A DNA stretch of 38,856 bases. Origin: Acidobacteriota bacterium. GTDB taxonomy: Bacteria; Acidobacteriota; Thermoanaerobaculia; UBA5066; Gp7-AA6. Of this stretch, positions 1 through 38,856 are shown piece after piece (position 1 is the stretch's first letter; each line of letters starts with the position of its first letter). Both the position numbers and the translations under genes were made by a program. The stretch covers positions 1 through 38,856 of the forward strand of contig DAHUXD010000058.1 of NCBI GenBank assembly GCA_027307335.1. Direction: 5' to 3'. The notes under the pieces are model-generated. The model worked only from the letters and a program-made list of their open reading frames with translations. It was not told where the DNA came from and ran no database searches.

Positions 1-2
1 CG

Positions 3-1094
3 CCGGCGCCGCCGCGCCGCGTCGTGCCCTTCCGGCGGGCCGAGGGCGCGGTCACGATCGTGGGCGCCCGCGAGCACAACCTGCAGAACCTGACCGTGCG
101 CGTGCCGCTCGGGCGCCTCGTCGCGCTCGCGGGCGTCTCGGGCAGCGGAAAATCGACGCTGGTGTCGGACATCCTGCACAACGCGTACGCGCGGCGGGTC
201 AAGGGAGCGGGGCAGTACGACGTCGGCGCGCACGACCGCATCGACGGCCTCGAGGCGATCTCCGACCTGCTCCTCGTCGACCAGAGCCCGCTCGGGCGGT
301 CCGCCCGCTCGAATCCCGTGACCTACACGAAGGCGTGGGACGAGATCCGGCAGGTGTTCGCGCGGTCGGGCCGCGCCGTGTCCCGCGGCATCACCGCCCG
401 GGACTTCTCGTTCAACTCCGCCGGCGGCCGCTGCGAGGCCTGCCGCGGGACCGGATGGCAGACGATCGACATGCAGTTCCTCGCCGACGTGACGGTGCGC
501 TGCGACGTCTGCGACGGCCGGCGGTTCCAGGCGCGCGTCCTCGGCGTGCGCGTGCGCGGCCAGAACATCGACGACGTGCTCGAGATGACCGTCTCCGACG
601 CGGCGACGTTCTTCGCGGCGGAGGAGAAGATCGTCCGCCGGCTCGAGCCGCTCCTCGAGGCGGGTCTCGGCTACGTGCGGCTCGGCCAGCCCACCGCGAC
701 GCTCTCGGGCGGCGAGGCGCAGCGCCTGAAGCTCGCCGCGTTTCTCGGGATCCGTCCCGCCGCGGCGCGCGGCGCGCTCTTCCTCTTCGACGAGCCGACC
801 ACCGGCCTGCATGCCCGCGACGTCGACCGGCTCCTGGCGACGCTCCGCCGCCTGATCGCGCGCGGTCACTCGATCCTCGCCGTGGAGCACCACCTCGGCT
901 TCCTCGCGGCCTGCGACTGGATCATCGAGCTCGGGCCGGGCGGCGGCGAGGCGGGCGGACGGCTGATCGCCGAGGGCACGCCCGAGGAGATCGCGGGCCA
1001 TCCGCGCAGCGTCACCGGACCGTACCTCGCGGCGCCCCGAGCGGCGCCTCCGGACGCCGCCGCGCGTCGCGACTCCGGCGATCCGCGGCCGTAG
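3..1094 (+). CDS. uvrA: UvrA-family excinuclease ATPase, C-terminal half (5' end outside window)
   Basis: This is the second ATPase half of a UvrA-type protein, the DNA-damage sensor of nucleotide excision repair. Numbering from the first in-window GTG (position 24), Walker A is GVSGSGKS at 37-44. The zinc-module cysteines are C137/C140 and C160/C163 around a GGRCEAC motif. The ABC signature LSGGEAQR starts at 227 and Walker B ([11 protein letters not shown]) at about 253. The IDQSPxGRxxRSNPxTY-like stretch, the FSFN motif and the terminal GTPEEI...TGPYL motif are also UvrA hallmarks. The frame is open to the left edge, so the gene almost certainly begins outside the window and the GTG is not a real start. 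It could be the housekeeping UvrA (about 940 residues) or a shorter UvrA2-like paralogue. FLADV in place of the usual FLPDV is a mild divergence. The stop codon lies 22 bases before a consensus -10 box for the next gene. Confidence 0.93.
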
Positions 1095-1116
1095 AGCCGC
1101 GCCGGACCGCGGCGCC

Positions 1117-1122
1117 TATAAT
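1117..1122 (+). promoter_or_regulatory. Candidate -10 box (TATAAT) for the propeller-GGDEF gene
   Basis: A perfect TATAAT lies between the uvrA stop and the GTG at 1149, in sequence that is otherwise very GC-rich. No good TTGACA-like -35 is visible at the usual spacing. The predicted transcript would start near 1129, giving a leader of about 20 bases. Confidence 0.5.
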
Positions 1123-1148
1123 GGGCCGTCCGCACCCGAGCCAAAATC

Positions 1149-4100
1149 GTGCGCATCTCCCGCGAAATCGGATCCGGGATCCGGTCGCTGTTCGTCGCCG
1201 CGGCCTGTCTCGCCGGAGCGCCACTCACCGGCGCTCCCGGCCCGAAGCCTGCGCCGACGCCCGCGCCCGTCGTGCTGCCGTTTCTCGGCCGCTTCACGTT
1301 CCGAACCTACGCGCAGGAGGAAGGCCTCTCCGACACGTCGGTCGAGTGCCTGCTGCAGGACCGGGTCGGCTATCTCTGGGCGGGCACCGACGACGGACTC
1401 TTCCGGTTCGACGGGCGCCAGTTCAAGAAGTTCAGCCGCGAGCAGGGTCTGCCGCGCACGCGGATCTACCAGATCCACGAGACGCTCGACGGGCGCCTCT
1501 ACGCGGCCACCGGGGCGGGTCTCGCCCGGTGGACGGGAGATCACTTCGTGGTCATCGGCGCCCCGGCCGGGCTCGGACCCTTCGCCATCAGCCACGAGGG
1601 TGTCGACTCGGATGCCGCGGGGACGGTGTACGTCGGCACCGACCGGGGGCTCTACTCCGGCAAGAACGACCGCTACGAGTGGGATCGCGAGGCGAACGCG
1701 CTCGGGGAGGGAGCGGTCGGCGCCGTGCACGTGGACGGCTCCGGGGCACTGTACTTCGCGCGCGGCGGGCTCCTCTTCCGCAAGGAATCCGGCCGCGTCG
1801 TCGAGTTCGGCCGGCCGCGCGCTCTGCCCCCCGGCGAGACGATCGACGACGTCAAGACGGACCGCGAGGGCCGGCTCTGGGTGAGGACGGTCCAGCACCT
1901 CTATCTCCTCGCGCGCGGCGCGCAGCGCTTCGAGCGCGACGACGCGGGCCTGCCCGAGTCGAGCGAGGTCGGCCGGCTCGAGTTCGACGACGCGGGACGG
2001 CTCCTCGTGCCGACGGTCCAGGGGCTCGCGTTCCGCGACCGCGGGACCTGGAGACTCATGGGGCGGCGCGAGGGCCTCGCGTCCGACGCCGCGCTCTCCG
2101 CGATCGTGGACCGCGAGGGCTCGCTGTGGATCGGCCTCCTCGGCGGCGGCGTCGACCGGCGGCTCGGCCGCGGCGAGTTCACCAACTGGACGCGCTCGGA
2201 CGGCCTGTCGCAGGAGGTCGTCTGGGCGATCGCGCGGCAGAAGACGACCCCGGGCCCGGGCCCGATCTGGGTCGGCACCGAGCAGGGCCTCGATCGCATC
2301 GACCCGAAGAGCGGCCAGGTCCGGACGTACGGCGTCGCCGACGGGCTCGGCGGCAACACGGTCAACGCGCTCGCCGGAGGCGAGGACGGCAGCGTCTGGG
2401 TCGGCACGTGGCCGGGCGGCGTGACCCGCTTCCTCCCGGACGGCAAGCCGCGCCGGTACGGTCCGGCGGAGATTTCGCCGGAGCAGTTCCGGGTCGCGGC
2501 GATCCACGTGCGCGGCGACGGCGAGGTGTGGGTGGGTGCCGTCGAGGGCGTGTTCCGTCTGCCCGCGGGATCCGCCGGCACCACGCTCGAGCGCGTCGCG
2601 ATCGGACGCGAGATGCCCGACGGCGTGCGCGCGTTCGCCGAGGACCCGTCGGGGACGCTCTGGGCGGCGAGCCGGCAGGGGCTGCTGCGGCTGACGGGCC
2701 CCTCGCCGCGCCGCTTCACGACGCGCGACGGGCTGCGCGAGGACTTTCTCTCGTCGCTCGCCTTCGCGGCGGACGGCAGCGCCATCGTCGCCTACCGCGA
2801 GTCGATCGGCGCGGCACGCGTGATCGTCCAGGGCGACCGCCTGACCGTCAAGCCGATCGATGCGTCGACGGGTCTCGTCTCGAACAAGGTCGTCCTCCTC
2901 GGGCGGGATGCGGGCGGCTCGCTCTGGATCGGCACCGGCACCGGCGTCGACGTCTTCGGTCCGGACGGCAAGCCCACGGCGCGCTACGGGCGGCCCGACG
3001 GCATGGTCAGCGACGACCTCGACCAGAACGCCTTCCTCGCGGAGGCGGACGGCAGCGTCTGGCTCGGCTCGAGCCGGGGCCTGATCCGCTGGGAGCCCGG
3101 CATGACGCCCGTGCCGAAGCCGGCGCCCCCGATCGTGATCACGTCGGCGGAGGCCGGCGGCCACCCGATCGATCCGAGCCGTCCGGTCGTCCTCGGCTCG
3201 AGCGAGCGCAACTTCAGCGTCTCGTGGGCCGGCCTCACGTTCATCGAGCCGCGCCTCGTGCGCTATCGGCACCGCATGGTCGGCCTCGTCGACCAGGACA
3301 CCGAGACGGATCTGACGGAGGCTCGTTTTCCCGCGCTGCCGACGGGCACGTACCGCTTCGAGGTCGTCTGCATCGCGGCGGACGGCAAGGTGTCGCGCAT
3401 TCCGGCGACCATCGCGATCCGCGTCAACGCGGCTTGGTGGCAGCAGGCGTGGGCGAAGATCGTGTGGGCGCTCGTGGCGGCGGGGGCGCTCGTCGCGGTC
3501 GTCCGCTGGCGGACCCGGCACCTCGAGGCGGAGCGCCGCCGGCTGGAGGAGGCGGTCGCCGCGCGGAGCGCCGAGCTCGCCGCGGCCAACCGCGAGCTCC
3601 GCGAGGCCTCGTTCACCGACGCGCTGACCGGCGCGAGGAACCGGCGGTTCTTCACCACGGTCATCGAGGACGACGTGAATCGCACGCTGCGGGTGCACGC
3701 GACGCCGCTCCAGAACCGGCCCCGCAACTGCGACCTGATCTTCTACATCGTGGACATCGACCACTTCAAGGAGATCAACGACGAGTACGGGCACGACCGC
3801 GGCGACGGCGTGCTCGCCGAGGTCGCCCGCCGGCTGACGCAGGTCGTGCGCGACTCGGATCGCCTCATCCGCTGGGGCGGCGAGGAGTTCCTGCTGATCT
3901 CCCGCGACGCCGACCGGACGCGCGGCGAGGTGCTGGCGGGCCGCGTCATGCAGTCGGTCGGCTCGGAGCCGTTCGACCTCGGCGGCGGGCAGAAGGTCCG
4001 CCGCACCTGCTCCGTCGGCTGGGCGCCGTTCCCCTGGTACCCCGACTCGACGCGCACGTTCGCGTTCACCGAAGTGCTGAAGCTCGCAGACCGGGCGATG

Positions 4101-4274
4101 TACCTCGCGAAGCAGTCGGGCCGGAACCGGTCGGTGGGCGTGATCCCGGCCGCGACCTACGCCGAGATCGGGAGCCGCAATGGCGAGTGGTGGGAGAAGC
4201 CCCTGTCCGAGGCGGAAGGGCAGTCGGTCATCCTCGTCAGGAGCGGCGGTCCGGTCGTGGTGAAGACGTCTTAA
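1149..4274 (+). CDS. Membrane sensor: two seven-bladed propellers, Y_Y_Y domain, GGDEF diguanylate cyclase
   Basis: The protein has 1041 residues and a GTG start followed by a signal-peptide-like segment (residues about 10-28). The periplasmic part carries about 14 two-component-regulator-propeller repeats of the form G(S/R)LWxGTxxGLxR, roughly residues 60-650. This is enough for two complete seven-bladed propellers. A Y_Y_Y-type beta domain follows (about 680-765), then one transmembrane helix (about 770-787), a short coiled coil and a GGDEF domain from about 820. The active site is GGEEF at 910-914. An RxxD inhibitory site (RDSD) sits exactly five residues before it, so the enzyme should be active and inhibited by its c-di-GMP product. 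The ectodomain matches that of the hybrid two-component sensors that bind glycans, but the output here is c-di-GMP. The ligand cannot be read from sequence. A weak hairpin follows the TAA stop. Confidence 0.93.
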   Translation: MRISREIGSGIRSLFVAAACLAGAPLTGAPGPKPAPTPAPVVLPFLGRFTFRTYAQEEGLSDTSVECLLQDRVGYLWAGTDDGLFRFDGRQFKKFSREQGLPRTRIYQIHETLDGRLYAATGAGLARWTGDHFVVIGAPAGLGPFAISHEGVDSDAAGTVYVGTDRGLYSGKNDRYEWDREANALGEGAVGAVHVDGSGALYFARGGLLFRKESGRVVEFGRPRALPPGETIDDVKTDREGRLWVRTVQHLYLLARGAQRFERDDAGLPESSEVGRLEFDDAGRLLVPTVQGLAFRDRGTWRLMGRREGLASDAALSAIVDREGSLWIGLLGGGVDRRLGRGEFTNWTRSDGLSQEVVWAIARQKTTPGPGPIWVGTEQGLDRIDPKSGQVRTYGVADGLGGNTVNALAGGEDGSVWVGTWPGGVTRFLPDGKPRRYGPAEISPEQFRVAAIHVRGDGEVWVGAVEGVFRLPAGSAGTTLERVAIGREMPDGVRAFAEDPSGTLWAASRQGLLRLTGPSPRRFTTRDGLREDFLSSLAFAADGSAIVAYRESIGAARVIVQGDRLTVKPIDASTGLVSNKVVLLGRDAGGSLWIGTGTGVDVFGPDGKPTARYGRPDGMVSDDLDQNAFLAEADGSVWLGSSRGLIRWEPGMTPVPKPAPPIVITSAEAGGHPIDPSRPVVLGSSERNFSVSWAGLTFIEPRLVRYRHRMVGLVDQDTETDLTEARFPALPTGTYRFEVVCIAADGKVSRIPATIAIRVNAAWWQQAWAKIVWALVAAGALVAVVRWRTRHLEAERRRLEEAVAARSAELAAANRELREASFTDALTGARNRRFFTTVIEDDVNRTLRVHATPLQNRPRNCDLIFYIVDIDHFKEINDEYGHDRGDGVLAEVARRLTQVVRDSDRLIRWGGEEFLLISRDADRTRGEVLAGRVMQSVGSEPFDLGGGQKVRRTCSVGWAPFPWYPDSTRTFAFTEVLKLADRAMYLAKQSGRNRSVGVIPAATYAEIGSRNGEWWEKPLSEAEGQSVILVRSGGPVVVKTS

Positions 4275-4275
4275 G

Positions 4276-4292
4276 CGGCGCTCGACGCGCCG
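4276..4292 (+). terminator. Possible hairpin after the GGDEF gene
   Basis: CGGCGC-TCGAC-GCGCCG forms a six-base-pair stem two bases after the stop codon. There is no T-tract, so it is a weak terminator candidate. Confidence 0.3.
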
Positions 4293-4370
4293 ACATGAGA
4301 GGGAACGTCGCTATCCGGCCCTCTCCCGGTCGCGAGTCATGGGGGCGTAACCTCCGCAGGCTTGCCGCGT

Positions 4371-4388
4371 CTCCCGTTTTCGGGAGGA
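4371..4388 (+). promoter_or_regulatory. Hairpin masking the Shine-Dalgarno of the DUF4097-like gene
   Basis: CTCCCG-TTTT-CGGGAG is a perfect six-base-pair stem with a four-base loop at 4371-4386. Its right arm contains most of the Shine-Dalgarno GGGAGG (4382-4387), five bases before the ATG at 4393. Folding would occlude ribosome binding, so translation may depend on temperature or a binding factor. The hairpin is seen in the sequence; a regulatory role is inference. Confidence 0.4.
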
Positions 4389-4392
4389 CCTC

Positions 4393-5307
4393 ATGGCGAA
4401 TTCAGGGACGTTCTCGGCGGCCGCCGCGGCGGCGATCCTGCTCCTGCCCGCGGCCGCTTCGGCGGGGCACCGGCACCACGACGGGGTCTCGATTTCCGAG
4501 GGCCGCGACCCTCGGCAGTGCAGCGACATCACGATGGAGTTTTCCGGCGAGCCGGCGGCGCGGGCCGAGGAACGGAGGACGATCCCGGCCGTCGCGGGGC
4601 AGCCGCTCCGCATCGACTCCTCCGCCCAGTCCGGCGTCCGGGTCCGTGGCGCCGACCGCGCCGACTTCGAGGTGCTTCTCTGCAAGGGCGCTCCCGACGT
4701 GGGGACCCTTCCCCAGGTCACCGCGGCGAGCGCCGACGGCCGCCTCTCGGTCCGCGGCCCCGCGTCGGAGGATTGGTACGGGTACCTCCTGATCACGGCG
4801 CCGCGCGGCGCGGCGATCGAGGTCGATTCCATCAACGGTCCGGTGAGCCTCTCCGGCCTCGCGGGACGGGTCTCGGTGCGTTCCCAGAACGGACCGATCT
4901 CGGTGTCCGACTGTCCGGGCGAGATCGACGCGGAGGCGCAGAACGGCCCGATCTCGGTCCATGGCGCCGGAGGGAAGCTTCGGGTCGAGACCCGCAACGG
5001 TCCGATCGCGGTCGCGCTGTCCGGGTCGAGCTGGAGCGGCGCGGGTCTCGACGCGCGCGCGGTCAACGGTCCCGTGAGCCTCGCGGTCCCGAGCGACTAC
5101 CGGACGGGAACGGTCGTGCAATCCCTCGGCCACTCTCCGTTCCAGTGCCGCGGGGACGGCTGCGCGGCCGTGCGCCGCACGTGGGACGACGACGGCAAGA
5201 AGATCGAGCTCGGCGACGGCCCCGTCCTCGTGCGTCTCGCCACCGAGAACGGGCCGGTCTCGGTCCGGACGGGCGCCTCGAGCGCCGACGACGAAGACGA
5301 CGACTGA
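4393..5307 (+). CDS. Secreted DUF4097-like beta-solenoid protein with NGP repeats
   Basis: The protein has 304 residues with an N-terminal signal peptide (Ala/Leu-rich core about 8-24) and a His-rich mature N terminus. Six NGP(I/V)(S/A) motifs occur at 148, 166, 184, 202, 225 and 286. The first four are spaced exactly 18 residues apart, which implies a regular beta-helix or solenoid, as in the DUF4097 adhesin-like family. The protein ends in an acidic Asp/Glu tail. Four cysteines (43, 97, 174 and the 252/257 pair region) could form disulfides after export. The start is chosen by a strong GGGAGG six bases upstream. The function is unknown. It is a single gene whose 3' end faces the thioredoxin gene across a large palindrome. 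Confidence 0.8.
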   Translation: MANSGTFSAAAAAAILLLPAAASAGHRHHDGVSISEGRDPRQCSDITMEFSGEPAARAEERRTIPAVAGQPLRIDSSAQSGVRVRGADRADFEVLLCKGAPDVGTLPQVTAASADGRLSVRGPASEDWYGYLLITAPRGAAIEVDSINGPVSLSGLAGRVSVRSQNGPISVSDCPGEIDAEAQNGPISVHGAGGKLRVETRNGPIAVALSGSSWSGAGLDARAVNGPVSLAVPSDYRTGTVVQSLGHSPFQCRGDGCAAVRRTWDDDGKKIELGDGPVLVRLATENGPVSVRTGASSADDEDDD

Positions 5308-5311
5308 GAAA

Positions 5312-5391
5312 ATTAGGGTCAGGTCTCTGAATGTGTGACTTTGAAGCGCGGAGCCAGTCCAAAGTCACATTTCGAGAGACCTGACCCTAAT
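5312..5391. repeat. Large REP-like palindrome between convergent genes
   Basis: Two 31-base arms (5312-5342 and 5361-5391) are inverted repeats matching at about 27 of 31 positions, with an 18-base loop. The outer 17 bases, starting ATTAGGGTCAGGTCTCT, are perfect. The element is much more AT-rich than its surroundings. It begins four bases after one stop codon and contains the TAG stop of the thioredoxin gene. It looks like a dispersed REP/MITE-type palindrome and may also act as a two-way terminator. Confidence 0.85.
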
Positions 5392-5935
5392 CCTGTTTGG
5401 GGTCCTCGAGGAAGCGCATGAGGCGGGCGCGGCCGGCGTAGCCCTCCTGTTTGCCGAGCAGGTGCCCATCGGGCGCCACCGCGACGATCGCGGGGAAGCC
5501 GCTGATCTCGAAGCGGCGCTGCAGCTCCTCGATGTCCGCGGGATTGCGGCCCTCCTCGCGGATCCGGTCCACGATGTGGGTCGGCACGTAGCCGCCGTTG
5601 ATCTTCGCGGCGACCGCCGAGTCGGCGAAGTCGCGTTCGAGCAGTTTGCAGGGCCCGCACCACTCGGCGGAGAACTCGTACAGGATCGGCTTGCGGGACG
5701 CCTGCGCGAGCGCGGCGGCCTTCTCACGGGGCTGCCAGGCGACGAGCCCGGGCCCCTCGCTCGTGCCGCGGTCCATCAGGGCCGTGACGATCCGGAAGAC
5801 GAGGGCCGCGGCGACGACGATCCACAGGATCGGCGACAGGCGCGACTGCGGCCGCGGCGGGGCGGCGGGCGAGACGGAGGCGCCTCCGTCTCCCGGCGCG
5901 AGAGCGTCGGGATGAGGGGTATCAGTCGTGTCCAT
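5387..5935 (-). CDS. Membrane-anchored thioredoxin-fold protein
   Basis: The protein has 182 residues: a Pro/Ala-rich N terminus, one membrane helix (about 34-54) and a thioredoxin domain with WCGPC at 92-96. The redox cysteines are C93 and C96, and the cis-proline loop is SGFP with P148. It probably faces the periplasm as a thiol reductase or oxidoreductase in the manner of TlpA/ResA or DsbD-like helpers. The ATG is set by a 14-base overlap with the preceding permease gene, whose reading frame ends inside this one. This makes it the third gene of an ABC ATPase-permease-thioredoxin operon and suggests a role in cytochrome c maturation, metal delivery or thiol export. Its TAG stop lies within the right arm of the 5312-5391 palindrome. 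A longer reading frame upstream overlaps the permease and is not credible. Confidence 0.88.
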   Translation of the reverse strand: MDTTDTPHPDALAPGDGGASVSPAAPPRPQSRLSPILWIVVAAALVFRIVTALMDRGTSEGPGLVAWQPREKAAALAQASRKPILYEFSAEWCGPCKLLERDFADSAVAAKINGGYVPTHIVDRIREEGRNPADIEELQRRFEISGFPAIVAVAPDGHLLGKQEGYAGRARLMRFLEDPKQD

Positions 5936-6644
5936 AGGCGAACTCCCGGCGGCTGAAGACGACGAGCGCCGCGGCCAGCGCGGCGACGAGCGCGAGCGCC
6001 CACCGGCCCGTCGCCTCGCCGAAAGCGTCGTGGCCGCGCAGCACGGCGCCCCAGTCGAGCGAGGGCAGAAGATTGCGGCGGAGGATCGGTCCCGCCTCAT
6101 GGAGCCACGGCGCGTGCAGGACCTGTCCCGCGACCTCGGGCAAGGCGGTCAGCGGCGCGAGCAGGATGAAGGCGAGCACGTCCCCGTACCCGGGGAGGAA
6201 GGTCGAGAAGAAGAGGATCATCGCCGCGGACGCCGTGGCGCCGAGGAAGGCCGCGAGCGCCTGCGTGCCGAGGCCGGCGAAGGCGATCGGGGCCGGAGGG
6301 CGACCGATCGCCGGCAGCAGCGCCCGCGAGAACAGGACGGCGAGCGCGCACGCCGCGGCGAGGAACGCGGCGAAGCCGGCGAGGATGCCGACGTAGCGTC
6401 CGAGAAGGTAGTCGGCGCGCGACAGCGGACGGCACAGGATCATCTGAAGCGCTCCGCTCGAGGCGTCGCGCGACACGCAGCCCGCGGCGAGGATCAGGAG
6501 CGGCAGCGTCGCGGTCTCGAGACCCGATCGGCCGCCCGAGCTTGCCAGCTGCGGCGCAGTGAAGAGGACGAGGGCGGCCAGCGCCACGACGACGCCGGCG
6601 CTCGAGAACCGCTGCCGCAGGAACCGCCGGACCATTTCGTTCAC
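5922..6644 (-). CDS. ABC-2 type transporter permease
   Basis: The protein has 240 residues and about six hydrophobic helices separated by short loops, consistent with an ABC-2 membrane subunit. The loop carrying the SGALQMILCRPLSRADY motif is typical of these permeases, near the end of the second helix. The GTG start overlaps the ATPase stop as GTGA; an ATG three codons further in is an alternative. The C terminus overlaps the thioredoxin start by 14 bases, so the three genes are probably translationally coupled. The substrate cannot be inferred directly. The thioredoxin partner points to a redox-linked cargo, as in NosFY-like or cytochrome maturation exporters. Confidence 0.85.
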   Translation of the reverse strand: MNEMVRRFLRQRFSSAGVVVALAALVLFTAPQLASSGGRSGLETATLPLLILAAGCVSRDASSGALQMILCRPLSRADYLLGRYVGILAGFAAFLAAACALAVLFSRALLPAIGRPPAPIAFAGLGTQALAAFLGATASAAMILFFSTFLPGYGDVLAFILLAPLTALPEVAGQVLHAPWLHEAGPILRRNLLPSLDWGAVLRGHDAFGEATGRWALALVAALAAALVVFSRREFAYGHD

Positions 6645-7558
6645 GACGGCGCTCCCGAAGTCGCGCGGAAGAGCTCCTCGAGCTCGGCGGAGGAGCGGAC
6701 CTCCAGCACGGGCAGGTCGGCGAGGGCCAGAGCCTTGACGGCGCGCGCGACGTCCGCCTCGCCGCTCCCGGCCAGGCGCACCGACGAGTCCGGACCCGCC
6801 TCGGCGGCGATGCCGGACGCGGCGAGCGCGGCGAGCGCCTCGCCCGCGCGGCCCTCCGGCACGCGGATCGAGGCGCGGCGGCGCGAGGCGGCCTCGCCCC
6901 GGAGCGTCTCGGAGCGCGACAGGCGGCCGTGATCGATGAAGACGACGCGGTCGCACACGCGCTCGACCTCGGGGAGCTGGTGCGAGTTGAGCACGATCGT
7001 CGCGCCCCGCCGCTTCGCCGCGAGGATCTGCTCCCGGACGATCGCGACGCCGAGCGGGTCGGTTCCCGAGGCCGGCTCGTCCAGGAACAGGAACTCGGGG
7101 CTCCCGAGCGTGGCCTGCGCGACGCCGATCCTCTGCAGCATGCCGCGCGAGTACGTGCGCAGCTTCTTGGCGAGCGCGGGGCGCTCGAGACCGACGCGGT
7201 CGGCGGCGGCGGTCACCTCGGCGTCGGTGCGCCGGGGATCTCCGCCCGAGAGCCGCCAGTGGAACGCGAGGAAGCTCGCGCCGGTCAGCTCGCGGTCGAA
7301 GCCGAGGCGCTCCGGCATGTAGCCGGTCCGGGCGCGCACCCACAGGTCGTCGACGGCCCGGCCGGCGACGGAGAGGCGCCCCGCGTCGGGCCGGAGGAAG
7401 CCGAGCAGGCACGAGAGCAGGGTGGTCTTTCCCGCCCCGTTCGGACCGATGAGGCCGAGCGTCTCGCCGCGGGCGACCTCGAGAGAGACCCCGTCGAGCG
7501 CGCGCGTGCGGCGGCCGAGGCGGCCGTACGTCTTGGAGACGCTCTGGACGGAGATCAC
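6641..7558 (-). CDS. ABC transporter ATP-binding protein
   Basis: The protein has 305 residues with all nucleotide-binding motifs: Walker A GPNGAGKT at 38-45, signature YSRGMLQR at 136-143, Walker B FLFLDEP at 156-162 and a switch His in NSHQLPEVE. The D-loop reads SGTDP rather than the usual SGLDP. A C-terminal extension of about 80 residues resembles the regulatory tails of ABC-2 drug and lipid exporter ATPases. It is the first gene of the three-gene minus-strand operon. The GTG start has no Shine-Dalgarno but sits eight bases after TATCAT, so a leaderless mRNA is likely. It is divergent from a second ABC operon across about 100 bases. Confidence 0.93.
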   Translation of the reverse strand: MISVQSVSKTYGRLGRRTRALDGVSLEVARGETLGLIGPNGAGKTTLLSCLLGFLRPDAGRLSVAGRAVDDLWVRARTGYMPERLGFDRELTGASFLAFHWRLSGGDPRRTDAEVTAAADRVGLERPALAKKLRTYSRGMLQRIGVAQATLGSPEFLFLDEPASGTDPLGVAIVREQILAAKRRGATIVLNSHQLPEVERVCDRVVFIDHGRLSRSETLRGEAASRRRASIRVPEGRAGEALAALAASGIAAEAGPDSSVRLAGSGEADVARAVKALALADLPVLEVRSSAELEELFRATSGAPS

Positions 7559-7566
7559 GCGTCGGA

Positions 7567-7572
7567 ATGATA
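7567..7572 (-). promoter_or_regulatory. Candidate -10 box (TATCAT), near-leaderless
   Basis: TATCAT on the minus strand ends eight bases before the GTG start at 7558. Transcription should begin at or just before the start codon. No clear -35 is visible. On the plus strand the same spacer holds only AT-rich TATGGATTAT (about 7623-7632), a weaker candidate for the divergent operon. Confidence 0.5.
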
Positions 7573-7661
7573 CGGGATCCCGCCTCCGGCGGCCCGCCTT
7601 CCCCGCCTCGACTTTCCGGGAATATGGATTATCCTTCGGCGTTTTTGAGACGGCTTCGAAA

Positions 7662-8660
7662 ATGATCGACGTGCAGGCGCTGTCGAAGCGCTATCCGACT
7701 CGACTCGCGGTGGACGACGTGACCTTCTCCGTGAAGCAGGGGGAGATCGTCGGCTTTCTCGGCCCCAACGGGGCGGGGAAGACGACGACGATGCGCGTCC
7801 TGACGGGGTTCCTGCCGCCGACCTCCGGCTCGGCGCGCGTGGCCGGGCACGATGTCGTGACCCAGTCGACGGCCGCCCGGGCGGCGCTCGGCTACCTTCC
7901 CGAGTCCGCGGCCACGTACCCCGAGATGCGCGTGTCCGAGTATCTCGCGTTCCGCGCGCGCCTCGAAGGCGTTCCCGACGGCCGCGTCCGCGGGCGTGTC
8001 GCCGAGGCGGTCGAGCGCTGCCTGCTCGGCGAAGTGGCGCGGCGGCGGATCGAAAACCTGTCCAAGGGCTACCGTCAGCGCACCGCCCTCGCGGGTGCCC
8101 TCGTCCACCAGCCGCCCGTCCTGATCCTCGACGAGCCGACGATCGGCCTCGACCCCGTCCAGATCATCCGCATCCGGGAGACGATCCGCGAGCTCGGCCG
8201 CGACCGGGCGGTGCTCCTGTCGACGCACATCCTCCCCGAGGTCGAGGCCGTCTGCGATCGGGTGCTCATCATCGATCGCGGCCGGATCGTCGCGGAGGGC
8301 ACGCCCGCGGAGCTTCGCGGCAAGCTCGCCGGCGCGCCCGTCGTGCGCGTCGTGGCGCGCGGACGGGTGGACCTGCGCGATGCCCTGGCCGCCCTGCCGG
8401 GGGTCACCGCCGTCGAGGTCGAGGAGACCGAAAGCGAGACGACGGCGCGCGTCGTGGCGGTCGCGGAGACGGACCCCCGCGAGGCGATCTTCGCGCTGGC
8501 GGTCGCGCGCGGCTGGGTCCTGCGCGAGCTCGCCCGCGAGGCGCTGTCTCTCGAGGACGTGTTCGTGCGGCTGACCCGCCACGAGGAGGCTCCCGAAGCG
8601 CCCGCGGCGGCCGGGACCGCCGGGGACCCGGCGGCGGAGAGCGAGGCGACGCCGTCGTGA
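7662..8660 (+). CDS. ABC transporter ATP-binding protein (GldA-like)
   Basis: The protein has 332 residues: Walker A GPNGAGKT at 34-41, signature LSKGYRQR at 133-140, Walker B VLILDEP at 153-159 and STHILPEVE as the switch region. The signature and the C-terminal domain match the GldA/NosF-type ATPases that pair with GldF-like permeases. The ATG at 7662 begins the conserved MIDVQALSKRY start; the open frame extends upstream but that part overlaps the divergent operon's promoter. The low-complexity Ala/Glu tail (about 305-332) is unusual. It is the first gene of a four-gene operon with GTGA overlaps to its neighbours. Confidence 0.93.
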   Translation: MIDVQALSKRYPTRLAVDDVTFSVKQGEIVGFLGPNGAGKTTTMRVLTGFLPPTSGSARVAGHDVVTQSTAARAALGYLPESAATYPEMRVSEYLAFRARLEGVPDGRVRGRVAEAVERCLLGEVARRRIENLSKGYRQRTALAGALVHQPPVLILDEPTIGLDPVQIIRIRETIRELGRDRAVLLSTHILPEVEAVCDRVLIIDRGRIVAEGTPAELRGKLAGAPVVRVVARGRVDLRDALAALPGVTAVEVEETESETTARVVAVAETDPREAIFALAVARGWVLRELAREALSLEDVFVRLTRHEEAPEAPAAAGTAGDPAAESEATPS

Positions 8661-9394
8661 GAAAGCTCCTCGCGATCATCGGTCGGGAGTGGCGGGCGTA
8701 CTTCCTGTCTCCGCTCGCCTACGTGATCCTCACCGCGTTCATGTTCTTGAACGGGCTCATCTTCTCGCGCATCGTCGCGTTCCTGTCGGCGCCCGGCGGC
8801 CCGCGCGAGCGGTTCCTCTCGCTCCTCTTCACGAACACGTTTTTCTGGATCTTCACCCTCTTCATCGTGCCGATCCTGACGATGCGGCTGCTCGCGGAGG
8901 AGCGGCGCTCGGGCACGCTCGAGGTGCTGCTCACCTCGCCGGTCTCCGAGACCGCCGTTGTGCTCGGCAAGTTCCTCGGCGCCCTCGGCTTCTACCTGGT
9001 GCTCTGGGCTCCGAGCCTCCTCTTCGTTCTCGCCATCCGATCGAGGACCGACGTGGACCTCGGCGCGGTCGCGGCGGGCTATCTCGGGATCGCGCTGCTC
9101 GGCGCGTACTTCCTCGCGATCGGCACCTTCGCGTCCGCCGTCACCAAGAATCAGATCCTCGCCGCGATCCTGGCGTTCGCGATGCTGATCCCGGTCTTCT
9201 CCGTCGGCCTCTTCGAAAGCGGCGCGGACCCCTCGCGCCAGAGCATCATCGGCTACCTCAACCTCTGGGACCACATGGACGAGTTCGCCCGCGGCGTCGT
9301 CGACACGCGGCGGCTCGTCTACTACCTCTCCGGCACCGCCTTCTTCCTGCTGCTCGCCGCGACCGTTCTCTCCGCGAAGAAGGAGACGCCGTGA
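8657..9394 (+). CDS. ABC-2 permease (GldF-like)
   Basis: The protein has 245 residues and six predicted helices. It opens with the MRKLLAIIGREWRAYFLSPLAY pattern typical of GldF/NosY-type permeases, and the conserved EERRSGTLEVLLTSPVS loop lies near residues 90-110. The GTG start overlaps the ATPase stop (GTGA), and the 3' end overlaps the next gene the same way. It should form the membrane pore with the 7662-8660 ATPase. Confidence 0.92.
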   Translation: MRKLLAIIGREWRAYFLSPLAYVILTAFMFLNGLIFSRIVAFLSAPGGPRERFLSLLFTNTFFWIFTLFIVPILTMRLLAEERRSGTLEVLLTSPVSETAVVLGKFLGALGFYLVLWAPSLLFVLAIRSRTDVDLGAVAAGYLGIALLGAYFLAIGTFASAVTKNQILAAILAFAMLIPVFSVGLFESGADPSRQSIIGYLNLWDHMDEFARGVVDTRRLVYYLSGTAFFLLLAATVLSAKKETP

Positions 9395-10854
9395 GCGCGC
9401 GCTCGACCCGCATCGGCGCCTCGAGCGCCGGGGTCCTCCTCGCGGCGGCGGTCCTGGTCGGCGTCAACTACCTCGCGCTCCGCCACTGGAAGCGCTTCGA
9501 CTGGACGCACACCCAGATCTACTCGCTGTCCGACACCACGAAGAAGATCCTCGACGGGCTGAAGCAGCCGGTTCAGGTCACGGTCTTCATGGTGCCCGGC
9601 CGCTCGCGTCTCCTGACCGAGGTCAAGGAGCTCCTCTCGCGCTACCAGGCGCGAAGCGGGAAGATCGAGGTCGAGTACCTGGATCCCCAGCGCAATCCCG
9701 CGCGCGCGCAGGCGCTCGTCGGACAGGAAGCGGGCGTCCGCGAGAACACGATCGTGTTCAAGAGCGGCGACAAGAAGAAGTACGTCGAGGAGGACAAGCT
9801 CGCCGACTTCGACTATGCCGGCATGGGAATGGGCGGCGGCGCGCCGGCGGTGAAGTCCTTCAAGGCGGAGGAGGCGTTCACGTCCGCGATCCTGTCCGTC
9901 ACCGAGTCGCGCCAGCCCAGGGTCTACTTCACGAAGGGGCATGGCGAGGCCGCGCTCGACTCGAGCGAACGGGGCCGCGGCTATGCCGACGCGAAGCAGA
10001 GTCTCGAGCGTGGCAACCTGACGGTCGGCTCGTGGGACTCCCTCGGCAAGGCCGACCTGCCGCCCGACGCGGACCTGATCGTCGTCGCGGGGCCGCGAAC
10101 CCAGTTCCTCGAGCCCGAGGCCGGCGCGCTCGAGAAGTACCTCGCGGGCGGCGGTCACGTCCTCCTCATGCTCGACCCGGTGCTGCCCGGCCCCGGCGCG
10201 CCGCCGGCGGACCTCGGGTTCGGATCGCTCCTGACGAAGTACGGCATCAAGCTCGGCAACGACCTGGTCGTCGATCCGGCGAACGCGCTGCCGATGGTCG
10301 GCGCGGAGACCCTTCTCGTCAACAAGTACGGCACTGGTCCGATCGTCAGCTCGCTCTCTTCCGAGGGGCTGCCCGTCGTGCTGCCGCTCGCGCGTTCGGT
10401 GACGAAGGCCGAGAAGCCTCCCGAGGGGCTCGCCGAGAACATGCTCCTCGAGACGTCGCCCGACGGCTGGGGCGAGACGAACCTGAAGGACCTCGACGCC
10501 GGGCTGAAGAAGGACGCGGCGGACACTCCCGGTCCGGTCTCGCTCGCCGTCTCGCTCGCGGCCGCCGACGAGAAGAAGGCCGCCGGGTCGCCGCGCCTCG
10601 TCGTGATCGGAAACTCGCGCTTCGCCACGAACGGCGCGATCCAGAACGGCGCCAACGCGATGCTGTTCGCGAACGCGACGATGTGGCTCGCGGGCAACGA
10701 GAAGCAGGTCGGCATCGCGCCGAAGACTCCGGCGCAGTCGTCGCTCGCGCTGACCGACGCGCAGGTCCAGCGCCTCGGCTGGGGCGCGATCGTCGGTCTG
10801 CCGGCGGTGGCGGTGCTCCTCGGCGTCTGGGTCTGGTACCGGCGCCGCGACTGA
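9391..10854 (+). CDS. GldG-family ABC transporter auxiliary protein
   Basis: The protein has 487 residues with one N-terminal helix (about 11-29), a large extracytoplasmic domain and a C-terminal helix (about 462-481) ending in Arg/Asp. This is the architecture of GldG/ABC_transp_aux proteins. The domain starts with the family-typical WKRFDWTHTQIYSLSDTTKKIL motif, and a GHGE...-containing segment (KGHGEAAL) lies near residue 180. The GTG start overlaps the permease stop (GTGA). Relatives are named for Bacteroidota gliding, but the same trio is widespread in non-gliders and its substrate is unknown. The next gene, DUF4340, is its usual companion. Confidence 0.92.
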   Translation: MSARSTRIGASSAGVLLAAAVLVGVNYLALRHWKRFDWTHTQIYSLSDTTKKILDGLKQPVQVTVFMVPGRSRLLTEVKELLSRYQARSGKIEVEYLDPQRNPARAQALVGQEAGVRENTIVFKSGDKKKYVEEDKLADFDYAGMGMGGGAPAVKSFKAEEAFTSAILSVTESRQPRVYFTKGHGEAALDSSERGRGYADAKQSLERGNLTVGSWDSLGKADLPPDADLIVVAGPRTQFLEPEAGALEKYLAGGGHVLLMLDPVLPGPGAPPADLGFGSLLTKYGIKLGNDLVVDPANALPMVGAETLLVNKYGTGPIVSSLSSEGLPVVLPLARSVTKAEKPPEGLAENMLLETSPDGWGETNLKDLDAGLKKDAADTPGPVSLAVSLAAADEKKAAGSPRLVVIGNSRFATNGAIQNGANAMLFANATMWLAGNEKQVGIAPKTPAQSSLALTDAQVQRLGWGAIVGLPAVAVLLGVWVWYRRRD

Positions 10855-10861
10855 GGGTCCG

Positions 10862-12223
10862 ATGTCTCCGCGCAAGCTGCTCGCGCTTTCGGGGGTCGTG
10901 GTCGTTCTCTTCGCGTTCATCGTCTTCTTCGAGCGCAAGATGCCGACGACGGAGGAGCGCGCGCGCAAGGGCGACCTCTACTGGGACATTCCGCAGGACA
11001 GCGTGCAGAGGATGGAGATCGTCCGGAACGGCGAGACGCTCGAATTCCAGCGGGCGGGAACGGGCTGGCGGATGGTCCGTCCCGAGAAGTATCCCGCCGA
11101 CGCGTTCACGGTCGGCAGCCTGCTGACGGATCTCGCCGCGATGCGCCGCGCCGGCGGCGAGGACACGAGCGAGGGCAAGGCGGCGGACTACGGCCTCGAG
11201 AAAGCGGCGATCTCCGCGACCCTCGTGTGGAGCGATTCCGGAGATCCGAAGACGCTGAAGTCGCGCACCGTCGAGTTCGGCAATCCCGTGCCGGGCACCG
11301 ACGTCGTGGCGGCGCGCGTGACGGGGACGCAGAAGATCCTCTTCGTGCCGTCGAGCGTCCTGACCGGGCTGAAGAAGGGCGTCGACGACTTCGAGAGCCG
11401 CGAAGTCTTCGGCGCGCTCGCCCCCGACGTCTCGAAGCTCGAGATCCTGCGGGGGCGGGGCAAGCTCACGTTCGCCCGGAAGGACCACGCCTGGTGGCTG
11501 GCCGAGCCCCTGTCGGACCTCGCGGACGGGGGAGAGGTCGACCGCCTGGTCGGCACCCTGTCCGGGCTCCGGGCGAAGGAGTTTCTTCACGGCGCGCAGG
11601 ACCTCGCCGCGATCGGTTTGAACCCGCCGCTCTACCGGGTGACGCTGACGGGAGCGCCCAAGACGCCCTCGATGTCGGCCGACTTCGGGGCGACGCGCTC
11701 CGACGGCAACACGGTCTACGCGCTCCGCGACGGACAGGTCCTCACGGTCGACCGGGACATCGTGGACGATCTCTCGAAGGAGGCCGAGGCGTTCCGCAGC
11801 AAGACGCTGCTCGGGTTCAACCGGACGGACGTGGTCGGCATCGAGGCGGCGTTTCCGAAGGCGAGCTACGTGCTGGCGCAGAAGGACGGCGGCTGGTCGT
11901 CGGGCTCGAGGCCGGTGCTCGCGGGCTCGGTGGAGGACCTGATGACCGCGCTCCTCGACGTCAAGGTCCGCGATTTTCTGGAGGAGGCCCAGTCGAAGGG
12001 ACTGCCGCTGCCGGTCGCCACGGTCACCGTCCGCTCCAAGGGCAGCCCCAACTGGACGCTGTCCCTCTATCCCCGCACCGGCCAGCTGGTCGCGCGCGGG
12101 ACCCCGCGCCCGAACGCGTTCCTCGTCGACCGGGAGACTCCCGAGAAGCTCGAGGCGGCGTTCCGGAAGGCCGCCTCGACGCCGCCGGCGCCGACGCCGT
12201 CCGCCGCCAGCCGGAAGCCGTAG
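10862..12223 (+). CDS. DUF4340 domain protein
   Basis: The protein has 453 residues with one N-terminal membrane helix (about 5-23) and a long extracytoplasmic region containing two or three repeats of the DUF4340 pattern, in which a W-rich strand follows a basic segment (GTGWRMVRPEKYPAD, KDHAWWLAEPL, KDGGWSSGSR). It starts seven bases after the GldG-like stop, with GAGGG overlapping that stop as ribosome site. Family members almost always follow GldG-like genes and are thought to be periplasmic parts of the same transporter. The exact role is unknown. Its TAG is only seven bases from the convergent pentapeptide gene. Confidence 0.88.
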   Translation: MSPRKLLALSGVVVVLFAFIVFFERKMPTTEERARKGDLYWDIPQDSVQRMEIVRNGETLEFQRAGTGWRMVRPEKYPADAFTVGSLLTDLAAMRRAGGEDTSEGKAADYGLEKAAISATLVWSDSGDPKTLKSRTVEFGNPVPGTDVVAARVTGTQKILFVPSSVLTGLKKGVDDFESREVFGALAPDVSKLEILRGRGKLTFARKDHAWWLAEPLSDLADGGEVDRLVGTLSGLRAKEFLHGAQDLAAIGLNPPLYRVTLTGAPKTPSMSADFGATRSDGNTVYALRDGQVLTVDRDIVDDLSKEAEAFRSKTLLGFNRTDVVGIEAAFPKASYVLAQKDGGWSSGSRPVLAGSVEDLMTALLDVKVRDFLEEAQSKGLPLPVATVTVRSKGSPNWTLSLYPRTGQLVARGTPRPNAFLVDRETPEKLEAAFRKAASTPPAPTPSAASRKP

Positions 12224-12230
12224 TCCCGGG

Positions 12231-13667
12231 CTAGCGCTTCCCCGTGCGGTGCGGGGGCATCTTCGCCGCCTGGGCCTCCAGGTCGGCGATGCGCTTCTGG
12301 CGCTTCGCCTCCTTCTCGTCGGCCGACTTCGTCTTCTTTTCCTTCGCCCTGGAGAAGCTGGTCGACAGGGAGAACAGGAGGCCCTTGCCCTTCGGCGGCT
12401 TCGCGCGGCGGGCCGTGGCGCCCCAGAACTTCGTCTTCTTGAAGACGGCCTCGGTGAAGTCGGAGTTGGCGAGGTCCGCTCCCTTCAGGTCGGCGCCGGT
12501 GAAGTCGGCGCCGATGGCGCGCGCGAAGCGGAAGTCCGCGTCGTGGAGAATCGCCCCCTCGAAGCGGGCCCCGATGAGGAGCGACCCGGAGAGGTCGGCC
12601 TCGAAGCCCCGGCAGCCGGAGAAGTCGGCGCGCTTCAGGTTCGCCTGCCGGAAGCTGCCGAGCGAGAGGTCCGAGCGGGAGAAGTTGACGCCCTCGGCCT
12701 GCGCCTCGCCGAGGTCCGCGCCGGAGAACGACGCCCCGACGAAGCTGTAGGGCTTGAGGTTCGCGCGCCGCAGGATCGCCTTCGAGAGGTCGGCCCCCTG
12801 GAAGTTGGCCTTCTCGAAGCGCGCCGAGCGCAGATCCACTTCGACGAGCTTCGCCTCCGCGAAGCTGACGTCCGAGCCGCCCGCGTCGAGGAAGATCGCC
12901 TTGCGCAGGTCGGCCTTCCGCACCTTCGCGCGGTCGAAGCCGGCGGCGGTGAAGTTGGTCTCGGCCGCGGTCACGAGCTCGAGATCGGCCTCCGTGAACT
13001 CCGCCCGCTCGCAGTCCGCCGCCGAGAGCGAGGCCTGGCGCAGGATCGCGCCCGTGAACTTCGCGCGGCGCAGGTCGGCGCCGGTCAAGTCGCAGCCCTT
13101 CAGGTTCGCGCCGGCGAAGTTGGCGTTGGCGAACGAGCCCCGCGCCGCGGAGAGGCCCTCGAACACGGCGCGGGAGAGGTCGGCGCCGTCAAACTGGGCG
13201 CCCGCGAGCTTGACGCCCCGGAAGTTGACGTCCCTGAGGATGGCGCCGGCGAGGTTCGCGCCCGAGAGATCGGCCCCCTCGAGCCGGGTGAACGAGAGGT
13301 CCGCCCCGGCGAGGTCCGTTCCCGCCAGCGAGCAGCTCTGCAGCGACGCCGAGCGGAACCGCGCTCCGGCGAAGAACACCTTGCCGAAGTCGAGGAAGTC
13401 GAGGTCGCAGTGCTCGAAGATAGCGCCGGCCGCCTGCGCGCTCTCCCACTTCGAATGCCGCAGGGTCGCGCGCGTGAAGTCGGTGCCGGCGAGCGTGGCG
13501 CGCGAGAGGTCCGCGCGCGTCAGGTCCGACCGCTTCAGGTCCTTGCCCGAGAGGTCCATGCCGGCGAGGTCCGCCCCCGTCAGGTCCGGGGTCACGTTCG
13601 CGTTATGGACACGCCACTCGTTCCAGCCCGGCGTGCCGAGCAGTTTCCAGTGCTCTGGATTGGCCAC
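12231..13667 (-). CDS. Large pentapeptide-repeat protein with basic coiled-coil tail
   Basis: The protein has about 478 residues. A short unique N terminus (EHWKLLGTPGWNEWR) is followed by some 370 residues of A(D/N)LxX pentapeptide repeats, predicted to form a long right-handed quadrilateral beta-helix. The tail (about 420-478) is Lys/Glu-rich and probably a coiled coil. There is no signal peptide, so it should be cytoplasmic. The GTG at 13667 is preferred over the ATG at 13676 because TACAAT ends seven bases before it, while the ATG overlaps the -10 box itself. Family members range from DNA-gyrase mimics to unknown scaffolds. The length and basic tail here do not match the small Qnr/MfpA proteins, so no function is assigned. 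It is divergent from an AAA ATPase with mirror-image promoter spacing. Confidence 0.9.
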   Translation of the reverse strand: MANPEHWKLLGTPGWNEWRVHNANVTPDLTGADLAGMDLSGKDLKRSDLTRADLSRATLAGTDFTRATLRHSKWESAQAAGAIFEHCDLDFLDFGKVFFAGARFRSASLQSCSLAGTDLAGADLSFTRLEGADLSGANLAGAILRDVNFRGVKLAGAQFDGADLSRAVFEGLSAARGSFANANFAGANLKGCDLTGADLRRAKFTGAILRQASLSAADCERAEFTEADLELVTAAETNFTAAGFDRAKVRKADLRKAIFLDAGGSDVSFAEAKLVEVDLRSARFEKANFQGADLSKAILRRANLKPYSFVGASFSGADLGEAQAEGVNFSRSDLSLGSFRQANLKRADFSGCRGFEADLSGSLLIGARFEGAILHDADFRFARAIGADFTGADLKGADLANSDFTEAVFKKTKFWGATARRAKPPKGKGLLFSLSTSFSRAKEKKTKSADEKEAKRQKRIADLEAQAAKMPPHRTGKR

Positions 13668-13674
13668 TGCCGGC

Positions 13675-13680
13675 ATTGTA
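13675..13680 (-). promoter_or_regulatory. Candidate -10 box (TACAAT), leaderless
   Basis: TACAAT ends seven bases before the GTG at 13667. The spacing predicts an mRNA beginning at the start codon and decides the start choice of the pentapeptide gene. Confidence 0.6.
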
Positions 13681-13697
13681 ACCGCCCGGCCGTCGCG

Positions 13698-13821
13698 GCG
13701 GGGAAACGCCGCGTCGGAGTCCGGGCCGAGCGAAGCGAGGGCCGGGCTCCGAAGAATAGGGAGCGGGGAAACGCCGCGTCGGAGTCCGGGCCGAGCGATT
13801 GGAGGGCCGGGCTCCGATGAA
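13698..13821. repeat. Tandem pair of 59-base palindromic repeats
   Basis: Two near-identical copies (13698-13756 and 13763-13821, period 65) differ at only about four positions. Each holds an inverted repeat, TCGGAGTCCGGGCC against GGGCCGGGCTCCGA, around a short loop. They fill the spacer between two divergent promoters and look like REP/BIME-type elements. Two copies without regular unique spacers do not make a CRISPR array. Confidence 0.85.
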
Positions 13822-13837
13822 AGCCCGACAGGCGCGT

Positions 13838-13843
13838 TACAAT
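13838..13843 (+). promoter_or_regulatory. Candidate -10 box (TACAAT), leaderless
   Basis: TACAAT ends seven bases before the ATG at 13851, the same box and spacing as the divergent gene on the other strand. No Shine-Dalgarno precedes the ATG. Confidence 0.6.
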
Positions 13844-13850
13844 CGAAGCA

Positions 13851-15350
13851 ATGAGCACCGCGGCCGTCACGGCACCCGTCTCGGCACCGAGCCGGGCGAT
13901 GGACAGAATCCGCAAGGCGCTTCTGGGCGGCCATCCGCTCGTCTACGTGCTGACGTGGGAGGAGCCGCGCATCGAGCGCCTCGCGCAGCATCTCGCGAAG
14001 ACGTTCTACGGCGCGCCGTGCGCGTACGGCATCTGGACAGTCGTCGAGGGTCTCGTCGTCGACGGACGTCCCGTACCCGACACCCAGGATCCGCTGAAGG
14101 CGCTCGAAGCCATTCTCGCGGCGCAGGGCAAGGGCTTCTACCTGATGAAGGACTTTCCGACGGCGGGGCGTCCCGAGATCGTGCGCCGCCTCCGCGACCT
14201 CTACCGCGCTCTCAAGGACCGGGGGCGCCACGTGCTTCTCGTCTCTCCGCGTCTCGCGATTCCGGAAGAGGCGAAGAAGGAGATCTACGTCGTCGAGTAC
14301 GAGCTGCCGGACGACAACGAGATCGCGAAGATTCTCGACGCGCACCTGCGCCGCCGCCTGAACCTCTCGATCTCGGAGCCCGAGATGCGCCGCCTGGCGC
14401 TCGCGATGCGGGGGCTCACCGCCGACGAGGTCGGCCACGTGGTCTCGAAGGTGTTCTCGACGCGCAAGACGTTCGACGAGGCGGGCTTCCTCGAGATCCT
14501 CGGCGAGAAGGAGCAGATGTCCCGCAAGGAGGGCGTGCTCGAGTTCGTGCCGCCGCGGTTCTCGCTCGAGGACATCGGCGGCTACGCGGTGCTGAAGACC
14601 TGGCTGCAGAAGCGGCAGTCCCTGTTCTCCAAGGACGCGCTCGACGCCGGCATTCCGATCCCGAAGGGGATCCTGCTGATGGGGATCTCGGGCTGCGGCA
14701 AGAGCCTCTGCGTCAAGACGATCTCGACCCTCTGGAACCTGCCGCTCTTCCGGCTCGACATGAACGCCGTGTTCGGGACCGACAACCCCGAGATGACGTT
14801 CCTGCGCGCGCTGCGGTCCGTCGAGTCCGTGTCGCCCGCGGTCCTCTGGATCGACGAGATCGAGATGGGGGTCGGCGGATACCGGGAGGGCGGCGACGCC
14901 TCGATGTCGCGGATCTTCTCGGGGTTCCTCACGTGGATGCAGGAGAAGAGCGCGCTCGTGTTCGTCGCCGCGACCGCCAACCGGATCCACCTCCTGCCCG
15001 CCGAGATCATCCGCAAGGGCCGGTTCGACCAGGTCTTCTTCGTGGACCTGCCGAACGAAGAGGAGCGCAAGCAGATCTTCGCGATCCACCTGAAGAAGAA
15101 CAAATGCGACGTCGCGCGGTTCGACCTCGTCTTCCTGGCGAAGGCGACCAACGGCTGGAACGGTGCGGAGATCGAGCAGGCCGTGGTCTCCGCCGTCGTC
15201 GACGCCTACGCGGAGAGCCGGTCGATCACCGAGGACGACCTCTACCGGATGATCGCCGCCACCGTGCCGCTCGCCGTCACGATGGAGGAGCAGATCAAGC
15301 AGATCCGGAGCTGGGCGCACGAGCGCGCGCTGAACGCGTCCACCTCGTGA
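13851..15350 (+). CDS. Ycf46-like AAA ATPase
   Basis: The protein has 499 residues. An N-terminal domain (about 15-240) of the Ycf46/uncharacterised AAA type includes the early L(V/I)YVLTWEEPRIE segment. A classical AAA module follows: Walker A GISGCGKS at 278-285, Walker B VLWIDE at 331-336, sensor and arginine-finger region FRKGRFDQ-like (IRKGRFDQVF), and a C-terminal helical lid. Cyanobacterial Ycf46 is implicated in carbon-limitation responses; the role elsewhere is unknown. It stands alone in its transcription unit, with a leaderless-type promoter. The convergent 3' spacer holds a palindromic repeat. Confidence 0.9.
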   Translation: MSTAAVTAPVSAPSRAMDRIRKALLGGHPLVYVLTWEEPRIERLAQHLAKTFYGAPCAYGIWTVVEGLVVDGRPVPDTQDPLKALEAILAAQGKGFYLMKDFPTAGRPEIVRRLRDLYRALKDRGRHVLLVSPRLAIPEEAKKEIYVVEYELPDDNEIAKILDAHLRRRLNLSISEPEMRRLALAMRGLTADEVGHVVSKVFSTRKTFDEAGFLEILGEKEQMSRKEGVLEFVPPRFSLEDIGGYAVLKTWLQKRQSLFSKDALDAGIPIPKGILLMGISGCGKSLCVKTISTLWNLPLFRLDMNAVFGTDNPEMTFLRALRSVESVSPAVLWIDEIEMGVGGYREGGDASMSRIFSGFLTWMQEKSALVFVAATANRIHLLPAEIIRKGRFDQVFFVDLPNEEERKQIFAIHLKKNKCDVARFDLVFLAKATNGWNGAEIEQAVVSAVVDAYAESRSITEDDLYRMIAATVPLAVTMEEQIKQIRSWAHERALNASTS

Positions 15351-15388
15351 GCCCCGCTCTCCCGAGCCCGTATGCGGGGTAGAACGGG

Positions 15389-15448
15389 ATCCCTCGGGCC
15401 TGCGGCCCTCGGGATGACGGCCGAGGGCGCATCGCGCTTCGGCCGTCA
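15389..15448. repeat. Double palindrome between convergent genes
   Basis: An imperfect hairpin (15389-15400 with 15404-15415, 10 of 12 pairs) is followed by a perfect ten-base inverted repeat TGACGGCCGA/TCGGCCGTCA (15415-15424 and 15439-15448). The last arm includes the TGA stop of the minus-strand Lon-N gene. It resembles a dispersed palindromic repeat and could terminate transcription from both sides, although no T-tract is present. Confidence 0.75.
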
Positions 15449-16087
15449 GTTCTTCCCGGGGTCCAGGTTCTTCGGCCGGTACGGCGCCAGGAAGTGCAGC
15501 CGCCCCTTCCACTCGAGCATGCGGCCGCGAAGAGCCTCGAACCGGCGGGGCAGGGAATCGGTCTCGAGGAGCGTCTGCAGCTCGGGCGGCGCGTAGCGGA
15601 GGCGCAGGGCGATCTCCGAGGCGAGACGTTCGGGCGAGAGGGATTCCTTCGGCAGCGGGGGCAGCTCGAGCTCGCGGGCCACCTCCCGGAACAGGTCCAC
15701 GGCGGAGGCGGTCTGCCGCTCCTCGTCGCCCGGTTCGGGGAACGGCGCGGTCGGCAACTCCTCGACACGGGCGACCCGGTACGGGTTGGCCGGGTCCTCG
15801 TCGATCACGCGGAAGCGGAAGCGCGCCTCGAGGAGGATGTTGTAGCGGCCGTCCGGGAGCGTCTCCGACTCCACGATCTCGCCCGCCGTGCCGACGCGAT
15901 GGATCGGCGGCGCCGCCTCGGCCGGATCGGCGCCCGCGGCGAGCATCGTCATGCCGATCGTCCGCTCGCCCGCGAGCGCGTCCGAGACCATCGCGCGGTA
16001 GCGCGGCTCGAAGATGTGGAGCGGGAGAAGCGTCCCCGGCAGCAGAACCACGTCCGCCAGAGGGAAGAGAGGAATCCTCCGCATCAT
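15446..16087 (-). CDS. Free-standing Lon protease N-terminal domain protein
   Basis: The protein has 213 residues consisting of the Lon substrate-binding (LON_substr_bdg) domain only. It begins IPLFPLADVVLLPGTLLPLHIFEPRYR, the classic start of that domain, and lacks the AAA and protease parts of Lon. Such single-domain proteins are common; their function is unknown but they probably bind peptides or unfolded protein. The ATG at 16087 overlaps the stop of the cytochrome c gene as ATGA, so the two are co-translated. That pairing of an exported cytochrome with a cytoplasmic protein-binding domain has no obvious logic. Confidence 0.93.
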   Translation of the reverse strand: MMRRIPLFPLADVVLLPGTLLPLHIFEPRYRAMVSDALAGERTIGMTMLAAGADPAEAAPPIHRVGTAGEIVESETLPDGRYNILLEARFRFRVIDEDPANPYRVARVEELPTAPFPEPGDEERQTASAVDLFREVARELELPPLPKESLSPERLASEIALRLRYAPPELQTLLETDSLPRRFEALRGRMLEWKGRLHFLAPYRPKNLDPGKN

Positions 16088-16491
16088 CGTCCGCCGGCCC
16101 CCTCCGCGCCGCCGCCCTTGCCGGCCGCGCGCGCGAGCGCAAGGACGTAGGTCGCCACCTGCCGGATCTCCTCGTCGGTCAGCTTCCCGGCGAAGGAAGG
16201 CATCGGATCGTCGCCGAGGCGGACCTGCCGCTCGATCGAGGCGAGAGTGCCGTCGGACTTCCACCGGCCGTTCCGCAGGTTCGCGTAGGGAAAGCGCCCG
16301 GCGACGATCGTCTTCCCGTCCCCGTTCGCGTTGTGGCAGGAGACGCAGCGTCGGTCGAAGATCCGGCGGCCGGCGGCCGCGTCGCGCTCGGCGCGCGCGA
16401 CCTCGGGGAGGGGCTCGTGGCGGCAGGCCGCCGCGACGGCGAGCGCCATCGAGAGCGCCGCGCCCGCGACTCGAGAGAACCGGAGGAGCAC
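16084..16491 (-). CDS. Small periplasmic cytochrome c, probable lipoprotein
   Basis: The protein has 135 residues. The signal peptide ends in an AAAC-type lipobox with C23, so it is likely lipid-anchored. The heme site is CVSCH at 49-53, and M97 (in DDPMPSF) is the likely sixth ligand, giving a class I mono-heme cytochrome of the CxxCH...MPxF type. The tail is Gly/Ala-rich. It should carry electrons in the periplasm. The GTG start has no Shine-Dalgarno and sits six bases after TAGACT. It is divergent from a ferredoxin gene. Confidence 0.92.
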   Translation of the reverse strand: MLLRFSRVAGAALSMALAVAAACRHEPLPEVARAERDAAAGRRIFDRRCVSCHNANGDGKTIVAGRFPYANLRNGRWKSDGTLASIERQVRLGDDPMPSFAGKLTDEEIRQVATYVLALARAAGKGGGAEGAGGR

Positions 16492-16497
16492 CGGCGC

Positions 16498-16503
16498 AGT
16501 CTA
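16498..16503 (-). promoter_or_regulatory. Candidate -10 box (TAGACT), leaderless
   Basis: TAGACT on the minus strand ends six bases before the GTG at 16491. No -35 is obvious. Confidence 0.5.
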
Positions 16504-16547
16504 AACCCCGGCCGCGTGGGAGCCGCGCCTCTTGAGCCGGCGTTCAT

Positions 16548-16576
16548 TTGGCGGCTCCGGACGGCCGTGCTAAGTT
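16548..16576 (+). promoter_or_regulatory. Candidate promoter of the ferredoxin gene
   Basis: TTGGCG (16548-16553) and TAAGTT (16571-16576) are separated by 17 bases, the ideal spacing. The -10 ends ten bases before the ATG at 16587. This supports starting the ferredoxin here rather than at the upstream ATG at 16548, which would lie in the -35. Confidence 0.5.
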
Positions 16577-16586
16577 CGCCGGCCTC

Positions 16587-16823
16587 ATGGCCGACCCACG
16601 CGACCGGGTGGCGGAGAACGTCCCGGGCCGGTACTACGTCGACGCGCAGTGCATCGACTGCGACGTCTGCCGCGTCACGGCGCCGCAGAACTTCCAGCGG
16701 AGCGAGGCGAAGGGCTACTCGTACGTCTTCCGGCAGCCCGAGGACGCCGAGGAGAACGCGCAGTGCCAGGAGGCGATGGACTCGTGCCCCGTCGAGGCGA
16801 TCGGGAGCGACGGGGCGTCCTAG
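16587..16823 (+). CDS. Single-cluster ferredoxin
   Basis: The protein has 78 residues with C22xxC25xxC28 followed by a distant C67P. C60 is also present, so C60/C67 may form the disulfide seen in related single-cluster ferredoxins. The arrangement binds one [4Fe-4S] cluster, with [3Fe-4S] possible. The motif [21 protein letters not shown] is typical of the Thermotoga/Pyrococcus-type small ferredoxins. It is probably an electron donor to an unlinked enzyme, since neighbours do not reveal a partner. Its TAG stop shares the four bases CTAG with the stop of the convergent UDP-xylose synthase gene. Confidence 0.9.
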
Positions 16824-17752
16824 GCCGGGACGCTCCGGAAATACTCGATCGTCCGGCGCAACCCCTCCTCCAGCCGGACTCTCGGCTCCCAGCCGAGCTT
16901 CGCGCGCGCCTTCGAGATGTCCGGCTGCCGCACCTTGGGATCGTCGACCGGCAGCGGCTTGAACACGATCTCGCTCTTCGTGCCGGTCAGCGCCTGGATC
17001 GTCTTCGCGAACTCGAGCACCGAGAGCTCGGCCGGATTGCCGATGTTGGTCGGCTCCGCGCTGTCCGAGAGGAGCAGGCGGTAGATGCCGTCGACGAGGT
17101 CGGAGACGTAGCAGAAGGAGCGGGTCTGGGATCCGTCGCCGAACACGGTGAGGGGCTCGCCCGCGAGCGCCTGGCCGATCAGCGCGGGCACGACGCGCCC
17201 GTCCCGCGGTCGCATGCGCTCGCCGTAGGTGTTGAAGATCCGCACGATCCGCGTATCGACGCCGTGCGCGCGGCGGTACGCCATCGTGATCGCCTCCGCG
17301 AAGCGCTTCGCCTCGTCGTACACGCCGCGAGGGCCGATCGGATTCACGTTGCCCCAGTAGGTTTCCGGCTGCGGGTGCACGAGCGGGTCGCCATAGACCT
17401 CGGAGGTCGAGGCGAGCAGGAACCGCGCCTTCTTCGCCTTCGCGAGGCCGAGCGCGTTGTGGGTGCCGAGCGATCCGACCTTGAGAGTCTGGATCGGCAG
17501 CTCCAGGTAGTCGATCGGCGAAGCCGGCGAGGCGAAGTGGAGAACCGCGTCGAGCGGGCCGTCCACGAAGATGAAGTGCGTGACGTCGTGGCGGACGAAG
17601 CGGAAGCGCTTCTCCCCCTCGAGGTGCGCGATGTTGCGCGGGTTCCCGGTCAGGAGATTGTCCATCGCGATCACCTCATGGCCCTCGGCCAGGAGGCGGT
17701 CGCAGAGGTGGCTCCCGAGGAAGCCGGCGCCGCCGGTGACGAGAAGTCTCAT
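16820..17752 (-). CDS. uxs: UDP-glucuronate decarboxylase (UDP-xylose synthase)
   Basis: The protein has 310 residues and is a short-chain dehydrogenase fold: NAD-binding GGAGFLG at 7-13, TSEVYGDP at 116-123, and catalytic Y145xxxK149 in VYDEAKR. The [19 protein letters not shown] and [12 protein letters not shown] segments are diagnostic of UXS, which oxidises, decarboxylates and re-reduces UDP-glucuronate to UDP-xylose. It is the last gene of the mla-sugar operon, 13 bases after the UDP-glucose dehydrogenase gene that makes its substrate. Confidence 0.92.
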
Positions 17753-17765
17753 GCGCGTGTTTCTC

Positions 17766-19064
17766 TCAGGGCCGCCCGACGCCCTCGTAGCGCCAGCCGT
17801 CGGCCCTCATTTCGCGGGGATCGTAGACGTTCCGCAGGTCGATCATGACGGGCTTCTTCATGCGGGAGGCGAGCCGCGGCAGATCGAGCGCGCGGAACTC
17901 GTTCCACTCCGTGGCGAGGACGACGAAGTCGGCGCCCTCCGCGCAGTCGTAGGCGTCGCGCGCGTAGTGGGCGCGCGGGAAGAGCGCCTTCGCGGCGGCC
18001 ATCGCCGCGGGGTCGAAGGCGCGCACCGCGGCGCCGGCGCGCTCGAGGTCCGCGACGACCGCGAGCGCGGGCGACTCCCGGATGTCGTCGGTCTCCGGCT
18101 TGAAGGAGAGGCCGAGCACGGCGGCCGTCTTCCCCGCGAGCGGTCCCGCCGCCGCGGCGATCTTTTCGATCATGCGGCCCTTGGTCTCGGTGTTGACCCG
18201 CATCGTCGCCTCGATGATCCGGAACTCGTAGCCGTGCTGGCGGGCGAGGTCGGCGACGGCGGACGTGTCCTTCGGGAAGCACGAGCCGCCGAAGCCCGGC
18301 CCCGGGTGCAGGAACTTTCCGCCGATCCGGCGGTCGAGGCCCATGCCCTTCGCCACGTCGTGGACGTCGGCGCCCATCAGCTCGCAGAGGCGCGCGACCT
18401 CGTTGATGAACGAGATCTTGACGGCCAGGAAGCCGTTCGAGGCGTACTTGATGAGCTCGGCGGAGACCACGTCGGTGATGAGGAACGGCGTCTCGATCAG
18501 ATAGAGCGGGCTGTAGATCTCCTTGAGCACCTCGACCGCGCGAGCGTCGTTGGCGCCGATCACGACGCGGTCGGGCCGGAGGAAGTCCGCGACCGCCGAC
18601 CCCTCGCGCAGGAACTCCGGGTTCGAGGCGACCGAGAACTCGTGGCGCCCGTTCTTCTCGCGCAGGATCTGCTCGATCATCTTGCCGGTGCCGGTCGGGA
18701 CCGTGGACTTGGTCACGACGACCTTGTAGCCGTTCATGTGCAGCGCGATGGCCTCGGCGACCTGGCGGACGAACGTCAGGTCGGGGGAGCCGTCGGCGCG
18801 CGGCGGCGTGCCGACCGCGATGAAGATCGCGAGCGATCCCTCGATCGCCTCCTTGAGGTCCGTGGTGAATCGCAGCCGGCCGGCCCGCTCGTTGCGCGAG
18901 ACCACGGCGTTGAGCCCGGGCTCGTAGATCGGGATCTCGCCGCGCTGCAGGGAGGCGATCTTCTCCGCGTCCTTGTCCACGCAGACGACGTTCATGCCGA
19001 AATCCGCGAAACAGGCGCCGCTGACGAGGCCCACGTATCCCGTGCCGATCATGCAGATGTTCAT
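17766..19064 (-). CDS. ugd: UDP-glucose 6-dehydrogenase
   Basis: The protein has 432 residues with NAD-binding GTGYVGL at 7-13 and the catalytic cysteine C262 in [12 protein letters not shown]. The family's [11 protein letters not shown] and VKISFINE motifs are present. It converts UDP-glucose to UDP-glucuronate with two NAD+, feeding both the epimerase upstream and the decarboxylase downstream. A GAGAGGA ribosome site precedes the ATG. The full-length domain order indicates UDP-glucose rather than GDP-mannose as substrate, supported by the two UDP-glucuronate-using neighbours. Confidence 0.94.
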
Positions 19065-19101
19065 GTTTCCTCTCGTCCGGGAGTCGATCCGCCGGCGCCG
19101 C

Positions 19102-20052
19102 TCAGGCCCTCGTTCCTCGATACCATGCCACCGCTCGCCGCAGACCCTCCTCGAGGGACACGCGCGCCTGGAATCGCAGGATCCTCCGGGCCTTCTCCAC
19201 CGAGGCGAAGGTGACCGGAACGTCGCCGGGCTGCTGGGCCTGATGGTCGAGACGCGCGGAGCGGCCCGTCGCCCGCTCGACCGCCGCGACCAGCTCCGCG
19301 AGCGTCACCGGGTGGGCGCCGCCCAGGTTGACGATGTCGAAGCCGAGGGAGCTCTCCAGCGCCGCCTCGACGCCGTCCGCGATGTCGTCGATGTAGGTGT
19401 AGTCCCGGCGCGACGAGCCGTCTCCGTAGAAGGGGATGGGGGTATCCGATTCGAGGCATCGAATGAATCGAGCGATCGCCATCTCGGGCCGCTGCCGCGG
19501 CCCGTAAACCGTGAAGAACCGCAGGCAGACCGCCGGCAGGCCCCACAGGTGGCTGGCATTGAACACCTGGAGCTCGCCCGCCCGCTTGGTGGTGGCGTAC
19601 GGCGAGATGGGTGTTTCGATCGGGTCGTCCTCCGCGAAGGGGAGCTTGCTGTTGATGCCGTAGACCGAGGAAGAGGACGCGAACACGAACCGCGGCTTTC
19701 CGTGCGCGACGGCGGCCTCGAGGAGGTGCCACGTCGCCACGCAGTTGACCTCCTCGTAGAGGATGGGCTGAGTGAGCGAGGGCCGGACCCCCGCGCGGGC
19801 GGCCAGGTGCAGGACGCCGTCGAAGCCCTCCTCGGCGAAGAGGCGGAACACCAGGGCGCGGTCGCGAATGTCGCCTTCGACGAGCCGGTAGCGCGGATTC
19901 GCGAGGTGCGGAGCGACGTTCGCTCGCTTCGAGCGCGGATCGTAGAAGTCGTTGAAGTCGTCGAGGACGACGACCCGGTCGCCCCGCGCGAGCCGCCGGT
20001 CGGCGAGATGGGAGCCGATGAAGCCGGCTCCCCCCGTGATCAGAACCTTCAT
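19102..20052 (-). CDS. UDP-glucuronate 4-epimerase
   Basis: The protein has 316 residues and an SDR fold: GGAGFIG at 7-13, SSSSVYG at 126-132, and catalytic Y152xxxK156 in [11 protein letters not shown]. The DDFNDFYDP segment and the RAGVRPSL motif (about 86-93) are characteristic of enzymes making UDP-galacturonate from UDP-glucuronate rather than UDP-galactose from UDP-glucose. The start overlaps the mlaD stop as ATGA. It gives the operon a second branch from UDP-glucuronate. A UDP-glucose 4-epimerase is the main alternative. Confidence 0.88.
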
Positions 20053-21257
20053 TGCGGCGGCGCCGGGGTGGGTGACGCGGCGGGCAGCGCGGTCTGCGTC
20101 CGGATGTACGAGTTGTACTCCTTCCGGATGCCGGACTTCTGCCGGTCGGCGATCAGCCAGCGCAGGATCGCCGACTCGTTGACGCCGACCACGAGCCGGT
20201 TCGCGGCCTCGTACAGCTCCGGGTCGTTGACGAGCATGCCGGCCGTGCCCTGGCCGTCGTCGAGTTTCCGCGAGATCGAGTCGAGGTGCTGCGACATGCT
20301 CCGGAGGTTGCCCGTGAAGGCCTTCCCGAATTCCTGGTCGTGCAGCAGGATCGGGATCGTGCCGTGGCCCTTCTCGAGATTGTCGACGACCCGCGTGAGC
20401 CCCGCCGCGGCGAGCGAGAGGTTGTCGAGGAGGCCGTAGATCCGCTTCTTCCCTTCGGGGTCGGACAGGAGCGCCGGGATCGCGCCGCTGCCGGTGCGGA
20501 TGCCCTCGTCGATCTTCGCCAGCAGCGACTGCACCGAGTGGATCGCGCCCGCGAGCGCCTCGCTCGTGTCCTTGCCGTACTTCTCGTCGATGAGGAGCCT
20601 GCCGACGAGACCCTGGCCGTGCTCGACCTTCGCGAGGATCGCGTTGAGCGACCGCAGCGTGGCGTTGAAGTTGTTGCCGAGCTGCACGCTCTCCTCGCTG
20701 TTGGTCGTGATCGCGCCGAGGAAGCCCTCGCCCTGCTCCGTCCGGCCCAGGATGTTCTTGAGGGACTTGGCGATCGCCGAGAGGTCGGTGAGGAGATCGC
20801 CGCTGCCCTCGAGGAGCTTCTCGAGCCCCGCGCCCTGCGCCGCCGGAATCTCGCCGCCGACGGGAACCTCCGGCTCGTCCACCTTCCCGCCCTCGAGCTC
20901 GATGTACTTGTCGCCCAGGAGTCCGCGGGTCTTGATCGACGCGCGGGTGCTCTTGCGGATCATCGGGGCCCAGCGGCGCACGACGTCGTAGACGACCCGC
21001 ACCGTGCGGTCGGCGGGATCGCCCGAGAGGCGCACCTCGATGACGTTGCCGACGACGACGCCGTTGAGCGACACGTTGTTGCCGGCGATCAGACCCGCCG
21101 CCGACTCGAAGTGCGTCTCGTAGGGAAACTTGCTCCGGAAGAGGTTCGCCCTCTGGCCGATCATGAAGACGCCGATCATGGTCGCGGCGAGCGCGATGAG
21201 CACGACGATGCCCACGCGGAAACGCCGGCGGACCTGTGTCTCTGCTGGCACGCTCAA
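20049..21257 (-). CDS. mlaD: MlaD-like MCE-domain lipid transport protein with helical repeats
   Basis: The protein has 402 residues, about twice the length of E. coli MlaD. One membrane helix (15-34) is followed by an MCE domain (about 44-125, including GLIAGNNVSLNGVVVGNV and TRGLLGDKYIEL). From 170 to 350 five repeats occur with a Gly-rich GxGxxGxLLxD core, starting near 173, 211, 249, 294 and 332. The spacing is 38, 38, 45 and 38 residues. The long helices between them probably stack into a needle or tube. The tail is Pro/Ala-rich. The TTG start overlaps the mlaF stop (TTGA) and has GGGAGA just upstream. It should bind lipid in the periplasm for the MlaFE transporter. Confidence 0.92.
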   Translation of the reverse strand: MSVPAETQVRRRFRVGIVVLIALAATMIGVFMIGQRANLFRSKFPYETHFESAAGLIAGNNVSLNGVVVGNVIEVRLSGDPADRTVRVVYDVVRRWAPMIRKSTRASIKTRGLLGDKYIELEGGKVDEPEVPVGGEIPAAQGAGLEKLLEGSGDLLTDLSAIAKSLKNILGRTEQGEGFLGAITTNSEESVQLGNNFNATLRSLNAILAKVEHGQGLVGRLLIDEKYGKDTSEALAGAIHSVQSLLAKIDEGIRTGSGAIPALLSDPEGKKRIYGLLDNLSLAAAGLTRVVDNLEKGHGTIPILLHDQEFGKAFTGNLRSMSQHLDSISRKLDDGQGTAGMLVNDPELYEAANRLVVGVNESAILRWLIADRQKSGIRKEYNSYIRTQTALPAASPTPAPPQ

Positions 21258-22087
21258 TCTCCCTTCGGAACCGCCTGGAACACCCCCGTGCCGCAGGGGA
21301 ACCCCATGGCGCGGAAGTAGTCCCGGAGCAGCGGGCTGCTGCTCGAGGTCGCTTCGTCGAACGTCCCGATGAACTGGAACCGGCCCTGGTGGAGGAAGGC
21401 GACCCGCGTCGAGACGGTCCGCGCCGTCACGATGTCGTGGGTGACCACGACGGACGTCGTCTGAAGGCGATGGTTCACGTCCACGATGAGCTGCGCGATC
21501 TTCTCGGAGGAGACCGGATCGAGGCCGGTCGTCGGCTCATCGTACAGGATGACCTCGGGCTCGAGGGAGATCGAGCGCGCGAGGGCCACGCGCTTGCGCA
21601 TGCCGCCCGACAGCTCCGACGGCATCTTGCGCTGGATGCCCGGGAGGCCGACCATGTTCAGCGTCTCGGCGACGATCCGCGAGACCTCCGCCGGAGTCTT
21701 CTCCGTGTGCTCGCGGACGGGGAAGGCGATGTTGTCCTCGACGTTCATCGAGTCGAAGAGGGCGCCGCCCTGGAACAGCATGGCGAGCCGGCGGCGGACC
21801 GGCGAGAGCTCCTCCTCGGACAGCGCCACGATCGACTCGCCGAAGACGATCACGTCGCCCGCGTCGGGGCGGGTCAGCCCGTTGATGTGGCGGAGCGTGA
21901 CGCTCTTGCCGGTGCCGGAGGGGCCGAGCACGCAGAGGACCTCGCCGCGCCGGATCTGGAGGTTGACGCCCGCGAGGATGTCGCGGCCCGAGTAGGTCTT
22001 CCAGACCTCCTTGAACTCGACGATGACCTCGCCGCGGCGCGCGGCGCGCGCCTGCGTGACCTCCGCGGGAGAGACGGCCGTGCTCAT
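21254..22087 (-). CDS. mlaF: MlaF-like ABC ATPase of the lipid transporter
   Basis: The protein has 277 residues: Walker A GPSGTGKS at 55-62, signature LSGGMRKR at 159-166, Walker B ILYDEP at 180-185. The QGGALFDSMNVEDNIAFPVRE and SGGMRKRVALARS motifs are characteristic of MlaF. It powers phospholipid movement with MlaE and MlaD. The start codon overlaps the mlaE stop by one base (TGATG). A 20-residue N-terminal extension precedes the usual start. mlaB and mlaC are not in this window. Confidence 0.94.
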   Translation of the reverse strand: MSTAVSPAEVTQARAARRGEVIVEFKEVWKTYSGRDILAGVNLQIRRGEVLCVLGPSGTGKSVTLRHINGLTRPDAGDVIVFGESIVALSEEELSPVRRRLAMLFQGGALFDSMNVEDNIAFPVREHTEKTPAEVSRIVAETLNMVGLPGIQRKMPSELSGGMRKRVALARSISLEPEVILYDEPTTGLDPVSSEKIAQLIVDVNHRLQTTSVVVTHDIVTARTVSTRVAFLHQGRFQFIGTFDEATSSSSPLLRDYFRAMGFPCGTGVFQAVPKGD

Positions 22088-22914
22088 CAGAACGCGAGGA
22101 ACAGCTTGGTCAGGAAGAAGTCCGACACGAGGATCGATATGGATGCGAGGACGACCGTGCGCGTCGTCGACCGGCCGACCGCGGCGGCGCCGCCCTCGAC
22201 CTGGAGGCCGTTGTAGCAGCCGATCGCGGCGATCTCGAAGCCGAAGAACACGGTCTTGCCGAGGCCGCTGAAGATGTCGGAGATCGCGAGCTGCTGCCAG
22301 ATGCTGGTGATGTAGTCCTGGACGGTCATCCCGATCGAGGTCACCGCGATGCCGAGCCCGCCGATGATGCCGAGCACGTCCGCGATCGCCGTCAGGACCG
22401 GCATCATGAAGACGACGGCGAGCACGCGGGGGACGACCAGCCGGCGGATCGGCGAGATCGCCATCGAGCGCAGGGCGTCGACCTGCTCGGTGACGGTCAT
22501 CGAGCCGAGCTCCGCGGTAATTCCGGACCCGACCCGGCCGGCGACCATCAGCGCCGTCAGGATCGGCCCGAGCTCGCGGACGAGGGAGAGCGAGACGATG
22601 CGACCGATGAACTGTTTTCCGCCGAAGGCCTCGAGCGAATACGCGGTTTGGATGGCGAGCACCGCCCCCGTGACGAACGCCGTCAGTCCCGTGATCGCCA
22701 GCGACTTGACGCCGAGCTCGTCCATCTCGTTGACGAGCTCGCCCGAGTAGAAGGGCCGGCTGACGGAAGCGGCGATCGTCTCGCCGATCATCTGAAAGAG
22801 ACCGCCCAGGTACTCGACGGTCTGCGAGCCTTTGCGCCCGAAACGGTCGACGAACCGCAGCCAGCCGAGGTTGCGATAGAAGATCGCGGTTGCCGAGGGT
22901 TCGGGTTGCGCCAT
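22087..22914 (-). CDS. mlaE: MlaE-like ABC permease of the lipid transporter
   Basis: The protein has 275 residues. It has the MlaE family pattern: an amphipathic N-terminal segment, five hydrophobic helices, the RELGPILTALMVAGRVGSGITAELG motif (about 112-136) and the EQVDALRSMAISPIR coupling segment. It forms the membrane core with MlaF. It is the first gene of the operon. TAGAAT lies 11 bases before its ATG, and no strong Shine-Dalgarno is seen. It is divergent from plsC, whose product makes phosphatidic acid. Confidence 0.94.
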   Translation of the reverse strand: MAQPEPSATAIFYRNLGWLRFVDRFGRKGSQTVEYLGGLFQMIGETIAASVSRPFYSGELVNEMDELGVKSLAITGLTAFVTGAVLAIQTAYSLEAFGGKQFIGRIVSLSLVRELGPILTALMVAGRVGSGITAELGSMTVTEQVDALRSMAISPIRRLVVPRVLAVVFMMPVLTAIADVLGIIGGLGIAVTSIGMTVQDYITSIWQQLAISDIFSGLGKTVFFGFEIAAIGCYNGLQVEGGAAAVGRSTTRTVVLASISILVSDFFLTKLFLAF

Positions 22915-22925
22915 GGGGACGGCGC

Positions 22926-22931
22926 ATTCTA
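22926..22931 (-). promoter_or_regulatory. Candidate -10 box (TAGAAT) of the mla-sugar operon
   Basis: TAGAAT on the minus strand ends 11 bases before the mlaE ATG. Transcription would start only a few bases before the codon. Confidence 0.5.
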
Positions 22932-22984
22932 TCCCTCCGATCCGCCCCTGTAAACGCAGGCACCATCGCGACTTGCGGCTCTGT

Positions 22985-22990
22985 TAGTCT
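22985..22990 (+). promoter_or_regulatory. Candidate -10 box (TAGTCT) of plsC
   Basis: TAGTCT ends ten bases before the GTG at 23001. It supports this start over the ATG at 22890, which lies inside the divergent mlaE gene. Confidence 0.45.
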
Positions 22991-23000
22991 CTCGCGGCGA

Positions 23001-23740
23001 GTGGGCTTTCTCCGGTCGCTCGCGGTCTGGGGCGTCATCTGCGTGGCCACGATCCTGTTCGGGCTGCCGGCGATTCCCTTCGCGCTCGTCCCGCCGCGCG
23101 GGGAGTGGTTCCTCAAGTTCGCGCGCGGCTGGGCCCGGCTGATCCTCCGCGTCTCGGGCGTGCGGGTGAGCCTTCTCCATGCCGAGCGGCTGAATCCGGG
23201 GACCAGCGTCGTGCTCGCGGCCAACCACGAGAGCTTCTACGACATCCTCGTGCTGCTCGCCGCTCTTCCGATGTCCGTCCGCTTCCTCGCGAAGCGCAAC
23301 CTCTTCCGCCTGCCGTTTCTCGGCTGGTCGATCGCGGCGGCCGGGTTCATCCCCGTCGACCGGCACACGCGCTCGCGCAACGCCGCCGTCGTGGACACCG
23401 CCCTCGCCCGGCTCCAGAAGGGCCGCTCCCTCGTCGTCTTTCCCGAGGAGACGCGGACCCGCGACGGCGAGCTCCTTCCCTTCAAGACCGGGGCCGCGCT
23501 CATCGCGCTCAAGGCCGGGCTGCCGCTCCTGCCCCTCGGTCTCGCGGGCACTCTGCGCATCCAGCGCCGCGGCGGCTTCACGATCACGCCGTCTCGCGTC
23601 GTGCTCGCCGTGGGAGATCCGATCGAGACGGCGGGACGGCCGGTGACGGAGCGCGGCGCGCTCACCGACGAGCTGCGGCGGCGGATCGGGGTCCTGCGCG
23701 AGGAGGCGAGGGCCGACGTAGAATCGCCCCCGGAGGCACG

Positions 23741-23744
<4 letters not shown>
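23001..23744 (+). CDS. plsC: 1-acyl-sn-glycerol-3-phosphate acyltransferase
   Basis: The protein has 247 residues with an N-terminal membrane helix (about 4-24), the HX4D active site H76ESFYD81 and the second motif FPEETR at 147-152. The usual family sequence is FPEGTR, so Glu replaces Gly here. It acylates lysophosphatidate to phosphatidate. The GTG start was chosen from the upstream TAGTCT and because the protein then begins at the expected helix. It is divergent from the mla operon and overlaps the next gene by ATGA, with a GGAGG inside its 3' end serving that gene. Confidence 0.92.
23719..23724 (+). promoter_or_regulatory. Possible internal -10 (TAGAAT) before the Mrp gene
   Basis: TAGAAT lies in the last codons of plsC, 16 bases before the Mrp ATG. 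It is a good -10 match in a GC-rich frame but could be coincidence, as it encodes VESP. Confidence 0.25.
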
Positions 23745-24814
<1,070 letters not shown>

Positions 24815-24828
24815 CGGGTTCGCGCGGA

Positions 24829-25338
24829 ATGCCCGCCACGATCGAGCTCGCGAAGGTCGACATCACGCGCCTGCGCGTGGACGCCATCGTCAACGCGGCG
24901 AACGAGGCGCTCCAGCTCGGCTCCGGCGTCGCCGGGGCGATCCGCCAGCACGGCGGCCCCACGATCCAGGAGGAGTGCGACCGGATCGGCACCTGCGCGG
25001 TGGGTCAGGCGGTCGTGACGAAGGCGGGGAACCTGCCCGCGCGCTGGATCATCCACGCGGTCGGCCCCGTGTGGAAGGGCGGCAGCTTCGGCGAGGAGAT
25101 GCTGCTCGCCTCGGCGGTGCTGCAGGCCCTTCGGCGCGGCGAGGACATCGGCGCCACGTCGGTGGCGCTGCCGGCGATCTCGACCGGTGTCTTCGGATTT
25201 CCGCTGCCCCTCGCGGCCGAGATCACCGTCGCGGCGGCGAAGTCCTTCGCGCCGAACGCCGAGTACGTCCAGAAGATCGTCTTCTGCCTCCCCGACGACG
25301 ACGTCCACGACGCGTTCCAGAAGGCGCTCGGGACGTGA
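24829..25338 (+). CDS. Macro-domain ADP-ribose-binding protein
   Basis: The protein has 169 residues consisting of one macro domain: DAIVNAAN at 18-25, the GSGVAGAI loop at 31-38 (GGGVAGAI in relatives) and the ISTGVFGFP loop at 117-125. Family members bind ADP-ribose and often remove O-acetyl or terminal ADP-ribose from substrates. The standalone length is typical of YmdB-like proteins. It starts 14 bases after the Mrp gene, so it is probably co-transcribed. No DarT toxin or sirtuin lies beside it. Confidence 0.93.
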   Translation: MPATIELAKVDITRLRVDAIVNAANEALQLGSGVAGAIRQHGGPTIQEECDRIGTCAVGQAVVTKAGNLPARWIIHAVGPVWKGGSFGEEMLLASAVLQALRRGEDIGATSVALPAISTGVFGFPLPLAAEITVAAAKSFAPNAEYVQKIVFCLPDDDVHDAFQKALGT

Positions 25339-25370
25339 CCGGGCGATCCCCCTCCGGCTCCGAGTAGCGC

Positions 25371-28300
25371 TTGCTCGCGCCGCTCCTCCTGGCCGTTGCC
25401 GCGGTTCTGTCCTCCTCCGACGTCGCGACGCTCCAGCAGGCCCGCAACGTCGGCCTCGCGGCGCTCGAGGACGGAAACCTCGTCGAGGCGTCGAAGCGCT
25501 TCGAAACGGCGCGGCGGCTCGCCCCCGAGGACCCGCTCGGCTGGGCGGACGGCGCCGTGGCCGCGATGCGCGCGAAGGACCCCGGCGCGGCCGGCAAGCT
25601 GCTCGCCGAGGCCCTGCGCCTGTCCCCCGGCGACGCCCGGGTCCTGGACCTCGAGGCCACGCGGCGGGAGCTCGCGGGCGACCGCGCCGGGGCGATCGCG
25701 TTCTACGAGAAGGCGGCCGCTGCCTCCGCGTCGGACGTGGCGGCGCGCTGGAACGCGGCGCGGCTCTCGGCCGCGGCCGACGATGCGGCCGGACGCGCGG
25801 CGGCCGTGCGCCAGCTCGAGGCCGCCCTCGCGGCGGCGCCGGCGAACATCTTCCTGCTCTGCCGTCTCGCCGAGTGGCAGCGGGACGCCGGGAACGCCGC
25901 CGCGGCGCTCGCCGCCGCCGACCGGATCGCGGCGCTCGTGCCCGACGATCCGAAGCTCGACGCGGCGCTGTCGGAGGGGAAGCGCGCGCTCGCGTCGGGC
26001 GACGCTCACGCGGCGTCGCTGAAGTACCGCGTCGCGGAGAACCTGCTGCGCGCAACGTCCCGCTATCAGCAGGCGCGCCACGACGTGGAGCCCGGCGTCG
26101 TGGGCCTGCCGCTCGAGGACTGGGGACCGAGGGTCGCGGCGGCGGTGCGCGCGCACGCGGGCGCGCCCGTGCCGGTCACGTTCGCGCCTCGAAAGGACGC
26201 GGGGCTCGCGGCGCTCTCGGGGATCGCCGTCGTGCGCGCGGCCGGCAAGGACGGTCGCGACCTCGCGGTCGCCGGCGCGCACGGAATCGCGGTCGCCGCG
26301 GCCGGCCCGTCGGGCTACCGCGCCGGCGCACCGCTGCCCGACTCGACGCCGGCCACGGACCTGGCGGTCGCCGACGTGACGAACTCGGGAGCGCTCGACC
26401 TCGTGGCGCCGGGGGCGCTCTGGGTCCGCGAGGGCGAGGGCTTCCACCGCGTGGCGATCGCTCCGGGAGAGCGCGTCGTGCCGCTCGACTTCGACTCGGA
26501 CGGCGACCTCGACCTCTACGTCTCGTCGAAGGACGGCGACCGCCTCCTCCGCAACAACCTCGACGGCACCTGGACCGACGCGACCGCCGCGTCGGGGCTG
26601 CCCGCGCACCTCCGCTCGCTCCTCGCCGTTGCGGCGGACCTCGACCGGGACGGCGATCCGGACCTCCTGCTCGCCCGGCCGGAGGGAGGGTTCGTGCTCT
26701 ACGACAACCTGCGCGGCGGCCGCTTCGCGGCGAAGGAGGCCGGCCTGCCGAAGACCGGGCTCGTCTCGGACGCCGCGGCCGGCGACCTCGACGGCGACGG
26801 GCGCCTCGACCTGGTGTGGGTCGCGGACGGGCGCGCCGCCGCCGCCCTAAACAAGGGCGACGGCACGTTCCGGCCGCCCGTCGACCTCGGACCGGCGGCG
26901 TCGGTCCTCCTGTTCGACTACGACAACGACGGCTTCCTCGACGTCTTCCTCGCGAACCCGTCCGGCCCGTCGGCGCTCCTGCGCAACGACGGAACCGGCC
27001 GCCTCGCCGCGGCCTCCGTCGGCGAGCTGCCGCCGGCGCGCGCCGCGGAGGCGGTCGACGCCGACGGGGACGGCGACCTCGACCTCGCGCTCGTCGCGCC
27101 GGGCGGGACGGTCAGCCTCCTCGAGAACCGCGGCGGCAACGCGAACGGCTGGATCGACCTCGCGCTCGAGGGCCTGCCGACGGGATCGGCGAAGGTCAAT
27201 CGCCTGGGCTACGGGTCGGAGGTCGAGGCGCGCGCGCAGGACCTCTACGTCTACCGCGTCGCCGCGCGTCCGGTCACGAGGCTCGGCCTCGGCGGGCGCC
27301 GCCGCGCCGACGTGCTTCGCGTCGTGTGGACCAACGGCGTGCCGCAGAACGCGCTCGACCCGCCGCTGCGCACCGTCGTGAAGGAGGTGCAGCAGCTGAA
27401 GGGCTCGTGTCCGTTCCTCTACGCGTTCGACGGAGCGCGGTGGCGCTTCGTCACCGACGTCCTCGGACGCGCGCCCGCGGGCCTCCTCTACGACGGCGTG
27501 CACCAGGCGGCGGCGGACACGCGCGAGTGGCTGGTCGTTCCCGGCGCGTGGCTGGCCGCGTCGGGCCCGGTGCGCGTGCTCGATCTGACCGAGGAGCTCT
27601 GGGAGGCCGCGTACGTCGACCTCGCCGAGCTGCGCGCGGTCGACCATCCGGCGGGCACCGCGCTCGTCCCCGACGAGAAGATGGTGCCGCCGCCCTTTCC
27701 GCCGAAGCGCCTGCTCACGGTGGCGCGACCGCACGTGCCGCGCGCGACGGACGAGGAGGGCCGGGACCGCACCGCGGAGATCGCCGCGGAGGACGGCGTG
27801 TATCTGTCGGGGTTCGCGCCGACGCGCTACCAGGGCCTCGTCGAGCCGCACGCGCTCGTGCTCGAGCTCCCCGAGGCCGGCGGCGGGGAAACGCCGAAGA
27901 GAGTCGTGCTCTATTTCACCGGCTGGATCTTCTACGCCGACACCTCGATCAACGTCTCGCTCTCGCAGCGGCGCGACGTCCGGGCGGAGCCGCCCGTGCT
28001 CGAGGTGCCCGACGGCCGCGGCGGATGGAAGACCGCGATCGCCGCGATGGGATACCCGGCGGGGAAGACGAAGACGATGGCGGTCGACCTGACCGGCGTC
28101 CTCGACCCGGGGGATCCCCGCGTGCGCATCCGCACGAACCTCGCGATCTACTGGGACCGCATCGCCTACACCGTGGACGATCCACCGGTCCCGCTGCGCA
28201 CGGCGGTCCTCCCGCTCGTCTCGGCGGAGCTCTTCGATCGCGGCTTCTCGCGGATGGAGCGCGCGTCCGAGGACGCGCCGCAGGTCTTCGTTCATGACGA

Positions 28301-28709
28301 CGTCTCGCGCGGACCGCGATGGGCGGACATGGCCGGCCTGTACACGCGGTTCGGCGACGTCCGGGAGCTCCTCGCGGCCGCCGACGATCGCACGGTCGTC
28401 ATGAAGGGCGGCGACGCCGTGCGTCTGACGTTCGACGCCTCCGCGCTGACCCCGCCGCCCGAAGGCTGGGTCCGGGACTACGTCCTGGTCCTCGACGGGT
28501 GGGACAAGGACGCCGACAAGAACACGGTCGCGGGTCAGACCGTCGGACCGCTGCCGTTCCACGGCATGGACGACGCGCGGTACGGTGAGCTCGCGTTCCC
28601 GGACGATGCCGCGCACCGCGAGTTCGTGCGCGAGTGGCTGACGCGCCCCGGCGGACCCGAGGCGTTCCGCGACGCGGTCCGGGACGCCGGCCTCGCGAGG
28701 CCGGAGTGA
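25371..28709 (+). CDS. Exported TPR - FG-GAP propeller - UnbV-like fusion protein with long C-terminal domain
   Basis: The protein has 1112 residues and a TTG start six bases after an in-frame stop, followed by a short signal-like hydrophobic run. Residues about 20-235 are TPR-like helix pairs. About 330-600 carry FG-GAP/VCBS repeats with calcium loops of the DxDxDGxxD type (DFDSDGDLD near 374, DYDNDGFLD near 516, DADGDGDLD near 563). An ASPIC/UnbV-like segment follows at about 612-660. The final 430 residues start with SCPFLYAFDGARWRFVTDVLGRAP (about 679), a domain shared with secreted repeat proteins of this type but of unknown function. It should be periplasmic or surface-exposed. A palindrome in the last codons leads straight into the next gene, GTGA overlap. 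Confidence 0.85.
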   Translation: MLAPLLLAVAAVLSSSDVATLQQARNVGLAALEDGNLVEASKRFETARRLAPEDPLGWADGAVAAMRAKDPGAAGKLLAEALRLSPGDARVLDLEATRRELAGDRAGAIAFYEKAAAASASDVAARWNAARLSAAADDAAGRAAAVRQLEAALAAAPANIFLLCRLAEWQRDAGNAAAALAAADRIAALVPDDPKLDAALSEGKRALASGDAHAASLKYRVAENLLRATSRYQQARHDVEPGVVGLPLEDWGPRVAAAVRAHAGAPVPVTFAPRKDAGLAALSGIAVVRAAGKDGRDLAVAGAHGIAVAAAGPSGYRAGAPLPDSTPATDLAVADVTNSGALDLVAPGALWVREGEGFHRVAIAPGERVVPLDFDSDGDLDLYVSSKDGDRLLRNNLDGTWTDATAASGLPAHLRSLLAVAADLDRDGDPDLLLARPEGGFVLYDNLRGGRFAAKEAGLPKTGLVSDAAAGDLDGDGRLDLVWVADGRAAAALNKGDGTFRPPVDLGPAASVLLFDYDNDGFLDVFLANPSGPSALLRNDGTGRLAAASVGELPPARAAEAVDADGDGDLDLALVAPGGTVSLLENRGGNANGWIDLALEGLPTGSAKVNRLGYGSEVEARAQDLYVYRVAARPVTRLGLGGRRRADVLRVVWTNGVPQNALDPPLRTVVKEVQQLKGSCPFLYAFDGARWRFVTDVLGRAPAGLLYDGVHQAAADTREWLVVPGAWLAASGPVRVLDLTEELWEAAYVDLAELRAVDHPAGTALVPDEKMVPPPFPPKRLLTVARPHVPRATDEEGRDRTAEIAAEDGVYLSGFAPTRYQGLVEPHALVLELPEAGGGETPKRVVLYFTGWIFYADTSINVSLSQRRDVRAEPPVLEVPDGRGGWKTAIAAMGYPAGKTKTMAVDLTGVLDPGDPRVRIRTNLAIYWDRIAYTVDDPPVPLRTAVLPLVSAELFDRGFSRMERASEDAPQVFVHDDVSRGPRWADMAGLYTRFGDVRELLAAADDRTVVMKGGDAVRLTFDASALTPPPEGWVRDYVLVLDGWDKDADKNTVAGQTVGPLPFHGMDDARYGELAFPDDAAHREFVREWLTRPGGPEAFRDAVRDAGLARPE
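28687..28704 (+). promoter_or_regulatory. Perfect palindrome at a gene junction
   Basis: CCGGCCTCGCGAGGCCGG is a fully self-complementary 18-mer ending one base before the GTG of the next gene. The hairpin would cover the ribosome-binding region, so translation of the downstream gene likely depends on ribosomes unfolding it while finishing the upstream one. Translational coupling is inferred. Confidence 0.45.
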
Positions 28710-30385
28710 GGCGGCTCCTGCTCTGTCTCGCCGCCTCCGGCGCGATCGCGGCCGGCGCCGCCCCGCCGCCGGGCGTCTTCCGCGACGTGACGAAGTCCTC
28801 CGGAGTCTCGATGCGCGTCCAGGGCGACCTGATGCGCCTGAAGCTGATCCCGACGATGATCGGCGGCTGCGCGATCGGCGACTTCGACGGCGACGGCCGC
28901 CCGGACCTGTACGTCACCAACTCGATCCCGCGCTGGGGCAAGCCCAACGCGGATTCCTGCGGGCGCCTCTACCGCAACGTCGGCGGCGGCCGCTTCGAGG
29001 ACGTGACCGCCCGCTCCGGGATCCACGCCTGCGGCCTCGGGATGGGCGCGTTCTGGGTCGACCTCGACGGCGACGGCAAGCTCGACCTGTACCTGACCAA
29101 CGTCGGCCCGAACGCCGTGTGGTGGAACCGCGGCGACGGGACGTTCGAGGAGGGGAAGGACACCGGCCTCGAGGACCCGCTCTTCTCGGTCGGCGCCGCG
29201 TTTCTCGACGTCGACGGCGACGGCCGCGTGGACGTCGCGGTCGCGAACTACCTCGACTCGACGCCCGAGTGGGAGGCGGCGCAGCCGCAGTTCCAGCTGC
29301 GCGTCCCCGAGGACTACGTCGGGCAGCCGTCGCACCTCTACCGCAACCTCGGCGGCCGCCGCTTCCAGGACGTGACCAGGGAAGCGGGGCTCGCCGTGCC
29401 GCCGGTCGAGACGAAGACGCTGTCGATCGCCGTGCTCGACTACGACGGCGACGGCCACGACGACCTCTACTTCGTCAACGACCGGGTGCCGAACCGCCTC
29501 TTCCGCAATCGCGGCGACGGCACCTTCGAGGAGACCACCGCGGAGACGGGCGCCGGCACGCTGGGCGACCACCCGCGCGCGGGGATGGGCGTCGCGGTCG
29601 GTGATCCGTTCGGCGACGGGCGCGAGAGCCTCTTCGTCACGAACTTCGGCGCCGAGCCGAACAGCCTCTACCGCAACGTGGACGGCGTGATCTTCGAGGA
29701 CGCGGGCGCCGCGTCGGGCATCGCGGACGTCGGCATGCCGTCGGTTCGGTGGGGCACGCACTTCGCGGACTTCGACAACGACGGCTGGCCGGACACGTAC
29801 GTCGTCGGCGGTCACCTCGCGCCGCGTCTGCCGCGCTGGCTCGGCCACTACAAGAGCGGCGGCGCGTCCTACGTCGAGGCGGGGGACTCCGCCTACGCCC
29901 AGCGCGCGTTCCTCGTGCACAACCTCGGGGGCGGGAAATTCGCCGAGTGGACGGAGTCGGGCGACTTCGGCCGCGCGCGGATGTCGGCGCGGGGCACCGC
30001 GGTCGCGGACCTCGACGGGGACGGCGCGCTCGACCTGGTGGTCGTCGACCTGGACGGGCCGGTGAGGATCTTCCGCAACGAGATCGGGGCGCGCGGGCGC
30101 TGGATCGCGGTCGAGCCCGTCGCGGGCGCGGACGGAAAAACGGTGCTCGGCACGCGCGTCCACGTGACCGCCGGCGGGCGAACGCAGACGCAGGCGTATC
30201 GCGTGTCGCCATCCTACGCCTCGGGTTCGCTCGTCCCGCTCCACTTCGGGCTCGGCGAGGCGGACGCCGCCAGCGTGGCCGTGCGCTGGCCCGATGGCCG
30301 CACGCAGGAATACTCGAACGTCCCGGCGGGGCGGACGTACCGGGTGCGTGCCGGCGGCGAGCTCGAACCCGTCGCTCCGCGCTGA
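28706..30385 (+). CDS. Secreted CRTAC1-type FG-GAP/UnbV protein
   Basis: The protein has 559 residues with a signal peptide (about 1-18). It is almost entirely FG-GAP/VCBS blades, with calcium-binding DxDGDGxxD loops (DFDGDGRPD, DLDGDGKLD, DVDGDGRVD, DYDGDGHDD, DFDNDGWPD, DLDGDGALD). It ends in an ASPIC/UnbV domain (GTRVHVTAGGRTQTQ... to RWPDGRTQEY). One blade has DPFGDGRES in place of the aspartate loop. The fold is a seven-bladed beta-propeller. The GTG start is fixed by GTGA overlap with the previous gene. Bacterial CRTAC1 proteins have no known biochemical role. Confidence 0.9.
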   Translation: MRRLLLCLAASGAIAAGAAPPPGVFRDVTKSSGVSMRVQGDLMRLKLIPTMIGGCAIGDFDGDGRPDLYVTNSIPRWGKPNADSCGRLYRNVGGGRFEDVTARSGIHACGLGMGAFWVDLDGDGKLDLYLTNVGPNAVWWNRGDGTFEEGKDTGLEDPLFSVGAAFLDVDGDGRVDVAVANYLDSTPEWEAAQPQFQLRVPEDYVGQPSHLYRNLGGRRFQDVTREAGLAVPPVETKTLSIAVLDYDGDGHDDLYFVNDRVPNRLFRNRGDGTFEETTAETGAGTLGDHPRAGMGVAVGDPFGDGRESLFVTNFGAEPNSLYRNVDGVIFEDAGAASGIADVGMPSVRWGTHFADFDNDGWPDTYVVGGHLAPRLPRWLGHYKSGGASYVEAGDSAYAQRAFLVHNLGGGKFAEWTESGDFGRARMSARGTAVADLDGDGALDLVVVDLDGPVRIFRNEIGARGRWIAVEPVAGADGKTVLGTRVHVTAGGRTQTQAYRVSPSYASGSLVPLHFGLGEADAASVAVRWPDGRTQEYSNVPAGRTYRVRAGGELEPVAPR

Positions 30386-30411
30386 ACGCGAACTCGCCGG
30401 CGCGGCGCGGA

Positions 30412-30417
30412 TATGAT
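30412..30417 (+). promoter_or_regulatory. Candidate -10 box (TATGAT) of the rhomboid gene
   Basis: TATGAT ends 14 bases before the ATG at 30432 in a GC-rich spacer. No -35 is obvious. This suggests the rhomboid gene has its own promoter. Confidence 0.4.
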
Positions 30418-30431
30418 CTCCCGCCTCGGCC

Positions 30432-31178
30432 ATGATCCCCATCGGCGACGACGACTCGGACCGGCGCTCGGTCCCGTACGTCACGTGGCTGCTCATCGCG
30501 CTCAACGTGTTCGTCTTCGTCGTGTTCCAGGGCATGGGCGCGAACCAGCGTTTCACGATGGCGTTCGCGACGGTGCCGGCGGAGATCCTGACCGGTCACG
30601 ACGTCGCGGAGAACGTTCCGATCCGCGATCCCTACGGCCGCGTCGTCGGCGGCATCGATCTCGAGATGACGCCGATCCCGGTGTACCTGACGCTCATCAC
30701 CGCGATGTTCATGCACGGCGGATTCGCGCATCTGTTCGGGAACATGCTCTACCTCTGGATCTTCGGGGACAACGTCGAGGACGCGCTCGGCCACCTGCGC
30801 TTCTTCCTTTTCTACCTCGTCACGGGCCTCGTGGCCGGCCTCTCGCACGTCTTCGTCACCGCGGCGTTCGGCGGCAACGTGCTGATCCCGTCGCTCGGCG
30901 CGTCGGGGGCGATCTCGGGCGTCCTCGGCGGGTACCTCGTGCTCTTCCCGCGGCGGCGCGTGCGGGTGCTGCTCTTCTACAGCATCGTGGAGGTCCCGGC
31001 GCTCCTCGTCATCGGGCTGTGGTTCCTCTTCCAGGTCGTCAGCGGCGCGGGCTCGGCCGGCGGATCCGGCGGCGGCGTCGCGTACGGCGCGCACGTCGGC
31101 GGATTCCTGGCGGGGCTTCTGCTGGTGAAGGCGTTCGGCGGGGACCGTCGCGCGCCCCTGACCCCTTCCTGGGGCTGA
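30432..31178 (+). CDS. Rhomboid-family intramembrane serine protease
   Basis: The protein has 248 residues with six or seven transmembrane helices. The catalytic dyad is S158 (GASG at 156-159) and H221 (AHVGGF), and the structural HGGFAHLFGNM motif is at 95-105. It has the usual long L1 loop region (about 40-85) before the HGGFxH motif. Rhomboids cleave membrane-spanning segments; possible substrates here are the membrane-anchored neighbours, but this is speculative. It stops three bases before the convergent GNAT gene. Confidence 0.93.
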   Translation: MIPIGDDDSDRRSVPYVTWLLIALNVFVFVVFQGMGANQRFTMAFATVPAEILTGHDVAENVPIRDPYGRVVGGIDLEMTPIPVYLTLITAMFMHGGFAHLFGNMLYLWIFGDNVEDALGHLRFFLFYLVTGLVAGLSHVFVTAAFGGNVLIPSLGASGAISGVLGGYLVLFPRRRVRVLLFYSIVEVPALLVIGLWFLFQVVSGAGSAGGSGGGVAYGAHVGGFLAGLLLVKAFGGDRRAPLTPSWG

Positions 31179-31181
31179 TCC

Positions 31182-31619
31182 TCAGGCGCCGATCTTCCGC
31201 TCGAAGACCTTCTGCTCCTTGATTTCCCGGAAGCGCTCACGCCGGTAGAAATCGTGCGCCCGCTTTCGCACGACGTTGCAGCGCGCGCGCAGCGTGCTGC
31301 AGTCGCGCTCCGCGGCCCACGCCTCGGCCGCCGCGACGAGCGCCGCCCCGATGCCGCGGCCCCGCTCGGTCTCGGCGACGACGAGCCCGGTGATCTCGAC
31401 GCTCGCGGGCGCCTCGAAGACGCGGGTCCGGCTCACCTGGATCCAGCCGACCGCGCCGCCGCCCTCGTCCGCGACGAGGAGCGTGTGGTCGGCGTGGCGG
31501 GAGAGCTCGGCGAAACGCGAGGCGGCTTCGCCGGGGGTCATGGGGTAGCCGAGCTCGGTCGAGAGCGCGGCGAGACGGGGCGCGTCGGCCGGAGCGGCCG
31601 GACGGATCGAGACGCTCAC
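31182..31619 (-). CDS. GNAT-family N-acetyltransferase
   Basis: The protein has 145 residues in a complete GNAT fold. The acetyl-CoA-binding loop RGRGIGAAL lies near residues 91-99, after the V(V/A)ETE strand. The C terminus carries the common YRRERFREIKEQKVFERKI pattern of GNATs. The GTG start overlaps the upstream propeller gene's stop as GTGA, so it is made with that protein. The substrate is unknown. Confidence 0.9.
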   Translation of the reverse strand: MSVSIRPAAPADAPRLAALSTELGYPMTPGEAASRFAELSRHADHTLLVADEGGGAVGWIQVSRTRVFEAPASVEITGLVVAETERGRGIGAALVAAAEAWAAERDCSTLRARCNVVRKRAHDFYRRERFREIKEQKVFERKIGA

Positions 31620-33331
31620 GGCCTCCCGCCCTCCTCCGAGACGATCCGCCGGGCGCCGCCCGGAACGTCCTTGAGCGTCTGCGTCGCGCCGTCCGGCCAG
31701 CGGATCTCCAGCGCGTCGATCTTCGAGGCGGTGCCGAGGCCGAACGTGAGCGTCTTCTCCGAAGCCGAGAGATAGGACTGGCCGCCGGAGACCTGCTGCG
31801 CAAGCGTCCGGCCGCCGAACGAGGCGGTCACCCGGGCGCCGACCGCGTCGCGGTTGCTCTTCCCCGCGCCCACGAGCTTCAGCCGGACGCTCTTTTCCGG
31901 AGCGTTCGTCGGGTTCAGATACACGCGCGCCGGGCCGCCGTTCTCGACGATCACGAGGTCGAGGTCGCCGTCGCCGTCGAGGTCGGCGTACGCCGCACCG
32001 CGCGCGACGAGAGGCTGCGCGAGATCTCCCGAGCGGGCGCCGAGCGGGACGAACTTCCCGTCGCCGGCGTTCAGGTACAGGACGGGCGCCTGCCGGTACG
32101 CGACGTCCTTCTGCACCTCCTGAACCGTCGGCTCGACGTGGCCGTTGGCGAGGAGCAGGTCCATTCGGCCGTCGAGGTCCGCGTCGAGGAAGAGGACGCC
32201 GAACGTCAGGTCGAGGAACGAGGTCGGGCCGACGCCGCTCCTCGGCGACTCGTCGAGAAAGACCTCTCCGGTGTCGGTCCAGTAGAGCGACTTGAGCTCG
32301 TTCGAGAAATTGCCGATCGCGACCGCGCTGCCCCTGCCGTTCTTCACGTCCGCCCACGCGGCGCCCATCGCGCCTCGCGCGCGCCCGGCCTCGTCGACCG
32401 CGATCCCGGCCGGAATGCCGACGTCCTCGAAGGTGCCGTCGCCCTTGTTCCGGAAGAGATTGTTCGGCGCGGTGTCGTTCGAGACGAGGAGGTCGACGCG
32501 CCCGTCGCCGTCGAAGTCCCACGGGGCGACGCCGAGCGCCTTCTGGTTCTCGTTGAAGACGCCCGCCTTCTTCGTCACGTCCTCGAAGCGGCCGTTGCCG
32601 AGGTTGCGGTAGAGGTGCGAGGACGTGCCGGGGTATCGCTCGGGCGTGCAGTAGGACTTCGTCTTCCCGTCGAGCGTGCAGTAGAGGTCCTTGCCGGGGC
32701 TCCAGTCGACGTAGCGGCCGACGTACAGGTCGAGCCTGCCGTCCCCGTCGTAGTCCAACCACGCCGAAGACGTCCCCCAGCCCGAGTCCGCGACGCCGGC
32801 CGCCTTCGCCACGTCCTCGAAGCGTCCGCCGCGGTTGTGGAAAAGGTGGTTCCCGCCGAGGGCCGTCACGTACACGTCGTCCTTCCCGTCGTTGTCGTAG
32901 TCGGCGACCGAGGCGCCCATCCCGTAGAAGACCTTCTCGAGCCCGGCCTCGCGCGTCACGTTCCGGAAGCGCGGCAGGCCGTCGGGCCCGTTCCCCTCGT
33001 TGCGGTACAACGCGAGCGAGGACCGCTGCGCCGCCGCGCGCGGGTCGCCGGGCCAGTACGCGCCGGAGACGAACAGGAGGTCGGGCCGGCCATCGCCGTC
33101 GTAGTCGAGGACGGCGACGCCGCCGCCCATGGTCTCGGGCATCCACTTCTTCCCCGTGGCGCCGGTGACGTGGACGAAGTCGACGCCGATCTCCTTCGCC
33201 TTCTCCGCGAACGCGAGCGCGGGCGGCGGCGTCGGCGCGGGCGTCGGAGGGGGAGCGACGGCGACGGGCTCCGACTTCCGGCATCCCGCGAGCACACCGA
33301 GGGCCGCCGCGAGGAGGAAGGAGCGTCGCAC
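31616..33331 (-). CDS. CRTAC1-type FG-GAP/UnbV lipoprotein
   Basis: The protein has 571 residues with a lipoprotein signal ending LAGC (C17), then a Pro/Ala spacer. FG-GAP blades with calcium loops (DYDGDGRPD, DYDNDGKDD, DYDGDGRLD, DFDGDGRVD, DADLDGRMD, DLDGDGDLD) are followed by a C-terminal UnbV domain ending RWPDGATQTL. It is similar in layout to the protein at 28706-30385 but lipid-anchored. TAGACT ends eight bases before its GTG, so it can be transcribed independently of the pentaheme gene just upstream. The GNAT gene is coupled behind it. Confidence 0.9.
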   Translation of the reverse strand: MRRSFLLAAALGVLAGCRKSEPVAVAPPPTPAPTPPPALAFAEKAKEIGVDFVHVTGATGKKWMPETMGGGVAVLDYDGDGRPDLLFVSGAYWPGDPRAAAQRSSLALYRNEGNGPDGLPRFRNVTREAGLEKVFYGMGASVADYDNDGKDDVYVTALGGNHLFHNRGGRFEDVAKAAGVADSGWGTSSAWLDYDGDGRLDLYVGRYVDWSPGKDLYCTLDGKTKSYCTPERYPGTSSHLYRNLGNGRFEDVTKKAGVFNENQKALGVAPWDFDGDGRVDLLVSNDTAPNNLFRNKGDGTFEDVGIPAGIAVDEAGRARGAMGAAWADVKNGRGSAVAIGNFSNELKSLYWTDTGEVFLDESPRSGVGPTSFLDLTFGVLFLDADLDGRMDLLLANGHVEPTVQEVQKDVAYRQAPVLYLNAGDGKFVPLGARSGDLAQPLVARGAAYADLDGDGDLDLVIVENGGPARVYLNPTNAPEKSVRLKLVGAGKSNRDAVGARVTASFGGRTLAQQVSGGQSYLSASEKTLTFGLGTASKIDALEIRWPDGATQTLKDVPGGARRIVSEEGGRP

Positions 33332-33339
33332 GGACGCGA

Positions 33340-33345
33340 AGTCTA
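33340..33345 (-). promoter_or_regulatory. Candidate -10 box (TAGACT) of the UnbV lipoprotein gene
   Basis: TAGACT on the minus strand ends eight bases before the GTG at 33331, in the 25-base gap after the pentaheme gene. It is the same box and nearly the same spacing as at 16498. Confidence 0.5.
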
Positions 33346-33356
33346 CCGCGCGAGGG

Positions 33357-36134
33357 CTACGGCGCGGAGGGGGCGCGGGAGGAGCCAGAGGCGGCGGCCG
33401 ACGCCGTCGCGTACGACCACTGCGCGGCTTCGCTCGGGACCGGCGGATGCGCCTTCGTCAGGTAGCCGCGGTCGGTCTCGTACCCCTTCGGGCCCATCGC
33501 CGAGACCCAGGGCGCGGGCGGACCGGGAGGCGGGTCGGCTTCCGCGTGGACGTGGATCGGGAGCGACTCGCGGTTCGCCCACGGGTTCTCGAGGCGGTAC
33601 TCCCCGGGCACCGCGCGGATCGATTCGTCGTCCTTGTACTTGCGGTACGCGGCGTCCTGGAGGTCGGCGTTCTTCCGATCGCCCATCGCGCGATACACGC
33701 GCATGAGGTTGTAGTGCGCGTTCAGGTCCTCGGGGTCGATCGCGAGCGTCTTGCCGTAGGCCGCGACGGCCTCGGGGAGCCGGCCCGCGAGCCAGTCCAC
33801 GAGGCCGAGGTTGTTCCACGCGACGCGGTCGAGCGGGAACTTCTCGAGCACCGCCTCGAGGTCCTTCTCGGCGTCGTCGAGCCGGCCCTCGTCCTTCGCG
33901 ACCGTCGCGCGGAAGAACGCGGTCTTGCCCCAGCCGGGGCGGCGCTTCTCCGCCTCCGCGAGAGAGGCCTTCGCGTCGGCGAGGCGGCCCTCCGCGATCT
34001 CGGCGCGGGCGCGATTGAGAGGCCCGTCGGGCTGGTCGGGCGCGAGCTCGGCGACCTTCGTCCAAGCGCGCGCGGCGCCCTTCAGGTCGCCCTGCAGGAA
34101 GAGGCCGATGCCGTAGTCGTTCCAGCGGAGCCAGAGGGCGTCGGTATTGCCGCGAGCGGTGGTTGGCGGGAGGTTGCCCCTCACCCCCGGCCCCTCTCCC
34201 GGGGGGAGAGGGGAGTCGCGGAGCGGCAGCACTACGGCGTCTTCGGCGAGCGTCGTCACAGGCAGCGACGGATACGCCGCCCCGAGCGAGAAGGTCGTGT
34301 AGTCGCGCGAGAACTTGCGGTAGTGCGTGCCCGCGCGAAGCGTGATGGGGCCCCTCGCGTCCTCCGGGACGCGCAGGCGGTAGTGGACGACCCGCGCCGC
34401 TCCCGGTCCGATCCCGTTGTTGTAGAGCGGCACGCGGATGTCCTGAGGCTGGCGGCGGTCCATGTATTCCCCGTGCTGGTCGATGACGAGCGTCGAGAGC
34501 CGGTCGGCCGCCGCGTCGAGGCGGCCGTCCCCGCCGAGCACTCCGCTCGCGAAGATCCGCTCGCCGCCGCTGTCCGCCTCGAGAGACACCCACGTCTCGT
34601 TCGAGTCCGCGGTGCCGTTCGTGTACGGATGGCCGATGCCGCGCGTGCGCAGGACGACCTCGACGTCGACCGTCTCGCCCGGGCGGACGGCCACCGGCGC
34701 GTCGCCGAGCACGTCGAGCCGCTCGCCCCGGCGGATGGCGAACAGGTCGACGGTCAGGACCTTGTTCTTCAGGAACTCCTCGATCTTCTTCTGCGTCTCG
34801 CGGTCGCCGCGCACGAAGGGAAGCGCCGTGTTCGCGGCGGGGAAGACGTGATCGTGGAGGAAGCCCTTCTGATTGCCGAACTCGTCCGAACGGAAGGCGG
34901 GCAGGTGGCAGTCGCGGCAGGCCTTCGGCTTCGGCGGGTCGTAGAAGGAGCGGACCGCGCGTCCCGACACACCCGAGTCGTACCAGCCGTCGTAGTGGTC
35001 CTGCCCGCGCATCCAGCGATAGCCGTTCAGCGCGGGGATCAACGCCACCTTGTGGCAGGTCGAGCAGAACTCCGGCGTCCGCATGAACGGCTTCATGAAC
35101 GTCTTCCGGTGGAGCGACGGCTCCATGCGGATCAGGAGCCGATTGACCCAGCGCAGCGGCGGCGAGGTCGAGAACGCGAACGGGTACTGCTTCGACTCCT
35201 CGATGACGTAGGCGCCGTTGCCGGTGACGTCCTTGACCTCGGCGATCGAGTGGCAGGACATGCAGGTCAGCCCCTGCTGCGCCTCCCACGAGTCGTAGGA
35301 GAACGACGCCTGCGTCGCCTTGCCCATCTGCCCGGTGAAGAGGACGACAGGGTCGTGGCAGCCCGAGCACCACTTCGTCCGCTCGCGGCCGACCTGGTCG
35401 GCCACTAACTCGACCGCCTTCCGGTAGAACGGATTGTTGAAGGACGAGAACCGGTGCGCCGACCGCTCCCACTGGTGGAAGGAGTCGGGATGGCACTCCC
35501 GGCAGTAGCCGTTCGCGGCGAGGCGCTTCCCGTCGAGGAGCCCCTGGTCGAACGTCTCGCTGGCCGCGGGGTAGAAGACGGTGTCGCCGCCGACGTTCGC
35601 GATCCGCTTCGGCGGCTTCTCGAGCCGCGCGACGGCCGCCATCGCCGCCAGGAACACCGCCACGGCGCCGCCCCACGCGAACAGGCGCCGGAACTGGAGC
35701 TGGTGGACGTGCGCGCGCCGGTGGAGGATGAACGCGACGAGCGCGAGCGGCACGGCCGAGACGTGCGCGAGCCACACGGCGCGGTGGTTGAGCGTGGAGC
35801 CGCGCACCGTCATGAAGAGGCCGGTCGCCACGCACACGACCGCGAGGACCACGATCGCGAGGCCCGCCGCCTTCGCCCGCCGGTTCCACATCCGGATCAT
35901 CCGGCGCGCGTGGGTGAGCGCGAAGACGAAGAACGGGATCGCGATGAGCAGCCCCAGGGTCAGGTGGAGCAGTAGCATCGCGTAGAAGAAGCTCGTGTCG
36001 CGCGTGAAGGCCGCGAGGTAGATCGAGTTGGCCGCAATCAGTCCGAGCGGCACGAGCAGAATGCGGTAGAGCCGCCGCTGCCAGGGGCGGAGGACGCCGG
36101 CAGGGCGGACGGCTGCGGGACCCGGTGCGCTCAT
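33357..36134 (-). CDS. Membrane pentaheme cytochrome c with TPR domain
   Basis: The protein has 925 residues. Five hydrophobic helices are predicted (about 24-42, 51-73, 89-109, 121-138, 152-169). H57 and H75 bracket the second and H124 and H142 the fourth, each 18 apart, a possible b-type di-heme arrangement. The periplasmic domain has five heme c sites: CRECH 211-215, CSGCH 256-260, CMSCH 291-295, CSTCH 357-361, CRDCH 406-410. A beta-rich region follows, then TPRs (about 669-830), and a Pro/Ala-rich tail. An in-frame palindromic repeat lies near residues 640-655. The role is probably quinol-linked electron transfer to an unknown acceptor. It starts eight bases after TAAAAT, and is followed by a lipoprotein gene. 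Confidence 0.88.
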   Translation of the reverse strand: MSAPGPAAVRPAGVLRPWQRRLYRILLVPLGLIAANSIYLAAFTRDTSFFYAMLLLHLTLGLLIAIPFFVFALTHARRMIRMWNRRAKAAGLAIVVLAVVCVATGLFMTVRGSTLNHRAVWLAHVSAVPLALVAFILHRRAHVHQLQFRRLFAWGGAVAVFLAAMAAVARLEKPPKRIANVGGDTVFYPAASETFDQGLLDGKRLAANGYCRECHPDSFHQWERSAHRFSSFNNPFYRKAVELVADQVGRERTKWCSGCHDPVVLFTGQMGKATQASFSYDSWEAQQGLTCMSCHSIAEVKDVTGNGAYVIEESKQYPFAFSTSPPLRWVNRLLIRMEPSLHRKTFMKPFMRTPEFCSTCHKVALIPALNGYRWMRGQDHYDGWYDSGVSGRAVRSFYDPPKPKACRDCHLPAFRSDEFGNQKGFLHDHVFPAANTALPFVRGDRETQKKIEEFLKNKVLTVDLFAIRRGERLDVLGDAPVAVRPGETVDVEVVLRTRGIGHPYTNGTADSNETWVSLEADSGGERIFASGVLGGDGRLDAAADRLSTLVIDQHGEYMDRRQPQDIRVPLYNNGIGPGAARVVHYRLRVPEDARGPITLRAGTHYRKFSRDYTTFSLGAAYPSLPVTTLAEDAVVLPLRDSPLPPGEGPGVRGNLPPTTARGNTDALWLRWNDYGIGLFLQGDLKGAARAWTKVAELAPDQPDGPLNRARAEIAEGRLADAKASLAEAEKRRPGWGKTAFFRATVAKDEGRLDDAEKDLEAVLEKFPLDRVAWNNLGLVDWLAGRLPEAVAAYGKTLAIDPEDLNAHYNLMRVYRAMGDRKNADLQDAAYRKYKDDESIRAVPGEYRLENPWANRESLPIHVHAEADPPPGPPAPWVSAMGPKGYETDRGYLTKAHPPVPSEAAQWSYATASAAASGSSRAPSAP
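34177..34215. repeat. In-frame palindromic repeat inside the pentaheme gene
   Basis: CCCCTCTCCC-GGG-GGGAGAGGGG (34191-34213) is a perfect ten-base-pair hairpin, preceded by CCCCTCACCCCC. This resembles the dispersed palindromes that insert into genes and are translated as a Pro/Gly-rich patch. Here it is read as PLPPGEGPGVRG just before the TPR domain, keeping the frame. Confidence 0.8.
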
Positions 36135-36142
36135 CCCCCCGC

Positions 36143-36148
36143 ATTTTA
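36143..36148 (-). promoter_or_regulatory. Candidate -10 box (TAAAAT) of the pentaheme gene
   Basis: TAAAAT on the minus strand ends eight bases before the ATG at 36134. No Shine-Dalgarno precedes the ATG, so the mRNA is probably leaderless. Confidence 0.55.
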
Positions 36149-36199
36149 GTGCGCCGGAACCGGCGGCGGGGCTTCGGCGGACGACGCTCCGATCTCGGC

Positions 36200-36205
36200 T
36201 ATCTT
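36200..36205 (+). promoter_or_regulatory. Candidate -10 box (TATCTT) of the phosphoesterase-aroA unit
   Basis: TATCTT ends nine bases before the ATG at 36215, divergent from the pentaheme promoter across 80 bases. Confidence 0.45.
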
Positions 36206-36214
36206 TGAGCCGCC

Positions 36215-36919
36215 ATGCGCGCCGTCATCGCCGACAGCCACGTGGGCCGTCGGCCCGGCGACGAGGGTCCTTTTCTGGAGGCGCTCGAGACCGCCCGGCG
36301 GCGCGGCGCCACGGGGATCACGCTCCTCGGCGACGTCTTCCACTTCTTCATCGCGCTCCGGAAGTTCGAGACGCCGGCGATCGCGGCCTTCCTCGGCGCC
36401 GCGCGGCGACTCGCGGCGGCCGGTGTCCCGATCACGTACGTCGAGGGCAACCGCGACTTCTTCCTGAGGGGCTCCTACGCCGAGGACGCCTTCGCGGCGG
36501 TCGGCGACGAGCAGGTGTTCGAGGCGGGCGGCCGCCGTTTCCTCGCGACCCACGGCGATCTCCTGAACGATCGCGACCGCGCCTACCGCTTCTGGCGCTT
36601 CCTGTCGAAGAACCGCGTCTCGCGGGCGGCCGCGAGTCTCGTGCCGAGGCGGGCCGCGACGCGTCTCGTGTGGAAGACGGAGGCGCGGCTGTACCGGTCG
36701 AACTTCAAGCACAAGACGCACCTGCCGGTCGACACGATCCGTCGGTTCGCGAGGCGGCGCTTCGCGGAGGGCATCGACGTCGTCCTCCTCGGGCACTTCC
36801 ACAAGCCCTGGAGCGAAACCGTGAACGGCGGACGCGTCGAGATCCTCCCGGCGTTCGTCGAGGAGCGGCGCTGGATGGAGATCGGCGAGGACGGCGCCAC
36901 CCGTCTGGTGGGACTCTAG
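36215..36919 (+). CDS. LpxH-like calcineurin-type phosphoesterase
   Basis: The protein has 234 residues and a complete set of metal-binding motifs: D7xH9, GDVFHF at 39-44, GNRDFF at 78-83, HGD at 113-115 and GHFHKP at 193-198. The GNRDFF block and the length of about 240 match UDP-2,3-diacylglucosamine hydrolase (LpxH) of lipid A synthesis. Other metallophosphoesterases share the motifs, so the substrate is not certain. It lies two bases before aroA. Confidence 0.8.
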   Translation: MRAVIADSHVGRRPGDEGPFLEALETARRRGATGITLLGDVFHFFIALRKFETPAIAAFLGAARRLAAAGVPITYVEGNRDFFLRGSYAEDAFAAVGDEQVFEAGGRRFLATHGDLLNDRDRAYRFWRFLSKNRVSRAAASLVPRRAATRLVWKTEARLYRSNFKHKTHLPVDTIRRFARRRFAEGIDVVLLGHFHKPWSETVNGGRVEILPAFVEERRWMEIGEDGATRLVGL

Positions 36920-36921
36920 GG

Positions 36922-38199
36922 TTGACCCAGCACCTCGCGCTGCCGCCCGCGCGGAGGCTCACCGGAGCCGTGCGGGTCCCGTCGTCGAAGAGCGCGACGA
37001 ACCGCGCGCTGCTGCTCGCGGCGCTGACGGCCGAGCCGGTCGAGGTCGCGCGGCCCCTCGAGAGCGCCGACACCGACACGCTCGTCCGCTGCCTCGCGGC
37101 CATGGGCGCGGACATCCGGCGCACGGGCGACGGACTGCGCGTCTCGGGTCCGCTGCGCGGGGAGCCCGGGACCGAGGTGTTCCTCGATGCCGGCGATTCG
37201 GGGACGGCCGCGCGCTTCCTGATCGCGGCCGCGGCGGTGACGCCCGGCCGCTTCGTCCTCGCCGGATCGCCGCGGCTGTGCGAGCGGCCGATGGGGGAGC
37301 TCGTCCACGCGCTGCGCGGCGCGGGCGCACGCCTGGCCCATCGCGGCCGGGAGGGGTGCCTGCCGCTCGAGATCCAGGGAGGCGCCCCGGCGGCGAGGGA
37401 GATCGCGGTCGACGCCTCGCGCTCGAGCCAGTTCGTGTCGGGGCTCCTGCTCGCCGCGGTCGCCGTCGAGGGCGGACTCCGCGTTCGCGCGACGGGACCG
37501 ACGGCGTCCGAGCCGTACGTCCGCACGACGCTCGAGGTGCTGCGCGACCTCGGCCACGAGGCGACCACGGGCGACGGGATCTTCGTGCGGCGGGGCGCCC
37601 GGGTCTCGCCGCGGTACGACACCCCCGGCGACTACTCCTCGGCGGTGCCTCTCGCCGCGGCGGTCGGGGCGGCGGGCGGCGAGGTATCGCTCGAGGGGCT
37701 GCGGGTCCCCTCGGAGGACGCCGACGCGCACGCTCTCCCGGTGCTCGAGGCGATGGGCGTCGCGATCGAGCGCGCCGGGGGCGCGCTCCGGATCCGCGCC
37801 GACCGCGCGGCGCTGCGCCCCGCCGATGCGGCGGCGACCGCGTTTCCGGACGCGGTGCCGGCCCTGGCCGCGCTGGCGATGCTCGCGCGGGGGCGCAGCG
37901 TCTTCTCGGGCGTCGGCCACCTGAGGCTCAAGGAGAGCGACCGGCTGACCGCGCTCGTCGCGCTGGCGGAAGCGGTCGGGGCAAGCGCCGAGGCGTCCGA
38001 GGACGCGCTCGCGGTCGACGGGCCGGCGGCGCCGGCGGACTCCGTGGTGCGCGTCGCGACGTTCCGCGATCACCGGATCGCGATGGCCGCGGGCATCCTC
38101 GCCCTGCGCCTCCCCGGCGTGCTCGTCGAGGATCCCGACTGTGTCGCGAAGTCGTATCCGGGCTTCTTCCGGGACCTGGAGAGGCTCGCGCAGCGCTGA
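36922..38199 (+). CDS. aroA: 3-phosphoshikimate 1-carboxyvinyltransferase (EPSP synthase)
   Basis: The protein has 425 residues. Conserved EPSP synthase features include VPSSKSATNR (K23), GDSGTAARF at 91-99 (usually GNSGTxxR), SRSSQFVSGL, LRLKESDRL and DHRIAMA near the C terminus. It makes EPSP in the shikimate pathway. The TTG start two bases after the phosphoesterase stop gives the expected N terminus, with the substrate-binding loop at about 20-30. The gene is followed directly by an intrinsic terminator. Confidence 0.94.
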   Translation: MTQHLALPPARRLTGAVRVPSSKSATNRALLLAALTAEPVEVARPLESADTDTLVRCLAAMGADIRRTGDGLRVSGPLRGEPGTEVFLDAGDSGTAARFLIAAAAVTPGRFVLAGSPRLCERPMGELVHALRGAGARLAHRGREGCLPLEIQGGAPAAREIAVDASRSSQFVSGLLLAAVAVEGGLRVRATGPTASEPYVRTTLEVLRDLGHEATTGDGIFVRRGARVSPRYDTPGDYSSAVPLAAAVGAAGGEVSLEGLRVPSEDADAHALPVLEAMGVAIERAGGALRIRADRAALRPADAAATAFPDAVPALAALAMLARGRSVFSGVGHLRLKESDRLTALVALAEAVGASAEASEDALAVDGPAAPADSVVRVATFRDHRIAMAAGILALRLPGVLVEDPDCVAKSYPGFFRDLERLAQR

Positions 38200-38203
38200 C
38201 GCT

Positions 38204-38226
38204 CCCCGTCGACGGGGTTTCTTTTT
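38204..38226 (+). terminator. Intrinsic terminator after aroA
   Basis: CCCCG-TCGA-CGGGG (38204-38217) forms a five-base-pair GC stem, followed by TTTCTTTTTC. It is the only textbook hairpin-plus-T-tract seen in the window. Confidence 0.9.
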
Positions 38227-38270
38227 CTCGCGCCGCGGGCGGGTCGCGACAATACAGGACAGAGAACGCG

Positions 38271-38856
38271 ATGCCTCGCCGTCCGGGCGCGCCGCCCGTC
38301 TCCCGAGCGTCCGAGACCTTTCCGGCCGGCGGATCCGCGCGCTGGATCGAATTCCTGGAGCTCGAGCACGGGACGCTGCCGCGCGTCGTCTCCTGCGAGC
38401 TCGAGGGCCGGAGCGTGCGTGTGGTTCGCGAACCCGTCTCCGGCCGTCCCGTGGGCGAGGGCCGGATCCCCCGACCCCTGGCCTCGGCGCTCCTTCTCCA
38501 GGGCACGGCGGCCGCCGCGTTCCTCGCCGAGCGCGGCTTTCCGCTCGGTCCCGACGACATCGACGACGCGCGTTGGGATGCGGCTTCCGGCGCGGCGCAG
38601 CTCTGGATCGCGCGGAGTCCGCGGCGCGTCGAGGGCGAGGGCGGCGCCGAGCCGGCGCTTCCCGAGGTCGTGCGGCACCTGCTCGCCCGAATCTTCGGCC
38701 GAACGGGCCGGCTCGAGACCGACGCCGCGCGCACGGTCGGCCGGGCGCTCGAGGCCGCCGACGCGCCGTCGCGGCGCCCCGGTTCCTGGCCCGCGGCCGT
38801 GCTGCGCGCCTTCCCCGATCTCGCCTCGCCCGCCGCCGCCGACGCGCGCCGGCGCT
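38271..38856 (+). CDS. Unrecognised protein, N-terminal part (runs off window)
   Basis: An open frame from ATG 38271 stays open to the right edge (195 codons). It encodes an Arg/Ala-rich soluble sequence with no signal peptide, membrane helix or recognised motif; alternating acidic and hydrophobic stretches suggest an ordinary globular domain. It begins after the aroA terminator, so it heads a new transcription unit. The AT-rich CGACAATACAGG upstream may be part of its promoter, although no TANNNT is well placed. Nothing further can be said without the rest of the gene. Confidence 0.6.
   Translation, partial: MPRRPGAPPVSRASETFPAGGSARWIEFLELEHGTLPRVVSCELEGRSVRVVREPVSGRPVGEGRIPRPLASALLLQGTAAAAFLAERGFPLGPDDIDDARWDAASGAAQLWIARSPRRVEGEGGAEPALPEVVRHLLARIFGRTGRLETDAARTVGRALEAADAPSRRPGSWPAAVLRAFPDLASPAAADARRR

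Follow-up and report, generated by a model that had tools for sequence, protein, structure and literature searches.

A pentaheme cytochrome with a predicted diheme b membrane module, an Ig-like domain and TPRs, regularly paired with an FG-GAP/UnbV_ASPIC gene

The window, which is the whole 38,856-nucleotide stretch analysed from an Acidobacteriota contig (DAHUXD010000058.1), encodes on its reverse strand a cytochrome of 925 amino acids (33357..36134, ATG start). A short N-terminus is followed by five transmembrane (TM) helices (residues 17-171), five CxxCH motifs (211-410), an Ig-like beta domain (~460-636) and a TPR domain (~667-840), an order abbreviated here as b-c5-Ig-TPR. Heme b is very likely to be bound in the N-terminal module, and the presence of two b hemes in this protein is likely. 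Our preferred reading, held with reasonable rather than high confidence, is that of a one-chain oxidoreductase linking quinol/quinone to its pentaheme part and acting with a propeller protein encoded next to it. The individual parts are of known kinds. It had been supposed from the sequence that no described protein combines them in this order, and the searched literature agrees, the nearest analogues having another order or lacking b hemes (PMC6295460). The order together with a conserved FG-GAP/UnbV pairing was likewise not found in open-licence literature, and no second copy of the gene was found in its own genome.

The membrane module (residues 17-171, 35622..36086, minus strand) is predicted to be a diheme b domain on the basis of conservation and of an AF2 model built for it in isolation (mean pLDDT 85). 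The five hydrophobic helices that the sequence-only reading placed ahead of the c hemes were confirmed as hydrophobic segments and are modelled as helices, delimited by hydrophobicity and AF2 at residues 17-42, 48-80, 85-111, 118-142 and 148-171. In b cytochromes the spacing of the paired histidines is usually 13-14 residues. Here, TM2 carries H57 (35964..35966), a candidate heme-b ligand on the outer side, and 18 residues later H75 (35910..35912), a candidate ligand of the second heme b on the cytoplasmic side, and TM4 carries H124 (35763..35765), again an outer candidate, with H138 (35721..35723) as a candidate ligand of the second heme b 14 residues after it (all on the minus strand). Since 18 residues complete five helix turns and 14 fall just short of four, each pair would face one side of its helix. 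The loops TM2-3 and TM4-5 bear Arg and hold more Arg/Lys than the opposite loops, which argues for a cytoplasmic N-terminus, a c domain on the outside and TM2 and TM4 running parallel from outside to inside. By loop charge, then, the two TM helices that each bear two conserved histidines are parallel. With this topology H57/H124 would form an outer, periplasm-near site and H75/H138 an inner, cytoplasm-near one, and TM5 would carry the c domain out to the periplasm. Residues of a quinone site were not recognised.

In an alignment of 30 sequences, histidine occupies the position of H57 in 30/30, H124 in 30/30, H138 in 21/30 and H142 in 1/30, and across 44 diverse b modules H57, G61 and H124 are the sole invariant residues. 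The earlier proposal had paired H57 with H75 and H124 with H142, both 18 residues apart; the TM2 pair holds, whereas H142 is ruled out as a ligand by its lack of conservation, the 18-residue spacing on TM4 being accidental and the real one being the 14 residues of H124/H138. Among 55 distinct modules, both inner histidines are present at the 18/14 spacing in 33, neither in 13 and only one in 9, and most lineages retain them. In a held-out test on 19 Planctomycetota members, fetched afterwards and unused earlier, H-18-H plus H-14-H was present in 19/19, as against a coincidence of both spacings in ~2% of draws from shuffled modules, and the combination is thus beyond chance. Modules without H75 and/or H138 form one Acidobacteriota-dominated clade, of which one member keeps both, and the second b heme would therefore not be essential to the cytochrome family. 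The suggested diheme module on TM2 and TM4 stands up to the check first put forward for it, the conservation of its histidines in homologues, and is qualified by the decay of H75/H138 in this clade. A statistical co-variation of H75 with H138 was rejected: its Fisher p of 9e-6 ignores ancestry and, because the di-heme state changes only about twice on the tree, the co-occurrence carries no statistical weight.

Relatives with the whole architecture were found in Acidobacteriota, a Zixibacteria MAG, Planctomycetota, Verrucomicrobia and Gammaproteobacteria. When evenly sampled genomes were searched, with a match at E up to 1e-40 defining a family member, carriers numbered 40 among the 149 genomes from Acidobacteriota and 20 among the 79 from Planctomycetota, and the family is widespread in these two phyla. 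The single carriers among 79 Verrucomicrobia and 150 Proteobacteria genomes are each the seed genome itself. Three architectures were distinguished, namely class A (b-c5-Ig-TPR, including the window protein), class B (signal peptide-c5-Ig-TPR, with no b module) and class C (b-c5-Ig, with no TPRs), and only three changes are required to place them on the c5-Ig tree. Family members that naturally lack the b module, the second His pair or the TPRs offer built-in controls. An independent b subunit encoded near the b-less members, of the kind expected from a Rosetta stone relationship, was not found with a b-module HMM, and a neighbour with 4-5 TM helices in two of their loci (L089 and L090) was rejected as a separate b subunit, having no paired histidines. 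A small monoheme cytochrome c gene lies directly downstream of b-less members (L078:10222-10677, L080:9336-9830) and is a possible alternative electron partner.

The predicted operon partner of the cytochrome lies directly downstream (31616..33331, minus strand) and encodes a beta-propeller protein of 571 amino acids with an N-terminal lipobox (LAGC), in which both FG-GAP (145.4 bits against a Pfam cut-off of 26.9) and UnbV_ASPIC (71.8 against 23.4) were recognised. Such a gene directly follows the cytochrome in 44 of the 47 b-containing loci with enough flank (L034, at a contig edge, was left out), comprising 17/17 of the first class A set with the window, 10/11 of class C and 17/19 in Planctomycetota. 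In class B it follows the cytochrome in both fetched loci of one lineage and in 0/13 of the other. The TPR domain itself (33615..34136, minus strand), noticed in the sequence-only reading, was confirmed by PF07719 (47.7 bits against the Pfam cut-off of 27) and by VIA-align matches with Z up to 19.8. The idea that it docks a partner is unsupported for this gene: FG-GAP/UnbV genes are adjacent in 14/15 members that have no TPRs, and the TPRs are thus not what ties the pair together. The downstream protein belongs among the CRTAC1-like FG-GAP/UnbV_ASPIC proteins. A CRTAC1-family gene flanks hydrazine-synthase-like multiheme genes (PMC12758564), and by this analogy the association of propeller and multiheme proteins in itself has precedent. 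In some loci of class A, another TPR+FG-GAP gene is located upstream of the cytochrome. The window holds a second FG-GAP group (25371-30385, plus strand), made up of a TPR+FG-GAP gene (25371-28709) and an FG-GAP/UnbV_ASPIC gene (28634-30385), which is related to the genes directly upstream of the cytochrome in other genomes.

The sequences themselves establish the architecture, the conservation and spacing of the ligand-type histidines and the pairing of the two genes. For heme-b occupancy, the reaction with quinone, the direction of electron flow, the end substrate and the role of the propeller, we infer the following scheme. TM2 and TM4 would hold two b hemes, one between H57 and H124 in the outer half of the membrane and one between H75 and H138 in the cytoplasmic half. 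The b module would exchange electrons with the quinone pool, most likely as a quinol oxidiser, and relay them to the five periplasmic c hemes. From the c5-Ig part, with its fold like that of the Thermochromatium tepidum pentaheme c552, they may continue to the exported FG-GAP/UnbV_ASPIC propeller, or the two proteins could act jointly, with the TPR domain as an accessory platform in some branches. The host genome also carries genes for a bc-type cytochrome b, an NrfD-type protein and a terminal oxidase, and the cytochrome is thus likely an extra branch rather than the sole outlet for quinol. The same genes could use electrons fed into quinone, as they would if the flow were reversed, with a periplasmic donor reducing the pentaheme part, directly or via the propeller, and the b module reducing quinone. 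No sequence feature fixes the direction, and CymA as well as the CbcL/MtoC/MtrH homologues have been proposed to be bidirectional (PMC6295460); even so, we regard this reversal as rather unlikely.

In the pentaheme part, the five c heme motifs are CRECH (211-215, 35490..35504), CSGCH (256-260, 35355..35369), CMSCH (291-295, 35250..35264), CSTCH (357-361, 35052..35066) and CRDCH (406-410, 34905..34919), all on the minus strand and, in the translated ORF, at exactly the residues first noted for them. The first is CxxCH or Cx4CH in all relatives, and the other four also recur among them. The Ig-like beta domain (34227..34757, minus strand), located between the c hemes and the TPRs and absent from the domains listed earlier, is recognised by its strands in the AF2 model and by the match of the whole model to 5ze8, the low-potential pentaheme c552 of T. 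tepidum. Foldseek with the whole model placed 5ze8 first (E 1.4e-7, TM 0.58 on target), and a profile of 42 relatives searched against PDB sequences matched 5ze8 at 2.2e-9 over hemes 1-3. Like the window protein, 5ze8 and the PHC/ExtKL-type pentaheme cytochromes carry an Ig-like domain behind five c hemes, but 5ze8 has neither a membrane b module nor TPRs. Cytochrome_C554 (PF13435) was matched at residues 211-296 (31.2 bits against a gathering score of 20.8), and the ExtKL model (NCBIfam NF040886) scored 11 bits, far under its cut-off of 250.

Across 42 c5-Ig sequences, all heme-binding Cys/His (with CxxCH or Cx4CH at heme 1) and the histidines H227, H342, H429 and H502 are invariant. H502 (34629..34631, minus strand) belongs to a GH motif of the Ig domain, which shows a weak alignment to His of 5ze8 and of the selenoprotein cytochrome MccSep, and judging from this alignment the Ig domain likely supplies a distal heme-c ligand, with H502 as the candidate. 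There are thus four universal non-CxxCH histidines for five hemes; a fifth distal ligand (H380 or H427 in the window protein) is not shared by all relatives, both positions being variable, and one heme may therefore be open in some of them. This is one ground for regarding the protein as an enzyme rather than a wire, in which a c heme without a universal distal ligand acts on a small substrate, as in c554, HAO or MccA, and the b module provides the link to quinone. The weak profile similarity to c554 (1.2e-4), MccSep (5e-4) and MccA (0.065) points the same way. However, the window protein has both H380 and H427, sufficient to give each of the five hemes a distal ligand, no residues of a substrate site were recognised, and the nearest solved structure has no assigned role (PMC11976967); an enzyme of this kind seems fairly improbable. 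A link of H380 to the second b heme was also rejected: the two nearly coincide within class A (20 vs 22, with a single exception), but Glu occupies this position in seven of the held-out di-heme members and there are no independent events on the tree. The family motif around H502, GHxFPxGTxD (residues 501-510, 34605-34634), aligns weakly with GHSIPDGX of MccSep (PDB 9wt8), where X, a non-standard residue and probably selenocysteine, lies in the same motif as the conserved His. Selenocysteine was also considered for the in-frame stops of some relatives; in L099 and L125, the two checked by coordinates, the stops fall at the end of the ORF and it was dismissed there.

Returning to the b module, its best VIA-align matches are the designed heme bundles m4D2 (Z 11.3) and 4D2 (Z 11.2), the latter derived from an earlier design modelled on bc1 cytochrome b (PMC10400981). 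Next come, among others, hydrogenase-1 cytochrome b (Z 10.2), cytochrome b6 (Z 9.4), SpNOX, NOX5, superoxide oxidase and formate dehydrogenase gamma. The scores to heme-b bundles (Z 8.8-11.3) are weak evidence from a model, Z values of 8-13 being common for helical bundles and non-heme bundles and ion channels being interleaved among the matches. All Foldseek matches of the module against the PDB had E > 0.4, the b-module profile retrieved nothing heme-related from PDB sequences, and the VIA search of the whole model was swamped by TPR matches. In Pfam, the module of the window protein itself matched no heme-b family. The leading sub-threshold matches of its relatives include the cytochrome b561-type Ni_hydr_CYTB (PF01292, 6.6e-5) and DUF4405 (PF14358, 4.9e-5), reaching at most 23-24 bits against cut-offs of 30.1 and 26.7, respectively; DUF4405 binds heme b in vitro (PMC11334425). 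The module resembles DUF4405, cytochrome b561-like and bc1-type cytochrome b bundles in its helical core with His pairs and in the sub-threshold Pfam matches of its relatives, may resemble them in fold, and differs from them in reaching no Pfam cut-off and in the 18-residue spacing on TM2. That the N-terminal helices are a heme-free anchor, their histidines serving metal or quinone binding or helix packing, would suit the absence of any heme-b family above its Pfam cut-off, the loss of H75/H138 in one clade and the replacement of the module by a signal peptide in other members, but is very improbable given that an anchor would not need the invariant, in-membrane H57 and H124 on two parallel helices, and that the exact spacing of H75/H138 recurs across phyla.

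Among known routes between the quinone pool and multiheme cytochromes, CbcL, MtrH and MtoC are similar in that a single chain combines multiheme c and membrane parts, two b hemes being putatively assigned to the latter, and they have been proposed as quinol oxidases (PMC6295460). In CbcL, however, the c hemes come first and are followed by six C-terminal TM helices like those of HydC/FdnI, whereas the window protein begins with five TM helices and continues with c5, Ig and TPR; the order of N-terminal c hemes and C-terminal TM b module shared by CbcL, MtrH and MtoC is therefore reversed here. In CymA (NapC/NirT) and ImcH the membrane part does come first, with the multiheme c part behind it in the periplasm, but in both the membrane part is described without b hemes, consisting of a short TM domain or of three helices (PMC6295460), and NapC/NirT (PF03264) was absent from the window protein at E up to 1.

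It is conceivable, and we suggest it tentatively, that the family represents a class not described before, a quinone-linked outlet for electrons in the inner membrane alongside CymA, CbcL and ImcH, in which an N-terminal diheme b module, a pentaheme c part, an Ig domain and optional TPRs have an FG-GAP/ASPIC propeller as regular partner or as terminal redox or substrate module. If true, this would add another architecture to the few known routes that join multiheme cytochromes to the quinone pool, and would do so in two phyla, Acidobacteriota and Planctomycetota, whose respiration is poorly known and which both carry the family. Furthermore, orphan FG-GAP/UnbV_ASPIC propellers would gain a redox context, testable because the cytochrome and the propeller form a compact two-gene unit.

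Elsewhere in the window, an unusually long ORF of 1303 amino acids (12231-16142, minus strand) has eight pentapeptide-repeat stretches (PF00805, 257 bits). Consecutive genes for an ABC ATPase, an ABC_transp_aux/DUF7088 protein and a DUF4340 protein (7422-12223, plus strand) resemble gliding-motility-type ABC exporters. Finally, a gene with an MlaD domain adjoins an ABC transporter gene (20049-23224, minus strand), the two forming a lipid-transport-like pair.
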